From assembly GCA_944383885.1 (NCBI GenBank), contig CALWRF010000038.1, positions 62,001 to 126,000 of the forward strand: DNA of 64,000 nucleotides, read 5' to 3'. The notes beneath the pieces are model-generated. The model ran no database searches. It worked only from the letters and a program-made list of their open reading frames with translations, and was not told where the DNA came from. This document shows positions 1 through 64,000 of this stretch, piece after piece. This stretch comes from an uncultured Clostridia bacterium. GTDB taxonomy: Bacteria > Bacillota > Clostridia > Lachnospirales > Anaerotignaceae. The translations under genes were made by a program, and so were the position numbers. The stretch's first letter is position 1. Every line of letters starts with the position of its first letter.

Positions 1-404
1 TCACCTATATGTTTTTCTATATATTTAACTTTTGAGTTTTTGCCTAAAACAAATCTGTGTATGCCGTTATGCTCACTCATCTGGCTTCCGCAGTTATGGA
101 TTCCGCAGCCTGCAACAATAACTATATCGGCGTCATCGCCTACATAAAAGTCATTATATACCAAGTCGTGGACATCTGTCTGTGTTACAATAGCCGGTAT
201 ATGAACACTTTCGTTTTTTGTACCCGGCTTAATTATAATATCTATGCCAGGCTTATCTGTTTTACCTACTATTTCAATATTAGCAGAAGAATGCCTGCTT
301 GCGCTTTGACCGTTAAGCCTTATATTATATGCTCCCTGCGGAACTTCATGAAGACCGGCAACTTCCTCAAGAAGCGACTCAAGTACTTTATCGTCCATAT
401 CCAT
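1..404 (-). CDS. SufB/SmsB-like Fe-S cluster scaffold protein, partial
   Basis: The first 134 codons of a SufB/SufD-family protein; the 3' end lies outside the window. The start ATG (402-404) is one base after the stop of the SufC-like gene, with a strong G-rich ribosome site (about 411-421) inside the end of that gene, so the two are translationally coupled. The peptide has the beta-helix pattern of the family and a GCGIHNCGSQ segment. In this family SufB-type proteins assemble Fe-S clusters with the SufC ATPase. The short N-terminus and the C-then-B order without sufS/sufU alongside resemble the SUF-like minimal system (SmsCB) of anaerobes. A second start (MDDK) two codons in is possible. 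Confidence 0.85.
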   Translation of the reverse strand, partial: MDMDDKVLESLLEEVAGLHEVPQGAYNIRLNGQSASRHSSANIEIVGKTDKPGIDIIIKPGTKNESVHIPAIVTQTDVHDLVYNDFYVGDDADIVIVAGCGIHNCGSQMSEHNGIHRFVLGKNSKVKYIEKHIG

Positions 405-405
405 G

Positions 406-1134
406 TTATTTTACCCCCCTTAAAACTGAGCAGCCTGCTGACGCATTTTCTGTATCATCAAGCAGTGTAGGGAAAATCTCGTCCCTGCTGCCTCTGTTTA
501 TAAGCTCGCCGTTAGCAATTACCATTATCTCATCGGCTATGTTAAGTATACGTTCCTGATGGGAAATTATAATTATTGAGCCCTGAATTTCATCATGCAT
601 TTTTTCAAATACATTAATAAGATTTTTGAAAGACCAAAGGTCAATACCTGCTTCCGGTTCGTCAAATATTGAAAGCTTTGTTTTTCTTGCCATAACTGTA
701 GCTATCTCTATTCTTTTAAGCTCTCCGCCTGAAAGGCTCGCGTTGACTTCCCTGTTTATGTAGTCTTTCGCACAAAGACCAACTTCCGAAAGGTAATCGC
801 ATGCCGCCGCTGTTGTAAGGTTTTTGCCTGAGGCAAGGTTTATTAAATCCCTTACTGTAACGCCTTTAAACCTTACCGGCTGCTGGAAAGCAAAGCTTAT
901 GCCCATACGAGCCCTTTCCGTAATGTTTTTATCTGTAATATCAACGCCATCTAATATAATGCTGCCTGATGTAGGCTTAACAATACCGGCTATAATTTTG
1001 GCTAATGTTGATTTTCCGCCGCCGTTAGGACCGGTAATTACAATAAACTTTTTGTCATCTATTGTAAGACTGAGGTCTTTTATAATTCCCTTGCCGTCGT
1101 CAACGGTGTAGGAAATATTTTTAAGTTCAAGCAT
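406..1134 (-). CDS. sufC: SufC/SmsC-like ABC ATPase
   Basis: A 242-residue soluble ABC ATPase that powers Fe-S cluster assembly on a SufB/SufD-type scaffold. Visible are Walker A (GPNGGGKST, about residues 36-44), the Q-loop, the signature LSGGELKR (about 134-141), Walker B ending FDEPEAGID, and the switch His in IIISHQER. EAGID after Walker B is typical of SufC rather than of importer ATPases. Length matches the family (about 250). It is directly upstream of and coupled to the SufB-like gene. A consensus promoter lies about 130 bases upstream. Which variant (SUF or SMS) rests on context and is inference. Confidence 0.9.
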   Translation of the reverse strand: MLELKNISYTVDDGKGIIKDLSLTIDDKKFIVITGPNGGGKSTLAKIIAGIVKPTSGSIILDGVDITDKNITERARMGISFAFQQPVRFKGVTVRDLINLASGKNLTTAAACDYLSEVGLCAKDYINREVNASLSGGELKRIEIATVMARKTKLSIFDEPEAGIDLWSFKNLINVFEKMHDEIQGSIIIISHQERILNIADEIMVIANGELINRGSRDEIFPTLLDDTENASAGCSVLRGVK

Positions 1135-1271
1135 TTTTGTATCCTCCCTGTGTATTTAAAACAGAAAATATTTAAGCATCATAAAGACCGCACCAAATAT
1201 ATTTTTCCGTTTTAGAACTAAAATATGCGATTAAAATTTTACTTTAAAACCCATTATTTCTTGTTTATAGA

Positions 1272-1300
1272 ATTATATCAATTAAATATACCATAGTCAA
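1272..1300 (-). promoter_or_regulatory. Sigma-A promoter of the sufC operon
   Basis: Reading leftward: -35 TTGACT (1300-1295), a 17-base spacer, -10 TATAAT (1277-1272). This puts the transcript start near 1265 and a leader of about 130 bases before sufC. No riboswitch fold was recognised in the leader. Confidence 0.7.
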
Positions 1301-1596
1301 TATTTTCCCGGAAATAAACGAAAATAATTATTAATTAATATTGATTTTACATTTCTGCCGCTTTTATCTGTTCTCTTTTTCAGCAGCTTTAACCAATATA
1401 GCCTATCTGTATATTTTATGATATAATCATTGGCGGTTAATTTTTCTTATCAGCCCTCGGATTTTAAGTTGAGCGCAAAATTAATTCAGAATAAAAATTT
1501 TTAAAAATTCAGCAGATTTTTGAATGGATTTAACACTTTCATTCGTATTATATATGAAAGCATTTAAAACTGTCAGTTAAATCGGAGGGAAGAAAT
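1301..1596. other. Intergenic region between divergent operons
   Basis: AT-rich and without a gene. It must carry the promoter of the rightward sigma-factor cassette. A stretch near 1535-1560 could be an ECF-type promoter, but I could not match both elements at proper spacing. A ribosome site (GGAGGG) sits just before 1597. Confidence 0.4.
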
Positions 1597-1848
1597 ATGA
1601 AAAAACTTATAACAGGAATTTTTATAACAGCGGCAATACTTACAGTATCAGCAACAAGCGTATTGGCACACGGGCACGGAGGTCATTTTAATTCAGGAAG
1701 AGGTCAATACTGCGCAAATAACTGCGCATACGGATATAATTATGTAGATTCTGACGGGGACGGAGTATGTGACAACTATTATTTAAGAAATATCTGTCAG
1801 AACAATACATACAGCACCTCATGCCATGGAGGCGGATACTGCCGCTGA
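1597..1848 (+). CDS. Small secreted His/Gly/Cys-rich protein with a DxDGDG loop
   Basis: An 83-residue protein of unknown function. Residues 1-24 form a typical signal peptide ending in VLA. The mature part starts with a His/Gly run (HGHGGH) and contains a calcium-loop-like segment DSDGDGVCDNY and six cysteines. A good ribosome site lies upstream and the sigma-factor gene follows after 15 bases, so it is the first gene of a three-gene operon. His-rich and DxDGDG segments suggest metal binding outside the membrane. Whether it senses a metal, feeds the anti-sigma factor or is simply a regulon target is not known. Confidence 0.75.
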   Translation: MKKLITGIFITAAILTVSATSVLAHGHGGHFNSGRGQYCANNCAYGYNYVDSDGDGVCDNYYLRNICQNNTYSTSCHGGGYCR

Positions 1849-1863
1849 AAACGGGGAATAATT

Positions 1864-2349
1864 ATGCGGAGCGAACAGGAAGTAAACACGGCTATTGAGC
1901 GGTATTCAGATACCGTAAAGCGGCTGTGCATGATTAATCTTAAAAATTACGCCGATACAGAGGACATATTTCAGACAGTTTTTTTGAAATATGCCCTTAG
2001 CTCCGTCTGCTTTGAAAATCATGAACATGAAAAAGCATGGTTTATAAGAGTTACAATTAACGCTTGCAGGGATTTGATTAAAAGTTTTTTTCGCAGCAGA
2101 ACAGTATCAATAGACGAAATTATAAATATGCCTGATAATATTACGCCTGACAACAGAGAAATACTGGAAGCTGTGCTTTCTTTGCCGGCTAAGTATAAAG
2201 ATGTAGTTTATTTACATTATTACGAAGGTTATACGGCAGTTCAGATTGGCAAAATACTGAAAAAAAACGCAAACACTGTTTATACTCTGCTTACACGCTC
2301 AAAACAGATGCTAAAAGAAAAGCTGGGTGATATTGATTATGACCAATAA
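1864..2349 (+). CDS. ECF-type RNA polymerase sigma factor
   Basis: A 161-residue sigma-70-family factor of ECF size that redirects RNA polymerase to stress or envelope promoters. Region 2 covers about residues 8-75 (DTEDIFQTVFLKY) and region 4 about 100-155, with the helix-turn-helix AVQIGKILKKNANTVYTLL. There is no region 3. It overlaps the following anti-sigma gene by 11 bases, the normal arrangement for a sigma factor and its cognate inhibitor. Likely autoregulated, though the promoter was not identified. Confidence 0.9.
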   Translation: MRSEQEVNTAIERYSDTVKRLCMINLKNYADTEDIFQTVFLKYALSSVCFENHEHEKAWFIRVTINACRDLIKSFFRSRTVSIDEIINMPDNITPDNREILEAVLSLPAKYKDVVYLHYYEGYTAVQIGKILKKNANTVYTLLTRSKQMLKEKLGDIDYDQ

Positions 2350-3091
2350 CATAAAAGAAACTTTTAATAAAATCCACGCAGAAGAAGAACTGAAGATTAA
2401 AACAAAAACATTTTTAATACGCAAAACTGATAATTACAAAAAACGCCGCTTTTATTTTAAATATCAAACAATAGCTATTGCGGCATGTTTATTAATGTTC
2501 ATTATGTCTGCCGGCGGTTTAAAGCTGTACTTTACACCAACATCAGTTATAAGCATAGACATTAACCCATCTCTTGAACTGGGCGTAAATATGTTTGACA
2601 AAATTATATCTGTTAAAGGCTACAATGACGACGGCAATGAACTGTCTGATTTAATCGATGTTAAATATACCAATTACAAATACGGTCTTGAACAGCTGAT
2701 AAACAGCCAGACCATTGACCAATACCTGTTAAACAACGGCTCCTTATCCATAACAGTTGCCGGAACAAACCAAAAACAGTGTAATGATATATTGTTAAAC
2801 GCTAAAAACTGCACATCTGGTCATCAAAACGCATACTGCCATATAGCAGACTACAGCCAAATTGAAAGCGCTCACCAATGCGGGCTTTCTGTAGGCAAAT
2901 ATATGGCTTATCTGGAGCTTAAAGCCATTGATTCCAGCATAACGCCTGAAGAGATAAGCGGTATGACAATGAGGGAAATACGCGAGCGTATAAATTCCCT
3001 GTCCTCTGACGGCGCATATTACCAAAATAACTACTGCAATCAGAGCGGACATAATCATGGAAACGGTCACGGTCGTGGTCACGGGCACTAA
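2339..3091 (+). CDS. RsgI-like membrane anti-sigma factor with His-rich tail
   Basis: About 250 residues. The start is taken as ATG 2339, eight bases after a GGTGA site inside the sigma gene; an in-frame GTG at 2327 is possible. A basic N-terminal cytoplasmic part precedes one membrane segment (about residues 42-62). Next comes the motif ISIDINPSLELGVN, the hallmark of the extracytoplasmic domain of RsgI-type anti-sigma factors. The tail is His/Gly-rich (HNHGNGHGRGHGH). It probably holds the upstream sigma factor at the membrane. The tail echoes the His-rich start of the secreted protein at 1597. Metal sensing is inference. Confidence 0.8.
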   Translation: MTNNIKETFNKIHAEEELKIKTKTFLIRKTDNYKKRRFYFKYQTIAIAACLLMFIMSAGGLKLYFTPTSVISIDINPSLELGVNMFDKIISVKGYNDDGNELSDLIDVKYTNYKYGLEQLINSQTIDQYLLNNGSLSITVAGTNQKQCNDILLNAKNCTSGHQNAYCHIADYSQIESAHQCGLSVGKYMAYLELKAIDSSITPEEISGMTMREIRERINSLSSDGAYYQNNYCNQSGHNHGNGHGRGHGH

Positions 3092-3253
3092 TTAACAGTT
3101 TAAAACGCTGAAAAGCAGGAATAAGCTGTTTTAGCTTTATCCGCGTTATTATACAGCACAGCAAAAACATCGCAATATTAAAAAAACAACAAAATCATTT
3201 TTAATATTTATCTCATACGATGTTATTATATTTACATAAAAATCCAATAATAC

Positions 3254-3294
3254 AAAAAGCGCCTGCCGCATTTTATGCCGTACAGGCGCTTTTT
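3254..3294. terminator. Bidirectional intrinsic terminator
   Basis: Perfect 12-base arms 3254-3265 and 3283-3294 give a GC-rich hairpin with A/T ends on both sides. It closes the sigma/anti-sigma operon and would also stop leftward transcripts. Confidence 0.85.
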
Positions 3295-3587
3295 ACATAA
3301 ATTATAAAAACAGGCTGTATTTACGGATTTTCTTAAATTTGTAAATATTTTTGCCGGACACGCAATAACCAAAATGGTTTAAAACACGCATAAGCAGCAA
3401 ATGTATTCCGCTATGCAATTACACACAATAAGGCTTTTCTGCCGCTTCAGTCTGATTAATTAATTCAACAATAATATTACAGCCGCAACAGACAGTATTT
3501 GTTTTTTATCCGAAAAACCGGAAATTTATAATTTTGCTTCCTAAATCAACAGCATTTATATTATCCGCCTCATAATAAAATAACCAA
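3295..3587. other. Gene-free AT-rich spacer
   Basis: No reading frame, RNA gene or clear hairpin was recognised between the terminator and the MATE gene. Confidence 0.5.
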
Positions 3588-4919
3588 TTAAATACCTGTT
3601 TTACTGTTCTCTCTTTTATGTTCAAAAAGAACAATCATAATAACAGCTGCGGCAGCTGTCATCACTTCACTTACAGAATGGCAAGCCCATACCGCTCCGC
3701 TGCCAAAAATCAATGGCAGAACAGCAGCCAATACCGGCGGAAATATTATACTGCGTGCTAAAGACACAGCCAGAGCTTTTTTTGTCTGTCCGTTTGCCTG
3801 CCAATATGAAATCATTAAAATATTAAATCCCGCAATAAAGAAACCGGAAAAGTACAGCAGACTCTTACTTTCTGCAAAATTGATTAATTCTATATCTCCC
3901 GGATTGAAAACAGTGAAAAATCCGCGTGAAAATAAAATAATCAATATATAGCATAAAACGCCTGTTGCTAAAAACGCTTTAATAGAAAAGTTAAGAAGAG
4001 ATTTGCTTTGCTTTTCTTCACCTGCGCCCATGAAATAACTGAATATCGGCTGAAGTCCCTGCGCCATGCCAAGAAACAGTGTTAGGATAATCAACATCAA
4101 ATAACCTATTACAAGATAGGCTGCAAGTCCGATTTCCCCAAAGCCATAATGCACAATTGCAAAGTTATACACAAATGTAATAATGCCAATTGTAAACTCC
4201 ATAATAAAAGACGGGAATCCAAGCACATAAATTGAGCAAATATTCCGCCATTTAATTTTGAATTTTATTAAGTACAAATCTCCGCGCTTTAATATAAAAT
4301 GCGGAAGCATAATCAAAACACTGAAAACAGGTCCAATGGCAGTAGCCAATGCCGCGCCGGCAATACCCATATTCAGCGGATACATAAACACATAGTCCAG
4401 TACAATATTTGATACGGAGCCAAACATAAGGGCAAACATGGCAAGTTTTGGACGGTTGTCATTGCGCACCAGACCGCTTAGCAAGAAACTGAAAAGCAGG
4501 AATGGGGAAAATGTAATTATGTACCGCATATAACTTATTGACTCGTCATGTATAGACGGAGTCGACCCTAAAAGCTCAGCAATCTGATGTATAAAAATAT
4601 TTCCCAATATGCTTATAAGCAGTCCCATAACAGCAGTACACAGCACAGAAAGACTGAAAATACCGCGTGCTTTTTCCGTTTTGCCTTGACCAATATATGA
4701 CGAAACCATAACGCCAGCGCCGGCAGATAACGCTATAGATAACGCTATTAGTATCTCTACAATGGGAACAGAAACAGCGGCGGCAGCCATGGCGTCGCGT
4801 CCAAGCCGATTACCAATGAATATGCCGTCAACAATCATATATACAGAATTAAACAGCAGACCAACCATTTGAGGCAGAGCATATTTAGCAAATAAAGTGT
4901 GTGATTTGCCTTTATACAC
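3588..4919 (-). CDS. MATE-family multidrug exporter
   Basis: A 443-residue integral membrane protein with about 12 hydrophobic segments and the MATE fold: N-terminal half starting KYALPQMVGLLFNSVYMIVDGIF, second half from about residue 230. MATE proteins export drugs or metabolites in exchange for Na+ or H+. The start is GTG at 4917-4919 because an AGGAGG site lies ten bases before it; the upstream TTG would sit before that site. It is monocistronic, after the terminator of the Nim-like gene. The substrate cannot be predicted. Confidence 0.9.
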   Translation of the reverse strand: MYKGKSHTLFAKYALPQMVGLLFNSVYMIVDGIFIGNRLGRDAMAAAAVSVPIVEILIALSIALSAGAGVMVSSYIGQGKTEKARGIFSLSVLCTAVMGLLISILGNIFIHQIAELLGSTPSIHDESISYMRYIITFSPFLLFSFLLSGLVRNDNRPKLAMFALMFGSVSNIVLDYVFMYPLNMGIAGAALATAIGPVFSVLIMLPHFILKRGDLYLIKFKIKWRNICSIYVLGFPSFIMEFTIGIITFVYNFAIVHYGFGEIGLAAYLVIGYLMLIILTLFLGMAQGLQPIFSYFMGAGEEKQSKSLLNFSIKAFLATGVLCYILIILFSRGFFTVFNPGDIELINFAESKSLLYFSGFFIAGFNILMISYWQANGQTKKALAVSLARSIIFPPVLAAVLPLIFGSGAVWACHSVSEVMTAAAAVIMIVLFEHKRENSKTGI

Positions 4920-4951
4920 AATAATCAATCCTCCTAATTTACATAGCAAAT

Positions 4952-4979
4952 AAAAAAGCCAGCGTTGTGTAACGCTGGC
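4952..4979 (-). terminator. Terminator of the Nim-like gene
   Basis: Arms 4958-4966 and 4971-4979 (GCCAGCGTT with its complement, loop of four), followed leftward by a run of six U. Confidence 0.85.
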
Positions 4980-5030
4980 CTACTACACAATAAAATTAAA
5001 CCCCGGCGGGCTGATTTTATTTACAGTGAT

Positions 5031-5534
5031 TCAATTATTTTTTTGCTTTTCATTTACAAGTTCTATTGCTTCTTTACCTGTTACATAATCTATTGTCATC
5101 TCAAGCATGCAAAGATTGTTCCATTGGCGGTTTATAACATTATTCATATTCGCGGCAGTGTCTTCCGGCGCGTATTTAACTGACAGTTTTTCTATAGCCG
5201 CCCTTTTTTTGCTGTCATCTTCAATTATATGTATCTGTCCAAAAGCAATTACGCTTCTGAAATAAGTTGTGTATTCTTCTGGAACAATTAAATCTTTATC
5301 AATTACACAAAACGACGCTTTTGCATTATTTTGAACAGCGTCTATCTTATGTCCGCTTTTAGCGCTGTGGAAATATATTTTCTCTCCATCATACACATAA
5401 CTTAATGGAACAGCATAAGGATAACCATTATCTCCAAATAAAGCGAGCACGCCTGAAGTTCTCTTATAGAGAATATCATCAATGTCTTGCTGCGGCAGTA
5501 TCTGGTTTTTTCTTCTCATTTCTCTAAATATCAT
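5031..5534 (-). CDS. Nim-like FMN-binding split-barrel flavoprotein
   Basis: A 167-residue member of the pyridoxamine-5'-phosphate oxidase-like family, closest in layout to NimA-type nitroimidazole reductases: MRRKNQ near the N-terminus, the GVLALFGDNGYPYAVPL strand pair, then HSAKSGHKIDA and ASFCV. These proteins bind flavin and reduce small substrates; Nim proteins can detoxify 5-nitroimidazoles, but the real substrate here is unknown. The ATG at 5534 has GGAGG seven bases upstream. Its leader carries a strong promoter, a palindrome at the start site and a terminator-like hairpin, so expression is probably conditional. Confidence 0.8.
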   Translation of the reverse strand: MIFREMRRKNQILPQQDIDDILYKRTSGVLALFGDNGYPYAVPLSYVYDGEKIYFHSAKSGHKIDAVQNNAKASFCVIDKDLIVPEEYTTYFRSVIAFGQIHIIEDDSKKRAAIEKLSVKYAPEDTAANMNNVINRQWNNLCMLEMTIDYVTGKEAIELVNEKQKNN

Positions 5535-5555
5535 TTTATACCTCCATAAAAAAAT

Positions 5556-5605
5556 AAACGCTTATTTTTACTCCTTCAACGGCCTAACGGAGCAAATAAG
5601 CGTTT
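5556..5605 (-). promoter_or_regulatory. Terminator-like hairpin in the leader of the Nim-like gene
   Basis: Twelve-base arms (5556-5567 and 5594-5605, AAACGCTTATTT and complement) with an inner CTCC/GGAG pairing, followed leftward by seven U directly before the ribosome site of the gene. It looks like a transcription attenuator. A 12-codon frame (5619-5584, MFLPRNAYLLR) just before and into the hairpin could be a leader peptide. Confidence 0.6.
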
Positions 5606-5612
5606 CTCGGCA

Positions 5613-5659
5613 GAAACATGTTTCAAAAGTAAAATACCATAAATTAATTGTTAAGTCAA
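5613..5659 (-). promoter_or_regulatory. Promoter and palindromic operator of the Nim-like gene
   Basis: -35 TTGACT (5659-5654), 17-base spacer, -10 TATTTT (5636-5631). The expected start site falls on a perfect 12-base palindrome GAAACATGTTTC (5613-5624), a likely repressor site. Confidence 0.65.
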
Positions 5660-5773
5660 TATTTTCAATGTTTTTGCAAATGGGTTTATAGCCGTATGCG
5701 TCAAAATTAAAATTCAGTTATTCAGAATTTTACTTACATGTAATAGAAGGAATACTTTAACAGCAGTACAAAT

Positions 5774-5813
5774 AAAAAGCTAAACAGCACAGCAAAATTC
5801 CGTGCCGTTTAGC
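5774..5813 (-). terminator. Terminator of methionine gamma-lyase gene
   Basis: Arms 5779-5790 and 5802-5813 with one mismatch, followed leftward by UUUUU. It lies about 60 bases after the stop codon. Confidence 0.7.
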
Positions 5814-5873
5814 AATATATGACCGCTTTTAAATCTTAAAAGTCAAAGACTGCTTATTTTTTGATTAAATATT

Positions 5874-7070
5874 TTAAACAAGTTTAAGCGCCTGCTCTAA
5901 ATCTTCTATTAAATCATCAACATCCTCAATACCTATTGAAAGCCTGACTTGTCCGTCAAATATGCTTGCTGCATGGCGTTCTTCCGGCGACATATCAAAA
6001 TGGCTCATTGTAGGCGAGTGCTGTATAAGAGAGTCAACATTTCCAAGGCTTGTGGCAAGGCTGAATATTTTCATATTGTTCATTACTTTTCTAACAGCAT
6101 CAATTCCGCCTTTAATATCAACGCTCATCATTCCTCCATAGCCGTTGTGCATCTGTTTTTTAGCTATCTCATGCGTCGGGTGGCTTTCAAGACCCGGATA
6201 GTAAACCCGGTCTACCTTTGGATGTTTTTCAAGATACTGCGCCACTTTCATGGCGTTAGAACAATGGCGTTCCATTCTTACGCCAAGTGTTTTCATTCCC
6301 TGCATTAAAAGCCACGCCGCAAAAGGGTCCAAAACAGCGCCAAAACACTGAAGGTACGGCATACGGCATCTGTCTATCCTTTCCTTGCTTCCGGCAACAA
6401 CCCCGGCTGTAACTGTTCCATGACCGCAGAGATATTTAGTTGCACTGTGCACAACAAGGTCTGCGCCTAAATCAAGCGGGTTCTGCAAATATGGAGAGGC
6501 AAATGTGCTGTCTACAATAAGTGTTATCCCTTCATGCTTATGAACAACTTCGCTTATAGCCGCTATATCGCTTATTTTAAGTGTTGGATTAGCCGGTGTT
6601 TCAACATAAACAAGGCTCGTGTTAGGCTTAATGGCGTCAGCAACAGATTGTACATTTGATGTATCAACTCTTGTATATGTAATTCCAAGGCGTGAGAGCA
6701 CTTTCGCAAAAAGAGTGTATGAGCAGCCGTATATTACATCTCCAAACACTACATGGTCACCTGCTTTTACTATGCTTAAAACAGCAGTTGAAATAGCTCC
6801 CAAACCGCTTGCAAGCGAAATAGCCGCTTCGGCATGCTCCAAATGGGCAATTTTCTTTTCCAATTCATCACAGTTAGGACTGCCGAAACGTGTATATACA
6901 AATCCCTCATCTACATGCTGATTAAGATAAACAGCGCTGTCGAAATCCTCTAAAACATAAGTTGATGTTTGATATATAGGGCTTACATGCGCCATTGCCT
7001 CCGGTTTATACGTTCCTGTTAAACGCGCATGAAGCTGATGTGCATGAAGCAAATCTGTATTAATACTCAT
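5874..7070 (-). CDS. Methionine gamma-lyase-like PLP enzyme
   Basis: A 398-residue fold-type I PLP enzyme of the Cys/Met metabolism family. The PLP lysine is in HSATKYL (K212). A cysteine in DVIYGCSYTLF falls at position 116, the site where methionine gamma-lyases carry their characteristic Cys, while cystathionine synthases and lyases usually do not. It probably splits methionine to methanethiol, 2-oxobutyrate and ammonia, with cystathionine or homocysteine lyase activity as the alternative. The start is ATG 7070, eight bases after AAGGGG; an earlier in-frame TTG lacks a site. Single gene with its own promoter and terminator. Confidence 0.85.
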   Translation of the reverse strand: MSINTDLLHAHQLHARLTGTYKPEAMAHVSPIYQTSTYVLEDFDSAVYLNQHVDEGFVYTRFGSPNCDELEKKIAHLEHAEAAISLASGLGAISTAVLSIVKAGDHVVFGDVIYGCSYTLFAKVLSRLGITYTRVDTSNVQSVADAIKPNTSLVYVETPANPTLKISDIAAISEVVHKHEGITLIVDSTFASPYLQNPLDLGADLVVHSATKYLCGHGTVTAGVVAGSKERIDRCRMPYLQCFGAVLDPFAAWLLMQGMKTLGVRMERHCSNAMKVAQYLEKHPKVDRVYYPGLESHPTHEIAKKQMHNGYGGMMSVDIKGGIDAVRKVMNNMKIFSLATSLGNVDSLIQHSPTMSHFDMSPEERHAASIFDGQVRLSIGIEDVDDLIEDLEQALKLV

Positions 7071-7112
7071 AACCAAAACCCCTTTTATATATTTATTCTA
7101 ATGCATAATTTA

Positions 7113-7141
7113 ATGTTACTATTGTTTATTTAATATGTCAA
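7113..7141 (-). promoter_or_regulatory. Promoter of methionine gamma-lyase gene
   Basis: -35 TTGACA (7141-7136), 17-base spacer, -10 TAACAT (7118-7113), about 40 bases before the start codon. No S-box or T-box fold was seen. Confidence 0.6.
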
Positions 7142-7650
7142 CTTATAATAAGTAAGTATAAAACAAATATTTTATACTACAAAATATAATACAGTTTTAT
7201 ATTTATATATTTTACAGCGTTTAAATATTTCTTAAAATCTAATTATAAACATTAAAAGCTATTAAAATTTTATTACATTATATATCGTTAAAAACAGATT
7301 ATAAAATTATTAATAATATCAATCAATTTTCAATAAAATATACACAAATTATATACACTTGATAGAACGGATCGTTTAATATTCCTTAACAGGATTTGAA
7401 AGGCTTATTTTCTTTTAATTAAGCAATACAGCCTTATTATATTAACTAAAACAAGAACATTAAAAATAAGCTGTAACCATTCGACAAAACTCAATGTTTT
7501 TCACTCCATTCTATATATTTTTCATACCAACTATTGAGCTGTGACCAGCATTTTCCAAAAACTGTAACCACAAGTTAATTCTTAATCTGTGTATAAACTT
7601 GTCTGTATAATTTTATCTAATAACATCAACTAACTTAATGTTAGCATTTC
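7142..7650. other. Gene-free AT-rich region at the left edge of the mobile element
   Basis: No gene recognised. It should hold the left end of the integrated element, but I found no convincing direct repeat shared with the right edge (about 17410-17600). Confidence 0.4.
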
Positions 7651-7854
7651 TTAGTTTTTCGACCTGACGTGCTTTTTGCCGCATTCATCACAAAATACAG
7701 TCGTACCCGCTAAGTCTGTTTCTAATATAATGTCAGCAAAAAGCTCTTCATCAACATATACTTTACGCCCGCAGTCAGGGCAGTAAGTAAATATATTATT
7801 CTCATACAGTTCAACATTATTTCCGTTATCGTCAGTAGTGTAAAACATCCTCAA
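7651..7854 (-). CDS. Small zinc-ribbon protein (paralogue 1)
   Basis: A 67-residue protein of unknown function with two CxxC knuckles (CPDCG and CDECG) forming a probable zinc ribbon. It shares its architecture with the protein at 8206-8460: a short acidic start, an ELYENNIFTYCPDCGRK-like segment, then the second CxxC. It is last in the early minus-strand phage gene series. Small zinc ribbons of this sort are common in phage early regions, and their partners are mostly unknown. Confidence 0.6.
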   Translation of the reverse strand: MRMFYTTDDNGNNVELYENNIFTYCPDCGRKVYVDEELFADIILETDLAGTTVFCDECGKKHVRSKN

Positions 7855-7911
7855 AACCTCCTATAATCAATATTGTTCTTACAATTTACTTTTGTTGCCT
7901 TTGGCATTGAT

Positions 7912-8154
7912 TTACTCCTTCGTTTTTTCTAATAAGCTCTTTAATCTTTGTGAAGCTTCGCTAACATAATCAGATAAAATATCTGCATAAAGAGCTATTT
8001 CATTTTTATTGTACTCATAATTTTCACCAGATAACGCTTGTAATTCATTTGTTGTAAAATGTGCTATCAGTAAATTTGCTTTATTAGCCAAAATACTGAT
8101 ACTTTCTATTTCGTCCCTGGCGTTCCAATTCATTTTATATTTGTTATCTTCCAT
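7912..8154 (-). CDS. Hypothetical small phage-region protein
   Basis: An 80-residue, mostly helical, charged protein that I do not recognise. It lies between two zinc-ribbon paralogues on the same strand and belongs to the early gene block. A GGTC-type upstream site is weak. No motif or membrane segment is visible. Confidence 0.5.
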   Translation of the reverse strand: MEDNKYKMNWNARDEIESISILANKANLLIAHFTTNELQALSGENYEYNKNEIALYADILSDYVSEASQRLKSLLEKTKE

Positions 8155-8205
8155 TTATTCGACCTCTTTTATCTAACTTTTAGTAAATGCGTTACATCTG
8201 TTTTT

Positions 8206-8460
8206 TTATTTGTGTTTACGCTTGTATTCATGGAGGTGTGTGTTTCCTTTCTCGTCAGTTTTTATCTTCTTTGAGCAATCCTCACAAATTAAAATAGTAG
8301 AGGCAAACTCAAAATTTTCCGTGGAGTAACCTAAAAATTCACTTAGTCCCATTTCTTCAAACGGATAAAGCTTTTTCCCACATTCCGGGCAATATGTATA
8401 AATATCATCTTCCCATAGTTCAACTTCTCTGCCTGTCACAGCGTCTTTAATAAAAAACAT
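8206..8460 (-). CDS. Small zinc-ribbon protein (paralogue 2)
   Basis: An 84-residue protein with two CxxC pairs (CPECGKK and CEDCSKK) and a basic tail (HLHEYKRKHK). Its first half (VELWEDDIYTYCPECGKK) matches the protein at 7651-7854 closely, so the pair arose by duplication. AAGGAG lies before the start. Function unknown; nucleic-acid binding is plausible given the zinc ribbon and basic tail, but this is inference. Confidence 0.6.
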   Translation of the reverse strand: MFFIKDAVTGREVELWEDDIYTYCPECGKKLYPFEEMGLSEFLGYSTENFEFASTILICEDCSKKIKTDEKGNTHLHEYKRKHK

Positions 8461-8529
8461 TTAAAAATCTCCTTTCGTATTGTAATTTTAAGTAATGTAT
8501 GCTATTATTAATTTGTTTGTTATCCCTGT

Positions 8530-8802
8530 TTAATGGTCTTGCTTATGAGCTGTTTTTCTGTACAGTTCATAAGCTTTTTTATGCTCATTTAGCCATTCCC
8601 TGAGCTCTTTTATCGTTTCATCGACGTTTTCAAAAGAGGCATATTCTTCTTTGTGTTTTAATCGGCTTTCTAACGCCCTTTTTTGCCAATCATAATCCGT
8701 CATTATCGGAATATCTACAACCGGCACTGTTTCGCCTTCTTTCCCTGCTGGTACTTCTCCAATTACAGGGTAGTTCGTGTTAAATATTTTATACATTCCC
8801 AT
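8530..8802 (-). CDS. Hypothetical small phage-region protein
   Basis: A 90-residue protein, not recognised. The N-terminal third is a beta-like segment (YKIFNTNYPVIGEV) and the rest is helical and charged, rich in Lys and Glu. Same strand and spacing as its early-region neighbours. GGAG lies 12 bases before the chosen ATG; a second ATG two codons later is possible. Confidence 0.5.
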   Translation of the reverse strand: MGMYKIFNTNYPVIGEVPAGKEGETVPVVDIPIMTDYDWQKRALESRLKHKEEYASFENVDETIKELREWLNEHKKAYELYRKTAHKQDH

Positions 8803-8940
8803 TTTCTTTTTTTCTCCTATCGTTTATACCTTCTAAAACGCTGTTATATGCGTCTTAAATCATTTTTTATATATCAGATAAATATAAAATATTTCCAATC
8901 AACAAAACTCGCTTACAACGCCATAAAACAGCCCAAAAAG

Positions 8941-9717
8941 CTATATCCCTAATATTTTCAAAAGTTCGCTGCACTCTGTATTAGCTTTTTTACGTCTTAT
9001 GCTCTCTTCTGGGAAGTGTAGTTCAATGCTCATCTTGACTATTCTGTCTATTATACGCTCATCAAGCTTTAAGTCGCTTTGTGATACATTACTTGTAAAG
9101 ACTGTTATAAGTAAGTGCGAAATTCGGTAATCTAAAATACTTAAAAATATTCCGTTTACCCATTCTCCCGGCTTTTCAGCTCCTATATCGTCAATAATCA
9201 AAAACGGGGTCCTTTTTATTCTGTCGATGATTTCTTTTTCTGTTATTTCGGCATCTTTCTTGTTGTATGTACTTTTTATCATACTAAGCAGTTCTACAGT
9301 CTTGATAAAACTAACTCGCATTGTGTTCGTGGCTATAACCGCATTACCCAACGAGCACGCAAGCCGTGTCTTTCCGCTCCCTTTTGCTCGGCTATAAAAA
9401 TATAACCCTTTTCCTTGTTCCCTAAATTGCTGAAAGTGGTTTATATACTCCCCTGCGGCATGTTTAATCTTTTTTGCTGTTTCACTATCGTTATAGAGGC
9501 TTGTATCAAAACTGTGTACTGTACAATTTTCGTATTCTGCCGGAATATCTGACGTGCCTTTGATTTTTAATTGCTCCTCTTTGTCCTGACATTGACAAAG
9601 CCTTGCATACTCTGTCAGATTACCTCTTTCGTCTTTCTGCCATGTTGTAACAAAGCCTGTGCCATTGCATATAGGGCATACACTGTCAGCAGCGTCAGAA
9701 ATCAAAGTATTCATCAT
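8941..9717 (-). CDS. DnaC/IstB-like helicase-loader ATPase
   Basis: About 258 residues. An N-terminal zinc finger (CPICNGTGFV then CQCQ) precedes an AAA+ ATPase domain with Walker A (KGSGKTRLAC) and Walker B (FLIIDDIGAEK), as in DnaC-type loaders of Gram-positive phages. These load the replicative helicase on the phage origin. The start is taken as ATG 9717 after GAGGAG, so the gene overlaps the upstream replication organiser by 23 bases; an in-frame start further upstream exists but would put 23 poorly conserved residues in front. Paired with the upstream gene as a replication module. Confidence 0.85.
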   Translation of the reverse strand: MMNTLISDAADSVCPICNGTGFVTTWQKDERGNLTEYARLCQCQDKEEQLKIKGTSDIPAEYENCTVHSFDTSLYNDSETAKKIKHAAGEYINHFQQFREQGKGLYFYSRAKGSGKTRLACSLGNAVIATNTMRVSFIKTVELLSMIKSTYNKKDAEITEKEIIDRIKRTPFLIIDDIGAEKPGEWVNGIFLSILDYRISHLLITVFTSNVSQSDLKLDERIIDRIVKMSIELHFPEESIRRKKANTECSELLKILGI

Positions 9718-10429
9718 CTGGGAGCGTTTCTCCTCGTTCTTTGGACTCTCTAACTCGTCTGTCAAATTCGCTTTCGTATTCGCCAATGTTCTTCATCTCC
9801 TCTGTTGCTAAGCTGTTTTCTGTGTATGGCTCATAGTTTTCATCAAGATAATCAACATACCCACTATTGAAAAAAGTACTGCCGTTCTGTGGTTTTCTCC
9901 AACCGCCGTCCTGCAACAATACCGTCTTGTAGCGCTCAATGGCTTTGACTAAGGCGGATTCTCCGATTGTGAGTAGACGTTTTTTCTGGGTTTCACTTAC
10001 TTGTCCCTTGCCTTTTTTGTTGGGGTATAACTTCCACAGTCTTTCAAACAGTGCCAAAGCTTCAGCTTTGCACATAGTATTTTTATTTACATTTTCATTT
10101 TCATTTACATTTTCATTTTCATTAGGTTTTTTATTTTTGTTTTCAAAATTAACCATTGGTTTTTTATTTTCAAAACCATTGGTTATAGTTTGATTTTCTT
10201 TTTTAGGTCTGCCGCCTTTTTTGCCGTTTTCGTATCTGCATTTATTGGCTTCAATTTGCGGTTTAGCCATAATATATGGAATTTTTGCATATCCTTCAGG
10301 CGATTTGTCAATATCTTTAAGCCCATAATAAAGAATAGCTTTTACAGCTTCCCACTTTTCTTCAGGTGTGCTCAAAATTTCTATTCCTTCAAAGAAAGAC
10401 CTGTAAAAAATAAAACTTTCACGCTCCAT
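9695..10429 (-). CDS. Phage replication organiser-like protein (DUF6291-type)
   Basis: A 244-residue protein. The N-terminus (RESFIFYRSFFEGIEILSTP, about residues 4-23) is that of the DUF6291 family found next to phage dnaC genes. Then comes NGKKGGRPKK, a low-complexity Asn/Glu/Lys linker (NENENVNENENVNKN, about 104-118) and a C-terminal winged-helix-like part. Such proteins usually bind the phage origin and recruit the loader encoded next. It overlaps dnaC and starts two bases after the stop of the upstream HTH gene. Confidence 0.75.
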   Translation of the reverse strand: MERESFIFYRSFFEGIEILSTPEEKWEAVKAILYYGLKDIDKSPEGYAKIPYIMAKPQIEANKCRYENGKKGGRPKKENQTITNGFENKKPMVNFENKNKKPNENENVNENENVNKNTMCKAEALALFERLWKLYPNKKGKGQVSETQKKRLLTIGESALVKAIERYKTVLLQDGGWRKPQNGSTFFNSGYVDYLDENYEPYTENSLATEEMKNIGEYESEFDRRVRESKERGETLPDDEYFDF

Positions 10430-10431
10430 TT

Positions 10432-10731
10432 TTAGCCTTCACCTCTTTCACCGGTGATTATCCCCATAAAAGAACATACTATTGCTTTTGCTAATTTCTC
10501 GTAATCAATATTAACATTTGGTAGAGGTTCATAACCATTAAGCTTAATGCCTGTTGCTTCATAAAGCATTTTAGGCAATATTATGTATTGTTTCTGTCCC
10601 TGGGCTGTATTTGACACAAACCCTATTTTTAAATTACCAGTGTCCATAAGCTCACGGACCGATTGAGCTGATAAGCCTAAATAACTGCCTACAAGCTCTG
10701 GAGTTATCCTGTTGCTTTTTACTTTTGGCAT
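10432..10731 (-). CDS. Excisionase-like or MerR-like small HTH protein
   Basis: A 99-residue protein with an N-terminal helix-turn-helix of the type that reads a target and then a wing (ITPELVGSYLGLSAQSVRELMDTG), as in phage excisionase-like DNA-binding proteins. The C-terminal half is hydrophobic (AIVCSFMGIITG). First of the replication block, two bases from the next gene. It may regulate early genes or assist excision; no direct evidence. Confidence 0.55.
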   Translation of the reverse strand: MPKVKSNRITPELVGSYLGLSAQSVRELMDTGNLKIGFVSNTAQGQKQYIILPKMLYEATGIKLNGYEPLPNVNIDYEKLAKAIVCSFMGIITGERGEG

Positions 10732-10756
10732 TGTCTCATCTCCTTCAATAGTTCAT

Positions 10757-10840
10757 CTACTGTACAGCCTCTAATTCACCACACAGAGCAAAAACAATGT
10801 ATAGAAGGTCAAAACAACACCTTAATACTTCCTCACTCAT
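10757..10840 (-). CDS. Possible 27-residue small protein
   Basis: ATG 10840 to TAG 10757, hydrophobic in the middle (LLYIVFALCG) and acidic at both ends, with AAAGGA upstream. It fills the space between the Cro-like gene and the HTH gene on the same strand. It is not recognised and could be chance. Confidence 0.3.
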   Translation of the reverse strand: MSEEVLRCCFDLLYIVFALCGELEAVQ

Positions 10841-10897
10841 CAATAACCATTCCTTTCTTTTTGACTGACTTTGTTGCTTTTAGTAGTAAGTGCTTAT

Positions 10898-10914
10898 CTT
10901 GCGCAATATGCAAG
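10898..10914. promoter_or_regulatory. CTTGC-N7-GCAAG operator-like palindrome
   Basis: Inverted repeat CTTGCGCAATATGCAAG just after the stop of the Cro-like gene. Its half-site matches the repeats between the Cro-like gene and the repressor gene, so it is probably another site for one of these two regulators. Confidence 0.5.
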
Positions 10915-10917
10915 TTT

Positions 10918-11121
10918 TTAACTAAAAAAAATACTTATGCGTTCTGTATTGGACAAACCTAAAAAATCCGATAGTGCGTTAGCCTCTTCAACATAAAATT
11001 TTGTTTTTCCGTTCATTTTATCGCAGAAAGTTGCTGTGCTAATTCCTAATACATTGGCACAAGTAGAATATGTAGTTTCCTTTTCTGTTAATTTACCCTT
11101 TAAGGCGTTTAAATTAATCAA
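10918..11121 (-). CDS. Cro-like HTH regulator
   Basis: A 67-residue single-domain helix-turn-helix protein (TYSTCANVLGISTATFCDKMNG, residues 17-38). It is the first leftward gene, divergent from the LexA-like repressor, exactly where Cro-type regulators sit. It has a good ribosome site (AGGAG). It would bind the operators between the two genes and favour the lytic or early programme. Confidence 0.7.
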   Translation of the reverse strand: MINLNALKGKLTEKETTYSTCANVLGISTATFCDKMNGKTKFYVEEANALSDFLGLSNTERISIFFS

Positions 11122-11152
11122 AATTTTATCCTCCTAACTAATTATTGTATGT

Positions 11153-11246
11153 CATGCAAGTTACATAAATAACATAGCACGCCATGCAAGAATTGTCAAT
11201 AACCCTATGCAAGTTTTTTTGAACTTTTTTATTTTTTTCTTGCATA
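11153..11246. promoter_or_regulatory. Operator region of the lysogeny switch
   Basis: Four copies of (C/T)ATGCAAG: 11153-11160, 11183-11190, 11206-11213 and inverted at 11239-11246 (CTTGCATA). They lie between the divergent Cro-like and repressor genes and would overlap both promoters. Spacings of 30 and 23 bases are near multiples of a helical turn. Confidence 0.6.
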
Positions 11247-11295
11247 TCAATAAAGTTTGTTGTATTATATACTTACATCAAGGGAGTTGATTAAA

Positions 11296-11961
11296 ATGGA
11301 TAAAAAATTTAATAAGGAAGTGGGACTAAGAATTTATAACGCTCGAAAAAGTTTAAACATGCCACGTGTTGAACTTGGTGAAAAAGTCGGATTGCATGAA
11401 ACTACTGTAAAAAGATATGAAGACGGCGAAATTAAAAGTCTTGACATAGACAGAATTACACTATTTGCCAAAGCCCTAAACACAACACCCGCTTATTTAA
11501 TGGGCTGGGAGGATGAACAGCGTAAACCACAAGACGATATATTCAACAAATACGATAATATTCAACCAATAGAATTAAAAAAATTTCCTCTGCTTGGTGA
11601 AATAGCTTGCGGACAACCGATATTTTGCGACGAAGACAGGGAAAGTTATGTTGTAGCCGGTGCAGAGATTCCAGCTGATTTTTGCTTAAAGGCTAAGGGG
11701 GATAGTATGATAAATGCCCGTATTCTTGACGGTGATATTGTGTTCATAAAGAGACAATCAATTGTTGACAATGGGGAAATTGCCGCTGTCATTATTGACA
11801 ATGAAGCAACATTAAAAAGAATAACGTATTATAAAGATAAAAACATATTAATCTTAAAACCGGAAAACCCAAAATATAACGATTTAGTATATACAGGCAA
11901 TGAGCTTGATAAAATTAACATACTCGGCAAAGCTATTGCTTTTCAAAGCGATGTAAAATAA
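11296..11961 (+). CDS. CI/LexA-like phage repressor (HTH-XRE plus S24 peptidase)
   Basis: A 221-residue repressor. The HTH-XRE domain is at about residues 8-65. A LexA-type S24 peptidase domain follows, with the nucleophile in KGDSM (S137) and the general base in ATLKRI (K174); a candidate self-cleavage bond is ACG near 104-106. It keeps the early genes silent and would cleave itself after RecA activation. The start is ATG 11296 with AAGGGAG upstream; the in-frame start further left has no ribosome site. Divergent from the Cro-like gene, with shared operators. Confidence 0.85.
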   Translation: MDKKFNKEVGLRIYNARKSLNMPRVELGEKVGLHETTVKRYEDGEIKSLDIDRITLFAKALNTTPAYLMGWEDEQRKPQDDIFNKYDNIQPIELKKFPLLGEIACGQPIFCDEDRESYVVAGAEIPADFCLKAKGDSMINARILDGDIVFIKRQSIVDNGEIAAVIIDNEATLKRITYYKDKNILILKPENPKYNDLVYTGNELDKINILGKAIAFQSDVK

Positions 11962-12008
11962 AAAGCCTGTATAGGGCAAACAGAACATTGGGAAATATAT
12001 TTAGCCGG

Positions 12009-12042
12009 ACGGTCAAAGGACGGTTGATGTCATTCGCTCCGT
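12009..12042 (+). repeat. Left arm of inverted repeat around type I toxin 1
   Basis: ACGGTCAAAG (12009-12018) and CGCTCCGT (12035-12042) recur inverted at 12215-12224 and 12191-12198 with the same arm length. The right arm bases read on the other strand lie at the 5' end of the antisense RNA. Confidence 0.7.
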
Positions 12043-12061
12043 ATTGGAGGGGGTGACGCTT

Positions 12062-12139
12062 ATGAGTACATACGAAAGTTTATCATTGATGATAGCGTTC
12101 GCAAGCCTCGTAGTTCTAATTTTAAGAACAAAAAAATAA
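12062..12139 (+). CDS. Type I toxin, holin-like hydrophobic peptide
   Basis: A 25-residue peptide, MSTYESLSLMIAFASLVVLI then a basic tail, of the holin-like toxin type (TxpA/BsrG/PhlTx-like). Such peptides insert in the membrane and stop growth when their antisense antitoxin RNA is lost. A very strong ribosome site (GGAGGGGG, 12046-12053) precedes the ATG, as in known members. A convergent promoter and a bidirectional terminator follow. Inverted repeats flank the gene and could fold the mRNA 5' end onto its 3' end. Length and composition are typical. Confidence 0.75.
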   Translation: MSTYESLSLMIAFASLVVLILRTKK

Positions 12140-12176
12140 CCGTCCTGCCCCGCAAAGTTAGAACGGTTATTTTTTA
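12136..12176. terminator. Bidirectional terminator at the end of toxin 1
   Basis: Arms 12136-12143 and 12163-12170 (ATAACCGT and complement) with U runs on both sides. It can end the toxin mRNA rightward. Confidence 0.7.
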
Positions 12177-12230
12177 ACAAGTTAACTTAAACGGAGCGGA
12201 TAGACTTCATCTATCTTTGACCGTCTTGTT
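12140..12230 (-). ncRNA. Predicted antisense antitoxin RNA for toxin 1
   Basis: Starts at the promoter below and runs left into the toxin 3' region, overlapping the toxin mRNA tail. The 3' end is not certain: it may stop at the shared hairpin (12136-12170) or further left. Prediction from promoter and layout only. Confidence 0.5.
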
Positions 12231-12236
12231 AAGTAT

Positions 12237-12265
12237 ATTATATTCTATTAGTTCAATTTTTTCAA
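12237..12265 (-). promoter_or_regulatory. Antisense RNA promoter for toxin 1
   Basis: Leftward -35 TTGAAA (12265-12260), 17-base spacer, perfect -10 TATAAT (12242-12237). No gene follows on this strand, so the product should be a non-coding antisense RNA. Confidence 0.65.
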
Positions 12266-12363
12266 CTGATATTTAAAATAAAAAGCCTCTAAGGATGTTC
12301 AGTTAAACCGCCCCTACGACCTTATAAACCTTATGAACTATGCTTGTATGAGTATGATTAAAT

Positions 12364-12399
12364 CGGACATGCTCGGACAGCTACGGACAATACCGGACA
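12364..12399 (+). repeat. Four tandem CGGACAnnnn repeats, 10-base period
   Basis: CGGACA at 12364, 12374, 12384 and 12394, each followed by four variable bases, about 170 bases before the integrase gene. The exact helical spacing suggests a row of protein-binding sites on one DNA face, for example arm-type sites of the integrase or sites for its excisionase. Confidence 0.6.
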
Positions 12400-12451
12400 A
12401 AAGTAAAAGCCCTTTGCGCTACCAACACAAAAGGCTTTACCGCTACATCTT

Positions 12452-12537
12452 ATTGCGCACAGGCGCAAGTGATATAGTACTAAGGTCAAAGTAATTATAT
12501 CACCTCAACGCCTGTTTGCGCAATAGGCGTTCTTTTT
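12452..12537 (+). promoter_or_regulatory. Structured leader and terminator before the integrase
   Basis: A long imperfect inverted repeat (12452-12475 with 12497-12524, ends ATTGCGCA and TGCGCAAT) overlaps a shorter perfect hairpin (AACGCCT 12507-12513 with AGGCGTT 12525-12531) followed by CTTTTT. The two folds exclude each other, which would allow attenuation of int. Confidence 0.5.
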
Positions 12538-12564
12538 ATACCCAAAAATAAGAGGTGATATTTT

Positions 12565-13584
12565 ATGAAACGACTTCCAAACAATTTTGGCTCTATTTAC
12601 AAGCTTTCCGGAAATCGGCGCAAGCCCTATGCCGTTAGAATAACAGACGGCTGTAAACTAAACGGGCAGGCAAATTATAAGTATCTCGGATACTACACCA
12701 CATATAAAGAGGCGTTAGAAGCTCTTACATCTTATAACCAAAATCCCTATGATTTGGATTTATCTAAATCCACAATAGCCGACATGTGGGAGATGTTCAA
12801 AAAACGGCGGTTTGACAGAATATCAAAGAGCGGTCAAGGCATATATAACGCTGCCTACAAGCATTTAAAGCCTATACATGATAAAATGATTAAGGATTTA
12901 AAAACATATCAATTGCAGACGGTTATTGATGAAATAAACCGGTCTTGGCAGACTAAGAGCCATGTTCAAACATTATTACATCAGTTTTTCGACATAGCCA
13001 TTGAGCTTGACATATTAAATAAAAACTATGCTGAATTTATAAAGCTTGATAGCAAGCCGCAGTCAGAAATACATAAGGCATTTACTCAGGAAGAAATAAC
13101 AACACTCTTCAATGTTGTATTTGCCGAGCCATGGGCAGATACTGTTTTGATAATGATATACAGCGGTTTAAGACCGTCAGAATTGTTGTCTGTACGAACC
13201 AAGAATGTGTTTTTAAATGAAGCCTATATGATTGGTGGTTTAAAGACAAAAGCCGGCAAAGAACGCATTATACCGCTAAATAATAAGGTATTACCTTTTG
13301 TTCGTAAGCGTTATAATCCAGATAATACATTTCTTATAGAAGACAATGGGCAGCCTATCAGCTATGGCAAGTATAAACTTATGTTTAAGCAGCTTATGGA
13401 AGCTCTCAGCATGAAGCATTTACCGCATGACGGTCGACATACATTCGCAAGCCTGGCAGATACTGCCGGAATGAACAAAATAGCCATTAAAAAGATTATG
13501 GGACATGCCTCTAACGACATAACAGAAAAGGTGTATACTCATAAAGAAATTAATGAACTGCTCCAAAACGTCAATATGCTTTGA
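12565..13584 (+). CDS. int: Tyrosine recombinase (phage integrase)
   Basis: A 339-residue integrase. An N-terminal arm-binding region (about 1-55), a SAM-like core-binding domain (about 65-165) and a catalytic domain with R203 (SGLRPSEL), K227, H288 and R291 (PHDGRHTF), H314 (MGHAS) and the nucleophile Y324 (KVYTH). All six positions are present, so the enzyme could be active. It drives insertion and excision of the element. AAGAGGTGATA precedes the ATG. Four tandem DNA repeats upstream may be its binding sites. A terminator follows directly. Confidence 0.92.
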   Translation: MKRLPNNFGSIYKLSGNRRKPYAVRITDGCKLNGQANYKYLGYYTTYKEALEALTSYNQNPYDLDLSKSTIADMWEMFKKRRFDRISKSGQGIYNAAYKHLKPIHDKMIKDLKTYQLQTVIDEINRSWQTKSHVQTLLHQFFDIAIELDILNKNYAEFIKLDSKPQSEIHKAFTQEEITTLFNVVFAEPWADTVLIMIYSGLRPSELLSVRTKNVFLNEAYMIGGLKTKAGKERIIPLNNKVLPFVRKRYNPDNTFLIEDNGQPISYGKYKLMFKQLMEALSMKHLPHDGRHTFASLADTAGMNKIAIKKIMGHASNDITEKVYTHKEINELLQNVNML

Positions 13585-13593
13585 TATACAAAA

Positions 13594-13620
13594 AGAGCCA
13601 TTTACATGGCTCTATATTTT
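13594..13620. terminator. Terminator between int and the convergent gene
   Basis: AGAGCCA (13594-13600) and TGGCTCT (13607-13613) with a U run rightward and A/T bases leftward. Confidence 0.8.
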
Positions 13621-13621
13621 T

Positions 13622-13897
13622 TTACGCTATTGTAAATCGTTTTGTTGACGTCGCCTTTAAGTACTGATTGTAGAGGCTTTCATAAGCTGTTTTAAAAGCT
13701 TTGCTGTCAAACCTGTTGCTTACAATAGTTTTATATTTTATTGTGTAATCTCCGCTTTTAAGTTCTTCTGCCTCTCTTGCTGTCATTTCATCTTTGATAG
13801 CTGTTTCGAGTTCCTTCATAGATTTTTCAAGCTCTGCGGCTTGCTCCTGCAATGCTTTTAATTTTTTAACTTTGTTATTCAATACTTTGTCTGTCAT
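13622..13897 (-). CDS. Phage-region coiled-coil protein
   Basis: A 91-residue protein of unknown function. Residues 1-45 form a likely coiled coil rich in Lys, Leu and Glu; the remainder ends SNRFDSKAFKTAYESLYNQY, a pattern common in small early genes of Clostridia phages. A ribosome site (AAAAGGGG) precedes the ATG. A broken copy of its first codons lies at 17309-17351 with ATA in place of the start ATG, showing a duplication within the element. Confidence 0.65.
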   Translation of the reverse strand: MTDKVLNNKVKKLKALQEQAAELEKSMKELETAIKDEMTAREAEELKSGDYTIKYKTIVSNRFDSKAFKTAYESLYNQYLKATSTKRFTIA

Positions 13898-13923
13898 GTC
13901 TGTTATCCCCTTTTGGTTTAATA

Positions 13924-14130
13924 TTAAAGCTCTACAGTCAAGCCGCCGGTGGCATTAAGTTTATTTCTATCCTTTGGAGTTGCAGTCTGTTTCTTATCCT
14001 GTCCGGCTGTTATGTGGCGTTCTTGTTTTCGGAAGAGCCTACTTTCGTCCGCCTTCGCTTTGTTCTGTATCAACTTTATGTAATTATTATATATCATTGC
14101 GCAACGATATTCAATAAGCATATTCAACAA
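13924..14130 (-). CDS. Doubtful small reading frame in phage region
   Basis: Up to 68 codons on the same strand as the gene at 13622; an inner start at 14097 gives 57 residues. The translation is charged (KADESRLFRKQERH) and not recognised. No ribosome site is visible before either start, and the 5' part overlaps the repeats at 14097-14147. It may be a remnant. Confidence 0.3.
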   Translation of the reverse strand: MLNMLIEYRCAMIYNNYIKLIQNKAKADESRLFRKQERHITAGQDKKQTATPKDRNKLNATGGLTVEL

Positions 14131-14178
14131 TATTGCGCAACGATATTTGTATAATTTATATAGTTACACAACGATATT
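14097..14178 (+). repeat. Three TTGCGCAACGATATT direct repeats
   Basis: Copies at 14097-14111, 14133-14147 and 14164-14178 (the last with TTACACAACGATATT), 36 and 31 bases apart. The third covers the -35 box of the toxin 2 promoter, so the repeats are probably binding sites of a regulator of this promoter. Confidence 0.6.
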
Positions 14179-14191
14179 TTTCTACTATAAT
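14164..14191 (+). promoter_or_regulatory. Promoter of type I toxin 2
   Basis: -35 TTACAC (14164-14169), 16-base spacer, perfect -10 TATAAT (14186-14191). Transcript start is near 14198, just at the left arm of the inverted repeat that flanks the toxin. Confidence 0.65.
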
Positions 14192-14199
14192 AGAATAGA

Positions 14200-14226
14200 C
14201 AAGAGGGCAACGGCGGTTGTTTCTAT
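14200..14226 (+). repeat. Left arm of inverted repeat around type I toxin 2
   Basis: CAAGAGG-n-CAAC and GTTGTTT at 14200-14226 recur inverted at 14373-14399. In the mRNA they would pair the 5' end with the 3' end, and the right arm is also the start of the antisense RNA. Confidence 0.65.
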
Positions 14227-14252
14227 CCCCTTTTTTGGAAGGGGGTGATGTT

Positions 14253-14324
14253 GTGTCAGATTTTGAAACATTAATGATTGTATTTACAGTCATAGGGCTT
14301 TTAATCTCGATACATAAAAAATAA
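14253..14324 (+). CDS. Type I toxin, second holin-like peptide
   Basis: A 23-residue hydrophobic peptide, SDFETLMIVFTVIGLLISIH plus two lysines, starting at GTG 14253 after GGAAGGGGG (14237-14245). It shares with toxin 1 the pattern of polar start, single membrane segment and KK end, the oversized ribosome site, the terminator at the stop codon, the convergent promoter and the flanking inverted repeats, but the two differ in sequence. The design is that of TxpA/BsrG-like type I systems. Function inferred from layout and family. Confidence 0.7.
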   Translation: MSDFETLMIVFTVIGLLISIHKK

Positions 14325-14357
14325 CCGCCATGTTGCGACCATGACGGTTATCAAAAA
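14321..14357. terminator. Terminator at the end of toxin 2
   Basis: ATAACCGCCATG (14321-14332) pairs with CATGACGGTTAT (14340-14351) with one mismatch, followed by a short C/A/T tract; A/T-rich on both sides. Confidence 0.65.
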
Positions 14358-14401
14358 ATAAATCAACCTATTGGAGGAAACAACTTTGTTGTCCTCTTGT
14401 T
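14325..14401 (-). ncRNA. Predicted antisense antitoxin RNA for toxin 2
   Basis: Would start near 14401 from the promoter below and run left across the right inverted-repeat arm into the toxin 3' end. The 3' end is uncertain. No gene follows on this strand. Confidence 0.5.
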
Positions 14402-14407
14402 ATTCTC

Positions 14408-14435
14408 ATTTTAACATATTCACAATTAAAGTCAA
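14408..14435 (-). promoter_or_regulatory. Antisense RNA promoter for toxin 2
   Basis: Leftward -35 TTGACT (14435-14430), 16-base spacer, -10 TAAAAT (14413-14408). It faces the toxin and overlaps the ribosome site of the RHH gene on the other strand. Confidence 0.6.
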
Positions 14436-14448
14436 GAGGTGGTATTGT

Positions 14449-14652
14449 ATGGGAACCGCAAAAACCAGAGCGCAGAATAAATATATATCTAAAGCTTATG
14501 ATAGAATAAATTTAGTTTTGCCAAAAGGTCGTAAAGATGTTATAAAGCAGTACGCAGAAACCAATGGCGAGAGTGTAAACAGTTTTATTAATAGAGCTAT
14601 TGACGAAACAATGAGCAGGGATAACGCCAATAAAGAGGCGGTGTCCGAATGA
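14449..14652 (+). CDS. Ribbon-helix-helix (Arc-like) DNA-binding protein
   Basis: A 67-residue protein with the ribbon-helix-helix pattern: strand DRINLVLPKG, helix RKDVIKQYAETNGE, then SVNSFINRAIDETM. Such proteins dimerise, bind operators and often act as antitoxins or autoregulators. The ATG at 14449 has AGAGGTGG upstream; an upstream extension lacks a ribosome site. It overlaps the DUF4258 gene by four bases, so the three genes 14449-15193 form one operon. Probable operon regulator. Confidence 0.75.
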   Translation: MGTAKTRAQNKYISKAYDRINLVLPKGRKDVIKQYAETNGESVNSFINRAIDETMSRDNANKEAVSE

Positions 14653-14963
14653 TTGATATTAACACCTTGAAATCGTTAAACAAGTTAGAAAACATAATAA
14701 TAACAGAACATGCCCGTATAAGGCTGTTAGAACGTAAAATATATGTTGCTGACATTGTAAACGCCATTTCTACAGGCGAAATAATAAAACAGTATGAAGA
14801 TGACAAACCCTTTCCCAGCTGTTTAATTCTTGGCTGTACTGTAAATAATAAATATATTCATGTGGTTGTGGGCTTAGATGATGACTTTATTTATTTAATT
14901 ACAGCTTATTATCCAGATGTTACAACATGGGAAACAGATTTAAAAACAAGAAGGAAGGTGTAA
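14649..14963 (+). CDS. DUF4258 protein, likely toxin of a toxin-antitoxin pair
   Basis: A 104-residue protein with the DUF4258 pattern: ITEHARIRLLERKI, GEIIKQYEDDKPFPSCLILG, then HVVVGLDDDFIYLITAYYPD. DUF4258 proteins resemble RelE/MqsR-type mRNA interferases and are regularly followed by a YgiT-type zinc-finger protein, as here (gap of two bases). This suggests an MqsRA-like module with a third, RHH component. Catalytic residues of MqsR cannot be assigned with confidence, so the toxin activity is inferred. Confidence 0.75.
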   Translation: MIDINTLKSLNKLENIIITEHARIRLLERKIYVADIVNAISTGEIIKQYEDDKPFPSCLILGCTVNNKYIHVVVGLDDDFIYLITAYYPDVTTWETDLKTRRKV

Positions 14964-14965
14964 TT

Positions 14966-15193
14966 ATGAAGTGTACCGAATGTGGAGCGAAAGCCGAAAA
15001 AGGACTAACTACAAGTGTAACCGATTTAGGCAGCTGCCTTGTTATAGTTCGGAATGTTCCGTGTTACAAGTGTTCGGAGTGTAACGAGGTTAGTTATACC
15101 GCTGTAACCGTTCAAAAGCTTGAACAAATTATAGAAACTTGCAAAAAAGCTATTCAAGATATAGCTGTAATTGATTTTTCTAAAACAGCATAA
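14966..15193 (+). CDS. YgiT-type zinc-finger protein (MqsA N-domain-like), likely antitoxin
   Basis: A 75-residue protein with two CxxC pairs (MKCTECG and CYKCSEC) bracketing a strand with RNVPC, the classic YgiT/MqsA zinc-binding N-domain. Full MqsA has an added HTH domain; here only a short helix follows, so DNA binding may be done by the RHH protein of the same operon. The start ATG 14966 has GGAAGGTG before it. A terminator follows. Confidence 0.8.
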   Translation: MKCTECGAKAEKGLTTSVTDLGSCLVIVRNVPCYKCSECNEVSYTAVTVQKLEQIIETCKKAIQDIAVIDFSKTA

Positions 15194-15222
15194 CTTTACA
15201 TCTTTTTAGGGTGTAACCTATT

Positions 15223-15250
15223 AACCGCCAATATTAACGGCGGTTTTTTC
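15223..15250 (+). terminator. Terminator of the RHH-DUF4258-YgiT operon
   Basis: AACCGCC (15223-15229) with GGCGGTT (15239-15245) followed by TTTTTC. Confidence 0.8.
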
Positions 15251-15326
15251 TTTTAACGGCTGTATTTTCTTTTTACTGCATAGATAGCTTATTGTTTTTT
15301 ACTGTTTCATGCTTTGGTTGATATAT

Positions 15327-15473
15327 TTAAACTACAAAAAATATTCGACCGCCTGGCATTAATACTAACCTGTCAGGAAGTCCGGCTAAACCGGCAGGGA
15401 TTAATTTAAGTGCCAAACCTTTTTTTAACGATACTTTTTTACGTAAATAAGATTCTATATTTTTCTCAGTCAT
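15327..15473 (-). pseudogene. VRR-NUC nuclease, truncated N-terminal fragment
   Basis: 48 codons from ATG 15473 to TAA. The peptide carries the start of a phage VRR-NUC domain: MTEKNIESYLRKK, then GLALKLIPAGLAGLPDRLVL and MPGGRIFFV. In intact proteins (about 90-100 residues) this continues with an EXK-type catalytic strand, which is missing because of a stop directly after FFVV. GGAG lies before the ATG. Probably a broken phage gene. Confidence 0.6.
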
Positions 15474-15517
15474 TTTCCGGTTTTCTCCTCTATAAAATTC
15501 TATAATTTTGCGTTTTT

Positions 15518-15774
15518 TGGTAGTTGGTTCTAATATTGGTAGCTAATATAAACCTTTAAAAATCAATGTGTTCAGCCTTTTAACTACCAAAACTACCTAA
15601 TTTCTATTAATTACATTAAAATAAGCAAATTATAGAATTTTTTTATTCTATAAATTCTATAATCTATTGTAATTTATATAAATATTGGTAGTTCTGGTAG
15701 TTTTTACTGAAAAACCTTTATTTTATCACATTTATGCCGACTACTATACCTTTAATATTGGTAGTTTTTGGTAG
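15518..15774. repeat. Cluster of TGGTAG motifs in close pairs
   Basis: TGGTAG at 15518, 15537, 15686, 15695, 15759 and 15769, and the inverted motif (CTACCA, CTACCT) at 15584 and 15593. Within pairs the spacing is 9-10 bases (19 in the first). Three copies are preceded by AATAT. No gene is present, so this looks like a protein-binding array (recombinase arm sites or an origin). Confidence 0.5.
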
Positions 15775-16130
15775 TCATATCCTTTTAAATCCTTTTTGAC
15801 TTCCATACAGTCCAAACTTTCTTGGTGTACTCATTCTTTCCCACTCACCTGAGTCGTCAGTCATTTTCGGAGGCATGCAACCCATTTTTGGCAGCTCAAT
15901 TTTGTGTCGTCAAATTTTTATATTACTACTCAATTTTGAGGAGTCCACACCGCGCACGTTATCGTGTTGCTAAACTCTTTTTTGCCCTCTATTACTTTTC
16001 TAAAAAATGGAAAAACCAACAGAATAGCCACGCTTTTATAAGAACAATAGTTTCTATTTGTTCTTTTTTGTTCGTATTTTAACGTAACTATGATACAATA
16101 AAAAGAAAACCTTGTGAGGAGTTGGCAAGT
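15775..16130. other. Spacer with unrecognised phage-like debris
   Basis: A minus-strand frame around 15780-15890 reads MGCMPPKMTDDSGEWERM but has no recognisable family. A TGATACAAT box (about 16091-16099) may be the -10 element of the sigma-factor gene that follows. Confidence 0.35.
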
Positions 16131-16901
16131 GTGACAAATGAAAGTTTAGCCTTAATGATACAGAGCGGACACCATGAGCTTATAGAAAACCTTTGGCTTC
16201 AGACTGAACCTCTAATAAAAAGAATAGTTCGTAAATGGTATAAGCTACATGAAGATGACTGCCGCAGAGCAGGTACAACGCTCGACGATGTTCAGCAAGA
16301 GGCTTTTTTTGCTCTCTTAGAGGCTGTAAATGCCTACAAAAAAGAAACAGGCTATAAGCTCACAACATATTTAACCTACCACCTAAAAAACGCTTTTAAT
16401 GCTTTAGCAGGCTACCGGAGCAAAATAACATTAAATCACTGCATAAGCATTGACACACCATTAACAACAGACGAAGAAGGGAACGCGCTGACAATCGCGG
16501 ACACGTTGCCAGATGAAGCAGCGACCGAGAAAATAGAAGAAACTGAAAGGGCTATATATAATAAACAGCTTAGCGCAGACCTTAACACAGCTATAGAAGG
16601 CTTAAACAGCACACAGCAAGAAGTTATTAAACAAAGGTATTACAAAAGACTTACAATCAAAGAAATAGCGCAGAAAAGACAAACAACCCCCTCTAAGATA
16701 ACAAGCATAACTAATAAAGCCTTATTTGCTCTATCAAAAGATAAGATTATACGAGAAAGGTACAGAAAGGATGTTATTAATACTCATGCTTATAGAGGCA
16801 GTTTCAGCGCCTGGAAGTATAGTGGGTACAGTTCAACCGAGAATACAGTTTTAAATTATTTGTTAGATAATGCAAGATTTAAGCAAAGGTTAGCACTTTA
16901 G
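16131..16901 (+). CDS. Phage or ICE sigma-70-family factor
   Basis: A 256-residue sigma-like protein. Region 2 at about 30-100 (TTLDDVQQEAFFALLEAVNAY, then TTYLTYHLKNAF) and region 4 at about 165-215 (IKEIAQKRQTTPSKITSI). It lacks regions 1 and 3 and the C-terminal tail is unusual. Such factors switch on late or transfer genes of mobile elements. The start is GTG 16131, nine bases after GAGGAG; the in-frame TTG at 16122 directly abuts that site. No obvious target genes remain nearby, so it may be an orphan. Confidence 0.8.
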   Translation: MTNESLALMIQSGHHELIENLWLQTEPLIKRIVRKWYKLHEDDCRRAGTTLDDVQQEAFFALLEAVNAYKKETGYKLTTYLTYHLKNAFNALAGYRSKITLNHCISIDTPLTTDEEGNALTIADTLPDEAATEKIEETERAIYNKQLSADLNTAIEGLNSTQQEVIKQRYYKRLTIKEIAQKRQTTPSKITSITNKALFALSKDKIIRERYRKDVINTHAYRGSFSAWKYSGYSSTENTVLNYLLDNARFKQRLAL

Positions 16902-16921
16902 CAACCCCTAACTTTAAAATT

Positions 16922-17236
16922 ATGCTTAGAGTTGGAAATGTCTACCCTCTCCCATTAGACAAGTTAACAATTAACTATCTTGTGGTAGTGGGATGGGTGC
17001 TGAAAGATGTGTGTGAAGTTCTGGAAATTTCAGATGTTAGGAGAGTAGCAGAAAGACTTGATATAGATGAGTGGAGTCAGACTCCGGTCACGGATTCTTT
17101 AGGCAGAAAACAAAATACCTATATAATCAACGAAAGCGGCTTATATAACGTAATCCTCCGAAGCGACAAACCAGAGGCGAAGCCTTTCAGAAAATGGGTA
17201 TCAAATGATGTCTTAGAGATAGTATTTCAACAATAA
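16922..17236 (+). pseudogene. Bro-N antirepressor fragment
   Basis: 104 codons covering part of a Bro-N domain: KDVCEVLEISDVRRVAERL, DSLGRKQNTYIINESGLYN, then KPEAKPFRKWV. The N-terminal strand before KDVCEVL is scrambled compared with the family (usually WFVGKDVCEVL) and the protein stops where the domain should continue to its C-terminus. No ribosome site is visible. A phage antirepressor relic. Confidence 0.65.
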
Positions 17237-17308
17237 ATGAAAAGCAAGTAGTTAAACTTAAAAATTCTAATGTCGATAATATCGACTTTAGAAAATTACA
17301 TAATACCG

Positions 17309-17351
17309 GTGAAAATTTTTTAACTTTGTTATTCAATACCCTGTCAGTTAT
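17309..17351 (-). pseudogene. Broken copy of the start of the gene at 13622
   Basis: About 43 bases nearly identical to the first codons of the coiled-coil gene (DRVLNNKVKKF here against DKVLNNKVKKL there), including the upstream TTATCCCC region. The start codon has become ATA. Marks an internal duplication near the right end of the element. Confidence 0.6.
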
Positions 17352-17376
17352 GTTTGTTATCCCCTTATAGATTAAA

Positions 17377-17407
17377 AAGGGTGTCGCTTTAAACGACACC
17401 CTCTTTA
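17377..17407. terminator. Bidirectional terminator at the element's right edge
   Basis: AGGGTGTCG (17378-17386) pairs with CGACACCCT (17394-17402), A/T runs on both sides. Confidence 0.75.
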
Positions 17408-17600
17408 ATCGTCTATTGATAAAAACTATATACAAACTACCTACAAATTAAGCCGTAAACCCTTGATTTTAAAGGCTTTTGAGTAGCTTAATTTTAAATA
17501 TTTCTTAAATTTAACTAAAAACCATTTAAAACAGTTAATAAAAAATAAAATTTGTAGTATACTTATATTTTCAGCAGGTATATAAGGGAGGATTTAAAAA

Positions 17601-18425
17601 GTGAATATTTATATTGAAATTTTAAAAGCCATATTTTTAGGCATAGTAGAAGGCGTAACGGAATGGCTGCCTATAAGCAGTACAGGGCACATGCTGCTTG
17701 TAGATGAGTTTTTAACTTTAAATATGAGCGATTCTTTTAAAGAAATGTTTTTTGTTGTAATACAGCTTGGCGCAATACTTGCTGTAGTTGTTATATTTTG
17801 GAAAAAGATGATGCCGTTTCAGTTTAAAGACAAATCAAAGCCGATAATTAAAAGAGATATTTTTTCTTTGTGGATGAAAGTAGTTGTTGCCTGCATACCG
17901 GGAGCTGTTGTAACACTTTTATTTGATGATTACATTGAAGCCCATCTTCATACAGCTACCGTAATAGCTCTTGCTCTTATAATTTACGGTATTGCGTTTA
18001 TTGTAATTGAACAGTGGAACAAGCACCGTATACCTACAACAAAAACACTTAATGACATTACATATAAAACAGCTTTTATTATAGGTCTTTTTCAGGTGCT
18101 TTCAATTATACCCGGCACTTCGCGTTCAGGTTCCACAATAGTAGGGTCTCTTATAATAGGCGTATCAAGGGTTGCGGCTGCTGAATTTACATTCTTTTTA
18201 GCTGTACCTGTTATGTTCGGTTTAAGCGCTATTAAAATTTTAAAGTTTGGTCTTTCTTTTACAGCGCCTGAACTTATTATACTTTTCGCAGGCACGCTGG
18301 TAGCGTTTATAGTATCATTATTTATAATAAAATTTCTTATGGGATATGTAAAAAAGCATGACTTTAAAATATTCGGAATATACAGAATAATATTAGGTGT
18401 GCTTGTTCTTATTTTACTTCATTGA
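17601..18425 (+). CDS. uppP: Undecaprenyl-diphosphatase
   Basis: A 274-residue integral membrane enzyme of the BacA/UppP family that dephosphorylates undecaprenyl diphosphate to recycle the carrier lipid for cell-wall synthesis, and gives bacitracin tolerance. Both signature motifs are present: GVTEWLPISSTGHM (about 16-29) and PGTSRSGSTI (about 174-183). About eight membrane segments, normal length. The start is GTG with GGGAGG upstream. First chromosomal gene right of the mobile element; monocistronic with its own terminator. Confidence 0.95.
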   Translation: MNIYIEILKAIFLGIVEGVTEWLPISSTGHMLLVDEFLTLNMSDSFKEMFFVVIQLGAILAVVVIFWKKMMPFQFKDKSKPIIKRDIFSLWMKVVVACIPGAVVTLLFDDYIEAHLHTATVIALALIIYGIAFIVIEQWNKHRIPTTKTLNDITYKTAFIIGLFQVLSIIPGTSRSGSTIVGSLIIGVSRVAAAEFTFFLAVPVMFGLSAIKILKFGLSFTAPELIILFAGTLVAFIVSLFIIKFLMGYVKKHDFKIFGIYRIILGVLVLILLH

Positions 18426-18442
18426 TAAGTTATTAATGCATT

Positions 18443-18475
18443 AACAGGGTGCTGAAAAAATCAGCACCCTGTTTT
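18443..18475 (+). terminator. Terminator of uppP
   Basis: AACAGGGTGCTGA (18443-18455) and its complement (18461-18473) around AAAAA, followed by TT. Confidence 0.85.
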
Positions 18476-18783
18476 AATCTTTATTCAATTCAGCGCTTTG
18501 GCTGTCGGTAAAAATTATAAAGCCAGTTGTCAGCACAAAAACTTAAAATTGCCTTATAGTATAAAATCAGCCATCACTTTTCAGCTCTAAAACTTAAAGC
18601 GGCAGTATTGTTAACATCTGACTGATACTGGAGTTTGCTTTTGCAGATTTACATAAAATTCCTTTTTCAGTCTGTTAAGAACACTCAAAAATACAAAAAC
18701 TGTTCTGCAACAGCCTGAAATTGTCTTAATAAGGGTTATTTTTAAAATTATTAAAAAAATTCTTTTATTGTTATGTATAAAAA
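18476..18783. other. Gene-free spacer
   Basis: No gene, RNA or strong hairpin seen between the uppP terminator and the end of the flavoprotein gene. Confidence 0.45.
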
Positions 18784-19179
18784 TTAAAATTCAATTATTT
18801 TTGGCTCAGCAGTAAATGAATAAATAGTTGCTGTACCGCTTTCAAAATAGAAAACAGTCATAAGATTGTCATCAACTGTATACATACTGCTTAAAGCCGC
18901 TTTGTTTGCGTTCATCATTGCAATACGGGCTTCACGGCGTAAATCTTCCTTAACGCTGCCTTCTACACGAATCCAAGTGCCTTTGTACATACCGCATATT
19001 TCTACGTTTCCATTTTCTTTAAGCTGTTTATATACTTTTTTCTTATTATTCGTAACAAAATAAAGCTTTCCTTCAAAACCACAAACTGCACCAAAAGGAC
19101 GTACGTGAGGTTTGTTATCTACACATGTCGCAATATAAAACGTACCGCATGACTTTAAATAATCTAATACTTCATTCAT
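18784..19179 (-). CDS. FMN-binding split-barrel protein (PNPOx-like)
   Basis: A 131-residue pyridoxamine-5'-phosphate oxidase-like protein: TFYIATCVDNKPHVRPFGAV, YFVTNNKKKVYKQL, TWIRVEGSV. The family binds FMN or F420 and reduces small compounds. The start is ATG 19179 with AAAGGAG upstream. It diverges from an HxlR regulator with 125 bases between, so the regulator probably controls it. Distinct from the Nim-like protein at 5031 although in the same superfamily. Confidence 0.8.
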   Translation of the reverse strand: MNEVLDYLKSCGTFYIATCVDNKPHVRPFGAVCGFEGKLYFVTNNKKKVYKQLKENGNVEICGMYKGTWIRVEGSVKEDLRREARIAMMNANKAALSSMYTVDDNLMTVFYFESGTATIYSFTAEPKIIEF

Positions 19180-19272
19180 TTTAAATACTCCTTTCAAATA
19201 ACTGATTGTGTTTATAATTATTTACAGGTATAATTATATTGTATAGTATAAAAATAACAAGTACGATATTTA

Positions 19273-19288
19273 TTGATACCAGTATCAA
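19273..19288. promoter_or_regulatory. Palindrome between flavoprotein and HxlR genes
   Basis: TTGATAC-CA-GTATCAA, perfect seven-base arms, placed just before the hxlR ribosome site in the shared intergenic region. Likely operator for the HxlR protein. Confidence 0.55.
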
Positions 19289-19304
19289 AAAGGAGCGTAT
19301 CTAT

Positions 19305-19661
19305 TTGAGCAAAAAAGAATTATTTGGGCGCTGCCCCTATGTTACAGCACAAAAAGTTCTTACAGGCAAATGGTCTATGTACATATTGTACCTTCTCTCT
19401 AACGGACCTGTACGGTTTAATGAACTGCAAAGACGCATGCCGGAAGAAATGACACATACTACTTTATCACGCCAGCTTAAAACACTGGAAAATGAAGGTC
19501 TTATTATCCGCAGGGAATATAATCAGATACCGCCTAAGGTTGAATACAGTTTAAGCGAAATAGGTGAAAAATTCAAAGATGTGCTATGCGTATTAGAAGT
19601 GTGGGGAAACGAATATATTCAATATCTTAACAGCAAAAAAGTTAAAAACACTCCGCTGTAA
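19305..19661 (+). CDS. HxlR-family transcription regulator
   Basis: A 118-residue winged-helix protein of the HxlR type: CPYVTAQKVLTGKWSMYILY, then RFNELQRRMPEEMTHTTLSRQLKTLE and the wing. These regulators respond to aldehydes, quinones or redox stress, often through the N-terminal Cys (CPY here). The start is TTG 19305 with AAGGAG upstream; the upstream in-frame extension lacks a site. Divergent from the flavoprotein gene, its probable target. Confidence 0.85.
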   Translation: MSKKELFGRCPYVTAQKVLTGKWSMYILYLLSNGPVRFNELQRRMPEEMTHTTLSRQLKTLENEGLIIRREYNQIPPKVEYSLSEIGEKFKDVLCVLEVWGNEYIQYLNSKKVKNTPL

Positions 19662-19730
19662 ATAGAGCAATTGCGATTTTTTGAAATAAATTAAAATAAT
19701 TAATAAAATACAGTAAATTACAACAAAAAT

Positions 19731-19760
19731 AAGCCCCAAACGCACAAAGTTTGGGGCTTT
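19731..19760. terminator. Bidirectional terminator between hxlR and tRNA-Arg
   Basis: AGCCCCAAAC pairs with GTTTGGGGCT around GCACAAA; U-rich on both outer sides. Confidence 0.8.
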
Positions 19761-19763
19761 CAG

Positions 19764-19837
19764 CGTTCCCGAGGTGATTCGAACACCCGACCTACCGCTT
19801 AGGAGGCGGTCGCTCTATCCAGCTGAGCTACGGAAAC
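19764..19837 (-). tRNA. tRNA-Arg, anticodon CCT
   Basis: 74-base cloverleaf on the minus strand: acceptor stem GTTTCCG/CGGGAAC, D-arm AGCTCAGCTGGATAGAGC, anticodon stem ACCGC/GCGGT with loop CTCCTAA, T-loop GTTCGAATC. Anticodon CCT reads AGG. No CCA is encoded. Confidence 0.93.
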
Positions 19838-19926
19838 TTACAAAATAAACCAAATAGGCTACCTATATATTTTAGTCATTTATGTGCAAAAAGTCAATAA
19901 TTTTTTAGATTATTTTTAACTGCACA

Positions 19927-20526
19927 TTACTTTGGTTTAACGGAAACATACTGATTGCCTTTCAAATAAAACCGCCACATATATTCAGCACATTCCTCAG
20001 CATAATCTATGTTTATTCTTTTTGAAACTCCTAAATACCGCGAATAGTCATTGCCGTCTGAAAGAATATAAAGCTCATTACCGCATAAATCCATGCCATA
20101 GCAGCTTTTATCTATACCCATTGCTTTGCACAGCTTACCAGGACCTGAGCAAAGGTTTTTTATTTTATCAGTATTTCGTGCTTCTTTCATATATTCAATA
20201 CCTTCAACCGGTTCCAGAGCGCGTATAAGTACGCATTCAGGCTTATTTTCAGGCGACGTTGTTACATTAAAGCAGTAATACATACCATATATAAGATAAA
20301 CATAAGCATATCCGCCTTCTATATACTGCACAGCTGTCCTTCCGTTTTTACCCTTATTATTATAAGAATGAGCCGCTTTATCAAAAGGACCTCTATAGGC
20401 TTCTGTTTCAACTATTCTGCCTTTTAAAACTTTTCCATCAATATTATGCACAAGTATTTTGCCTATAAGTTTTTCGGCTGCAACAAGAGCGTTATTCAAA
20501 TAAAAACCGCGGTTTAATTTTTCCAT
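19927..20526 (-). CDS. 3-methyladenine DNA glycosylase (AAG/MPG family)
   Basis: A 199-residue DNA repair enzyme that removes alkylated purines. Family motifs: ARNTDKIKNLCSGPGKLCKAMG (read in two parts), RIVETEAYRGPFDKAAHSY, GGYAYVYLIYGMYYCFNV. The acidic catalytic residue is in ETEAY. The start is ATG 20526 ten bases after GGAGG; the earlier ATG precedes that site. Normal length for the bacterial family. Confidence 0.92.
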   Translation of the reverse strand: MEKLNRGFYLNNALVAAEKLIGKILVHNIDGKVLKGRIVETEAYRGPFDKAAHSYNNKGKNGRTAVQYIEGGYAYVYLIYGMYYCFNVTTSPENKPECVLIRALEPVEGIEYMKEARNTDKIKNLCSGPGKLCKAMGIDKSCYGMDLCGNELYILSDGNDYSRYLGVSKRINIDYAEECAEYMWRFYLKGNQYVSVKPK

Positions 20527-20585
20527 ATCATATAATCCTCCAAAAAACAAATATATTTTATATTACAGCCAAAACATAACAAAAA

Positions 20586-20615
20586 CAACAAAAAGGCACA
20601 GGATTTACCTGTGCC
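20586..20615 (-). terminator. Terminator of ilvD
   Basis: GGCACAGG (20595-20602) and CCTGTGCC (20608-20615) with U-rich tract leftward. Confidence 0.85.
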
Positions 20616-20630
20616 CTGAGTTTTTTAATA

Positions 20631-22307
20631 TCAGAAATCAATAACAGCGCCTTTAGAAGCTGAAGATGCAACTTTTGAATAAAGTCTAAGGTAGCCCTCT
20701 GGAATCTTCTTTTCCGGTCTCTTCCAATGTTTAAGTCTTTCAGCAATTTCCTCATCGCTTACTTTAAGTTCAAGGATACCTTCGTTTACGTTAAGGTAGA
20801 TTTCATCGCCGTCCTGAACAATAGCAAGTGGACCGCCGTCAGCAGCTTCTGGTGAAATATGTCCTACGAAGCAGCCGTTGTTTGTACCTGAGAAACGTCC
20901 GTCTGTAATAAGAGCTGTTGAAAGGTTAAGTCCCTGTCCATAGAGGTATTTCATAGCTTTATACATCTCTCTCATACCTGGACCGCCTTTAGGTCCTTCA
21001 TATCTAACAACTACTACATGACCCGGTTTAACTTTACCTGCAAGAATAGCTTCTTCAGCATCTTCCTCACAGTCAAAGCAGATAGCCTTACCTGTAAATT
21101 CATATAATGACGGGTCAAATGCGCCTGGTTTTGTAATACCTGTGTCAGGAGCAAGGTTGCCTTTAAGAACAGCTATGCCACCTGTTGGAGCAAATGGGTT
21201 TTCTCTTGTTTTGATAAGGTCTGGGTTTTCAGGATAAATAAATTTAGCCTGGCTTAAAGCCTCACCCAATGTACATGCATTAACTGTCATAACTGAAGTA
21301 TCAATTAAATCTCCAAGGTTCTGGAGAACTCTCTGCATACCGCCTGCTTTATAGAAATCTTCAAGCGACCAGTTAGAAGCAGGGTAAATTCTTGCAAGCT
21401 GAGGAGTCGTTTTATTAAGTTTACCAAATTCCTCAACTACGTTCCAATCTCTAATGCCAGCTTCCATAGCGATAGCCGGAAGGTGAAGACATGCGTTTGT
21501 TGAGCCGCAGACAGCCAATGTAGCTACAATAGCGTTTCTGATTGATGCTTTTGTAATAATATCTCTTGGTCTGATATCCTTAATTGTAAGCTCAACAATC
21601 TTACGACCTGTTTCATAAGCATATCTTAATCTGTCCGCATAAACAGCAGGAATTACAGCGCTTCCTGAAAGCGACATACCAAGAGCCTCTACAGCGCAGC
21701 CCATTGTGTTAGCTGTGCCAAAGAATGAACATGAACCACAGCCAGGACATGCAGCATCTACAAGTTTATCAACATCTTCCTGTGTGATTTTGCCGGCTGA
21801 AAGCATACCCATAGCCTCGTCAGCAGCTGTACCGTCTGATTTTCTGCCGTCAAACTCAATACCGCCAAGCATTGGACCGCCGTTAATAAGTATTGCAGGT
21901 ACGTTAAGCCTTGCAGCAGCCATAATCATACCAGGAACAATTTTATCACATGAAGCAAGAAGAACAACAGCGTCAAGCTGGTGAGCCTGAACCATAAGCT
22001 CTACTGAATCGCAAATAATCTCTCTTGATGGAAGAATATAGCTCATGCCGATATGACCCTGAGCAATACCGTCACAGCATGCCATTACACCAAACTCGCA
22101 AGCTGTACCGCCGGCAGCATAGATACCTCTTTTAACATACTCTGCAACCTGATTAAGATTGTAATGGCCAGGAACAAGCTGATTCCAAGAATTAGCAATA
22201 CCTATTCTTGGTTTTTTGTCTGAAAGCTCATCTTCAGAATAGCCCATTGCCTTAAAGTAGCCTTTGTAAGATAACTTCATTAATTCTGCACTGCGGAATT
22301 TCTTCAT
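20631..22307 (-). CDS. ilvD: Dihydroxy-acid dehydratase
   Basis: A 558-residue Fe-S enzyme of branched-chain amino acid synthesis that converts dihydroxy acids to 2-oxo acids. Family motifs: SWNQLVPGHYNLN, CCDGIAQGH, LASCDKIVPGM, CPGCGSC and GRFSGTNNG; cysteines for the cluster are in ASCDK and CPGCGSC. Start ATG 22307 with AAGGAGG upstream. It follows an IclR-type regulator with a 47-base gap, an unusual neighbour, and has no other ilv genes nearby. Because the IlvD/Edd family includes sugar-acid dehydratases and IclR proteins often control sugar-acid genes, that alternative should be kept open. Confidence 0.88.
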   Translation of the reverse strand: MKKFRSAELMKLSYKGYFKAMGYSEDELSDKKPRIGIANSWNQLVPGHYNLNQVAEYVKRGIYAAGGTACEFGVMACCDGIAQGHIGMSYILPSREIICDSVELMVQAHQLDAVVLLASCDKIVPGMIMAAARLNVPAILINGGPMLGGIEFDGRKSDGTAADEAMGMLSAGKITQEDVDKLVDAACPGCGSCSFFGTANTMGCAVEALGMSLSGSAVIPAVYADRLRYAYETGRKIVELTIKDIRPRDIITKASIRNAIVATLAVCGSTNACLHLPAIAMEAGIRDWNVVEEFGKLNKTTPQLARIYPASNWSLEDFYKAGGMQRVLQNLGDLIDTSVMTVNACTLGEALSQAKFIYPENPDLIKTRENPFAPTGGIAVLKGNLAPDTGITKPGAFDPSLYEFTGKAICFDCEEDAEEAILAGKVKPGHVVVVRYEGPKGGPGMREMYKAMKYLYGQGLNLSTALITDGRFSGTNNGCFVGHISPEAADGGPLAIVQDGDEIYLNVNEGILELKVSDEEIAERLKHWKRPEKKIPEGYLRLYSKVASSASKGAVIDF

Positions 22308-22354
22308 TTTATTTCCTCCTTTTAAAACCATAAAGTGCACACATAGATTTTAAA

Positions 22355-23113
22355 TTAACCAAAAAGGTTTTTACTTATATTATCAGCAGCTTCTTTTAAA
22401 GACGCCGCAACAACATCCAAATCCAATTTTTTAATCCTGAAAACCGGTCCTGTAAGGCTTATTGCAGAAATTATGTCTCCGCTTTTATTAAATACAGGCA
22501 CGGCAACACAGCTTATGCCTATTTCATATTCCTCATTATCCACAGCATAACCTTTTTTTCGTATTTCATTAAGTTCCATACGCATTTTATCCATATCGGT
22601 TATTGTATTTTCTGTTTTGGACTCAAGACCTCTTGCAAGAATCTTTTCCGCTTTTTCCCCCGGCATAAAAGCAAGGTAGCATTTGCCCACACCAGTGCAG
22701 TAAAGTTCTTTTTTAGTCCCTATTTTTGTTTTAAGAACGATTGAGCTTGAGGACTCGTTTTTTCCTATATAAACAACATATCCATTTTCCTCAATAACAC
22801 AAAGAGTAGTTTCCTGAAATTTATCGGAAACAGCTTGAAGGCATTTATCAGCCACATTGGCTAATATATCATTTGAGGAAACAGCGCTGCCCAAAGCAAG
22901 AATCTTATAGCCGAGACTGTATTTTAGGGTTTCGCTGTCCTGCATAAGATAACCTAAATTTGAAAGAGTATTAATAAGACCGAAAACAGTACTTTTGCTT
23001 AAACCAAGAGCTAAAGAAATTTCTTTCACACTCATTTTTTTATTTGTTTCTTCAAAAAGCTCAAGTATGGCAAAAGCCCTTTCTAAAGACTGAATATTTT
23101 TTGTTTTTCCCAT
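22355..23113 (-). CDS. IclR-family transcription regulator
   Basis: A 252-residue IclR regulator: winged helix at about 5-70 (SVKEISLALGLSKSTVFGLINTL) and effector domain from about 80 (TTLCVIEENGYVVYIG, GVGKCYLAFMPGE, EYEIGISCVAVPVF). The start is taken as ATG 23113 because a consensus promoter covers the upstream in-frame ATG. It precedes ilvD on the same strand and probably controls it. Effector unknown. Confidence 0.88.
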   Translation of the reverse strand: MGKTKNIQSLERAFAILELFEETNKKMSVKEISLALGLSKSTVFGLINTLSNLGYLMQDSETLKYSLGYKILALGSAVSSNDILANVADKCLQAVSDKFQETTLCVIEENGYVVYIGKNESSSSIVLKTKIGTKKELYCTGVGKCYLAFMPGEKAEKILARGLESKTENTITDMDKMRMELNEIRKKGYAVDNEEYEIGISCVAVPVFNKSGDIISAISLTGPVFRIKKLDLDVVAASLKEAADNISKNLFG

Positions 23114-23166
23114 TTGACCAACTCGCTCATACGATAATATAGTATGTAGTTCCTGAATCCTTTTTA

Positions 23167-23195
23167 ATTCTATCAAAAACATATTTTCCTGTCAA
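23167..23195 (-). promoter_or_regulatory. Promoter of the iclR-ilvD unit
   Basis: -35 TTGACA (23195-23190), 17-base spacer, -10 TAGAAT (23172-23167); transcript start near 23160 and a leader of about 47 bases. An AACAATATTGTT palindrome (23194-23205) borders the -35 box and could be the IclR operator. Confidence 0.7.
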
Positions 23196-23205
23196 CAATA
23201 TTGTT

Positions 23206-23787
23206 AAAATATTATCTTAGATATTATCATAAAAATATTTATGAAGTTGAACAATTTTTTAGTCATTTTGACACTGTTCGTTTATTTAAGACAAATGTGT
23301 TTATACTGAAACTGCGCTGTATTTACAGTATTATTATTTTATTCAATATGACTTAACATAAATATGGCTTACGGTTATAAACAGAATAAAATTTAACTAA
23401 AATCCATGTATTTCAGCCAATTTTTACATTTTTTCACTTTAATGCGTAAAAATTTTAACAAATAACTTTAGATTGCAAAACATATTTAAAAATTTATTTA
23501 TTCAGTTTAAAAAAACGCCTGCGCGGTAAATTCGGCATAAGCGTTAAAATAAAAAATATAAATTTATTGATTAAAATGTATTGAATATTAATAAAAAACA
23601 CAAATTACAATAACGCAGCATCTGACGGCACAAGACCTGTTATAAAACCAAGCAACCCGACGTGATATGTAATTGCTGAAAGCCACTTTCCAGCTATTGA
23701 AACTACTATTCTTTCTTTAATTGAACTATTTCAAATATTCTGCTTACTGCTTCATAAAACTTAATTTATTATAAATACTAAAAAATA
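23206..23787. other. Gene-free AT-rich region
   Basis: About 580 bases with no recognised gene or RNA. A weak A-rich hairpin (near 23513-23552) is the only structure seen. Confidence 0.45.
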
Positions 23788-23825
23788 AGCACGAAATTAT
23801 TTGTCAGAACAAATTATTCCGTGCT
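23780..23825 (-). terminator. Terminator of rex
   Basis: 17-base arms 23788-23804 and 23809-23825 with two mismatches and a four-base loop; U-rich leftward. Confidence 0.75.
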
Positions 23826-23868
23826 GTTAAATCTGCTGGTAAGGCTGATAAAAACAAAGTCTTTCATA

Positions 23869-24528
23869 TTAATTTCCGTTATTTGAGTTTTCTTCCATTT
23901 CCACTTCATTAATTTTATAAAGAAGCGTCATAAGGCTGTCTGTAAGATGCACATTTTCAACTATTACATCTTCAGGCATCGCCAAATCAACATGTGAGAA
24001 ATTCCACATGCCCTTTACTCCCCAAGAAGCCAAATCATTGGCTACTTTGCTTGCCTGTGAACGCGGAAGAGTAAGTATAGCAACATCTACCTTGTTGTTT
24101 TTAACAAATTCTTCCATTTTGTCAACATCATAAACCTCAACGCCCCTGATAGTCATGCCTATAAGGCGTGGGTTTACATCAAAAACAGCTGTAATAACAA
24201 AACCGCGTTTTTCAAAATTTGTGTAGTTAACAAGAGCTTGACCAATGTTGCCGCCGCCAACTACTATTAAATTATAAACTCTGTCAAGACCTAATATTTT
24301 TTTAATTTCGTTATAAAGATATTCAACATTGTAGCCGTATCCCTGCTGGCCGAATCCGCCGAAATTATTCAAATCCTGCCTAATCTGGGAAGCGGTTATA
24401 TTCATTTTTGTGCTTAGTTCTTTTGATGAAATTCTTGTTATATCGCTTTCAAGCAAATCGCCTAAGTATCTGTAGTATCTTGGCAGTCTGTTAATAACAG
24501 CGCTGGAAATTTTTCTCTCACTATTCAT
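23869..24528 (-). CDS. rex: Redox-sensing repressor Rex
   Basis: A 219-residue NADH/NAD+ sensor. N-terminal winged helix (RLPRYYRYLGDLLESDITRI, SSKELSTKMNITASQIRQDLNNFG) and a Rossmann domain with VGGGNIGQAL (about 91-100). Rex represses fermentative and electron-bifurcating genes when NADH is low. In this window the NuoEF-like complex (27012-32779), the alcohol dehydrogenase (33408) and bcd-etf (54666-57741) are the obvious candidate targets. Normal length; own terminator. Confidence 0.95.
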   Translation of the reverse strand: MNSERKISSAVINRLPRYYRYLGDLLESDITRISSKELSTKMNITASQIRQDLNNFGGFGQQGYGYNVEYLYNEIKKILGLDRVYNLIVVGGGNIGQALVNYTNFEKRGFVITAVFDVNPRLIGMTIRGVEVYDVDKMEEFVKNNKVDVAILTLPRSQASKVANDLASWGVKGMWNFSHVDLAMPEDVIVENVHLTDSLMTLLYKINEVEMEENSNNGN

Positions 24529-24692
24529 ATTTTAACCACCCCTTGATTAGTAAAAGTATAACACCTAAGTTATTTTATTGTCAATGTTTAGTCTTTTATT
24601 TGTTTACGAATTCTGGTATCATTGAAATAATATATACATTATTATATATATATTGTTAAAAAATAATTAAAAATATAGAAAGGCAGTTAATT

Positions 24693-26609
24693 ATGATACT
24701 ATCACTTAGCGGCGTAGGCAAAAGCTTCGGCACTGATGTTATACTGGAAAAAGTTTCATTTAATCTGGAAGAAAAAGAAAAAGCAGCGATAGTTGGAGTA
24801 AACGGCGCCGGAAAAACAACATTATTTAAAATAATTACTGGCGAAAGCACTTGTGATTACGGTGATGTTTATATCAAAAAAGATATATCCTTCGGCTACC
24901 TTAAACAAAACGCAGTGCCTAATTCAGACAATACAATATATAACGAAATGCTTTCTGTTTTTAAAGACCTGATTGAAACAGAAAAACAATTAAGGCAGAT
25001 GGAAGAAAAAATGAGTTCTTTAAAAGGCACTGAGCTTGAAGAAAACATGAAAAAATATTCTAATCTTCAGTACCAGTTTGAACTTATGGATGGATACAGC
25101 TACAAAAGCCGTATAAAAGGAGTGCTTAAAGGTCTTGGTTTTAGCGATGAGGATTTTGAAAGACCAATAAATACTCTTTCCGGCGGACAAAAAACACGCG
25201 TCTATTTAGGAAGCCTGCTGCTTTCAAAACCGGACCTTCTGCTTTTGGACGAGCCTACAAACCATTTGGATATAGAGTCTGTAATTTGGCTTGAAGATTT
25301 TCTTAAAGGTTATTCAGGCGCCCTGCTTATAATATCCCATGACAGATATTTTCTTGATAAAATTGTTACAAAAACAATAGAAATAGAGAATAAAAAATCT
25401 CATGTCTATGAAGGCAATTATTCATTTTATGCTAAAAATAAAGAAATAAACCGGCAAATAGAAGAACACCACTACACACAGCAGCAAAGAGAAATAAAAA
25501 GGCAGGAAGATGTTATAGCCAAACTCCGCTCTTTTAACAGGGAAAAATCAATAAAACGCGCTGAAAGCCGTCAAAAGCAGCTGGATAAAATCATACCGGT
25601 TGATAAGCCAGAAAACCTTCCGGAAAAAATGCGCCTTAAACTTATACCTAAAATAACAAGCGGAAACGATGTGCTTCATGCCGAAGGTTTAAGCAAATCA
25701 TTTGACAGCACAACTCTTTTTGAAAATGTAAACATCGACATTAAACGCGGCGACAAAACAGCAATTGTAGGACCTAATGGAATAGGCAAAAGCACTCTTC
25801 TTAAAATCATATTAGGCAAAGCTCAGAAATCATCAGGGGAAATTAAATTCGGAACCAATGTAAATGTAGGATATTATGACCAAGAGCAGCATAATTTTGA
25901 CGAAAGCAAAACTATATTCCAGGAAATATCCGACACTTATCCAGATATGACAAACGGGGAAATACGCAGCGTACTTGCGGCATTTGTATTTACAGGCGAT
26001 GATGTCTTTAAAATTATTTCATCTCTAAGCGGCGGTGAAAAGGGACGTGTATCCCTTGCTAAAATAATGCTTTCAAAGGCAAACTTCCTTATACTTGACG
26101 AGCCTACAAACCACTTGGACATTTACTCGAAAGAAATTTTGGAAAATGCTATAAATAATTACGAAGGCACTGTTTTATATGTATCTCACGACAGGTATTT
26201 TATAAATAAAACAGCTCTGAAAGTTCTTGAAATGTCTAAAGAAGGAATTACTGAGTATTTAGGAAATTATGATTACTATGTGGAAAAGAAAAATACAGCG
26301 CAAAGAGAAGAGGCTCTTTTCGGCAAGAAAGAAACGCCTGCCCAGGAAAAAACTGTTTCAGAAACTAAACTGAGCTATCAGTCTCAAAAAGAACAGCAGG
26401 CAAAAGAGAGAAAACTGAAAAACCAAATAAAGAAAACTGAAACAGAAATAGAAGAAACAGAAGAAAAAATTCAGCTTCTTGAAGAAAAGCTTTCTTTGCC
26501 TGAAATAGCTACAAACGCCGATAAAGCACGTGAAATATTTGACGAAAAAACAGAGCTTGAAACACATCTTAATGAGCTTTATGAAAAATGGGAAGCCCTT
26601 CAGGAATAA
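24693..26609 (+). CDS. ABC-F family ATPase
   Basis: A 638-residue soluble protein with two ABC domains (Walker A GVNGAGKTTL and GPNGIGKSTL; signatures LSGGQKTR and LSGGEKGR; two DEPTNHLDI Walker B motifs), joined by a basic linker and followed by a Glu/Lys-rich coiled coil (about 560-638). ABC-F proteins act on the ribosome, as translation factors or antibiotic protection. The coiled-coil tail resembles Uup/YdiF-type housekeeping members rather than dedicated resistance proteins. Divergent from rex. Confidence 0.9.
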   Translation: MILSLSGVGKSFGTDVILEKVSFNLEEKEKAAIVGVNGAGKTTLFKIITGESTCDYGDVYIKKDISFGYLKQNAVPNSDNTIYNEMLSVFKDLIETEKQLRQMEEKMSSLKGTELEENMKKYSNLQYQFELMDGYSYKSRIKGVLKGLGFSDEDFERPINTLSGGQKTRVYLGSLLLSKPDLLLLDEPTNHLDIESVIWLEDFLKGYSGALLIISHDRYFLDKIVTKTIEIENKKSHVYEGNYSFYAKNKEINRQIEEHHYTQQQREIKRQEDVIAKLRSFNREKSIKRAESRQKQLDKIIPVDKPENLPEKMRLKLIPKITSGNDVLHAEGLSKSFDSTTLFENVNIDIKRGDKTAIVGPNGIGKSTLLKIILGKAQKSSGEIKFGTNVNVGYYDQEQHNFDESKTIFQEISDTYPDMTNGEIRSVLAAFVFTGDDVFKIISSLSGGEKGRVSLAKIMLSKANFLILDEPTNHLDIYSKEILENAINNYEGTVLYVSHDRYFINKTALKVLEMSKEGITEYLGNYDYYVEKKNTAQREEALFGKKETPAQEKTVSETKLSYQSQKEQQAKERKLKNQIKKTETEIEETEEKIQLLEEKLSLPEIATNADKAREIFDEKTELETHLNELYEKWEALQE

Positions 26610-26685
26610 CTTTTTTCTGTTTTATACGCTGATTAAAATGCATAAATTTTAGTTAAAAATTTTATATTATTCGATATTGCAGTAC

Positions 26686-26725
26686 AGCGCATGTAAATTG
26701 AAACAAAATTTACATGCGCTTTTTA
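26686..26725 (+). terminator. Terminator after the ABC-F gene
   Basis: 14-base arms (26686-26699 and 26707-26720) of a GC-cored hairpin, followed by TTTTT. Confidence 0.85.
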
Positions 26726-26781
26726 ATGTGTTTTTAACTTAAATGTATATAAAAATGTACAGTTTTACAGTGTTATTGTAA

Positions 26782-26810
26782 TTGATTACCCGTAATCTAT
26801 ATGATAAAAT
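26782..26810 (+). promoter_or_regulatory. Promoter and palindromic operator of the NuoEF-like operon
   Basis: -35 TTGATT (26782-26787), 17-base spacer, -10 TAAAAT (26805-26810). A perfect palindrome GATTACCCGTAATC (26784-26797) covers the -35 box and is a probable repressor site. The leader to the first gene is about 195 bases. Confidence 0.65.
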
Positions 26811-27011
26811 TAGTAAATGGACATTCAATGAATAATTATTTATATTTTCGTATTTTAATTACTTTTAATTACATATCAAATAGGAAATATAAACCATTGA
26901 AAGCTTATGCTTTTGTTTTACGGCTTTGTTTCTTTTCATATTATTTAACAATCTATAACCGCAGCCGGATAAATTAAAGCCCAAACTATATTAAATAAGG
27001 AGATGTTAAAA

Positions 27012-27542
27012 ATGAGTGAAATCTGCAAATGCGCCGAAGCTGAGGCTGAGGTTCTCAAAAAAAACGGCATAGACACCTCTCTTCTTGAGCCGACTCTTAA
27101 AGAATATGGCTCTGTTAAAGGCAGTCTTATAACTATTTTGCAGCATGCGCAGGATATTTACGGTTATCTTCCTGTTGAGCTTTTAAACTATATAGCCCTC
27201 AGGACGGGAATAAAAGCTGCCAAAATTCTTGGCGTAGCTACATTTTACGCGCAGTTCAGGCTTGAACCTATAGGCAAGTATCTTATAATGGTCTGCCAGG
27301 GAACAGCCTGCCATGTTAACGGTTCAGAGGCTGTTCAGGCAGCTATAGAAGAATATTTGGAAATTAAAGACGGACAAACAACATCAGACGGACTTTTTTC
27401 AATTAAAAGCGTGGCTTGTCTTGGCTGCTGTTCCCTTTCGCCTGTTATGATGATTAACGGAGAAGCTTACGGCACTCTTACACCGGATAAAGCAAAACAG
27501 ATACTATCAGATATTAGGGCGAAGGAGGCGGAAAGCAAATGA
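27012..27542 (+). CDS. NuoE/HydC-like 2Fe-2S subunit
   Basis: A 176-residue thioredoxin-like subunit that passes electrons from a NuoF-type flavoprotein. Cluster ligands C95, C100, C136 and C140 in the pattern CQGTAC and CLGCC. The start is ATG 27012 after AAGGAG; the in-frame ATG nine bases earlier abuts that site. It overlaps the next gene by four bases. With 27539 and 29303 it forms a three-subunit complex like HydABC or NAD-linked formate dehydrogenases. Confidence 0.92.
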   Translation: MSEICKCAEAEAEVLKKNGIDTSLLEPTLKEYGSVKGSLITILQHAQDIYGYLPVELLNYIALRTGIKAAKILGVATFYAQFRLEPIGKYLIMVCQGTACHVNGSEAVQAAIEEYLEIKDGQTTSDGLFSIKSVACLGCCSLSPVMMINGEAYGTLTPDKAKQILSDIRAKEAESK

Positions 27543-29287
27543 AATTAATTATTGGTAAAGGAAGCTGCGGTATAGCAGCGGGAGCCGACAAAGTTTCCGA
27601 TTCAGCCGTTAGTTACATTAATGAAAAAGGTCTTAACGTACCTGTTGGCGTTACAGGCTGCATAGGTATGTGCTACCTTGAACCTATAGTAGATGTAATC
27701 AGGGATAATGGAGAAAAGGTTACTTATGTTAAAGTAACAGCCGATGCTGTTAAAGAAATTATCGACAGCGAAACAAACGGCGCTGTCTGCGAAAAATATC
27801 TTATACCTTCTGAGGATAAGCAAAGGCTTGAAAGCCAGACGAGAATTGCTTTAAGAAACTGCGGCATTATTAATCCTGAAGATATAAATGAATACATAGC
27901 AAAAGGCGGATATAAAGCCATAGAAAAATGCGTTAAAGAACTTAAACCTGAACAGGTAATTGATATTATTAAGGTTTCAGGTCTTGCAGGCCGCGGCGGC
28001 GCCGGATTTCCTACATGGTTTAAGTGGAACGCAGCAAGAAGTGCCCCTGGAACAAAAAAATATACAATCTGTAATGCCGATGAAGGCGACCCTGGCGCAT
28101 TTATGGACAGAGCCGTTATTGAAGGCGACCCTAACTCTGTAATAGAAGGCATGCTTGTAGGAGCTTACGCAATGGGTTCTGACGAAGGTATTGTTTATGT
28201 CCGCGCTGAGTACCCTCTTGCTATTGTACGTCTTACAAACGCAATTAATCAGGCAAGGGAAAAAGGCTTTTTAGGCAAAAATATATTTGGGTCTGATTTT
28301 TCATTTGATATAAGAATTAAAGCCGGCGCAGGAGCTTTTGTATGCGGCGAGGAAACAGCCCTTATCGCTTCACTTGAAGGCGAAAGAGGTATGCCAAGGC
28401 TTAAACCGCCTTTCCCTGCCCAAAAAGGATACTGGCAGAAACCTTCCAACATTAATAACGTAGAAACTTATGCCAATGTTCCATGGATAATAGTAAACGG
28501 CGGAGAAAAATTTGCTGCTATGGGTACTCCTAACAGCAAAGGCACAAAAGTTTTTGCCCTTACAGGAAAAGTTAAAAACGGCGGTCTTGTTGAAATTCCT
28601 ATGGGCGCAAAAATACGAGATGTTATCTATGGCGTAGGCGGCGGCATTAAAGAAGACAGAAAATTCAAAGCCGTGCAAATGGGCGGACCTTCAGGCGGAT
28701 GCATACCTGCCGAGCTTGTAGACACACTTATTGATTATAAAACTCTTGCCGCAACAGGCGCCATAATGGGTTCAGGCGGTATGGTTGTTATGGACGAAAC
28801 TACATGCATGGTTGACATGGCAAGATTTTTCCTTGACTTTACATGCAAAGAGTCCTGCGGAAAATGCGTTCCATGCCGTTTAGGCACAAAACGTATGCTT
28901 GAAATACTTACAAGAATAACCGAAGGCAAAGGCAAAGACGGGGACATTGAACTTCTTGAAGATTTGGCAAACCAGATTAAATCTTCAGCTCTCTGCGGTC
29001 TTGGTCAGACAGCGCCTAACCCTGTTCTTACAACAATAAAATATTTCAGAAATGAGTATGAAGACCACATTTATAACCACAAATGCACAGCACACCAGTG
29101 TCAGGCTCTTGTTACATACTCAATTGAGGCTGATAAATGCAAAGGCTGTACGCTCTGCGCCAAAAACTGTCCTGCCGGTGCTATTGAAGGCAAAGTTAAA
29201 GAGCCGCATGTTATTGACCCGGCTAAGTGCGTTAAATGCGGAAAATGTAATGCTGTATGCCGTTTCGGCGCAGTGAAAGTAGACTAA
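27539..29287 (+). CDS. NuoF/HydB-like NADH-oxidising flavoprotein subunit
   Basis: 582 residues. An N-terminal thioredoxin-like Fe-S region (cysteines 10, 41, 45), then the NuoF core with FMN/NADH-binding glycine-rich GRGGAGFPTWFKW (about 151-163) and NADEGDPGAFMDR. GAGAFVCGEETAL and the 4Fe-4S site ESCGKCVPCRLGT follow, and a C-terminal two-cluster ferredoxin domain (CKGCTLCAKNC and CVKCGKCNAVC). This is the long HydB form found in bifurcating or NAD-coupled complexes. Confidence 0.93.
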   Translation: MKLIIGKGSCGIAAGADKVSDSAVSYINEKGLNVPVGVTGCIGMCYLEPIVDVIRDNGEKVTYVKVTADAVKEIIDSETNGAVCEKYLIPSEDKQRLESQTRIALRNCGIINPEDINEYIAKGGYKAIEKCVKELKPEQVIDIIKVSGLAGRGGAGFPTWFKWNAARSAPGTKKYTICNADEGDPGAFMDRAVIEGDPNSVIEGMLVGAYAMGSDEGIVYVRAEYPLAIVRLTNAINQAREKGFLGKNIFGSDFSFDIRIKAGAGAFVCGEETALIASLEGERGMPRLKPPFPAQKGYWQKPSNINNVETYANVPWIIVNGGEKFAAMGTPNSKGTKVFALTGKVKNGGLVEIPMGAKIRDVIYGVGGGIKEDRKFKAVQMGGPSGGCIPAELVDTLIDYKTLAATGAIMGSGGMVVMDETTCMVDMARFFLDFTCKESCGKCVPCRLGTKRMLEILTRITEGKGKDGDIELLEDLANQIKSSALCGLGQTAPNPVLTTIKYFRNEYEDHIYNHKCTAHQCQALVTYSIEADKCKGCTLCAKNCPAGAIEGKVKEPHVIDPAKCVKCGKCNAVCRFGAVKVD

Positions 29288-29302
29288 GGGAGGGTATAAC
29301 AC

Positions 29303-32300
29303 GTGTCTGAAAAATTAAGACTTAACATAAACGGCAAAGAGGTAACCGGCTACGCCGGACAGACAATTCTGGAAGTAGCTAAAGAAAACGGCATAGACAT
29401 ACCTACCCTTTGCTATGATAAAAGAGTAGAAATTTACGGTGCCTGCGGACTTTGTGTTGTTGAGGCTGAAGGAAATCCAAAGCTTCTTCGTGCCTGTGCC
29501 ACAACAATTGCCGACGGCATGGTTATTAATACAAAATCAAAAAGAGTAATCGACTCAAGGAAAACAGCTTTGGAACTGCTTTTAAGCGACCATACAGGCG
29601 ACTGCCGTCCTCCATGCGCTCTTAACTGTCCAGCGGGTACAGACTGTCAGGGTTATGTTGGCATGGTTGCCAATGGTCAGTACAAAGAAGCTGTAAAAAT
29701 AATAAAGGGTATATTCCCTCTTCCATCATCAATAGGTCGTGTCTGTCCTCATCCATGTGAAACAGCATGCCGCAGGGCGCTTGTTGATGAACCGGTATCA
29801 ATAGCTTATATAAAAGCTTTCATTGGCGATAAAGACCTTGAAAGCGGCGACCCTTATATGCCGGAAGTTGCCCCTGCTACAGGTCATACAGTAGCTGTAA
29901 TTGGCGGCGGTCCTGCCGGACTTACAGCAGCGTACCATTTAAGAGCTAAAGGACATGATGTTACTGTTTACGACGCCATGCCAAAAATGGGCGGCATGCT
30001 TAGATACGGTATACCTGAATACAGGCTTCCTAAATCTATACTTGATAAAGAAATAGACCTTATTGCCGGTATGGGCATTAAGATGATTAATAATGTAAAA
30101 CTTGGTCGTGACATTACATTTGAGCATGTTAAAAACAGTTATGACGCTGTGCTTCTTGCAGTAGGCGCATGGACAAGCACAAAAATGGGTGTTAAAGGCG
30201 AAGACAACAAAAACGTATTCGGCGGAATAGACTTCCTTAGAAAAGTAGCTCTTGGCGAAGAAATAATTGCCGGAAAAGACATTGCAATTGTAGGCGGAGG
30301 AAATACAGCTATGGACGCTTGCCGTACAGCTGTAAGGCTTGGCGCTGAAAATGTTTACTGTATTTACAGAAGAACAAGGGCAGAAATGCCTGCTGAGGAA
30401 ATAGAAATTAAAGAAGCTGAAGAAGAAGGCGTAATTTTCAAATTCCTTACAAATCCAGACGAAATCGTATCAGCTCCTGACGGAAGCATTGATTATGTAA
30501 AACTTCAGAAAATGGAGCTTGGGGAGCCTGATTCAAGCGGCAGAAGAAGACCTGTCCCTATTGAAGGCGCCATGGAAGAAATTAAGGTTTCAAGCCTTAT
30601 AATGGCACTTGGTCAGACACTTAATCCAGAAGGTCTTGACGGTGTTGAGCTTACTAAAAAAGGCACTGTTTCTGCCGATGAAACAACATTCAGGACAAAT
30701 ATTGAAAATGTATTTGCCGTAGGCGACGCTACAAACAAAGGTGCCGGAATTGCTATTGAAGCAATAGGCGAAGCAGAAAAGGCTTCTCATGTTATAGACA
30801 GCTTCCTTAAAGGAAATATTGTTCCATACAAAAAACCTTATGTATGCGAAAGAAAAGATATAACAGCCGAAACGCTTGCTGACAGACCAAAAGTACCAAG
30901 GGTGCAGATGAGTCATCTTAAACCGGAACAAAGAAAAGATAACTTCCACGAGATTATAAACGGCTTTACAGAAGAAGAAGCTGTTTTCGAGTCATCAAGA
31001 TGCCTTGAATGCGGCTGCCACGACTTTTACGAGTGTAAACTTGTAAAACAGGCTAACGATTACGATGTTAAGCCTGAAAGATTTGAAGGCGAAAACCACA
31101 ACAGAACAATAGACAACACACATCCGTTTATAGACCGCAACCCGGATAAATGCATACTCTGCGGTCTTTGCGTAAGGGTCTGCGATGAGGTAATGGGTCG
31201 CACAGCTCTCGGTCTTGTAAGCCGCGGTTTTGACACTATCGTCTGCCCTTCTCTTAACCAGCCTCTTAAAGAAACAGACTGTATCTCCTGCGGACAGTGT
31301 ATTAATCTTTGCCCAACAGGTGCTTTAGGAGAAAAATTCACATACGGCAAACGCGTTCCTGCAAATACAGAGTGCACAAAAACAACATGCTCATTCTGTT
31401 CTGTAGGCTGCCCAACAGTGCTTCATACAAATGAAAACCTTATTGTTAAGTCAACACCAGATGAAGATAAAGTTCTTTGTTCAAAGGGACGCTTCGGCTT
31501 TGGCGAGCTTACAAAAAAAGAGCGCCTTACATCTCCTCTTGTAAGAAAAGACGGCATTCTTACACCTGTAAGCTATTCGGAAGCAGCTATATATATAGCA
31601 AAGAAAATGCAGGGAACTGCCGTAAGATACGGAAAAGAAGCTACAGCTGTTGCTATTTCAGATAAACTTACAACAGAAGAAATTTACCTTGCTAAAAAGT
31701 ACGCTGAAACAGTGGCAAAAGCCGGAACTGTATTCAGCTTCAACTACACCAAAAACGGCGTAAAAGAAGTAATAGGCTCTGACTGCTCAACATGCGCTAA
31801 AGACGAAATCCTTTCAACTAATGTTATACTGCTTATAGGCACGGATATAATGAATGAGCACGCTTCATTCGGCGTTAAAATTCGTCAGGCTGTAAAACGC
31901 GGCGCTAAGCTTATAGTTATTAATAACAAACCTGAATCACAGGAAGCTCAGGAAGCTGATTTATACATCAATTCAGAATCAACAGAAAGCCTTAAAGCCA
32001 TACTTAAAGCTCTTATTAATAAAGGTGCTAAAGCCGCAGGTCTTGATGAACTTAATACATCATTAAACAGCATAACTGTAACAGAAGAAGCCGAAAAAGC
32101 CGCTTCAATGCTTATTGATGCTAATAATAAAAAAGCTGTTGTTATAATTGACCAGTTCAATACAACTTATGAGGCTTCAAAGGCTGCTGCCGATATAGCC
32201 GTTTTAAGCGGACATATTGGTTCTCCTCGCAACGGTATAATACAGATTAAATCAAATGTCAACTCTCAGGGTCTTGTTGATTTAGGCATTGCGCCTGTTT

Positions 32301-32779
32301 GTGATGTTAAAGAAAATATCGAAAACGGTACAATTAAAGCACTCTTTGTTGTAGGAGAAGACCCTGCTGAGCTTGACACAGAGTCTATGGAATTTTTAGC
32401 AGTAGCTGATATGTACCTTACAGAAACAGCAAATAAAGCAGATGTAGTTCTTCCTCTTGTATCTCTTGCAGAATCAAATGGAACAGTTATAAGCATGGAC
32501 GGTACTGTTAACTCAGTAAATGCCGCTGTTAAACCACTGGCTAATACAAATATTAACGCAATCTCATCTGTAGCCAATGCAATGAAGATTAACTTTAATT
32601 ACGCTGACGAAAAAGAAGTTATGCGCGAAATTGTAGAAACAAAAGCACTTGCTAACAGAGAATTTAATCCTGTATTAAAACCTGTAGGCAATGCCCCTAT
32701 TTATAAAGAAAGATTTAATACAAGCATCGCATACAGAAACTTTCAGAATACTCTTGAAGCTGAAGGCTTAATTAAATAA
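29303..32779 (+). CDS. Large fused subunit: 2Fe-2S ferredoxin + GltD-like oxidoreductase + 4Fe-4S + MopB-like domain
   Basis: 1158 residues in one chain. Residues 1-75: plant-type 2Fe-2S ferredoxin (C37, C48, C51, C65). About 95-165: cysteine-rich GltD-type N-domain. About 195-505: FAD and NAD(P) binding domains as in glutamate synthase beta or NfnB (GGGPAG at 201, GGGNTAMD at 331, YRRTRAEMPA at 355). About 565-675: 4Fe-4S clusters. From about 691: CxxxxCxxCxxxC plus C726 and a molybdopterin-type domain without a visible catalytic Cys/Sec motif. It starts at GTG 29303 after GGGAGGG. Likely NAD(P)H-linked electron transfer with 27012 and 27539; substrate not known. Confidence 0.85.
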   Translation: MSEKLRLNINGKEVTGYAGQTILEVAKENGIDIPTLCYDKRVEIYGACGLCVVEAEGNPKLLRACATTIADGMVINTKSKRVIDSRKTALELLLSDHTGDCRPPCALNCPAGTDCQGYVGMVANGQYKEAVKIIKGIFPLPSSIGRVCPHPCETACRRALVDEPVSIAYIKAFIGDKDLESGDPYMPEVAPATGHTVAVIGGGPAGLTAAYHLRAKGHDVTVYDAMPKMGGMLRYGIPEYRLPKSILDKEIDLIAGMGIKMINNVKLGRDITFEHVKNSYDAVLLAVGAWTSTKMGVKGEDNKNVFGGIDFLRKVALGEEIIAGKDIAIVGGGNTAMDACRTAVRLGAENVYCIYRRTRAEMPAEEIEIKEAEEEGVIFKFLTNPDEIVSAPDGSIDYVKLQKMELGEPDSSGRRRPVPIEGAMEEIKVSSLIMALGQTLNPEGLDGVELTKKGTVSADETTFRTNIENVFAVGDATNKGAGIAIEAIGEAEKASHVIDSFLKGNIVPYKKPYVCERKDITAETLADRPKVPRVQMSHLKPEQRKDNFHEIINGFTEEEAVFESSRCLECGCHDFYECKLVKQANDYDVKPERFEGENHNRTIDNTHPFIDRNPDKCILCGLCVRVCDEVMGRTALGLVSRGFDTIVCPSLNQPLKETDCISCGQCINLCPTGALGEKFTYGKRVPANTECTKTTCSFCSVGCPTVLHTNENLIVKSTPDEDKVLCSKGRFGFGELTKKERLTSPLVRKDGILTPVSYSEAAIYIAKKMQGTAVRYGKEATAVAISDKLTTEEIYLAKKYAETVAKAGTVFSFNYTKNGVKEVIGSDCSTCAKDEILSTNVILLIGTDIMNEHASFGVKIRQAVKRGAKLIVINNKPESQEAQEADLYINSESTESLKAILKALINKGAKAAGLDELNTSLNSITVTEEAEKAASMLIDANNKKAVVIIDQFNTTYEASKAAADIAVLSGHIGSPRNGIIQIKSNVNSQGLVDLGIAPVCDVKENIENGTIKALFVVGEDPAELDTESMEFLAVADMYLTETANKADVVLPLVSLAESNGTVISMDGTVNSVNAAVKPLANTNINAISSVANAMKINFNYADEKEVMREIVETKALANREFNPVLKPVGNAPIYKERFNTSIAYRNFQNTLEAEGLIK

Positions 32780-32802
32780 ATTTATCTAACATTAAAAAAA
32801 TT

Positions 32803-32846
32803 GCGGAGGGATTTAAGGAATACTCTATTCCGTAAATCTTCCCCGC
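32803..32846 (+). terminator. Probable terminator of the NuoEF-like operon
   Basis: Imperfect long hairpin (GCGGAGGGATTTA...GGAATA with TATTCC...CCCCGC), 23 bases after the stop codon. The U run is poor, so the assignment is moderate. Confidence 0.5.
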
Positions 32847-33263
32847 CTGCTCGAAAAATATAGTTTTATAAAATCCTAAACCGCCGTTTTAATGGTATGT
32901 GCCATAATAATAAACATAAATATACTGACATGTCTGCAAACCAGCCTTTGTCTGCTTTTAATGAAATGTTTTCTTTGGCACACTCCGTCGGCGGTTTTTA
33001 TTTGTCTGATTATTTCACTTACATTTAATGAAAAATTCCAAAAACAAATGCAAATTAGAAACACTAATTTTTTTTGAATTAATGTTAAATATCTATCATT
33101 GAAAAATCAGGCTCTCATCATTATTTTAGAGATATATTCAAATATATAGTTGTATTATATATAACATATACTAAATATTGATATTAAATTAAGTTTATAA
33201 AATACAATATTAAAATTCATCATTTTTAACAGTTTGATGATGTTAAATTTAAGACATTTTTTA
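32847..33263. other. Gene-free AT-rich region before the alcohol dehydrogenase
   Basis: No gene recognised. TTTAACA (from 33224) and TGTTAAA (from 33240) form an outward-facing inverted repeat near the promoter; meaning unclear. Confidence 0.4.
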
Positions 33264-33292
33264 TTGACTTGACAGCTGTTTATGGTTATAAT
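33264..33292 (+). promoter_or_regulatory. Promoter of the alcohol dehydrogenase
   Basis: -35 TTGACT (33264-33269), 17-base spacer, perfect -10 TATAAT (33287-33292). The leader is about 110 bases. Confidence 0.75.
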
Positions 33293-33407
33293 TATTTAGG
33301 ATTAGCGTTTTATGGCAAAATATTTTATTACTTATATTTATTAATGGCGCTGTTCCCAGCAATTTCTATTTATATAATTTTCATTTAAAATTCAAGGGGG
33401 AATACCA

Positions 33408-34598
33408 ATGGCAAGATTTACATTACCAAGAGATATTTATTTCGGAGCAGGCGCAATGGAGTCTTTAAAAACTCTTACAGGCAAAAAAGCTATTGTTGTA
33501 GTAGGCGGCGGCTCAATGAAAAAATTCGGCTTTCTTGATAAAGCAGTAGGATATTTAAAAGAAGCCGGCATGGAGGTAGAACTTTTTGAAGGTGTGGAGC
33601 CTGACCCATCTGTTGAAACAGTAATGAAAGGCGCGGAAGCAATGAGAAAATTCCAGCCTGACTGGATAGTAGCAATTGGCGGCGGCTCACCTATTGACGC
33701 AGCTAAGGCAATGTGGGCTTTTTATGAATACCCAGAAACAACATTTGAAGACCTTATTACACCTTTTAATTTTCCTACACTTCGTACAAAAGCTAAATTC
33801 TGTGCTATTTCCTCAACTTCAGGCACAGCAACAGAAGTAACAGCGTTCTCTGTAATAACAGATTATTCAAAAGGCATTAAATATCCATTGGCAGATTTTA
33901 ATATCACACCTGATGTTGCCATTGTAGACCCTGTCCTTGCTGAAACAATGCCTAAAAAACTTACAGCTCATACAGGTATGGACGCCCTTACACATGCTAT
34001 TGAAGCTTATGTATCAACACTTCATAACGACTTTACAGACCCGCTTGCTCTTCACGCAATTAAAATGATACATAACGACCTTAAAAAATCTTTCGACGGT
34101 GATAAATCAGCAAGAGAAAGCATGCATAACGCTCAGTGCTTAGCCGGCATGGCATTTTCAAATGCTCTTTTAGGTATCGTTCACTCAATGGCACATAAAA
34201 CAGGTGCTGCATTTACAGGCGGACATATCGTTCATGGCTGCGCTAATGCTATGTACCTTCCAAAAGTAATTAAATACAACAGCAAAAACGCAGAAGCTGC
34301 TGAAAGGTATGCCTATATTGCTAAATTTATTGGTCTTGAAGGCGACTCAACAGAATCACTTGTAGACGCTTTAATAGCAGAAATTAGAAACATGAATAAA
34401 TCTCTTGAAATCCCTGCATGCATCAAAGAATACGAGGGCGGCATTATTGATGAAACAGAATTTAATAATAAACTCAAAGATGTAGCAGCTCTTGCTATAA
34501 GCGACGCCTGCACAGGTTCAAACCCTCGCATACCTACACAGGAAGAAATGGAAAAACTTCTTACTGCTTGCTATTATGACAAAGAAATTGACTTCTAA
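33408..34598 (+). CDS. Iron-containing alcohol dehydrogenase
   Basis: A 396-residue type III (Fe-dependent) alcohol dehydrogenase that reduces aldehydes to alcohols with NAD(P)H. NAD-binding GGGSPIDAAKA (about 87-97) and the metal site TGMDALTHAIEAY, then GIVHSMAHKTGAAF and GGHIVHG with the iron-binding His residues. Ribosome site AAGGGGG. Close in layout to butanol or 1,3-propanediol dehydrogenases of Clostridia; the natural substrate cannot be told from sequence alone. Own promoter and terminator. Confidence 0.92.
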   Translation: MARFTLPRDIYFGAGAMESLKTLTGKKAIVVVGGGSMKKFGFLDKAVGYLKEAGMEVELFEGVEPDPSVETVMKGAEAMRKFQPDWIVAIGGGSPIDAAKAMWAFYEYPETTFEDLITPFNFPTLRTKAKFCAISSTSGTATEVTAFSVITDYSKGIKYPLADFNITPDVAIVDPVLAETMPKKLTAHTGMDALTHAIEAYVSTLHNDFTDPLALHAIKMIHNDLKKSFDGDKSARESMHNAQCLAGMAFSNALLGIVHSMAHKTGAAFTGGHIVHGCANAMYLPKVIKYNSKNAEAAERYAYIAKFIGLEGDSTESLVDALIAEIRNMNKSLEIPACIKEYEGGIIDETEFNNKLKDVAALAISDACTGSNPRIPTQEEMEKLLTACYYDKEIDF

Positions 34599-34633
34599 GT
34601 TGAAATAACTGCATAATAATTCAAAAATATTTT

Positions 34634-34696
34634 AAGCGCTTTTTATAAATACTGTTGGAAATTTAATCCATCTAAAATATAAAAAGCGCTTTTATT
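34634..34696 (+). terminator. Terminator of the alcohol dehydrogenase
   Basis: Perfect 14-base arms 34634-34647 and 34678-34691 with a 30-base loop and U tract. Confidence 0.75.
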
Positions 34697-34734
34697 TATA
34701 CATTTTAGACTAAAACAAAATTACAGAACATGAG

Positions 34735-34749
34735 TGTTAATAGTTAACA
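34735..34749. promoter_or_regulatory. Perfect palindrome TGTTAA-TAG-TTAACA
   Basis: TGTTAATAGTTAACA, 15 bases, perfect. It lies 120 bases upstream of hemerythrin. It resembles a Rex site (TTGTTAA-N4-TTAACAA) but with a three-base spacer, so the regulator is uncertain. Confidence 0.4.
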
Positions 34750-34826
34750 TTTTACATAAATTCTAAACTGAATTTAAAAAAGAACTAATATTGATTTTAA
34801 ATAATTATTATATTATAGTAATTATC

Positions 34827-34841
34827 AGATAATGGTTATCA
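34827..34841 (+). promoter_or_regulatory. Fur-like box before hemerythrin
   Basis: AGATAATGGTTATCA matches the 7-1-7 Fur box TGATAATNATTATCA at most positions. It lies 28 bases before the start codon, at or just after the likely transcript start. Confidence 0.45.
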
Positions 34842-34869
34842 ATTAAAAAATAATTATGGAGGAGATTTC

Positions 34870-35271
34870 ATGAAATACGAATTAACAAAAGACCTTGAAA
34901 CAGGAAACGCTTTAATCGACAGTGAGCACCGCCAGCTTTTTGCAGTAATAAATAAACTTTTAGACGCATGCTCGCAGGGAAAAGGTCGTGACCAAATAAC
35001 TTCTACCGTACAGTATTTAAATGATTATGTAAGCAAACACTTCAGCGATGAAGAACAGCTTCAGATTCAGTCAAAATATCCAGGATATCCGGGTCATAAG
35101 CAGTTCCACGACGGTTACAAGAAAAATCTTTTACAGGCTACAAATGAAATACTTTCTTCAGGCGCAACAATTTCTTCATTAAGCAAACTTAATCAGGTTG
35201 TAAGCATACTTGTTACACATATCAGACTTGAAGATAAAAAAATAGCAGCTCATATCAAGGCTAATTCATAA
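34870..35271 (+). CDS. Bacteriohemerythrin
   Basis: A 133-residue hemerythrin, a di-iron protein that binds oxygen. All seven ligands are present: H20, H57, E61, H76, H80, H117 and D122. In anaerobes such proteins scavenge or sense oxygen or handle iron. Normal single-domain length. A ribosome site (GGAGGAG) precedes the ATG. The Fur-like site upstream suggests iron control. Own terminator. Confidence 0.95.
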   Translation: MKYELTKDLETGNALIDSEHRQLFAVINKLLDACSQGKGRDQITSTVQYLNDYVSKHFSDEEQLQIQSKYPGYPGHKQFHDGYKKNLLQATNEILSSGATISSLSKLNQVVSILVTHIRLEDKKIAAHIKANS

Positions 35272-35277
35272 TAAATT

Positions 35278-35308
35278 AAAGCCGGTGCATTATGTACCGG
35301 CTTTTTTA
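35278..35308 (+). terminator. Terminator of hemerythrin
   Basis: AAAGCCGGT and ACCGGCTTT hairpin followed by U run. Confidence 0.85.
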
Positions 35309-35318
35309 CATTAAAAAT

Positions 35319-36035
35319 TTAAACTATGCTTAAAGCTATTTCCATCATATCTGTAAAAGACTTTTCTCTTTCTGCCGATGTTGTCTCTTCACCAGTTAAA
35401 ATAGAATCAGAAATAGTTAAAATACCTAAGGCATTTGCCCCTCCTGCTGAGGCGTTGGCATATAAAGCCGCCATCTCCATTTCAATGGCAAGAACACCCA
35501 TATTACTCCATTTTTTGGCTTTATCCAACGTATTAAGTGAATAAAACATATCCTCGCTTAAAACATTGCCAACATGGTAATTAACATTTTTATTTTCAGC
35601 CGCGTCAACTGCTTTTCTAAGCAGCTCATAACTGCAAATACATGAAAAATCCCCTGGCAAATCAAAAAGCTTAACATAATTAGAAGTTGTGCAGGCTCCC
35701 ATGCCAATAACTATATCCCTAATTTTAACATCAGGATTAATACTTCCAGCTGTCCCAATCCTTATAAGGTTTTTGCACCCGTAATTAAATATAAGCTCAT
35801 GTGAATAAATACCCATAGACGGGCAGCCCATTCCGCTGCCCATAACAGATACCTTCTTTTTGTTGTAATACCCTGTAAAACCAAACATATTTCTTGTAAA
35901 GTTAAACTGTTTAACATTTTCTAAATAATTATCAGCAATATACTTTGCTCTTAAAGGGTCGCCTGGTAAAAGTACAGTTTCAGCAATATCACCTAAAGCA
36001 GCATCAATATGCGGTGTTGGTACATTAACAGCCAT
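35319..36035 (-). CDS. deoD: Purine-nucleoside phosphorylase DeoD
   Basis: A 238-residue hexameric-type purine-nucleoside phosphorylase that splits purine (deoxy)nucleosides with phosphate. Family motifs: PGDPLRAKYIA (about 24-34), GSGMGCPSMGIYSHEL (about 66-81) with the phosphate-binding loop, RIGTAGSI, and AIEMEMAALYA. GGAGTT precedes the ATG. Single gene, convergent with the hemerythrin. Confidence 0.95.
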   Translation of the reverse strand: MAVNVPTPHIDAALGDIAETVLLPGDPLRAKYIADNYLENVKQFNFTRNMFGFTGYYNKKKVSVMGSGMGCPSMGIYSHELIFNYGCKNLIRIGTAGSINPDVKIRDIVIGMGACTTSNYVKLFDLPGDFSCICSYELLRKAVDAAENKNVNYHVGNVLSEDMFYSLNTLDKAKKWSNMGVLAIEMEMAALYANASAGGANALGILTISDSILTGEETTSAEREKSFTDMMEIALSIV

Positions 36036-36209
36036 TAAATCAACTCCTTTATCTATAATTTATAATTAAATTATAAACTATAAAGAAGTAAATTCAATTA
36101 AAAATAAATAAAATAACAATATAAAATTATTGTTTTCCTAATTGTCCAATTTTTGTCTTGACAAATTGCATAATACTTATTATAATAATTAATGCTTTGA
36201 AAATATTGT

Positions 36210-36283
<74 letters not shown>

Positions 36284-36287
36284 TGTT

Positions 36288-36314
36288 AACGCCGTTTTAA
36301 ACGGCGTTTTTTTA
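36288..36314. terminator. Bidirectional terminator shared by tRNA-Arg and the phage operon
   Basis: AACGCCG (36288-36294) with CGGCGTT (36302-36308) and U runs on the right side. It stops the tRNA rightward and could end the leftward phage operon. Confidence 0.75.
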
Positions 36315-36848
36315 TGCGATTTCAGTATTTCTAATGCTGTCATGAGTATAAGAAGCGAGATTTTTATGAGTAAAATGTTTTAAAGTTATATGCTTGTTAA
36401 ATTTAAGCTTAATATTAATTGCCATATTGGCTGGTATAATATATCTTGAATAACTCTCTACAATATTGTATAAAAATTTAACACTTAACCCTAAATTAAT
36501 GTTAACTGAATATTCTCCATAATTAACTTCAAAATCATAATTGCCTTCACCGCATATATTGTTAAGATAGTTAATAAACATGTAATAAGTGTAAATAAAA
36601 TCATTGTTGTACTTAACTAAAAGAGCTGAACGCCGCACTTCCAAACTGTTTCCGCCGCTGCTAATTCCAAACATACTTTCATACCGTTTTAATCCTTCAT
36701 CATCAGCTGTTTTAATCCACTGATTTTTTTCAATATTACAAAATCTGTTCCATTCATCATTTAAAACTGTATTTTCAGCACCGTTAATAGCATTAATTTC
36801 ACTAAAGTCCCTTAAAAACTCAGGTAAATATTTTATGTACTCTTTCAT
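36312..36848 (-). CDS. XkdU-like baseplate protein (DUF2313)
   Basis: A 178-residue protein with the start KYLPEFLRDFSEINAINGAE typical of XkdU/YmfQ-type baseplate proteins that complete the wedge of a contractile tail. It overlaps the baseplate J gene by four bases. It is the last gene of the operon; the tail fibre that normally follows is absent. Slightly short for the family (about 190-200). Confidence 0.75.
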   Translation of the reverse strand: MKEYIKYLPEFLRDFSEINAINGAENTVLNDEWNRFCNIEKNQWIKTADDEGLKRYESMFGISSGGNSLEVRRSALLVKYNNDFIYTYYMFINYLNNICGEGNYDFEVNYGEYSVNINLGLSVKFLYNIVESYSRYIIPANMAINIKLKFNKHITLKHFTHKNLASYTHDSIRNTEIA

Positions 36849-37921
36849 ACATTTTCCACCGTCCCTAAAATAGGAATCTCGTCAGATTCAATAACAATAT
36901 TGTCTGTATTGTCATTTAACGTAATATCCTCAATATCAATTACACCATCAATCTCAAGAACTTTCATTTCAATACGGCTTTTCCTAACAGTTATGCTTCC
37001 TTCGTTTTCCCAGCCTTCTCGCAGTTCGCAAAAATACTCTTCTATCTTTTCCTTCACCTGTTCAACTATAAATTCAGTTTCAAAACCGCTTTCTAAAGTA
37101 AGAGTAAATTTAATATTAATAGCAACACTGTTTGCTGCCTCAACAGTAACATTGTGACCTATAGGCACAGCACCAATTCCGCTTCCTTTCGGCTGAGGGT
37201 CAACATATTCCTGAATATCTTCAATAAGCGTTCCCTCAGGTACATTATATCCGTTGTTTAATATAACAACCCTAACTGTGCCTCCGCCGTAATAAGCCGG
37301 AAACACTTTACAGCCTCCAACACCATCAATCTCTTTAAAAAGTCTTTTGTAGTCTTCAATATTGCCTCCAAACGCTTTCGTCTCAAAACTGTTAAAATAT
37401 CTCTTCCTTAAACTCTCGTCGCTTTCGGCTTCCTCACCATAAATTATAATGTCCGTTATCTCGGCTTTTAAAAGACCTTCTACATATTCAATAGGCAGTA
37501 TTGTACCTTTATATAAATTCCCGGCATTTCCTGCTTTTTCACATACCATCTTATAGCACCCGTCAGATATTTTTTCGGTAACAGCATAATCATTTCCTCC
37601 GCCGCTGAACCTTTCACCTGTATTAATGTTATTAATAAACTCCCCATTTTCACCAGTAAAAACAGCCTTAACAACGGCATTTGTCGCGTCATGTCTTTTA
37701 ATATTCCTCTCCCAAACCCTTCTGTCTAAATCCTCTCCTGTAGCTGTATCTGCAAATGTTCTGTTCATAAGCATTTCCATGTTCATATACATTTGAGCAC
37801 TCTCAGCGCTGTTTGGCGCTAAAGTATCATATATAATACTGCCCTGCCTTTTGTCCATGCTGTCATTAATAAGCTTCAGTTTTTCATTTAATAAATTCTC
37901 GTAAGTAAAGTTTTCATACAC
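36845..37921 (-). CDS. Baseplate J-like (XkdT) wedge protein
   Basis: A 358-residue baseplate J (gp47-type) wedge protein: DSMDKRQGSIIYDTLAPNS near the start, then FADTATGEDLDRRVWERNI and KAFGGNIEDYKRLFKEIDGV, typical of the family. It forms the hexagonal wedge around the hub. It starts at the stop of the XkdS-like gene (shared base) and runs into the XkdU-like gene. Confidence 0.88.
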   Translation of the reverse strand: MYENFTYENLLNEKLKLINDSMDKRQGSIIYDTLAPNSAESAQMYMNMEMLMNRTFADTATGEDLDRRVWERNIKRHDATNAVVKAVFTGENGEFINNINTGERFSGGGNDYAVTEKISDGCYKMVCEKAGNAGNLYKGTILPIEYVEGLLKAEITDIIIYGEEAESDESLRKRYFNSFETKAFGGNIEDYKRLFKEIDGVGGCKVFPAYYGGGTVRVVILNNGYNVPEGTLIEDIQEYVDPQPKGSGIGAVPIGHNVTVEAANSVAINIKFTLTLESGFETEFIVEQVKEKIEEYFCELREGWENEGSITVRKSRIEMKVLEIDGVIDIEDITLNDNTDNIVIESDEIPILGTVENV

Positions 37922-38319
37922 TAAATATCTGCCTCCATCTCAATTTGTATAATGCCTAAATTAGTAATAACATCAAATTTAATGCTCATTTTGTTAAAAT
38001 CTTTTTCAATAGCAAAATTTTCTATTTTCTCTATTCTGTTGTCAGCAAGAAGGGCGTCTTCTATGTATCCCTCAATAAGCATTTGGGCTTTAACCATATT
38101 GCTTCCTATAAGCTCGCTTATTTGAGAGCCGTAATTCCAGTCGTATATTTCAAAAGCATATCTTTTTGTGTCCAAAGTCTTGCGTATGGCCTGTTCAATA
38201 GCCGCTTTACCATCTATATATCCGTTTATCCTTTTGTTATTAAAATCAAGTAAATATGTTTTTGTAATATACCTGCTGTCTTCTGAAATAATATCCGACG
38301 AAATATTTTCAGGAACCAT
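37921..38319 (-). CDS. XkdS-like baseplate protein (DUF2634/gp25-like)
   Basis: A 132-residue protein of the XkdS family, equivalent to phage gp25 with its lysozyme-like fold at the core of the baseplate: KTYLLDFNNKRINGYIDG, then RYAFEIYDWNYGSQISELIG. It forms the sheath-baseplate joint. Adjacent to the baseplate J gene with stop and start overlapping. Confidence 0.85.
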   Translation of the reverse strand: MVPENISSDIISEDSRYITKTYLLDFNNKRINGYIDGKAAIEQAIRKTLDTKRYAFEIYDWNYGSQISELIGSNMVKAQMLIEGYIEDALLADNRIEKIENFAIEKDFNKMSIKFDVITNLGIIQIEMEADI

Positions 38320-38320
38320 T

Positions 38321-38731
38321 TTAAACCACCACCCTGTCTAAAACTAAAAAATTCTGTCCTCCTTGGATTCTTAAAAGAATAACCTTCTCGCCTTCTTTAA
38401 GCCCGAAATTTAATGTAACATCTTTCTGTCCAACTATTTTGTGGCTGTGTGAAGTATATGAGTTAGCGCTTTCCGTTGACATGTTAAAAGTTTCCTTAAC
38501 ACTTCTTTCAACAACACTGGAACAAAGCGTAATTTTGCTTTTGTCAATAATAAGCCTCTGGTCAGCCATAATAGTGAGCGGCTCCGTTTTGGTAACAATG
38601 CCAAACATAATTCTAACCGGGTCAGAAGCCTCATTTGCCTCAACAGATATTTTCCTTAATGCATTAATCAGTTCACCTGTAATAAATATCAGCTCCTTAA
38701 ATATGTACTCCCTCAGCTCCTGATTGAGCAT
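38321..38731 (-). CDS. XkdR-like baseplate protein (DUF2577)
   Basis: A 136-residue DUF2577 protein: PVRIMFGIVTKTEPLTIMADQ, DVTLNFGLKEGEKVILLRIQGGQ, FLVLDRV. In PBSX this is xkdR, a small OB-like baseplate subunit. It overlaps the preceding gene by 35 bases. Normal length. Confidence 0.8.
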   Translation of the reverse strand: MLNQELREYIFKELIFITGELINALRKISVEANEASDPVRIMFGIVTKTEPLTIMADQRLIIDKSKITLCSSVVERSVKETFNMSTESANSYTSHSHKIVGQKDVTLNFGLKEGEKVILLRIQGGQNFLVLDRVVV

Positions 38732-39569
38732 ATTCTATAATTTTATTTGCAATAGAGTCTATAATGCTTTCTTCGTCAGCCTCGTTGTATATGTTGGAAT
38801 AATTGTTAAGCGTAATATTAACATTTCCGCTTTCATAAGTCCTGCCATCATTTTCCAACCACTGTCCTGCTTTTGTATTTTTATTGTTGTTTAATGTCGA
38901 AAATTCATATTTATGATTTATCTTGGTATTAAAAAAATATTTTTTGTCCGTCTGTTTAATAACGCTTTGCAGCAATTCTTCTTCACTCTGCCGCTCATTA
39001 AATAAAATTCGGTTACGTTGCAGTATCTCATTTAAAATATTCCTGTCTTCAATAAATGCACTGCTGTAATTTTTACTTCTAACTATACCAGTGTTGCTTA
39101 AATGTGTGTTTTTCAGAAAATAATTATTATAAATCTCATCTTTTGGATAAAATATATTTTCTGTTAAAGTATCATTGTAACTATCCGTTTTTTTGTTTAA
39201 CATAATTCCGCCATCAAAAACATTCGTAATGTTTTCAGCCTCTTTCAGCCATGAATTATTTTCATTTTTGTAGTTTTCTTTACCAAAAAAGTTATAATTA
39301 TTTATATATTGAATATAGTTAATATCTTTCTTAAATATTTCATTTTTAACACCCAAACCGCTTTTATCACTGCTTTTTATTTCAAACTCTGTTAAAATAT
39401 TTTCATCTCTGTTTTTAATTGCAAATTCTGTTAAACCGCCTTCATAGTCTTCTGATTGCTGAAAAAACAAATTCCCAAAAAATTCATTGCCAAAAATCCC
39501 CATTATCTCCTCAATAAAAATTCTCTGCTTTAACAACTCGTCAAAAAACTTTTTAAGTTCGTCCGCCAA
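38697..39569 (-). CDS. Unrecognised 290-residue protein with tape-measure-like C-terminus
   Basis: 290 residues, TTG start after AGGTGGGA. The N-terminal part (KKFFDELLKQRIFIEEI) and the middle, rich in Asn, Lys and Phe, are not recognised. The last 45 residues (NVNITLNNYSNIYNEADEES, then IIDSIANKIIEYAQ) match the EAD-helix ending usual in tape-measure proteins of contractile phages. It sits between XkdQ- and XkdR-like genes, not where a tape measure normally lies. It may be a short tape measure or a baseplate protein sharing this end. Confidence 0.55.
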   Translation of the reverse strand: MADELKKFFDELLKQRIFIEEIMGIFGNEFFGNLFFQQSEDYEGGLTEFAIKNRDENILTEFEIKSSDKSGLGVKNEIFKKDINYIQYINNYNFFGKENYKNENNSWLKEAENITNVFDGGIMLNKKTDSYNDTLTENIFYPKDEIYNNYFLKNTHLSNTGIVRSKNYSSAFIEDRNILNEILQRNRILFNERQSEEELLQSVIKQTDKKYFFNTKINHKYEFSTLNNNKNTKAGQWLENDGRTYESGNVNITLNNYSNIYNEADEESIIDSIANKIIEYAQSGAEGVHI

Positions 39570-39582
39570 AATCCCACCTGCC

Positions 39583-40551
39583 TTAACTGTTTATAAGACC
39601 GCCTCTGAGAGATAAATCCATTGTATGTACTCCCATTTTAAACCTGTGCCTGCATGATTCAACTGTCATAGCTTCATCAATGACAATATCCCCCGTTTTG
39701 TCAGTTCTTATATAAATAATAGTACCGGCTCGGACATTAATGTCACCAAATGCCCCTGAAATACTTAAACTTCTTTTGGCTCTGCTGTGCGTATTTAAAA
39801 TACTCAAAGCTTTTTCGTTTCCGTCTTCACCTTCTTCAATGCTTCCTGTATATTGTAAAACGCCCCATTTTGAAACAGAATTCTCGTTTTTCTTAAAGTA
39901 TTCCTGTACAATGCCTTTCTTTCCTTTTAATGTAAGCCTAATCTGGTTATATGTGTCGCTGTCTATAGATGAGGTGTAACTTAAATCCTCCGCTGTGTCA
40001 TCTTTTACAATGTAGTTAGATGCCATATTTTCAGCTCTTTTTAAACTAAGCTTTCCAAAATCATCAAATAGTACATATAACTTTCCGGTGCTTAAATAAG
40101 TTGTGTCTATGGCTGACTGAATAATATCAAATAATGTTTTTTCATCTGAGGTCATGTTGTTTATAATAAAACCGCTTTCTTCAATGCTTCCGCAATTTAT
40201 TCTGTAATCAGATGCTATCTGCTTAATTATGCTCGAAACTGTAAAACCATTAAAATTATATGTAGCCTTATTTTTAAGATACCTGAGCTGGTCATAAGCG
40301 GTTACAGATATAATCCCTTCCTTGTTTCTTGTCTTTGTAAATACATAACCTAAAAAAATCGGAATGCTGTCAGCATAAATTTTTACTGTCGACCCTTCCG
40401 AAAAATCAATTATGCTGTCCTTAATAACATTAAAACACGCTTTCGACGGCATAGAGCTTCTGTATGTTTCAATATACATTTCACCTTCTAAAACAGGTAT
40501 GTACGCTCTCTTGTCGTTTGAATTTATAATTTCCATATAAATGTTACTCAA
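39583..40551 (-). CDS. XkdQ-like baseplate hub protein
   Basis: A 322-residue protein of the XkdQ/YqbQ family (gp27/gpD-like hub): EGEMYIETYRSSMPSKACFN, SVTAYDQLRYLKNKATY, SSIIKQIASDYRI, then RAKRSLSISGAFGDINVRAG. The hub closes the tube at the baseplate. It overlaps the LysM gene by eight bases. Confidence 0.88.
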   Translation of the reverse strand: MSNIYMEIINSNDKRAYIPVLEGEMYIETYRSSMPSKACFNVIKDSIIDFSEGSTVKIYADSIPIFLGYVFTKTRNKEGIISVTAYDQLRYLKNKATYNFNGFTVSSIIKQIASDYRINCGSIEESGFIINNMTSDEKTLFDIIQSAIDTTYLSTGKLYVLFDDFGKLSLKRAENMASNYIVKDDTAEDLSYTSSIDSDTYNQIRLTLKGKKGIVQEYFKKNENSVSKWGVLQYTGSIEEGEDGNEKALSILNTHSRAKRSLSISGAFGDINVRAGTIIYIRTDKTGDIVIDEAMTVESCRHRFKMGVHTMDLSLRGGLINS

Positions 40552-41179
40552 ACCTTATCACCTGCCCCGCGTGTATTAATGAAGGATTGTTTATGCCATT
40601 TATTTTAGCTATCTCATAGCACTTGGCGCCATCATTTAATTGGCTTTTGCATATATTCCATAGATTATCTCCATCTTTAACAACATAAGTTTTTGCCGGT
40701 GTTTTGGCGGTCTGCCTGCTTGCCTGATATGTGCCTATAATGCCGCTTATTTCTGAACTTTGAGCTGTTTTGTATTCCCTGAGCTTTATATCCAAAACCA
40801 CATCAAGCCCCTCACTTGCCTGCTCAATAACATTAAGCGCTTCAATTGTAACCATTTTTTTGGTAGTAAACCCCACTCTTTTGTATGGCAGCTTCTCCCT
40901 TACTATATAAAACATAACTGTCCTTTTTTCATTTATAATCTGCTCTAATTCGTAAATATATACAAACGGCTCTTTAAAACTGGTTAAATATCTTGCATAT
41001 GGCACATCTGCGCCGGGCAGCAATGCCTTAAAGCTGAATTCCATAAGCCCCGGAGTCCGTATCCTGCTTATTTCTTCCATATTAATAAGATTAACTGTAT
41101 CATTTTGACCTTTGTACAACCATGTTATTTTTTCCGGAGTAACTGGAAGTAAAATATCACCAATGTATACCGAATACAT
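40544..41179 (-). CDS. XkdP-like LysM baseplate protein
   Basis: A 211-residue protein with a C-terminal LysM domain (about 164-210: TYVVKDGDNLWNICKSQL, KINGINNPSLIHAGQVIRF). The N-terminus resembles XkdP/gp53-type baseplate components. The LysM likely contacts peptidoglycan or orients the hub. Ribosome site GGGAGG overlaps the stop of the -1 frame extension of the upstream chaperone gene. In other PBSX-like clusters the tape measure gene would sit just upstream; here it does not. Confidence 0.85.
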   Translation of the reverse strand: MYSVYIGDILLPVTPEKITWLYKGQNDTVNLINMEEISRIRTPGLMEFSFKALLPGADVPYARYLTSFKEPFVYIYELEQIINEKRTVMFYIVREKLPYKRVGFTTKKMVTIEALNVIEQASEGLDVVLDIKLREYKTAQSSEISGIIGTYQASRQTAKTPAKTYVVKDGDNLWNICKSQLNDGAKCYEIAKINGINNPSLIHAGQVIRFE

Positions 41180-41181
41180 TT

Positions 41182-41343
41182 TTAAACCTCCCTGTCTTTG
41201 CTTTTGTTCTCATAAATATCTAAGCAAGCCGCAATAAAAGCTTTTTCTTCTTTTGAAAGAGCCATAAATTCCGATGGGAACCTTCCAAATTTAAGGAGGA
41301 CAATATATGCGTATACCGCCTCAAAACTGCCCTCCTCAATTAG
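41182..41343 (-). CDS. -1 frameshift extension of the tail assembly chaperone
   Basis: 53 codons beginning CTA directly after the slippery A-AAA-AAC, in the -1 frame, ending just before xkdP-like. The peptide (LIEEGSFEAVYAYIVLLKFG, then MALSKEEKAFIAACLDIYEN) has no start codon with a ribosome site of its own. Together with residues 1-138 of the gene at 41340 this makes a 191-residue product, the same logic as gpG-GT in lambda and XkdN in PBSX-like phages. Confidence 0.75.
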   Translation of the reverse strand, partial: LIEEGSFEAVYAYIVLLKFGRFPSEFMALSKEEKAFIAACLDIYENKSKDREV

Positions 41344-41756
41344 TTTTTTGCTTCTTCAATCAAGTCCTGAGCCGCCTTGTCAAGACCGTTTATTTCTTTA
41401 ACTTTCTTAATGTACGCAATGTATTCTCCGGCAGAAAGCATTTCTTTAAGCAGAACATCCTCTCCCAAAACACCATAGCTGTTTTGCAGTTCTTCATCAA
41501 AAAGGTCAGGATAAACTGTTGAATATGCGGCTAATTTTCCAATATATCTGCTGTAATCAAAATCTTCAGTATATCCTCCGTTCTTTTTAGGCACTCGTTT
41601 AACGCACATGTCCCTTATTTTTTCTTCCTCATTGCCGCTTAAAGCGCGTATCTCCCACATAACCGGTTTACCATTATTTATAAAACCGCTGCTTGCAGCA
41701 TAAAAAACATTTTCTTTTTTTACTCTGTTTCTGTTTAAAAATAAATCCAGTTCCAT
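41340..41756 (-). CDS. XkdN-like tail assembly chaperone
   Basis: A 138-residue protein of the XkdN/gpG family: ELDLFLNRNRVKKENVFYAA, GFINNGKPVMWEIRALSGNE, RYIGKLAAYSTVYPDLFDEE, ending IEEAKN. It starts at ATG 41756 after GGAGGG; the earlier in-frame codons lie before that site. Such chaperones coat the tape measure during tail assembly. The last codons form a slippery A-AAA-AAC (41349-41343) for -1 frameshift into the extension. Confidence 0.8.
   Translation of the reverse strand: MELDLFLNRNRVKKENVFYAASSGFINNGKPVMWEIRALSGNEEEKIRDMCVKRVPKKNGGYTEDFDYSRYIGKLAAYSTVYPDLFDEELQNSYGVLGEDVLLKEMLSAGEYIAYIKKVKEINGLDKAAQDLIEEAKN
41343..41349 (-). promoter_or_regulatory. Slippery heptamer A-AAA-AAC for -1 frameshifting
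   Basis: In frame as GCA-AAA-AAC, directly before the TAA stop of the chaperone gene. After a one-base slip the next codon is CTA of the extension. Downstream, AGGAGG (41334-41329 region) can pair with CCTCCT about 30 bases later, a possible stimulatory stem. Confidence 0.75.
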
Positions 41757-41794
41757 ATTTCCCTCCAAAAATCTTATTAGTAACATATTAACAA

Positions 41795-41841
41795 CAAAAT
41801 ATAAAAACGGATAATCCCCTGCAAAACAGGGTTTTATCCGT
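41795..41841 (-). terminator. Terminator-like hairpin between tail tube and chaperone genes
   Basis: ACGGATAA/TTATCCGT plus inner CCCTG/CAGGG (41807-41821 and 41827-41841) followed leftward by UUUUUAUAUUUU. It lies inside the operon and would lower expression of the later genes relative to capsid, sheath and tube. Confidence 0.75.
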
Positions 41842-41874
41842 ATAAAATACTCTTTATAAGAGTCTTAAATAAAA

Positions 41875-42342
41875 TTACATTCCGGTAAGAGCAGTAAATT
41901 TTTCCGGCATTTCCCAATCCTCAAACGTAAAATTGTATTCTTCATCAAGAAATTTAGCTGTAGCGTCAAACTTAGCAATAACTCCGCCGTCAAGATTGCA
42001 GTCTTTAAGAATAACTGTCTGCCTTCCTACATCACTTGTAGGGTCTTCATTTGTAACCTGTATGTCAAAATACATGTCCTCGCCCTTTTCCTTAAACTTG
42101 TAAAGCAGTTCCCTGAAAACAGAACTGTTGTAGTGGAAAGTGGCTTTTCCAACTCCGCTCCAGCCTGTAGCCTTGTTTCCTTTGCCTGTCTTTCCAAGTA
42201 TGGGTACTTCCTGTTTTGTTTTTTTCATCTCAGCCTCAAGATTTATAGCTTGCATAAAATTGTATCTTTTTTTGTCTATTGTCACATAGCATTCCGCCAT
42301 GGACGCGCATATAGCGTCTTTCGCGTTCATAATCTGGCTCAC
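41875..42342 (-). CDS. Tail tube protein (XkdM-like)
   Basis: A 155-residue protein of the XkdM/gp19 tail-tube family: NAKDAICASMAECYVTIDKK, ATGWSGVGKATFHYNSSVFR, EEYNFTFEDWEMPEKFTALT. It polymerises into the inner tube inside the sheath. Adjacent to the sheath gene in the usual order. Followed by an internal terminator. Confidence 0.88.
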   Translation of the reverse strand: MSQIMNAKDAICASMAECYVTIDKKRYNFMQAINLEAEMKKTKQEVPILGKTGKGNKATGWSGVGKATFHYNSSVFRELLYKFKEKGEDMYFDIQVTNEDPTSDVGRQTVILKDCNLDGGVIAKFDATAKFLDEEYNFTFEDWEMPEKFTALTGM

Positions 42343-42363
42343 TTACTGCCACCTCCTTTAAAT

Positions 42364-43662
42364 TTAGTAAACAATAACCGTCATGTAAAGCTTTGCCATA
42401 GCGCAAACCGGCGTTACCGGATTAGTAACGGAAACTGTTTTTTTGTCATTTCCCAATTCAACTATCACATCATCAGGCTCAAAGCCCTCAATTACATTCA
42501 GCTTTAATAACTCCTTGTTGTATGTAACTATGTCATTCCAAAACGCCATGCGCCCTGAATTGTTGTTTTGTACTTTTCCAAGATAATATGTGTTGAACAT
42601 AACAGCAATATCGTTTCCTATCTGGTCAAGAAGCCTTATAACTTGATTCTCACCAAAATTCTTGTCCTTCCCGTCTTTAAATTCTGTAAAAGAATTGATG
42701 TCGTCAAGCACCCTGATGTCATCACCGTTTTTGTGCAGCATAAAACACCCATTTTCAATTCCCTCTTCAAGCTCACTCTGCTTGTACTGAGTAAATACGC
42801 CATATTCCCCGTCATAAAGCTTGTTTGTTAAACTTTCATTAATGTTGCAGCCAGCGCAGGCGCCTGTAACCCACCATACAAGACCATATTCTTCACCGTC
42901 AGTTGAATCATTAGCCAAATTAATAACTCCTTCATACTCAGCGGCATAGTCATGTATAACAGTCTGAAATTTGACACCGTAAGTATCGCGCATAGTCTGT
43001 GTGTACTGAGCATATAGCTTTTTAATTGTTTCATCATCACTTAAACACCCAAGATTATTAAAACTAACGCTCTCAAGTTTGTCCAAAAATTCCTGATGAG
43101 CTGACTCGTTTGCATTTCCGTTCTCACCGCCTGATAAACTTATTTTTTCTGATGCGGTAATAACTGCTTCATTGTTAAAAATAATAAACTCGTTGTCCTC
43201 TAATTCAGCGGCAGATGTAACTGTTTGGCTGTCAATAACACTACCATCAATGCTTGTTTCAACTATGTACTTTTCCTCACTGCCTGTAACACTAATTGAA
43301 ATATCATTTCCCCTTGTACCGCCGTATCTTGCCTTGCCCAATTCACAGCTGGCTTGAGTACCTTTGTTAAGCCTGTAAAAATAAACTGTCTGGGCATTTA
43401 TAAAAATGTCTCTCATGCCTTTAAGCTTTTCGCTTGTATATGCGTATCCAAATAAGCTCATGCTGTCAGTTAAAAATTCTTCCGCTGTTACCGCGAAAAT
43501 CTCGTTTTCTTTGCCCCAATCCATTTCACACGCAATAGCCGCATAACCTCTGTCGCTTATATTAGCGTTAGAGCTTGAGGCACTAACAAAGTTAATGTAG
43601 CTTCCTGGAAGCACTTTGTTCTGAATTAAAAAGTTTCCGCCTCCTAATGCCAATTTTTTCAC
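42364..43662 (-). CDS. Phage tail sheath protein
   Basis: A 432-residue contractile sheath protein (XkdK-like). N-terminal PGSYINFVSA and C-terminal TYLGKVQNNNSGRMAF, ending with the conserved core VTNPVTPVCAMAKLYMTV. The sheath contracts to drive the tube into a target cell. It overlaps the upstream connector by four bases. Length is normal for Gram-positive PBSX-type phages. Confidence 0.9.
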   Translation of the reverse strand: MKKLALGGGNFLIQNKVLPGSYINFVSASSSNANISDRGYAAIACEMDWGKENEIFAVTAEEFLTDSMSLFGYAYTSEKLKGMRDIFINAQTVYFYRLNKGTQASCELGKARYGGTRGNDISISVTGSEEKYIVETSIDGSVIDSQTVTSAAELEDNEFIIFNNEAVITASEKISLSGGENGNANESAHQEFLDKLESVSFNNLGCLSDDETIKKLYAQYTQTMRDTYGVKFQTVIHDYAAEYEGVINLANDSTDGEEYGLVWWVTGACAGCNINESLTNKLYDGEYGVFTQYKQSELEEGIENGCFMLHKNGDDIRVLDDINSFTEFKDGKDKNFGENQVIRLLDQIGNDIAVMFNTYYLGKVQNNNSGRMAFWNDIVTYNKELLKLNVIEGFEPDDVIVELGNDKKTVSVTNPVTPVCAMAKLYMTVIVY

Positions 43663-44075
43663 TCTCCTTCAATTAAATCAAGTTTTTCCATTAATTCATA
43701 TCTGCCTTCGCCAAACCTTCCGCTCATACCGTAAACAGCCTTAAATTTGTAACTTCCTTCTTTATTCTCCAATTGTAAATCAAAAGCATTTATATACCCG
43801 TCAGAACATTCTACCGTTTTAACAGCGTTAAATACATTTTGAGCAACAGAATTAATGTTTTGATTAAGCTTTTCATTTATAATCAAATCAATTTCAAATT
43901 CATAATACGCAATACATCGGTTCATAGGCAGAAAATTATATTTTGTCCCTTTGTGCAGTATAAAAAAACAAGGTCTTTTTAAACCTTGCTCAATGCTTTC
44001 GGTATAAATATTGTATTTATCACCAAATTCCTTATATAAAGATTCGGCAATGCCGTTTGCAATGCTTCTTTCCAT
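43659..44075 (-). CDS. Tail terminator/completion protein (DUF6838, XkdJ-like)
   Basis: A 138-residue DUF6838-like protein, GIAESLYKEFGDKYNIYTES, then KRPCFFILHKGTKYNF. It sits between the head closure protein and the sheath, the place of tail terminator proteins. A ribosome site is weak. The usual gp10-like (XkdI) connector between this and the previous gene is missing. Confidence 0.7.
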   Translation of the reverse strand: MERSIANGIAESLYKEFGDKYNIYTESIEQGLKRPCFFILHKGTKYNFLPMNRCIAYYEFEIDLIINEKLNQNINSVAQNVFNAVKTVECSDGYINAFDLQLENKEGSYKFKAVYGMSGRFGEGRYELMEKLDLIEGE

Positions 44076-44090
44076 AAGATTTCCACCTCT

Positions 44091-44453
44091 TTACGGGTTT
44101 TTATCATATATGATAACCTCAACCTCTTGATGAAATGAATATACCCTGCTTTGGGAAGCCCCTCTAAAACTCCGGCTTTCGCCATTTCGATAAACTGTAA
44201 ATATGTCACCGCTTTCAATTTTATATTCAATAGGGAGGAATAATTTAATTTTAAGCTCTGTTTTAAATGCAGTAGGGGTTTCTTCATTAGGCTTGCTTGT
44301 TAAATAGCTTATTCTGCACATTACATCATTGTATACATCATATAAAACGGCATTGCTGATTCCCATTTCATTTTTTTCAAACCTGTAGCGTTTAATGTCA
44401 CACCTGTCATTAAATAAAGCTTCGGCGCTTTTTTGTAACTTTCTCAGCTCCAT
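44091..44453 (-). CDS. Head-tail joining protein (XkdH/gp16-like)
   Basis: A 120-residue head closure protein with a beta-rich C-terminal part (IESGDIFTVYRNGESRSFRG). It overlaps the upstream connector by 10 bases. Position and length fit the gp16/XkdH class that seals the portal after packaging. The assignment is by position and general pattern more than by specific motif. Confidence 0.6.
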   Translation of the reverse strand: MELRKLQKSAEALFNDRCDIKRYRFEKNEMGISNAVLYDVYNDVMCRISYLTSKPNEETPTAFKTELKIKLFLPIEYKIESGDIFTVYRNGESRSFRGASQSRVYSFHQEVEVIIYDKNP

Positions 44454-44788
44454 TTTATTCTCCTAAAAGGCATCATTCTCTTTTCATAATTTTTAACACC
44501 GCTTAAACCATACTGCTCATATAACATATCTCCAAAAGACATAGATATATCTCCTTCAGTAATACTCTTAAGTCTTCCGCCTTCATATTCTCCACTGTAC
44601 TGCCCGCTTTTAAAAATATCAACAGCCATGTCAATAACAGTATTTTCAAGCCCTTCTGGTATGCTTTCAATTCCGCAGTAATTTTTTATAATGCTTATGG
44701 CACTGTCAAGGGAATACTCTAAATTAAAATCATCATTTTCAGCCCTGCATATTTCCTTAACTTTTATCAGTAATGTTTCCCTGTCCAA
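44444..44788 (-). CDS. Head-tail connector (gp6/gp15-like)
   Basis: A 114-residue, mostly helical protein: DRETLLIKVKEICRAENDD, YCGIESIPEGLENTVIDMAV, typical of the gp6/YqbG adaptor family that sits under the portal. It lies right after the capsid gene with three bases between, its normal place. Confidence 0.75.
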   Translation of the reverse strand: MDRETLLIKVKEICRAENDDFNLEYSLDSAISIIKNYCGIESIPEGLENTVIDMAVDIFKSGQYSGEYEGGRLKSITEGDISMSFGDMLYEQYGLSGVKNYEKRMMPFRRIKWS

Positions 44789-44791
44789 AGC

Positions 44792-45670
44792 TTATTCCCC
44801 CGCACGGCTGCTTAAATATATGCCTTTTGCTTTGTTGTCATAAACAAAAGCATCGTGATATAACCTGAACTGGAAAAGCCATGCGTCAAGCTTCTGGTTT
44901 TCGTCAGGAGAAAATATTTTAGGCATAACAAATTTCTTAGTCTGTACAACAGCTTGCGGATACATCATAATAAAGTTAATTTCATTTCCGTCTGTGTCTT
45001 TGACAAATCCCCAGCTGTCAGTACCGTTATTAAGCTTTATTTTTGTGTAAAATCTTGTCTTAGGCACGTATATAACATTCATGTTGTTGTACCTGTTAAT
45101 AACAGTGTTGGCGTCTTCCTCATTTGTCCATTGTCTTGTTAAAGCAGAGTTTAATACAGGTTTTAAATCGCTGTTAACAAATAAAACCCTTCCTTCTAAA
45201 GGCACCTCATTTTCATCTAAAGTCATAGCCGCTTTGTCAATAGCGCCTATAATAGTGTCTTTTGTAAGTGTTTCTTCGTTAGATGTAATGCCGCTTGCGG
45301 AAGCATACTTAGCAAATCTGTAAGCGTCAAGTTCAGGAATAACCCATTCTCTCATAAAATTTCCTGTAACTGTGCCAAAAACCATTCCCAATGTTTCTTC
45401 ATCATCCATACGGTCTATGGAAATTTCCTTTCCCCTCTCCTGCGTAAGCTTCATTGTCTCCCAAGTAGCTGTTATGTCGCCTTTAGGATATCCGTTTGCT
45501 CTTGAGTATGTACCAAGACCGGTTGTTGAAACTTTAAGCACTTTAATTTCATTGGCGCCTGAAAAATCCGCCATAGTGCTGCTGTCAAGGCTTTCTGTAA
45601 CTGATTCTGTCTTGTAGATTTCATCTACAATAGGTAAAAATTTAGTTGCGTATTCAATGGAATTTGCCAT
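44792..45670 (-). CDS. Major capsid protein
   Basis: A 292-residue HK97-fold capsid protein: YATKFLPIVDEIYKTESVTE, LGTYSRANGYPKGDITATWE, DRMDDEETLGMVFGTVTG, MREWVIPELDAYRFAKYAS. It follows the scaffold gene. No N-terminal scaffold/protease domain; a separate scaffold protein is encoded upstream. Normal size for SPP1/PBSX-type heads. Confidence 0.88.
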   Translation of the reverse strand: MANSIEYATKFLPIVDEIYKTESVTESLDSSTMADFSGANEIKVLKVSTTGLGTYSRANGYPKGDITATWETMKLTQERGKEISIDRMDDEETLGMVFGTVTGNFMREWVIPELDAYRFAKYASASGITSNEETLTKDTIIGAIDKAAMTLDENEVPLEGRVLFVNSDLKPVLNSALTRQWTNEEDANTVINRYNNMNVIYVPKTRFYTKIKLNNGTDSWGFVKDTDGNEINFIMMYPQAVVQTKKFVMPKIFSPDENQKLDAWLFQFRLYHDAFVYDNKAKGIYLSSRAGE

Positions 45671-45684
45671 TTAATAACCTCCTT

Positions 45685-46161
45685 TTATTTTCTAATTCCG
45701 GCTGCGCGCAAAGCGCTTTCCATAAACTGCCTGTCAGATTTTTTTCTTCTTTCCTTAACTGCTCCCGTACCCTCAACTTTTTGGCTTATTTCTTTAAAAA
45801 GATACGGCGCGCTCTCTTTTATTCGCGTAATATCAACACCTGTAACTCTTCCGTTTTCGTCTTTAATAATATCCTCATCATTTAAAAGAGCGCCTATTGC
45901 TTTGGCGTTTCTTCCGCCCTGCTCTAAAATATCCTTTTCAATAATCGCCTGCGCCTTTTCATTTTCAAAGTTTTCCTTTAAATCATTAATTTCTTTTTCA
46001 TATCTTGATATTACAGAATCATACTCACTTTTCGGAACTTTTTCATCTTCACCATCAGTTAAAGTAAAATTTTCGTCAATGTATTCGCAAATCATCTCAA
46101 AAAGTTCCTCACTGCTTTGGCAGTTTTCAATTAAATCCTCAAGCCATGCGTATTTTTCCAT
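45685..46161 (-). CDS. Capsid scaffolding protein
   Basis: A 158-residue acidic, coiled-coil-rich protein (YDSVISRYEKEINDLKENFE) with a short basic C-terminus ending RQFMESALRAAGIRK, as in scaffolding proteins of Gram-positive phages. It lies between portal and capsid genes. The start is ATG 46161, after GGAGGTG; the upstream in-frame GTG overlaps that site. Confidence 0.78.
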   Translation of the reverse strand: MEKYAWLEDLIENCQSSEELFEMICEYIDENFTLTDGEDEKVPKSEYDSVISRYEKEINDLKENFENEKAQAIIEKDILEQGGRNAKAIGALLNDEDIIKDENGRVTGVDITRIKESAPYLFKEISQKVEGTGAVKERRKKSDRQFMESALRAAGIRK

Positions 46162-46208
46162 GCTTTTCACCTCCTTTAAATAAAATATCCCGCCTCCCGC
46201 CCATTTTT

Positions 46209-47681
46209 TTATTCTTTTCCACCTTTTGCTTCACTCTCAGCTAAGGCATATTCCTCCATTGAAATCTCCTCGACAAACGGATGCATGCTTAAAAGCGTTT
46301 CATCGCTTAATATGCCTTTTGATTTTTCAATCATCTCAACTGTTTCATAATCATTCGTAACAGCATTCCTTTTCAAAGCAACTTTAATAATAGAAGCATC
46401 ATAATCAGTTCCGTTTTTCCTGTTGTAGTCCTCTATCATATAACCTATAATCTCTTTAATGCATTGCTTTAATTTAACAGCAACGCTGCTGGCTTTAAGC
46501 TCTAAAAGCGTGTACTGAAATTTAAGTGAAACACCGCTGGGTGAATTTCCCAACGCCTCACGGTCAGTATCAACACCCTGACCAAACTCAAATATGTCTT
46601 TCCTAAGACGCTTTAAAAATTCAAGCCTTCCGCTCATTGAAAGCTCTACCTGTCTTGCCTCCACATTTCCGCTGCTGTCGGTAATGTTAACAGCCTTGTT
46701 AATTTGTAACTTCTTTGATATGGCAGAAGCCGTGTCGCCACCATATCCCTGTATAACCCAGTAAAGCTCAACCAAATCAATAATGTTGTTTGTTCCTTCA
46801 CTGGATATAAGGTCGTAAGCATCAATTAGTCCCTTTACCGCCTCTAAATCAGTTGTTTCTTTGTAATTATTTTTCAGTATAATAAAAGGAACTTTTCCCC
46901 AGCTGTTGGCTTTGCGGCTTTTCTCAAATCCGTCTTCTGTAGCTACACCCCACCAGTGAGGCGATGGATTTTGCTTTATTGAACTGTCCAAAACAAAATT
47001 CCTGCTGTCGTCCTCAATAAAATATGTAACATCATCTTTTGTCCACCACTCAACCCTCTTTCTTAAATACCTGCTGCCGTTTCTGATAACAGCCGTATCG
47101 TAATATCTTATAAGCTGCTCCAAATCCTTTTCATGCTCGCTGTCATAAATAGGTATAATTTCATCAGCCGGTATAACACAGTACCTTAATGCGCCTTCTT
47201 TGTCATAATAAATATGCAGGGCTTCACAGCCTTTGTTGCTGGCGCCTGTCAAAAGCTCCTGTAAAACCTCGTTAAAATCTTCCCCTGTAAAATCCTCAAC
47301 AGCTCTTTCAAAATCCTCATCTTTTTCCATGCCCTGCCTGTAATTAATTTTAATAACAGGCTTCCTTCCAATTAAGTATGAAACTTTCTGGTCAACAAGT
47401 ATTCTGTGAAAACAGTTTACGTTGTGATGATTGCTTCTGTTTGGATTAGTAAACTTTGTAATTTTTTCTTCCCCGTCAATATTTTCGGAAATACAGCTCT
47501 GCCTAAAATCTTTCTTTAATATGTCGTGCTCATAGGCGTAATACCTTTCTCCTTCAATCATCTTTTTCTTTTTTTCGCAGTTCTGGTCTTCTTTAATTAT
47601 GTATTTCAGTACGTCGCTTTCATTAATTCTGCTGTCAGATGTCAATTTAGCGTTAATTAAATCATTTTCGGTTAAATACAT
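46209..47681 (-). CDS. Portal protein (SPP1 Gp6-like)
   Basis: A 490-residue portal of the SPP1 Gp6 family: RYYAYEHDILKKDFRQ, NPNRSNHHNVNCFHRILVDQ, KVSYLIGRKPVIKINY, and helices LRKDIFEFGQGVDTDREA plus SGVSLKFQYTLLELKASSVA. A dodecamer at the capsid vertex through which DNA is pumped. Follows terL with a four-base gap. Confidence 0.9.
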   Translation of the reverse strand: MYLTENDLINAKLTSDSRINESDVLKYIIKEDQNCEKKKKMIEGERYYAYEHDILKKDFRQSCISENIDGEEKITKFTNPNRSNHHNVNCFHRILVDQKVSYLIGRKPVIKINYRQGMEKDEDFERAVEDFTGEDFNEVLQELLTGASNKGCEALHIYYDKEGALRYCVIPADEIIPIYDSEHEKDLEQLIRYYDTAVIRNGSRYLRKRVEWWTKDDVTYFIEDDSRNFVLDSSIKQNPSPHWWGVATEDGFEKSRKANSWGKVPFIILKNNYKETTDLEAVKGLIDAYDLISSEGTNNIIDLVELYWVIQGYGGDTASAISKKLQINKAVNITDSSGNVEARQVELSMSGRLEFLKRLRKDIFEFGQGVDTDREALGNSPSGVSLKFQYTLLELKASSVAVKLKQCIKEIIGYMIEDYNRKNGTDYDASIIKVALKRNAVTNDYETVEMIEKSKGILSDETLLSMHPFVEEISMEEYALAESEAKGGKE

Positions 47682-47685
47682 TTAA

Positions 47686-48921
47686 TTACCTCACTTTCAC
47701 CATGCTCATGTCAAATTGCCTTGAATACCTTACAGCGTCAATAGAGTGGTTGTTCCTGTCAGGAAAATATGCCCTAAACCCGCCTTCTTTGTCTTTGTCC
47801 AGTTCGTACTCAGTAAATTCCCTTGCTGTAAAAGGACATCTGTCAGGGTCAATTATTATCTCCTCCATGTTCTGCAGCCATTTTATGCCATACTCAACAC
47901 TTCCGGGACCTTTTTTCGCCGCAATGGCATTTATGCCGAAATAATTAAGCTCAGCTATACTCTTAGGCTCTGCACTGTCGCATATAATAACATTGTTTTC
48001 TTTGTTTTCCCGCTTTATAAGTTCACTTGCTTTTATGTTGCTTAATCCGGCTTTGTGTATTTCAAAAAAAATAAATAGCTTTTTTCTTGTCCTGTCATAG
48101 TGATTAACTGTGTAGTGCAGCGGGTCTGTGGCATATCCCCAGTCAAGTCCTCTTGAAACCCTGTCAAAACTTTCTATCTCTTCATCTGTAATTTTTCTAA
48201 GCGTTATATTGGAAAAAACTTCTCCGCCCGTTCCTGTAGCTTTTCCCATATATTCGTGTTCATAGGAAATCCTGTTTGTATTTTTAAGATGCTCCGCTTC
48301 AATAAAAAACTGCTCCCCCAGCCATTTAACAGGAACATCTTTGTAATTGCTGTAATATACTTTCTTTCCCTTCTGCTTTTTTAAAGCCTCCCTGTTTATC
48401 CAATTGGAAATACTCTGAGGCGGATTATATGAATAAAAAACACAAAACTTTTCTCCGCCCCTCATAAGTGACTGGTTTATATTTCGTATCTCTTCTGCCG
48501 AATCAAACTCATCGGCTTCCTCAAACCAAATATATTTTGCATATCCATTCTTAAACTTTATAGACTTAATCTTTCCCGGGTCGTCACAGCCTTTAAAAAT
48601 TATCTTCTGCCCCGTTTCTTTCAACGTCAAATAAAATGGCGGCGAAAGTTTTTTCTCCCATAACTCATCAGCGTCTAAAGCTTCAATAGCCCAAATCATC
48701 TGCTCTAAAACACTGTCCCTTATGCTGTTTTGTACTTTCCTGAATATAATGGCATTAGCGTTTTTGTCACACATAATGCCTAATATAATTTCTATTGAGA
48801 TAAATGAGGACTTGCAGCTCCCCCTGCCGCCTTTAAACCAATAATGCGTGTACCGGCATTTTTCTATATCCCTGTGAGCATTATAAAATGCCGGCGCTAT
48901 CAGCTCACTAAGCCTTGCCAT
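47686..48921 (-). CDS. Terminase large subunit (PBSX family)
   Basis: A 411-residue packaging motor. ATPase: Walker A GGRGSCKSS (31-39) and Walker B YIWFEEADEF (130-139). Nuclease: D260 in RGLDWGYATDP, then ICDSAEPKSI and the C-terminal NHSIDAVRY. All motifs are present, so the enzyme could cut and package DNA. The start is ATG 48921 with GAAGGTGA upstream and overlaps the small subunit by 14 bases. The sequence family uses headful packaging in PBSX and SPP1 relatives; this is inference here. Confidence 0.9.
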   Translation of the reverse strand: MARLSELIAPAFYNAHRDIEKCRYTHYWFKGGRGSCKSSFISIEIILGIMCDKNANAIIFRKVQNSIRDSVLEQMIWAIEALDADELWEKKLSPPFYLTLKETGQKIIFKGCDDPGKIKSIKFKNGYAKYIWFEEADEFDSAEEIRNINQSLMRGGEKFCVFYSYNPPQSISNWINREALKKQKGKKVYYSNYKDVPVKWLGEQFFIEAEHLKNTNRISYEHEYMGKATGTGGEVFSNITLRKITDEEIESFDRVSRGLDWGYATDPLHYTVNHYDRTRKKLFIFFEIHKAGLSNIKASELIKRENKENNVIICDSAEPKSIAELNYFGINAIAAKKGPGSVEYGIKWLQNMEEIIIDPDRCPFTAREFTEYELDKDKEGGFRAYFPDRNNHSIDAVRYSRQFDMSMVKVR

Positions 48922-49258
48922 AATTTTCACCTTCACTTTTCGGTATGTCGTCAATAATCTGAATCATTGCCGGCTTGCTTTTAACTTCGGATAAAGATTT
49001 TTCATTTTTATATTTGCCTTTCAGCTCAAAATAAAGCTTAATAGCCTGTATGTTTCCCTCCGCGCACTGATTTAATAAGCTTTTCCATACGCCTGTCATC
49101 GCGCTGAAAGTTTTGCCGTTAAGTATCAAATCCATGTACTGCCTGAAACTTTCTTCTGCAAGCCATGTGTAAAGCAAATCAGCAGTAATGCTGTACTGAA
49201 AGCAGATATCCTCAAGAGTGCCGTCATAACTTATATCCGTAAGCGCATCAGCAACCAT
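48908..49258 (-). CDS. Terminase small subunit-like DNA-binding protein
   Basis: 116 residues from ATG 49258: SYDGTLEDICFQYSITADLL (HTH), YTWLAEESFRQYMDLILNG, then AIKLYFELKGKYKNEKS, as in phBC6A51-type small terminases. The family usually begins with LTxxQK; here the in-frame upstream codons read KKLTKRQK before the ATG, without ATG/GTG/TTG start and with GGGGTG before an ATA codon. The real start may be non-canonical. Confidence 0.75.
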   Translation of the reverse strand: MVADALTDISYDGTLEDICFQYSITADLLYTWLAEESFRQYMDLILNGKTFSAMTGVWKSLLNQCAEGNIQAIKLYFELKGKYKNEKSLSEVKSKPAMIQIIDDIPKSEGENYGKA

Positions 49259-49317
49259 TTTCTGCCTTTTAGTTAGTTTTTTTATTTTAACACCCCATTT
49301 AATTTTAAAATTAAAGA

Positions 49318-49405
49318 AAATAAAAAACAGGTTTTGTTCGCATGCCCTTACTTTTTCTATAAGCTCTGTACTTCAGCTTTCAGCATGTATTAAAACCTGT
49401 TTTAC
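49318..49405 (-). promoter_or_regulatory. Nested-stem terminator-like RNA at the head of the structural operon
   Basis: Outer perfect 12-base stem AAAACAGGTTTT/AAAACCTGTTTT (49392-49403 and 49324-49335), inner GCATG/CATGC (49383-49387 and 49341-49345), and innermost AAGCT/AGCTT (75-79 and 61-65 of 493xx), with U-rich tract leftward. It lies between the regulator gene and terS and looks like an attenuator for the late genes. Confidence 0.6.
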
Positions 49406-49472
49406 CAATATTCATAATTTTTTATGGTATAATAATATCATAAAAGTACGTCCCTTGGGTGACCCTTTTTAA

Positions 49473-49883
49473 TCAAACATCTTTATTTCTAATACAGTAA
49501 AGTTTGTAAAAGAACAGCTTTCTCTTGTCATAAAACTGTCTTCTTCCGCAAGGTACGTTTAACACTTCGTATGGTATTCCTTCAGTCACATTTTTAATAA
49601 TATATTTGTATAACTGCTCATCTGCTTCCTTAGCCGCGTTTTCAATCATCTCAATGTCACTTTTAATTTTAATCATTTGCTTTGCCGTCTCAAAAGTTTT
49701 GTCAGAAATATTTCCTTTAACACTAACAGGTGCAAATCTAACAGCTTTAGGTCCGTATCCATACTTTATAAACTTCTTTTTTTCGTTGTACTGCATGCAA
49801 AAGTACTCCAATTCCTTGTACGCGTAGTCTGATATGTTAAATTCCTTCATGTCAATTTTTCTTTTGTCTGCCAAAAACAGCAC
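49473..49883 (-). CDS. Phage late-gene regulator-like protein (ArpU-like)
   Basis: 136 residues: EFNISDYAYKELEYFCMQYN, KQMIKIKSDIEMIENAAKEA, then YEVLNVPCGRRQFYDKRKLF, the pattern of ArpU/RinA-type regulators that turn on the late genes of Gram-positive phages. It lies directly upstream of the terminase operon. ATG variants exist (an inner MKEFN start). Between it and terS lies the attenuator-like hairpin and a GGGTCACCC palindrome (near 49458-49466). Confidence 0.6.
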   Translation of the reverse strand: MLFLADKRKIDMKEFNISDYAYKELEYFCMQYNEKKKFIKYGYGPKAVRFAPVSVKGNISDKTFETAKQMIKIKSDIEMIENAAKEADEQLYKYIIKNVTEGIPYEVLNVPCGRRQFYDKRKLFFYKLYCIRNKDV

Positions 49884-49894
49884 CCCCTGCCATC

Positions 49895-50143
49895 TTACTT
49901 TTCATCATTTCCAGAACCTTCCCCGCCTATAATAAAGTATTTGTTAATATCAACCGGCTCCATGTTGAATAATTTAACCATGTGCTTCATTTCATTGATG
50001 TTAAGCAAAGTATAGCCATTAAGCTTGTTGTTAATCGCATCAATGCTTATTCCCAATTCATCTGAAAGCTTCTTATAGGAAATGTTCTTTTTTTTCAAAA
50101 ATTTTTTCAGTTCCCTCAATTCTGCATATTTTCTTTTTTTCAA
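49895..50143 (-). CDS. XRE-family HTH regulator
   Basis: An 82-residue HTH-XRE protein (ISYKKLSDELGISIDAINNK, residues 20-39). First gene of the phage operon, with a gap of 11 bases to the next regulator. The promoter in front carries a palindrome over the -35 box, so it probably controls itself and the particle operon. Confidence 0.8.
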   Translation of the reverse strand: MKKRKYAELRELKKFLKKKNISYKKLSDELGISIDAINNKLNGYTLLNINEMKHMVKLFNMEPVDINKYFIIGGEGSGNDEK

Positions 50144-50169
50144 TAAATACCGCCTCCTAAAACTCCTTT

Positions 50170-50210
50170 AACTTACCATAACAACAGCACAGTGTCAACA
50201 CGTTTCGTGT
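50170..50210 (-). promoter_or_regulatory. Promoter and operator of the phage-particle regulators
   Basis: Leftward -35 TTGACA (50198-50193), 17-base spacer, -10 TAAGTT (50175-50170). The palindrome ACACG-TTT-CGTGT (50198-50210) abuts the -35 box, a likely site for the XRE regulator. Confidence 0.65.
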
Positions 50211-50501
50211 GATTTTGTAGATAATTACACATTTCATTATTATATTAATTAATAAATTTGCAATTATTAGTATTTATTTGTCGATTTTTGTCTGTTGTAT
50301 TAATTTATATAATAAATTCCAATAATCAAATGCTGTGCATAAATATACATAACTAAACACGCTATGCTTATCTTAAGTCTGTACAGTTAATATTAGCCGT
50401 GAAATAATAATATTTGTATTAATTATCAATTTTTTAATAATGGTATTGATATAAAAGCGGTTTATAACTAAAAAAAAATGCCATACTACAAAAAAGAGTA
50501 T
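50211..50501. other. Gene-free AT-rich spacer
   Basis: No gene recognised and no copy of the tRNA-Arg 3' end, so no attachment site was identified. Confidence 0.45.
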
Positions 50502-50530
50502 TTGACTATTTGCCTCTTATGTGGTAAAAT
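50502..50530 (+). promoter_or_regulatory. Promoter of the P-type ATPase
   Basis: -35 TTGACT (50502-50507), 17-base spacer, -10 TAAAAT (50525-50530), directly upstream of the riboswitch. Confidence 0.75.
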
Positions 50531-50537
50531 CTGTTAC

Positions 50538-50671
50538 AAATAAAAGGGAGTAGCTATCAGGTAAGGTCTGATTACTTTTACCGTCAATACGGTTATTAAA
50601 TTAACCCGGTTAAGTAACTAAGAAGCGAGACTTTTGTTGTAACTTTTGTTGCAGCAAAGTTTCGTTTTTTT
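50538..50671 (+). promoter_or_regulatory. yybP-ykoY-like Mn2+ riboswitch with terminator
   Basis: The leader has the family's marks: AGGGAGTAGC (50545-50554), CCGTCAATACGGT (50581-50593), CCCGGTTAAGTAAC and GCGAGACTTTTG (50625-50636). The class binds Mn2+ and controls Mn2+/Ca2+ exporters. Its 3' strand can alternatively pair with CAGCAAAGTTTCG (50652-50664) to make a terminator before a U run (50665-50671), giving an ON switch. Confidence 0.75.
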
Positions 50672-50701
50672 GTTTTTAAGCAAAATTTTGGGAGGTAAAA
50701 T

Positions 50702-53320
50702 ATGAATAATCAAAACTGGTATCAAAAAGATGTGCGTGAGGTAGAGTCTTTGCTCCAAACCTCAAAAAACGGATTAAACAGCTCAGATGTGCCGAAATTA
50801 ACAGAAAAATACGGTAAAAATGAGCTGACAGATAAAAAACAAAAAAGCACACTGACAATGTTCTTGGAGCAGTTCAGCGATTTCCTTGTAATAATACTTA
50901 TAGCAGCCGCAGTTGTCTCCGCAGTACTCGGCGACTTAGAAAGCGCTGTAGTAATAATAGCAGTAATAACAGGCAACGCCATACTTGGAACAGTTCAGCA
51001 GAAAAAAGCTGAATCTTCATTAAACAGCCTTAAAGAAATGTCTACACCTGAAGCAAAAGTTATACGCGATGGTCAAATAGGCGTGGTTTCTTCTAAAGAT
51101 ATACTCCCTGGCGACGTGGTTGTTCTCGAAGCCGGCGACTTTGTCTGCGCCGACGGACGCCTTTTTGAAACAGCTGCTCTTCAAATTAATGAAAGCGCTC
51201 TCACAGGCGAAAGCGTCAGCGTAGAAAAAAATACCGATACAATAAACCATGAAGCCGGCATAGGCGATAGGCTTAATATGGTCCATTCCGGCAGCTTTGT
51301 AACATACGGCAGAGGAAAATTTATTGTAACCGGTACCGGAATGAATACTGAAGTCGGTAAAATAGCCTCTCTTTTAAACAGTGCTAAAGAAAAAGAAACA
51401 CCTCTTCAGGTATCATTAAATAAATTTGGAAAAAAATTGGCTATAATTATACTTATAATCTGCGCCCTTTTGTTTGCCCTTAGTGTTTATCAGGGCAATG
51501 GCATTATAAATGCATTTATGTTCGCTGTAGCCCTTGCCGTAGCCGCAATACCGGAAGCTTTAAGCTCAATAGTAACAATAGTTCTTGCTTTCAGTACACA
51601 GAAAATGGCAAAAGAGCATGCAATAATAAGAAAGCTTCAGGCAGTAGAAGGCTTAGGCAGTGTTTCAATTATCTGTTCAGATAAAACAGGCACACTTACG
51701 CAAAATAAAATGACCGTAATGAATTATTTCTCAGATGGAAATATAATCTCAGTAAATGACGTAGTAAAAAATGAAAGTTTTGAAAAACTGATAGACGCCT
51801 GCTGTCTTTGTAATGACTCAACAATAAAAGACGGTGTTGAAATAGGCGACCCAACAGAAACAGCGTTAATTAATTTTGCGTCAAAATCCGGCTATAATTT
51901 CGAGGAAGAAAGAAAAATCCACCCGCGTGTAGGCGAAATACCTTTTGACTCGGATAGAAAACTTATGACAGTAGCCGTAAAATATCAGGACGGAATTTAT
52001 ATAATAACAAAAGGCGCTACCGATATAATTTGCGGCAGAGTTAAAAATATATATTCCCATGGCGCTGACAGACAAATAACAAAAAACGATATAGACGAAA
52101 TTTTAAAAGCCAATATGGAGTTTTCCTCAAACGGATTAAGAGTTTTGTCCTATGCTTATAAAAAGGCTCCTGAAGGCTTTGACCCTGCAAATATGACTTT
52201 AAACGATGAATACGGCCTTACATTCATAGGTCTTACAGCTATGATAGACCCTCCAAGGGAAGAATCTAAAACAGCCGTTGCAATGTGTAAAAGAGCAGGT
52301 ATACGCCCTGTAATGATTACCGGCGACCATAAAATAACAGCAACAGCCATAGCAAAAGAAATAGGTATATATGAAGATGGCTTAAACGCCATGGACGGCT
52401 CTGAAATAGAAAAATTAAGTGATAAAGAATTAGAAGATGTTGTTGAAAACACAGCCGTTTATGCCAGAGTTTCACCTGAACACAAAATCCGTATAGTACG
52501 CGCATGGCAGAATAAAAACTGTATTGTTGCCATGACAGGCGATGGCGTAAACGACGCTCCGGCATTAAAACAGGCAGATATAGGCGTGGCAATGGGCATA
52601 ACTGGTACAGAAGTGGCAAAAGACGCGGCTTCAATGGTTCTTACCGATGATAACTTTGCGACAATAGTAAAAGCTGTAGAAAATGGAAGAAATGTATATG
52701 CCAATATTAAAAAATCCATTAAATTTCTGCTTTCAGGCAATACCGCCGGTATATTGGCTGTCCTTTACGCCTCGCTTATGTCCCTTCCGGTGCCTTTTGA
52801 GCCAGTTCATTTGCTGTTTATAAACCTTCTTACAGACAGCCTCCCGGCTATATCACTCGGTCTTGACCCACATAACAGCAGTGTAATGAATGAAAAACCG
52901 CGTCCTAAAAATGAAGGCATAATGACAAAAGATTTTATAACAGGTATAGGCATAGAAGGTCTTATAATAGGCATAAATACTATAATTGCATTTTATCTGG
53001 GTCTTAATATCAGTACGCAGGCGGCAAGTACAATGGCTTTTGCCACACTCTGCCTTTCAAGGCTTTTCCACGGCTTTAACTCAAAGAGTGAAAGACCAGT
53101 CATATTCAAGAAAGAAATGTTCAATAATAAATATTTAAACGGCTCATTTATTATAGGCTTTGTGCTCCTTAACGCCGTAGTGCTTGTTCCGTTCTTGCAA
53201 CCGGCATTTAGAACAGTAAGCGTAGGAACGGCAAATCTTATCTGGATTTATGTGCTTGCATTTATTAATATACCAGAGATACAGTTTATTAAATTTATCA
53301 AGTCAAAATTAATAAAATAA
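50702..53320 (+). CDS. Ca2+/Mn2+-type P-type ATPase
   Basis: An 872-residue P2-type cation exporter: TGES (168-171), phosphorylation D327 in SDKTGT, TGDGVNDAPA hinge, about ten membrane segments. It has PEAL at 284-287 (M4) where Ca2+-ATPases usually have PEGL. The yybP-ykoY-like riboswitch and promoter upstream make Mn2+ export a likely role, with Ca2+ possible. GGGAGG precedes the ATG; own terminator follows. Confidence 0.9.
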   Translation: MNNQNWYQKDVREVESLLQTSKNGLNSSDVPKLTEKYGKNELTDKKQKSTLTMFLEQFSDFLVIILIAAAVVSAVLGDLESAVVIIAVITGNAILGTVQQKKAESSLNSLKEMSTPEAKVIRDGQIGVVSSKDILPGDVVVLEAGDFVCADGRLFETAALQINESALTGESVSVEKNTDTINHEAGIGDRLNMVHSGSFVTYGRGKFIVTGTGMNTEVGKIASLLNSAKEKETPLQVSLNKFGKKLAIIILIICALLFALSVYQGNGIINAFMFAVALAVAAIPEALSSIVTIVLAFSTQKMAKEHAIIRKLQAVEGLGSVSIICSDKTGTLTQNKMTVMNYFSDGNIISVNDVVKNESFEKLIDACCLCNDSTIKDGVEIGDPTETALINFASKSGYNFEEERKIHPRVGEIPFDSDRKLMTVAVKYQDGIYIITKGATDIICGRVKNIYSHGADRQITKNDIDEILKANMEFSSNGLRVLSYAYKKAPEGFDPANMTLNDEYGLTFIGLTAMIDPPREESKTAVAMCKRAGIRPVMITGDHKITATAIAKEIGIYEDGLNAMDGSEIEKLSDKELEDVVENTAVYARVSPEHKIRIVRAWQNKNCIVAMTGDGVNDAPALKQADIGVAMGITGTEVAKDAASMVLTDDNFATIVKAVENGRNVYANIKKSIKFLLSGNTAGILAVLYASLMSLPVPFEPVHLLFINLLTDSLPAISLGLDPHNSSVMNEKPRPKNEGIMTKDFITGIGIEGLIIGINTIIAFYLGLNISTQAASTMAFATLCLSRLFHGFNSKSERPVIFKKEMFNNKYLNGSFIIGFVLLNAVVLVPFLQPAFRTVSVGTANLIWIYVLAFINIPEIQFIKFIKSKLIK

Positions 53321-53327
53321 TACAACA

Positions 53328-53366
53328 AAAAAACGGTATCCGCTTTAAACAGGATACCGTTTTTTG
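53328..53366. terminator. Bidirectional terminator after the P-type ATPase
   Basis: ACGGTATCC (53333-53341) with GGATACCGT (53352-53360); A run left and U run right. Confidence 0.85.
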
Positions 53367-53402
53367 TCTGCTTTATATAATAAATAGTTTTAAAACCTAA
53401 AA

Positions 53403-54488
53403 TTAATTAGCAGCTGAATACGCTTTATTAAGATATTCATTGGCTTTATCAACATGCTGCTGAATTTCTTCTCTCTTAGCACGGGTTCTTGAAGTTAATG
53501 TGCCCTGAGTATAACCCATCATACCATAAATCTCAATATCAATCCAGCATGATACAGCTTTAACCATTTCCTTGCGTGCAGCTTCCAAATAACCTATCGC
53601 CAGTTCTTTACCTGCAAACTGATTCTTTAAACTGCTGTCTATTTCAGGGAAATCATCAGCGCTAGGCGGCATGCTTTCTGTAGCGTTTGCAATTTCTATT
53701 GAATCGTTATAATATTTAAGTTCATCATAAAGCTGCTGGAATGTTGTGTTAAAATCACCTGATGTAGTGTTGGCAGAAGGCGCTGTATTAGCATTTCCTC
53801 CTGTGGATGTTGTTCCGCTGCCTGAACCTGTTGAAGGAGTCTTTCCCAAAAGCACTTCATAAGTTTTAAGTGCTGTAACTATACTCTGCTCTCTTGTGTA
53901 ATTGTCTTTAGGCGCAAATCTGTTGTTTCCCACACCGCTCATAATGCCTGCCGCCTGTACTTTTCCTACACTGTCCAGTGCCCATGCTGAAATATCACCA
54001 TTATCTGCAAATGCGGCATTAGCTGCCGGAAGAGCCTTGCTGCAAAAAGTAAATAAATTATTTATCATTGTAGCCGCCTGCTCCCTTGTTAAAGGCGCGT
54101 TAGGGCTGAATTTTCCATTGCCTGTACCGGACATTATTCCGGCACAATACATACGTTTTACAGCAAAATTTTGCGTATCTGTAAATGGGTGTCCATCTGT
54201 ATTATATTCATTCCAATTATAGTTATCCCAAAATATAAAAGAACCCTTTCCGCCGGAATAATCATTGCAGACTTCGTCTAAAAGCTCCGCAAATTCTTCC
54301 CTTGTAATGTTGTCTTGGTATCTTCCCTGTACCGTTTCAGGTATAAGTCCGTAAGATATAGCGCTGTTTACCTGATTAACCGCCCAGTCGGAAGGTGTGT
54401 CAGAAGCCATAGCCATTACCGGTAAAGACGAAATACTAATGGCAGCTGCCATAAAAATAGAAATACCCTTTGATAAAAATGATTTCAT
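53403..54488 (-). CDS. Secreted SLH-domain surface protein
   Basis: A 361-residue protein. Signal peptide 1-28, then three S-layer homology repeats (about 33-225): NITREEFAELL, PFTDTQNFAVKRMYCAGIMS, GKFSPNAPLTREQAATM, NNRFAPKDNYTREQSIV. A Gly/Ser/Thr-rich linker follows, then a helical C-terminal domain (about 250-361). SLH domains anchor proteins to cell-wall polymers. The C-terminal domain is not recognised. Single gene. Confidence 0.85.
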   Translation of the reverse strand: MKSFLSKGISIFMAAAISISSLPVMAMASDTPSDWAVNQVNSAISYGLIPETVQGRYQDNITREEFAELLDEVCNDYSGGKGSFIFWDNYNWNEYNTDGHPFTDTQNFAVKRMYCAGIMSGTGNGKFSPNAPLTREQAATMINNLFTFCSKALPAANAAFADNGDISAWALDSVGKVQAAGIMSGVGNNRFAPKDNYTREQSIVTALKTYEVLLGKTPSTGSGSGTTSTGGNANTAPSANTTSGDFNTTFQQLYDELKYYNDSIEIANATESMPPSADDFPEIDSSLKNQFAGKELAIGYLEAARKEMVKAVSCWIDIEIYGMMGYTQGTLTSRTRAKREEIQQHVDKANEYLNKAYSAAN

Positions 54489-54619
54489 AACTTCATCCCC
54501 TTTTTTAATTTATAATTTAATTCTATCAAAAAATATATAAAAGTCTATATGCCAAAACATTTTTGTGCATTATGCGGCATCAAATTAATTTATTCAAATA
54601 ATTAATACTTCTTCACAAT

Positions 54620-54648
54620 AAAAAAAAGCCTTACCTAAAGGTAAGGCT
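54620..54648 (-). terminator. Terminator of the bcd-etfBA operon
   Basis: AGCCTTACCT (54627-54636) with AGGTAAGGCT (54639-54648), U run leftward. Confidence 0.88.
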
Positions 54649-54665
54649 AAAATATAAATAATTAA

Positions 54666-55724
54666 TTATTTAACTTCTTTTTCAGCGTTGTATTTCTTAA
54701 GAGCTTCTGTAAGCTTTGGAAGAATAACTTTAACATCGCCTACAATACCAAGGTCAGATACCTGGAATATAGGTGCTGTGTCGTTCTTGTTAATAGAAAT
54801 AACAAGGTCTGAGTTTTCCATACCTGCAACGTGCTGAATAGCGCCTGAAATACCACATGCAAGGTAAAGGTCAGGTCTAACTGTTTTACCTGTCTGTCCA
54901 ACCTGCATTTCCGGTTTAGCCCATTCACACTGTGGGTCATCAACATTAGCTCTTGAAGAAGCAACTTCTCCGCCAAGCTCGTCAGCACATGCTCTAAGCA
55001 TATCATAACCATTTCTGCCAACACCACGACCGCCGGAAACAAGTACTTTAGCTTCTGTAATATCAACTGTTTTCTTGTCAGCTTTAACAACTTCAAGAAT
55101 TTCAATATTCATGTCAGCTTCAGTATAATCAACATTCATTTCAATAAGCTCGCCTGTTCTGCCAGGTATTCTGTCGATTTTCTTCATAACACCAGGACGA
55201 ACAGTTGCCATCTGTGGAGTTGTTCTTGGGCACATAAGAGTAGCCATAATGTTTCCGCCGAAAGCAGGACGAGTCATAAGAAGACCTCTCTTAGGGTCTG
55301 AATTTCCAAGAGCTTCCTCTTTTGCTATTTCTTCGTCAGTCTTAACAATTCTTAAACCTGTGCAGTCAGCTGTAAGACCTGTTTTAATACGGCTTGCAAG
55401 CCTTGGAGCAACGTCACGACCAATTGAAGAAGCGCCGAAGAGCATAATATGAGGCTCATACTCTTTGCAAACCTGTGCAAGAGCTTTTGTATAAGGCTCT
55501 GTCACATACTCTTTAAGATATGGATGGTCAATTAAAATAACCTTGTCAGCGCCAAACTCAAATAATTTGTTAACTTCGCCTTTTATATCACTGCCTAATA
55601 ATACAGCAACAACATCTTCGTTAAGGTCAGCTTTTAATCTTGTAGCCTCACCAATAAGCTCAAGACCTACATTCTGAACTTTGCCGTTTCTCTGTTCAAC
55701 TACTACATAAATTCCTTTACTCAT
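54666..55724 (-). CDS. etfA: Electron transfer flavoprotein alpha subunit
   Basis: 352 residues. N-terminal Rossmann-like domain (VAVLLGSDIKGEVNKLFEFG) and C-terminal FAD domain with VLVSGGRGVG (about 227-236) and GQTGKTVRPDLYLACGISGA. It lacks an N-terminal ferredoxin domain. EtfAB binds FAD and passes electrons between acyl-CoA dehydrogenase, NADH and ferredoxin; bifurcating Etfs of Clostridia have this form. 43 bases after etfB. Confidence 0.93.
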   Translation of the reverse strand: MSKGIYVVVEQRNGKVQNVGLELIGEATRLKADLNEDVVAVLLGSDIKGEVNKLFEFGADKVILIDHPYLKEYVTEPYTKALAQVCKEYEPHIMLFGASSIGRDVAPRLASRIKTGLTADCTGLRIVKTDEEIAKEEALGNSDPKRGLLMTRPAFGGNIMATLMCPRTTPQMATVRPGVMKKIDRIPGRTGELIEMNVDYTEADMNIEILEVVKADKKTVDITEAKVLVSGGRGVGRNGYDMLRACADELGGEVASSRANVDDPQCEWAKPEMQVGQTGKTVRPDLYLACGISGAIQHVAGMENSDLVISINKNDTAPIFQVSDLGIVGDVKVILPKLTEALKKYNAEKEVK

Positions 55725-55767
55725 TGTAGGGTTCTCCTCCTCGTTTTATAATTTAAACTAAATAAAA

Positions 55768-56559
55768 TTAGATAATGTGCTTAGCTTCAAGTTTTTCCAT
55801 AATAGCAGCAACAGCCTGATCAGCTGAAACGTCTTTAAGGATAGTGCCTGCGCCTTTAACTTCTTTAGTAAATGATTTGTATACGTTTGTAGGTGAACCC
55901 TTTAAACCTATCATGTCAAGTTCAAGGTCATCTTTAAGTTCATCAAAACCAATGATTCTGATATCTTTTTCATAAGCGTCAACAATACCGCTAACTGTCA
56001 TATATCTTGGTTTAGCAAGCTCAGCTATTGCAGTAAGAAGGCATGGTGTTTTAATTTTGATGATGTGGTAGCCATCTTCAAAATATCTGTTAACAATAAG
56101 ATGGTCCTCAGCAGCCTCTTTGATTTCCTGAACATAAGAAACCTGAGGTATGCCAAGTTTTTCACCAATCTGCGGACCAACCTGTGCTGTATCGCCATCG
56201 ATAGCCTGACGACCAGTAATAATAATATCGTAACCGATTTTTCTTAAAGCAGCAGCAAGGATACCGCTTGTAGCGTATGTATCTGAACCGCCGAATTCTC
56301 TGCCTGAAACAAGTATAGCTTCATCGCAGCCCATAGCAAGAGCTTCTCTTAAAGCAACATCTGCCTGAGGAGGTCCCATGGAAATAACAGTAACAGTGCC
56401 GCCAACTCTTTCTTTTAACTCTAAAGCAGCCTCGATACCTGTCTTGTCATCAGGGTTGATAATTGAAGGAACGCCGTCTCTGATAAGAGTTCCTGTTTTA
56501 GGATCTATTTTAACTTCTACAGTATCTGGAACCTGTTTAATACATACAACGATTTTCAT
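55768..56559 (-). CDS. etfB: Electron transfer flavoprotein beta subunit
   Basis: 263 residues with the EtfB signature: VVCIKQVPDTVEVKIDPKTG at the start and GRQAIDGDTAQVGPQIGEKLG. EtfB holds the second nucleotide or flavin near NADH in bifurcating Etf. Preceded by bcd (gap 39 bases) and followed by etfA, the usual order of the butyryl-CoA dehydrogenase complex. Ribosome site AAGGAG. Confidence 0.94.
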   Translation of the reverse strand: MKIVVCIKQVPDTVEVKIDPKTGTLIRDGVPSIINPDDKTGIEAALELKERVGGTVTVISMGPPQADVALREALAMGCDEAILVSGREFGGSDTYATSGILAAALRKIGYDIIITGRQAIDGDTAQVGPQIGEKLGIPQVSYVQEIKEAAEDHLIVNRYFEDGYHIIKIKTPCLLTAIAELAKPRYMTVSGIVDAYEKDIRIIGFDELKDDLELDMIGLKGSPTNVYKSFTKEVKGAGTILKDVSADQAVAAIMEKLEAKHII

Positions 56560-56598
56560 CTTTTTATCTCCTTCCGAAATAATAGTTAATGGTTTAAA

Positions 56599-57741
56599 TT
56601 AAAGTTTCATAGAACCGGAAATAACCATCTTCATAGCCTCTGATGTGCCTTCATAGATTTCAGTAATCTTAGCATCTCTCATCATTCTCTCAACAGGATA
56701 TTCTCTTGAGTAGCCGTAACCGCCGAAGAGCTGAACACATGTACGAGTAACTTCGTTAGCTACATCTGAAGCGAAAAGCTTGCACATAGCGGCAAGAGGA
56801 GCATAGTTTTCATGGTTGTCTTTAGCGTTAGCTGCTCTCCAAACCATAAGTCTTGCAGCGTCAATCTTTGTCTGCATTTCAGCAATTTTGAACTGAGTGT
56901 TCTGGAATTTAGAAATAGGTTTTCCAAACTGTTTTCTTTCTTTAACATACTTAACAGCTTCGTTAAGTGCACCCTGAGCAATACCAACACTCTGAGCGCC
57001 GATACCAATACGTCCGCCGGCAAGAGCAGTCATAGCGATTTTGTAACCCTGACCTTCAGCACCGAGAAGTCTGTCAGCAGGAACAATAACGTCTTCATAA
57101 GCAACCTCGCAGTTAGAAGCAGCTCTGATACCCATACGAGGGATATTGTTTCCTACAGTAACGCCAGGCATTGTCCTGTCAACTATAAAAGCTGACATGC
57201 CTCTTGAACCTTTTGATTTGTCAGTAAGGGCAAATACGATAAAAGTATCAGCAAAACCTGAGTTAGTTGTGAAAATACTTGTACCATTAAGAACATAATG
57301 GTCTCCTTCTTTTCTTGCTTCTTTCTGTACGCCGGAAGCATCTGTACCTGCGTTAGGCTCTGTTAAAGCGAAGCAACCAACTTTTCTTCCGTCAATAAGA
57401 GGTCTTAAATGTTCCTGTTTCTGTTCCTCTGTACCAAACTCATTAATGCATGAGCAGCAAAGGGATGTGTGAACAGAAAGAGTAATGCCGGTAGAAGCAT
57501 CTACTTTTGAAAGTTCTTCCATAGCAAGTGTGTAAGTAAGAACATCAGCGCCTGCACCGCCGTATTCTTTGCTGTAAGGAATGCCGAAGAAATGGCATTT
57601 CTGCATTTTCTTTACAAGCTCCATAGAATATTCTTCAGTTTCGTCCATTTCTCTCGCGATTGGTCTGATTTCGTTCTCTGCGAATCTGTAGAATAATTCA
57701 CGCTGAAGTTCCTGTGTTTTTGTTAATTTAAAACCTTCCAT
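56599..57741 (-). CDS. bcd: Acyl-CoA dehydrogenase (short-chain, likely butyryl-CoA type)
   Basis: 380 residues, the standard acyl-CoA dehydrogenase fold: EPNAGTDASG, GISMGIRAAS-type loop (read GIRAASN here), KERKQFGKPI, and the catalytic Glu at position 364 (IYEGTSEAMK). Linked to etfB-etfA, so it probably makes the electron-bifurcating Bcd-Etf complex of butyrate-type fermentation. The usual crt, thl and hbd genes are not in this cluster, so another short-chain substrate is possible. The start is ATG 57741 with GGAGG eight bases upstream. Confidence 0.92.
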   Translation of the reverse strand: MEGFKLTKTQELQRELFYRFAENEIRPIAREMDETEEYSMELVKKMQKCHFFGIPYSKEYGGAGADVLTYTLAMEELSKVDASTGITLSVHTSLCCSCINEFGTEEQKQEHLRPLIDGRKVGCFALTEPNAGTDASGVQKEARKEGDHYVLNGTSIFTTNSGFADTFIVFALTDKSKGSRGMSAFIVDRTMPGVTVGNNIPRMGIRAASNCEVAYEDVIVPADRLLGAEGQGYKIAMTALAGGRIGIGAQSVGIAQGALNEAVKYVKERKQFGKPISKFQNTQFKIAEMQTKIDAARLMVWRAANAKDNHENYAPLAAMCKLFASDVANEVTRTCVQLFGGYGYSREYPVERMMRDAKITEIYEGTSEAMKMVISGSMKL

Positions 57742-57971
57742 CTTCAAATCCTCCTATTTGAAAAATTAAACATGACAAGCATCTTAGGCTTGTATAAAAT
57801 CCGGGCAGTAAAAACTGAAAGCGATACATTACTTATTCAAAATAGTTGGCACGCTAATTATTTATGATAAAAATAAACACACAAATATAGAGTGTGCTTT
57901 TAAGATTTATATCACAACCGTACTCAACCGCCTCCAACGCCATTCCTGCCAGATATAAATACCTACAGCAT

Positions 57972-58000
57972 TACTTTATAATCTTGTTATAAAATTGTCA
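57972..58000 (-). promoter_or_regulatory. Promoter of bcd-etfBA
   Basis: Leftward -35 TTGACA (58000-57995), 17-base spacer, -10 TAAAGT (57977-57972); leader about 220 bases. Confidence 0.6.
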
Positions 58001-58023
58001 AGATAAAAATAGTATAAATACGA

Positions 58024-58046
58024 AATTTGTGTAGTTTTCACAAATT
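58024..58046. promoter_or_regulatory. AATTTGTG-N7-CACAAATT inverted repeat upstream of bcd
   Basis: Perfect eight-base arms around TAGTTTT. It resembles a Rex site (TTGTG-N8-CACAA) but with a seven-base spacer, 24 bases upstream of the bcd -35 box. Candidate redox-regulator site. Confidence 0.45.
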
Positions 58047-58241
58047 AAAGAATAAAAATAAAAAAATACTTGTCTTTAAAAAAATACAAAAAAAGTAAAA
58101 ACTGCCTAAAAAACAAGAAAAAACCAAGCGTTAAATCACAATTTTCAGTGCATATAAAATACAGTATACATAAAAGCACTGCCGTTCGAGATTGTCAAAC
58201 AAACATACAAATTATGTCCTTAATTTAACATAAATTGAAAT
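58047..58241. other. Gene-free A-rich spacer
   Basis: No gene or clear terminator recognised. Confidence 0.4.
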
Positions 58242-58790
58242 TTAATTCCTGATTTTATTTTTTCTCTCTACAAGATAAGTATTAACAGCTTCTAAATAAT
58301 CCAGCATGGCGCTTCCCGAAATTTTAATTTCGTACTTTTCATCAAACGCGTCAATAGGTATTGACTTCCTTCCGCCTTTTAACGCCGCTGTCCAGTGCTT
58401 TTCCAAAACCTCTATTGGCAGAAAATAATATTTGCCGTAAAGCGCCATGTGCACCAGCAAAAAAGCAACGCCGTTTTGAGAGTTAAAATCACGCATAAAA
58501 TCTATCTGGTGGCTGTGTATGTTCTGTATGGGAAGACTTTTCTGCCGGCTTTCCTTTGCATCAAAGCATATAGCGTGCCCCTGTGCCACGCCAACATAGT
58601 CAACTGTTGACTGCTTGTCAAAATAAGCTAAGGTTATTACTTTTTTCTTGCTGTCAAAATCAACAGGCGTTATAGGCGTTGGTATTTTCTGTATAACCGC
58701 AAGACCGGTGCTTCTGTACCTGTCGTTTGTAAAGTTTATAATCTCCTCAAATGTACTTCCCCTAAGTCCTCTTGTGTTCCAGTAACCCAT
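58242..58790 (-). CDS. recU: Holliday junction resolvase RecU
   Basis: 182 residues. RecU nuclease motifs: GSTFEEIINFTNDRY, TVDYVGVAQGHAICFDAKES (active-site Asp/Glu/Lys), HSHQIDFM. It cuts Holliday junctions in Gram-positive bacteria and helps chromosome segregation. recU is often next to cell-wall genes; here it sits four bases after queG in the same orientation. Normal length. Confidence 0.9.
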   Translation of the reverse strand: MGYWNTRGLRGSTFEEIINFTNDRYRSTGLAVIQKIPTPITPVDFDSKKKVITLAYFDKQSTVDYVGVAQGHAICFDAKESRQKSLPIQNIHSHQIDFMRDFNSQNGVAFLLVHMALYGKYYFLPIEVLEKHWTAALKGGRKSIPIDAFDEKYEIKISGSAMLDYLEAVNTYLVERKNKIRN

Positions 58791-58794
58791 AACA

Positions 58795-59790
58795 TCACCT
58801 TGCTTTTTCCATAATTTCCAAAACTTTTTCAGCCGTATTTTTAACTAAATCACTTTCGCTTTTTAATCCAATGCAGGCAGTTTCTCTTGCTTCTTTGTTT
58901 TTGTACTGCAATAAAGCGCATAAGGCGTTTCGCTTAATAACAGAAGCACCTCTCCAGCCCATTGCCGTTTTGCCGTATTTTTCATTAAACTGCCTGTTTG
59001 ACATACTCAGTATTTCTTTTATTTCAGGCATTGAAGCATTAATGTCATACATTTCCTTAATAAAACCTCTGTTTTTAACACATACTTTCTGGCATACGTC
59101 GCAGCCGTATAAGTTTTTGCCCACCAGAAGCATTTCTTCTTCAGTCAGTCTCCTTTTAATCTGGGTTATATATGAAATACATTTTGTCATGTCAAAACCA
59201 TTCTCGCTTATTGCTCCTGTAGGACAGCTTTTTAGGCATAAATTGCAATTTCCGCAGTCTTTTCCGCTTTTTTTATCAAACTTTAACTTTAAATCAGTTA
59301 TAATATATCCCAAAAAAGCACATGCCCCGGCATTGTCGGTTATTACACAGCCGCTTTTCCCATAATAACCAATCCCGCTTCTTACTGCTGCCGCCCTGTC
59401 GCATAACGGTCCTGTATCAGTAAAATAAACACACTTGGCATTGTAGTTTTTTTCAATCATATTTGAAATACATTTTAATATTTCAGAAACATAAATATGA
59501 TAATCCTCTCCCACAGCTCCCATTGAAATATATCCGCGTATTTTTCCGTCAATTTTAAATTTATTGCTAAGCCTGTAATTTTTGCTTAAAACAATAATGC
59601 TTTTTGCGCCATGTAAAGTAATATAAGGCTTTAACCGTTTTTCTGTATCCATTTCGGCAAAGCCTTTTAATAAATTTCTTTTGGCTTCAATCTGCATCCG
59701 TATCTCCTCAAAATCATCTGCCGAGCATATACCAATGTCATCAGCGCCAAGCTCAAAAGCATATCTTTTAATTTCTTTCTCAATAGTCAT
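58795..59790 (-). CDS. queG: Epoxyqueuosine reductase QueG
   Basis: 331 residues. N-terminal cobalamin-dependent domain and two 4Fe-4S ferredoxin motifs (CGNCNLCLKSC and CDVCQKVC), with RSGIGYYGKSG near 140-150, as in QueG. It reduces epoxyqueuosine in tRNA to queuosine. The start is ATG 59790 after GAGGGAA and overlaps the previous gene by 11 bases. Ends four bases before recU. Confidence 0.88.
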   Translation of the reverse strand: MTIEKEIKRYAFELGADDIGICSADDFEEIRMQIEAKRNLLKGFAEMDTEKRLKPYITLHGAKSIIVLSKNYRLSNKFKIDGKIRGYISMGAVGEDYHIYVSEILKCISNMIEKNYNAKCVYFTDTGPLCDRAAAVRSGIGYYGKSGCVITDNAGACAFLGYIITDLKLKFDKKSGKDCGNCNLCLKSCPTGAISENGFDMTKCISYITQIKRRLTEEEMLLVGKNLYGCDVCQKVCVKNRGFIKEMYDINASMPEIKEILSMSNRQFNEKYGKTAMGWRGASVIKRNALCALLQYKNKEARETACIGLKSESDLVKNTAEKVLEIMEKAR

Positions 59791-60601
59791 TTTCAAATAA
59801 TTCCCTCATCTGGCTGACTGTAATAAACTCAATGCCCTTTGCCATAATCTCAGGATAAGCCTCTTCAATGGCTTTGGCTGTAACCTTTCCTCCTTCCGGT
59901 CCTACATGCCCTATTGCAACTGCCGAACCGTTTTTAATGGCAATGTCTGCGGCTTTGTTCAGGTTTTTGGCAATAACATTAATGTCGTCAGTGCTGTCCA
60001 AAAACACATCTCTTTTCAACACAACAATACCCTTCTGTCCGCAGATATCTTTTCCCAGTGTTCCGGCAGTTGTAACACTGTCAATAAAAACACCGTCTTT
60101 TGATTTAACAACATCTAAAACAGCGGATAGGCACCTTTCATCTTCCATAATGGCAGAACCCATGTGGTTGTTGATTCCTGAAGCGCCTTCAATAATGCTG
60201 TACGCCTCATTTACTCTTTGGGCAATTTCGTCATCGCTCATATCAATAAAAATGCCTTTTTCGCCCACCCATTCTTTTTTGCCTGTAAGGCTTTCCATAG
60301 GCATGTGTATTATGTAGTCCTTTCCTGCACTCTTTACACTTTCCAAGTCTTCCTTAGTGTGGGATGAAAACGGCATAATGGCAGCCGTAAAAGGTATTTT
60401 TAAATTCAGCATTTCCTCTGTGCCTTCGCCGGTATAGCCAAAATCGTCAATAATTACAGCTAAATATCCCTTTGCGTTTCCATCTGAAAAAGTCATAATG
60501 CTTTTTTTGTTAAAAATACCCCTTGCGGCAAATAACCCTAAAACTAAACATATAACAGTTAAAACTCTTTTTATTTTACAGGCATTTATAACTTTGAACA
60601 T
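59780..60601 (-). CDS. Divergent polysaccharide deacetylase family protein
   Basis: 273 residues with one N-terminal membrane segment (about 10-30) and a domain of the divergent polysaccharide deacetylase family: YLAVIIDDFGYTGEGTEEML, FTAAIMPFSSHTKEDL, DYIIHMPMES, GINNHMGSAIMEDERC. Probably secreted or membrane-anchored, acting on a cell-wall glycan. The catalytic Asp/His set is partly recognisable. Overlaps queG. Confidence 0.82.
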   Translation of the reverse strand: MFKVINACKIKRVLTVICLVLGLFAARGIFNKKSIMTFSDGNAKGYLAVIIDDFGYTGEGTEEMLNLKIPFTAAIMPFSSHTKEDLESVKSAGKDYIIHMPMESLTGKKEWVGEKGIFIDMSDDEIAQRVNEAYSIIEGASGINNHMGSAIMEDERCLSAVLDVVKSKDGVFIDSVTTAGTLGKDICGQKGIVVLKRDVFLDSTDDINVIAKNLNKAADIAIKNGSAVAIGHVGPEGGKVTAKAIEEAYPEIMAKGIEFITVSQMRELFENDY

Positions 60602-60709
60602 ATAACCACCGCAAATACTTTTTAATAAAATATATCCGCCGGAAAATTATATATTCTTAATTAATGCTGTTTTCTAAATATTTGCAGTCTTTTCTAATAT
60701 TTTTTATTT

Positions 60710-61885
60710 TTACAGTTCTATAATCTCCATTTCATCAAAAGCCTTGTCTAAAAGCTCCTCAAGACCTTCCAGCTTAGACTCAATTTTGTTTATAACACTT
60801 GTTTTAGGTCTTGTTTCCGGGTGTTTAGCTACAAATATAGTACAGCAGTCCTCATAAGGAAGTATCGAAGTTTCAAATGTCCCTATTTTTCTTGCCTTGT
60901 CTACTATTTCCTGCTTGTCCATGCCGCATAACGGTCTCATAACAGGCAAAGTGCAAACGGCATTAATAGCGTTTATGCCCTGCATTGTCTGGCTTGCCAC
61001 CTGTCCTGCGCTTTCCCCTGTAATAAGCCCGTCAAGGTGTTCTTTTTTGGCTATCTTTTCAGCCGTCCTCATCATGGCACGCTTTAAAAATATAGTCAGC
61101 TTGTCCTCAGGAACATTCTCGAGCAGATACAGCTGAACTTCCGTAAAACACACTATATGCAGCTTAAACCCACCTGTATACTCAGCTATAATAGAGCATA
61201 AATCCTTAACTTTTTCCTTTGCTCTCTCCCCTGTGTAAGGCGGTGAATGGAAATATACCCCGCTTACCTCAACGCCTCTTTTAGCCATAAGCCATGTGGC
61301 AACAGGACTGTCGATTCCGCCGCTTATTAAAGATAAAGCGCTTCCTGTAGAACCGTAAGGCAGTCCGCCGCAGCCTTCTATAAAATCAGTATAAATATAA
61401 GCGTCGTTTCTTATTTCAATAAAAACCGTAGTGTCCGGATTATGAATATCTACTGTAAGTCCCTCAAAATTATCAAGTATATATCTTCCAACCTCTGCTG
61501 AAACCTCGTTTGATGTAAGCGGATACCTCTTGTCGCTTCTTTTTGTAACTACCTTAAATGTCTTTGTATCAGGTTTAATGTGTTCTTTCAAAAATTTTAA
61601 AGCTGCTGCTTTTAAATTATCTATGTTCTGGTCTGTAACTTTAATTCCTGGGCAAACACCCAGTATGCCGAATATCCTGTTTACTTTAGGAATCATTGTA
61701 CTAAAATCAATTTCAGTTCCACGGCTTTCAATTATAAGCCTGCCCTGTTCACGCACAACATAAAAACTACCATAGCAGTCAATGTTTTTGCGTATAGCCT
61801 CAACAAGCCTTTTAACAAACAGCTGCCTGTTGTTGCCCCTCATGGCAATTTCGCCGTATTTAACAAGCAAAACCCTTTCTTCCAT
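60710..61885 (-). CDS. thiI: tRNA 4-thiouridine synthetase ThiI
   Basis: 391 residues. N-terminal ferredoxin-like/THUMP region, then the PP-loop ALSLISGGIDSPVATWLM (about 183-200) of the ATP pyrophosphatase. No C-terminal rhodanese domain, the Gram-positive short form. It makes 4-thiouridine in tRNA and sulfur for thiamine; the sulfur donor is probably the cysteine desulfurase encoded three bases away. Confidence 0.94.
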   Translation of the reverse strand: MEERVLLVKYGEIAMRGNNRQLFVKRLVEAIRKNIDCYGSFYVVREQGRLIIESRGTEIDFSTMIPKVNRIFGILGVCPGIKVTDQNIDNLKAAALKFLKEHIKPDTKTFKVVTKRSDKRYPLTSNEVSAEVGRYILDNFEGLTVDIHNPDTTVFIEIRNDAYIYTDFIEGCGGLPYGSTGSALSLISGGIDSPVATWLMAKRGVEVSGVYFHSPPYTGERAKEKVKDLCSIIAEYTGGFKLHIVCFTEVQLYLLENVPEDKLTIFLKRAMMRTAEKIAKKEHLDGLITGESAGQVASQTMQGINAINAVCTLPVMRPLCGMDKQEIVDKARKIGTFETSILPYEDCCTIFVAKHPETRPKTSVINKIESKLEGLEELLDKAFDEMEIIEL

Positions 61886-61888
61886 TTT

Positions 61889-63049
61889 TTACCTCTTTCT
61901 GTTAAACCTTCTTAGTATCTCTACATGGCTTTTAAGCTTTTCAAAACAAAATTCAGCTTCATCAATTGTGCTGAACCTTGAAAAACTTATTCTAATTGAA
62001 CCTTCTATTTCATCATCACTTTTGCCCATTGCCGCAAGCACGCCGCTTCTTACTTTCTTTTTGCTGTTGCAGGCGCTTCCTGATGAAACAAATATGCCGT
62101 CAGATTCAAGAGCATGCAGCAATACCTCGCTCCTAAGCCCTAAAAAACCAACATTAAGCACAAAAGGGCTTGCCTTTTCAATGTCGTCACCGTTTATAAA
62201 TGTATCCGGTATTTCACTTAATATTCTGTCAGCTAAATATTTTTTAATCTCAAAAACATTTTTTGTATCATTTTCAATGTTTTTATAGCACTCTTTAGCC
62301 GCAAAAGCCAATGCTGCCGCTCCTGCCACGTTTTCTGTTCCTGGTCTTTGCCCAGACTGCTGTCCTCCGCCATACATTAAAGGCTTAACTTTAAGACCTT
62401 TTTTCATGTAAAAAATGCCTGTGCCTCTTGGCGCGCCAAACTTGTGCCCGCTGGCAGAAAGCATGTCAATATTGCATTTTTTAACATCTATTTTGTATTT
62501 TCCAAAAGCCTGAACAGCATCTGCGTGAAATAATGTGCCTTTGTTGGCTTCTTTAATAACTTTTCCTATTTTTTCTATGTCCTGAATAGTTCCTGTCTCG
62601 TTGTTAATAAGTATAACGCTTACAAGTATTGTATCTTTGCGTATTTTGCTTTTAAGTTCATCAATGTCAATAATACCCCTGCTGTCAACATTAATTTTTT
62701 CGGCTTCAAAACCATGCCTGTTAAGCTCATCAAAAGGCAGATTAATAGCCGGGTGTTCTATTGATGTATAAAGCATGTGCTTTCCGTTTCTGCCATATCC
62801 TGCCGCTGTGCCGAAAACTGCCCAGTTGTCGCTTTCCGTTCCACCCGATGTAAAATAAATCTCGCCGCTTTCGGCATTTATAACAGAAGCCACGTCAGAG
62901 GCGGCTTTTTTCAATACCTTGTCCGCCTCAACTCCCAGCACACTTGCGGAACTTGGGTTTCCGTAATTTTCCGTCATAACTTTAACCATTAATTCCGCCG
63001 CCTCTGGCAAAACCTTTGTTGTGGCGGCGTTATCAAAATACACTGTCAT
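61889..63049 (-). CDS. Cysteine desulfurase (NifS/IscS type)
   Basis: 386 residues. PLP lysine K203 (SGHKFG) and catalytic C327 (SSGSACNSK). It releases sulfur from cysteine. The three-base gap to thiI suggests a dedicated donor for tRNA thiolation, as with the nifS-like partner of Bacillus thiI, but it could also serve Fe-S assembly on the SufC/SufB-like scaffold, which has no desulfurase beside it in this window. Confidence 0.93.
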   Translation of the reverse strand: MTVYFDNAATTKVLPEAAELMVKVMTENYGNPSSASVLGVEADKVLKKAASDVASVINAESGEIYFTSGGTESDNWAVFGTAAGYGRNGKHMLYTSIEHPAINLPFDELNRHGFEAEKINVDSRGIIDIDELKSKIRKDTILVSVILINNETGTIQDIEKIGKVIKEANKGTLFHADAVQAFGKYKIDVKKCNIDMLSASGHKFGAPRGTGIFYMKKGLKVKPLMYGGGQQSGQRPGTENVAGAAALAFAAKECYKNIENDTKNVFEIKKYLADRILSEIPDTFINGDDIEKASPFVLNVGFLGLRSEVLLHALESDGIFVSSGSACNSKKKVRSGVLAAMGKSDDEIEGSIRISFSRFSTIDEAEFCFEKLKSHVEILRRFNRKR

Positions 63050-63123
63050 TTTATAAACCTCTTTTTGCTAACATATTGCTAACCTGTTCTAACTTTGCCT
63101 GCTTCTTATTTGCTTTTCTCTTT

Positions 63124-63855
63124 TCAGCCTAACTCATACAAAATAATTGCTGCTGTTACTAATCCTGCCGTTTCAGTCCTTAAAATTCTTTTACCCAGTG
63201 TAACAGGAATGATACCGCTTTTTACAGCCATTTCAATTTCAGAACTGTCAAAACCGCCTTCCGGACCTATAAATATGCCTATACTGCCTTTTTTTGCGCT
63301 TTTAATAAACTCCTTTAAGCCTGTTTTTTCCTCGTTTTCGTAAGGAATAACCGCATTTTCAAGAAGCGCCGCCTCCTTAATGGCTTCAGAAAGTTTAACC
63401 GGTCTTTCAACAATCGGAATAATGCCCCTTCCGCTCTGCTTTGCCGCAGATTCAGAAATTTTCAGCCATCTTTCAATTTTTTTGTCCTCTTTGGCTCCCT
63501 TTTCAATCTTTACAACAGCTCTCTCTGTAATAACCGGCACTATCCGGCTTACACCTATTTCAACACACTTTTGAATAATGTATTCCATTTTGTCGCTTTT
63601 AGGCAGTCCCTGAAAAAGTACAATCTCTGTTTCCGGCTCAGTTTCGCTTTCTGCCGTTTCAATAATTTGGGCTTTTAAAACGTTTTTCCCCGTTTCGATA
63701 ATTTTGCAGTAATAATCTTTTTTATTCCCATCGCATACAGTAATTTTATCACCTTCAGTCATACGCATAACATTTAGAATATGCTTGGCTTCATCACCTT
63801 CAATGGTTATAAACTCATCATTTATATTTTCCGGCTTAGTAAAATATTTCGGCAT
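63124..63855 (-). CDS. rsmE: 16S rRNA m3U1498 methyltransferase RsmE
   Basis: 243 residues. SPOUT-type fold with the C-terminal knot: GSIGIFIGPEGGFDSSEIEM, then LGKRILRTETAGLVTAAI. It methylates U1498 of 16S rRNA. The N-terminal PUA-like domain starts KYFTKPENINDEFI. Lies 10 bases from the next gene, prmA, the usual neighbour in Firmicutes. Confidence 0.94.
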   Translation of the reverse strand: MPKYFTKPENINDEFITIEGDEAKHILNVMRMTEGDKITVCDGNKKDYYCKIIETGKNVLKAQIIETAESETEPETEIVLFQGLPKSDKMEYIIQKCVEIGVSRIVPVITERAVVKIEKGAKEDKKIERWLKISESAAKQSGRGIIPIVERPVKLSEAIKEAALLENAVIPYENEEKTGLKEFIKSAKKGSIGIFIGPEGGFDSSEIEMAVKSGIIPVTLGKRILRTETAGLVTAAIILYELG

Positions 63856-63865
63856 ATATAACTCC

Positions 63866-64000
63866 TTATTTCAGCCTGCTGGCAACAGCGCACCAGTCTT
63901 TCCTTCTTGTAATCTCCAATATTTCAAAACCGTTCCTGTCCAAAGCTTCTGTCACATCATCGAGTCTTTCGGCAATAATTCCGGAGCATATAAATAATCC
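63866..64000 (-). CDS. prmA: Ribosomal protein L11 methyltransferase, C-terminal part
   Basis: The last 44 codons of a gene continuing beyond the window: YICSGIIA-like start (read LFICSGIIAERLDDVTEALD) and NGFEILEITRRKDWCAVASR. This matches the C-terminus of PrmA. The rsmE gene follows at a distance of 10 bases, a common pairing. Confidence 0.8.
   Translation of the reverse strand, partial: GLFICSGIIAERLDDVTEALDRNGFEILEITRRKDWCAVASRLK

What the first reader, a model, noticed from the sequence alone, without database searches (positions are those of the whole stretch)
36312..50143. Compact contractile-tail phage particle locus lacking integrase, replication, lysis and fibre genes
Intact terminase, portal, scaffold, capsid, sheath, tube and baseplate genes, tightly packed, with two dedicated regulators and no lysis, integrase, replication or receptor-binding gene, and no attachment repeat seen. 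Known explanations: a trimmed prophage, a PBSX-like killer particle or a gene-transfer agent. The intact nuclease motifs in TerL and the regulatory signals argue against random decay. Its role cannot be settled from this window.
Basis: partly seen in the sequence, partly recalled or inferred. Interest (0 to 1): 0.75.

Follow-up and report, generated by a model that had tools for sequence, protein, structure and literature searches.

The report
Domesticated short-tailed phage-like particle, split regulon
These gut bacteria carry, at a fixed chromosomal place, an intact set of genes for a DNA-packing, contractile, very short-tailed virus-like particle that is inherited with the host, and the 'missing' lysis, tail-fibre and (in some relatives) toxin genes sit elsewhere in the genome behind the same rare control sequence, so it looks like a cellular device (gene-transfer or killer particle) and not a dying virus.

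Summary
The locus is real and intact: PBSX-type head, packaging, sheath, tube and baseplate genes, no integrase, replication, fibre or lysis gene, no att repeat. (1) There is no normal tape-measure gene. A 290-aa protein between xkdQ and xkdR ends in the tape-measure C-terminus (hhalign prob. 96-97%), lacks membrane segments, and keeps its ends but not its middle: a relocated mini-ruler, predicting a tail of about 45 nm. (2) The locus occurs in 9 other genomes of its family (5 genera), flush with tRNA-Arg/deoD in two genera. Its divergence tracks the host (r=0.87-0.92), most dN/dS are 0.01-0.2, and TerL catalytic residues are invariant: ancient domestication, not decay. (3) A 22-nt promoter element upstream of terS recurs in whole genomes almost only upstream of unlinked fibre/holin/endolysin cassettes (2-3 sites per genome; reversed-pattern controls 0). 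In a second genus a different variant marks the same classes plus two Ntox44-type toxin genes. Best reading: a vertically inherited, split-regulon, GTA/PBSX-like contractile particle. Whether its main job is DNA transfer or killing is unresolved; no particle has been shown. New variant of a known kind.

The parts
49895..50143 (-). reg82: 82-aa Cro/C1-type HTH regulator, probable repressor
   Evidence: HTH_26 1e-6, HTH_3 1.5e-5; 55-87% identical in the other g1 loci and in G047
50193..50210 (-). palindrome ACACGAAACGTGT overlapping a TTGACA box just upstream of reg82: operator/promoter
   Evidence: conserved in G002, G003 and, less exactly, G001 and G004, only upstream of reg82 in the loci scanned
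49473..49883 (-). reg136: 136-aa protein (phrog_11237), inferred late-gene activator
   Evidence: lies directly upstream of the shared promoter element; activator role is inference
49432..49465 (-). shared late promoter element GGGTCACCCAAGGGACGTACTTTTATGATATTAT
   Evidence: 2-3 sites per genome in the particle-bearing g1 genomes, almost all upstream of the particle operon or a fibre/lysis cassette; control 0
48908..49258 (-). terS, small terminase (true start probably slightly upstream)
   Evidence: phrog_24579 1e-15, HTH_Tnp_1_2 4e-11
47686..48954 (-). terL, large terminase; Walker A GGRGSCKSS and three nuclease aspartates invariant in the loci aligned (one Walker A residue differs in G057)
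   Evidence: PF04466 1e-31, PF17288 4e-13; alignment of 9 loci
46209..47681 (-). portal
   Evidence: PF05133 1e-86
45685..46170 (-). scaffold
   Evidence: PF06810 1e-10
44792..45670 (-). major capsid protein
   Evidence: phrog_422 4e-81
44444..44788 (-). head-tail adaptor (XkdH place)
   Evidence: phrog_132 2e-18
44091..44453 (-). head-tail adaptor (XkdI place)
   Evidence: phrog_615 2e-20
43659..44075 (-). tail terminator
   Evidence: PF20765 3e-15
42364..43662 (-). contractile sheath (XkdK type)
   Evidence: phrog_279 4e-115
41875..42342 (-). tail tube (XkdM type)
   Evidence: PF09393 3e-51
41340..41786 (-). XkdN-type tail assembly chaperone
   Evidence: PF08890 2e-39
41343..41349 (-). slippery heptamer A AAA AAC at the end of xkdN
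   Evidence: seen in the loci compared (8 loci; in G047 the last base differs, A AAA AAA)
41182..41343 (-). -1 frame extension of xkdN (about 54 aa), the long chaperone form
   Evidence: open and conserved in the -1 frame in all 8 loci
40544..41179 (-). XkdP type, LysM baseplate protein
   Evidence: phrog_380 1e-46, LysM
39583..40551 (-). XkdQ type baseplate hub
   Evidence: PF24032 1e-92
38697..39569 (-). orf290: relocated mini tape-measure protein without membrane segments
   Evidence: C-terminal 43-44 columns match class B tape measures, prob 95.9/97.4; equivalent sits in the canonical tape-measure place in G057
38321..38731 (-). XkdR type, DUF2577
   Evidence: PF10844 7e-21
37921..38319 (-). 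XkdS type, sheath initiator
   Evidence: PF10934 6e-23
36845..37921 (-). XkdT type, baseplate J
   Evidence: PF04865 2e-57
36312..36848 (-). XkdU type, Mu gp48-like
   Evidence: PF10076 3e-17
36209..36284 (+). tRNA-Arg(acg), boundary of the locus; deoD follows
   Evidence: ARAGORN; same boundary in G001, G002, G003 and G047

Best explanation
It is the structural operon of a domesticated, vertically inherited, PBSX-derived particle: a DNA-packaging head on a very short contractile tail. Shown by sequence: intact conserved head, packaging, sheath, tube and baseplate genes; co-diversification with the host; a mini tape measure in place of the long one; a rare promoter element shared with unlinked fibre/holin/endolysin cassettes. 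Inferred: the 82-aa HTH protein holds the system off. When relieved, the 136-aa protein acts at the shared element and switches on the particle operon and the distant cassettes together. TerL fills the head with DNA, probably host DNA since the locus has no replication genes. The 290-aa ruler, helped by the frameshifted chaperone, sets a tail of about 45 nm, and holin plus endolysin release the particles by lysis of the producer. Function: my leading guess is transfer of host DNA between kin (GTA-like, about 45%), closely followed by killing of competitors in the PBSX manner (about 40%), with toxin genes as part of the same regulon in some relatives. The confidence below is for the domesticated split-regulon particle, not for one of these two functions.
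For: Same gene order in 4 of 5 congeners, and the same layout in G047, G054-56 and G057 (G045 partial contig). Same tRNA-Arg/deoD boundary in four g1 genomes and in G047 of another genus. Particle loci form one fully supported clade. Pairwise distances track host rpoB: r=0.865, or 0.915 without G057, Mantel p=0.0002, against r=0.39 for related full-tail loci in the same family. dN/dS for G000-G002 and G000-G003 is 0.008-0.22 for every particle gene except orf290 (where dS could be computed), with dS close to or somewhat above that of flanking host genes. TerL catalytic residues conserved. TAC frameshift conserved. Mini tape measure: C-terminal homology, max hydropathy 0.2-1.0 against 2.1-3.6 in long tape measures, canonical position in G057. 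Shared promoter element: 2 sites each in G000, G001 and G002, 3 in G003 and G004, 0 in G005, which lacks the particle; controls 0. Downstream genes are fibre, holin and M15 endolysin. In G047 a different variant has 5 sites: particle operon, fibre cassette, holin-like protein plus GH25 endolysin, two Ntox44 proteins. Among viral contigs only one 4.4-kb fragment encodes a close relative. GTAs are typically encoded at several loci (PMC11841831).
Against: No particle, packaged DNA, transfer or killing has been observed. TerS keeps an HTH-like domain, unlike FpGTA-type TerS. In the window's own genome the motif-bearing cassette has holin and endolysin but no fibre; a second cassette is cut by a contig end. 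A fibre is broken in one G003 cassette. G004 holds the particle operon at another place with a fibre start right after xkdU. The fibre/lysis cassettes could be prophage remnants: a serine recombinase and a truncated transporter gene flank site X. Host and particle trees differ in the place of G045 at a moderately supported node (85).
Confidence: 0.72

Rival explanations
1. PBSX-like killer particle: the particle attaches to relatives and kills by contraction; packaged DNA is a by-product.
For: Gene order and families are PBSX-like. PBSX packages host DNA but acts as a killing agent (PMC12946183). The regulon of G047 includes two proteins with a C-terminal Ntox44 toxin domain, each followed by a small membrane protein, and G004 has a homologue of their N-terminal part behind the element. 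Two relatives (G030, G035) have the same element in front of a PBSX-like tail locus with no head genes seen next to it.
Against: TerL, portal and capsid are among the most constrained genes (dN/dS 0.03-0.06), unexpected if packaging were a by-product. No fibre found for the particle in the window's own genome.
Confidence: 0.4
2. Toxin-carrying particle: the head or tube is loaded with the co-regulated Ntox44 proteins and injects them.
For: Shared promoter element with two toxin genes in G047 and a homologous N-terminal domain in G004; the N-terminal parts are alike in both genera (35-38% identity, E about 1e-20).
Against: No loading signal identified; toxins could simply be released by lysis. 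No homologue found in the roughly 0.8 Mb of the own genome scanned and no toxin gene in the locus.
Confidence: 0.12
3. Trimmed or decaying prophage.
For: Flush with the 3' end of a tRNA gene, a classical integration site; no integrase or replication genes; relatives G055, G056 and G057 still have fibre and lysis genes in the locus.
Against: No att repeat, conservation across genera at one place, strong purifying selection, no frameshifts, shared regulon.
Confidence: 0.05
4. Satellite-like element that borrows fibre and lysis from the co-resident full-length phage.
For: Most genomes with the particle also hold a related full-tail phage locus (G000_C8, G001_C1, G002_C27, G003_C71, G045_C120, G047_C3).
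Against: The element is absent from that phage in the own genome (only two sites, neither on C8); no integrase or replication module; fixed chromosomal place.
Confidence: 0.06

Closest known systems
PBSX of Bacillus subtilis and PBSX-like phage tails
   Same: Gene families and order of head, tail and baseplate genes; HTH regulator plus a second regulator (PBSX details from general knowledge)
   Different: No xkdO-type tape measure; a relocated 290-aa ruler instead; lysis and fibre genes unlinked and tied in by a shared promoter element
FpGTA of Faecalibacterium (PMC12946183)
   Same: Gram-positive gut host; packaging and structural operon separated from an operon with fibre, holin and endolysin
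   Different: FpGTA is probably podovirus-like without visible tail and its TerS lacks an obvious DNA-binding domain; here a contractile tail and a TerS with an HTH-like domain; FpGTA particles and DNA were observed, here not
RcGTA of Rhodobacter capsulatus (PMC7296036)
   Same: Short tape measure (about 216 residues described) and short tail
   Different: RcGTA tail is siphovirus-like (non-contractile); DNA transfer shown there
R-type tailocins / diffocin-type sheaths (structures 6gkw, 8v3t)
   Same: XkdK-type contractile sheath family
   Different: Tailocins have no head or terminase; here both are conserved

Membership tests
Gene transfer agent | Phage-derived structural and packaging genes without replication or integration genes | tested here: met
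Gene transfer agent | Vertical inheritance and purifying selection | tested here: met
Gene transfer agent | Genes at several loci under common control | tested here: met
   shared promoter element; common control itself is inferred from sequence
Gene transfer agent | TerS without DNA-binding domain (reported for FpGTA; not universal and not defining by itself) | tested here: not met
   HTH_Tnp_1_2 match 4e-11
Gene transfer agent | Packages mostly random host DNA, less than needed to encode itself | not testable with these tools
   needs particles
Gene transfer agent | Delivers DNA to recipients | not testable with these tools
   needs experiment
PBSX-like element | PBSX-type tail gene set and order | tested here: met
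PBSX-like element | Long XkdO-type tape measure between xkdN and xkdP | tested here: not met
   gap of about 160 nt holds only the frameshift extension; ruler relocated
PBSX-like element | Lysis and fibre genes in the element | tested here: not met
   in unlinked cassettes in g1 and G047; in the locus in G055, G056, G057
PBSX-like element | Kills sensitive relatives | not testable with these tools
   needs experiment
Tailocin | No head and no terminase | tested here: not met
Active prophage | Integrase and attachment repeats | tested here: not met
   none in 36-51 kb; tRNA 3' end found once in the window

The most novel reading that the evidence does not exclude
A contractile-tailed particle system that joins DNA packaging with a co-regulated polymorphic toxin: a split-regulon 'headed injector' that carries toxin and/or kin DNA, with a tape measure reduced to an anchor at its end and a sequence-free spacer.
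Probability: 0.15. Interest if true: 0.9.

Novelty: new variant of a known kind. Interest (0 to 1): 0.7.

Why it matters
Only two GTA-like systems were named for Gram-positive bacteria in the paper read (PBSX and FpGTA, PMC12946183). This would be a further one, with a contractile tail, conserved over several genera of a Clostridia family that includes gut isolates. The promoter element gives a simple way to find the scattered parts of such systems, a known obstacle in recognising GTAs (PMC11841831), and makes the regulon directly testable in a relative whose genome is nearly closed (NSJ-143). The mini ruler is a natural test of how short a contractile tail can be.

Tried and rejected
Att repeat of the tRNA 3' end or other repeats joining the two boundaries: none beyond a 12-nt chance match. 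Pfam, PHROG and NCBIfam for orf290: nothing; solved by its C-terminus and position. AlphaFold of orf290: mean pLDDT 34, uninformative. G003:C146 and G002:C59, first thought a second operon, are most likely the end of the full-length phage. Viral contigs as a source of free relatives: only one 4.4-kb fragment. Toxin homologue in the own genome: none in the roughly 0.8 Mb of 2.4 Mb scanned. A first host comparison used a wrong reading frame for G023 rpoB and was redone without it; the full-tail loci then show a weak but real host signal (r=0.39). Rfam: only tRNAs.
Full report
Observation. The 36312-50143 interval holds the genes claimed, all on the minus strand and open. Order from the regulator end: reg82, reg136, terS, terL, portal, scaffold, capsid, two adaptors, tail terminator, sheath, tube, xkdN, xkdP, xkdQ, orf290, DUF2577, xkdS, xkdT, xkdU, then tRNA-Arg(acg) 27 nt on. 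Host genes lie outside on both sides. No integrase, replication, fibre or lysis gene is in the interval, and the tRNA 3' end has no second copy in the window.

Missing tape measure. In PBSX-like phages the long tape measure lies between xkdN and xkdP. Here only about 160 nt lie there, and they encode the -1 frameshift extension of xkdN behind an A AAA AAC slippery heptamer; the heptamer (A AAA AAA in G047) and the extension are present in all eight loci compared. Related full-tail loci have a 321-960 aa tape measure there and nothing between xkdQ and xkdR. The particle loci have instead a 200-445 aa protein between xkdQ and xkdR (290 aa in the window). Its last 43-44 columns align flush with the end of the long tape measures: hhalign probability 95.9 with 7 sequences and 97.4 with 11. 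In G057, the most distant member, a 164-aa protein of the same make sits in the canonical tape-measure place. None has a membrane-like segment (highest 19-residue hydropathy 0.16-1.0, against 2.1-3.6 in all long tape measures; the 321-aa one of G059 is 1.05). Between G000 and G003 the middle of orf290 is 30/167 identical with dN about 0.97 and dS about 1.17, while the C-terminus has dN 0.13. A spacer free in sequence between fixed ends is what a ruler would show. At 0.15 nm per residue (general knowledge) the tail would be about 45 nm (inference).

Distribution and inheritance. The capsid is found in 5 of 6 genomes of the genus, one of them the window's own, and the layout recurs in G045 (partial contig), G047, G054-G056 and G057, five genera of the family in all. 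A sample of 392 genomes of the order gave no closer xkdQ outside this family than about 45%. In G000, G001, G002, G003 and in G047 of another genus, xkdU is followed by tRNA-Arg(acg) and deoD. The particle loci form one clade whose distances follow host rpoB (r=0.865; 0.915 without G057; p=0.0002), against r=0.39 (p=0.004) for the full-tail loci. The host and particle trees differ in the place of G045. G004 holds the operon at another place with the start of a fibre gene after xkdU, and no copy was found in G005. dN/dS is 0.008-0.22 for every particle gene except orf290 (0.28-0.62) in the comparisons with G002 and G003 where dS could be computed, with dS close to or somewhat above that of the flanking host genes. 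The TerL Walker A motif and the three nuclease aspartates are conserved.

The missing genes. In G055, G056 and G057 fibre and lysis genes follow xkdU. In the window's genus they do not, except for a fibre start in G004. A search for endolysins found unlinked cassettes of fibre, small proteins, holin and M15 endolysin without head or tail genes. A conserved block upstream of terS was then found upstream of these cassettes. A whole-genome pattern search (22 positions, at most 1 mismatch) gave exactly two sites in G000, G001 and G002, one before terS and one before a cassette; three in G003 (particle, two cassettes) and G004 (particle, cassette, and a third gene with 1 mismatch); none in G005. 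The reversed-pattern control gave none anywhere. In G000 the second site precedes a small gene, holin and endolysin but no fibre. The endolysin of that cassette runs over a contig end, and another cassette of G000 is cut at a contig end before its promoter could be seen.

Replication in a second genus. In G047 the block before terS reads differently. That variant (at most 3 mismatches) occurs five times in G047 and in none of 11 other genomes, controls 0: before terS; before a 286-aa fibre gene; before a holin-like protein and a GH25 endolysin; and before two 477-485 aa proteins, the one scanned carrying a C-terminal Ntox44 toxin domain (PF15607, 1.3e-9) and the other 79% identical to it, each followed by a small membrane protein. 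The third gene of G004 behind the element is a homologue of the N-terminal part of these proteins (about 37% identity, 1e-21). The control element thus differs between genera but marks the same classes of genes.

Mechanism. Shown by sequence: gene content, conservation, mini ruler, shared element. Inferred: repression by reg82, activation by reg136 at the element, packaging of host DNA, short contractile tail, release by lysis. DNA transfer and killing are both consistent. The constraint on TerL, portal and capsid favours packaging as part of the function. The toxins in the regulon, and the PBSX-like tail locus of G030 and G035 behind the same element with no head genes seen beside it, favour competition.

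Comparison with the known. PBSX has the same gene families but a long tape measure (general knowledge). FpGTA (PMC12946183) is split in the same way but probably podovirus-like. RcGTA (PMC7296036) also has a short tape measure but a siphovirus-like tail. GTAs are usually encoded at several loci (PMC11841831). Membership as a GTA cannot be claimed: packaging and transfer are untested, and TerS keeps an HTH-like domain. It works like a member of the GTA/PBSX group. The literature searches made here (6, open-access library only) found no description of this system; absence from that library is not proof of novelty.

Limits. Most genomes are fragmented metagenome assemblies. The regulator's role is inferred. 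No expression, particle or DNA data exist here. The window's own genome has no confirmed fibre for the particle.

Noticed in passing
L080 (G030:C1:856000-875999) and L085 (G035:C1:889000-908999): PBSX-like tail locus behind the same promoter element in two other species of the family, with no portal, capsid or terminase seen in the fetched stretch: looks like a tailocin.
   Followed up: partly
L173 (G001:C9) and L178 (G004:C70): Fibre-lysis cassette between a serine recombinase gene and a truncated transporter-like solute-binding protein gene, as if a small element had inserted there.
   Followed up: partly
L258 and L259 (G047 C3 and C9): Two paralogous 477-485 aa proteins with a C-terminal Ntox44-type toxin domain, each followed by a small membrane protein; one has a GH25 lysozyme gene just upstream.
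   Followed up: partly
L028 (G000:C8, 13177 bases): A full-tail PBSX-like phage locus in the window's own genome, capsid about 69% identical to that of the window locus and about 93% identical overall to one in G003.
   Followed up: partly
L077 (G059:C2; tape measure at 11577-12542 of the reverse complement): Another PBSX-like locus with a 321-aa tape measure without membrane segment but in the normal place: a possible independent shortening.
   Followed up: no
L098, L101, L103, L107 (another family: G264, G164, G121, G249): PBSX-like loci with a scrambled order: xkdK, M, S, T, U, then a TerL-like gene between xkdN and xkdQ.
   Followed up: no
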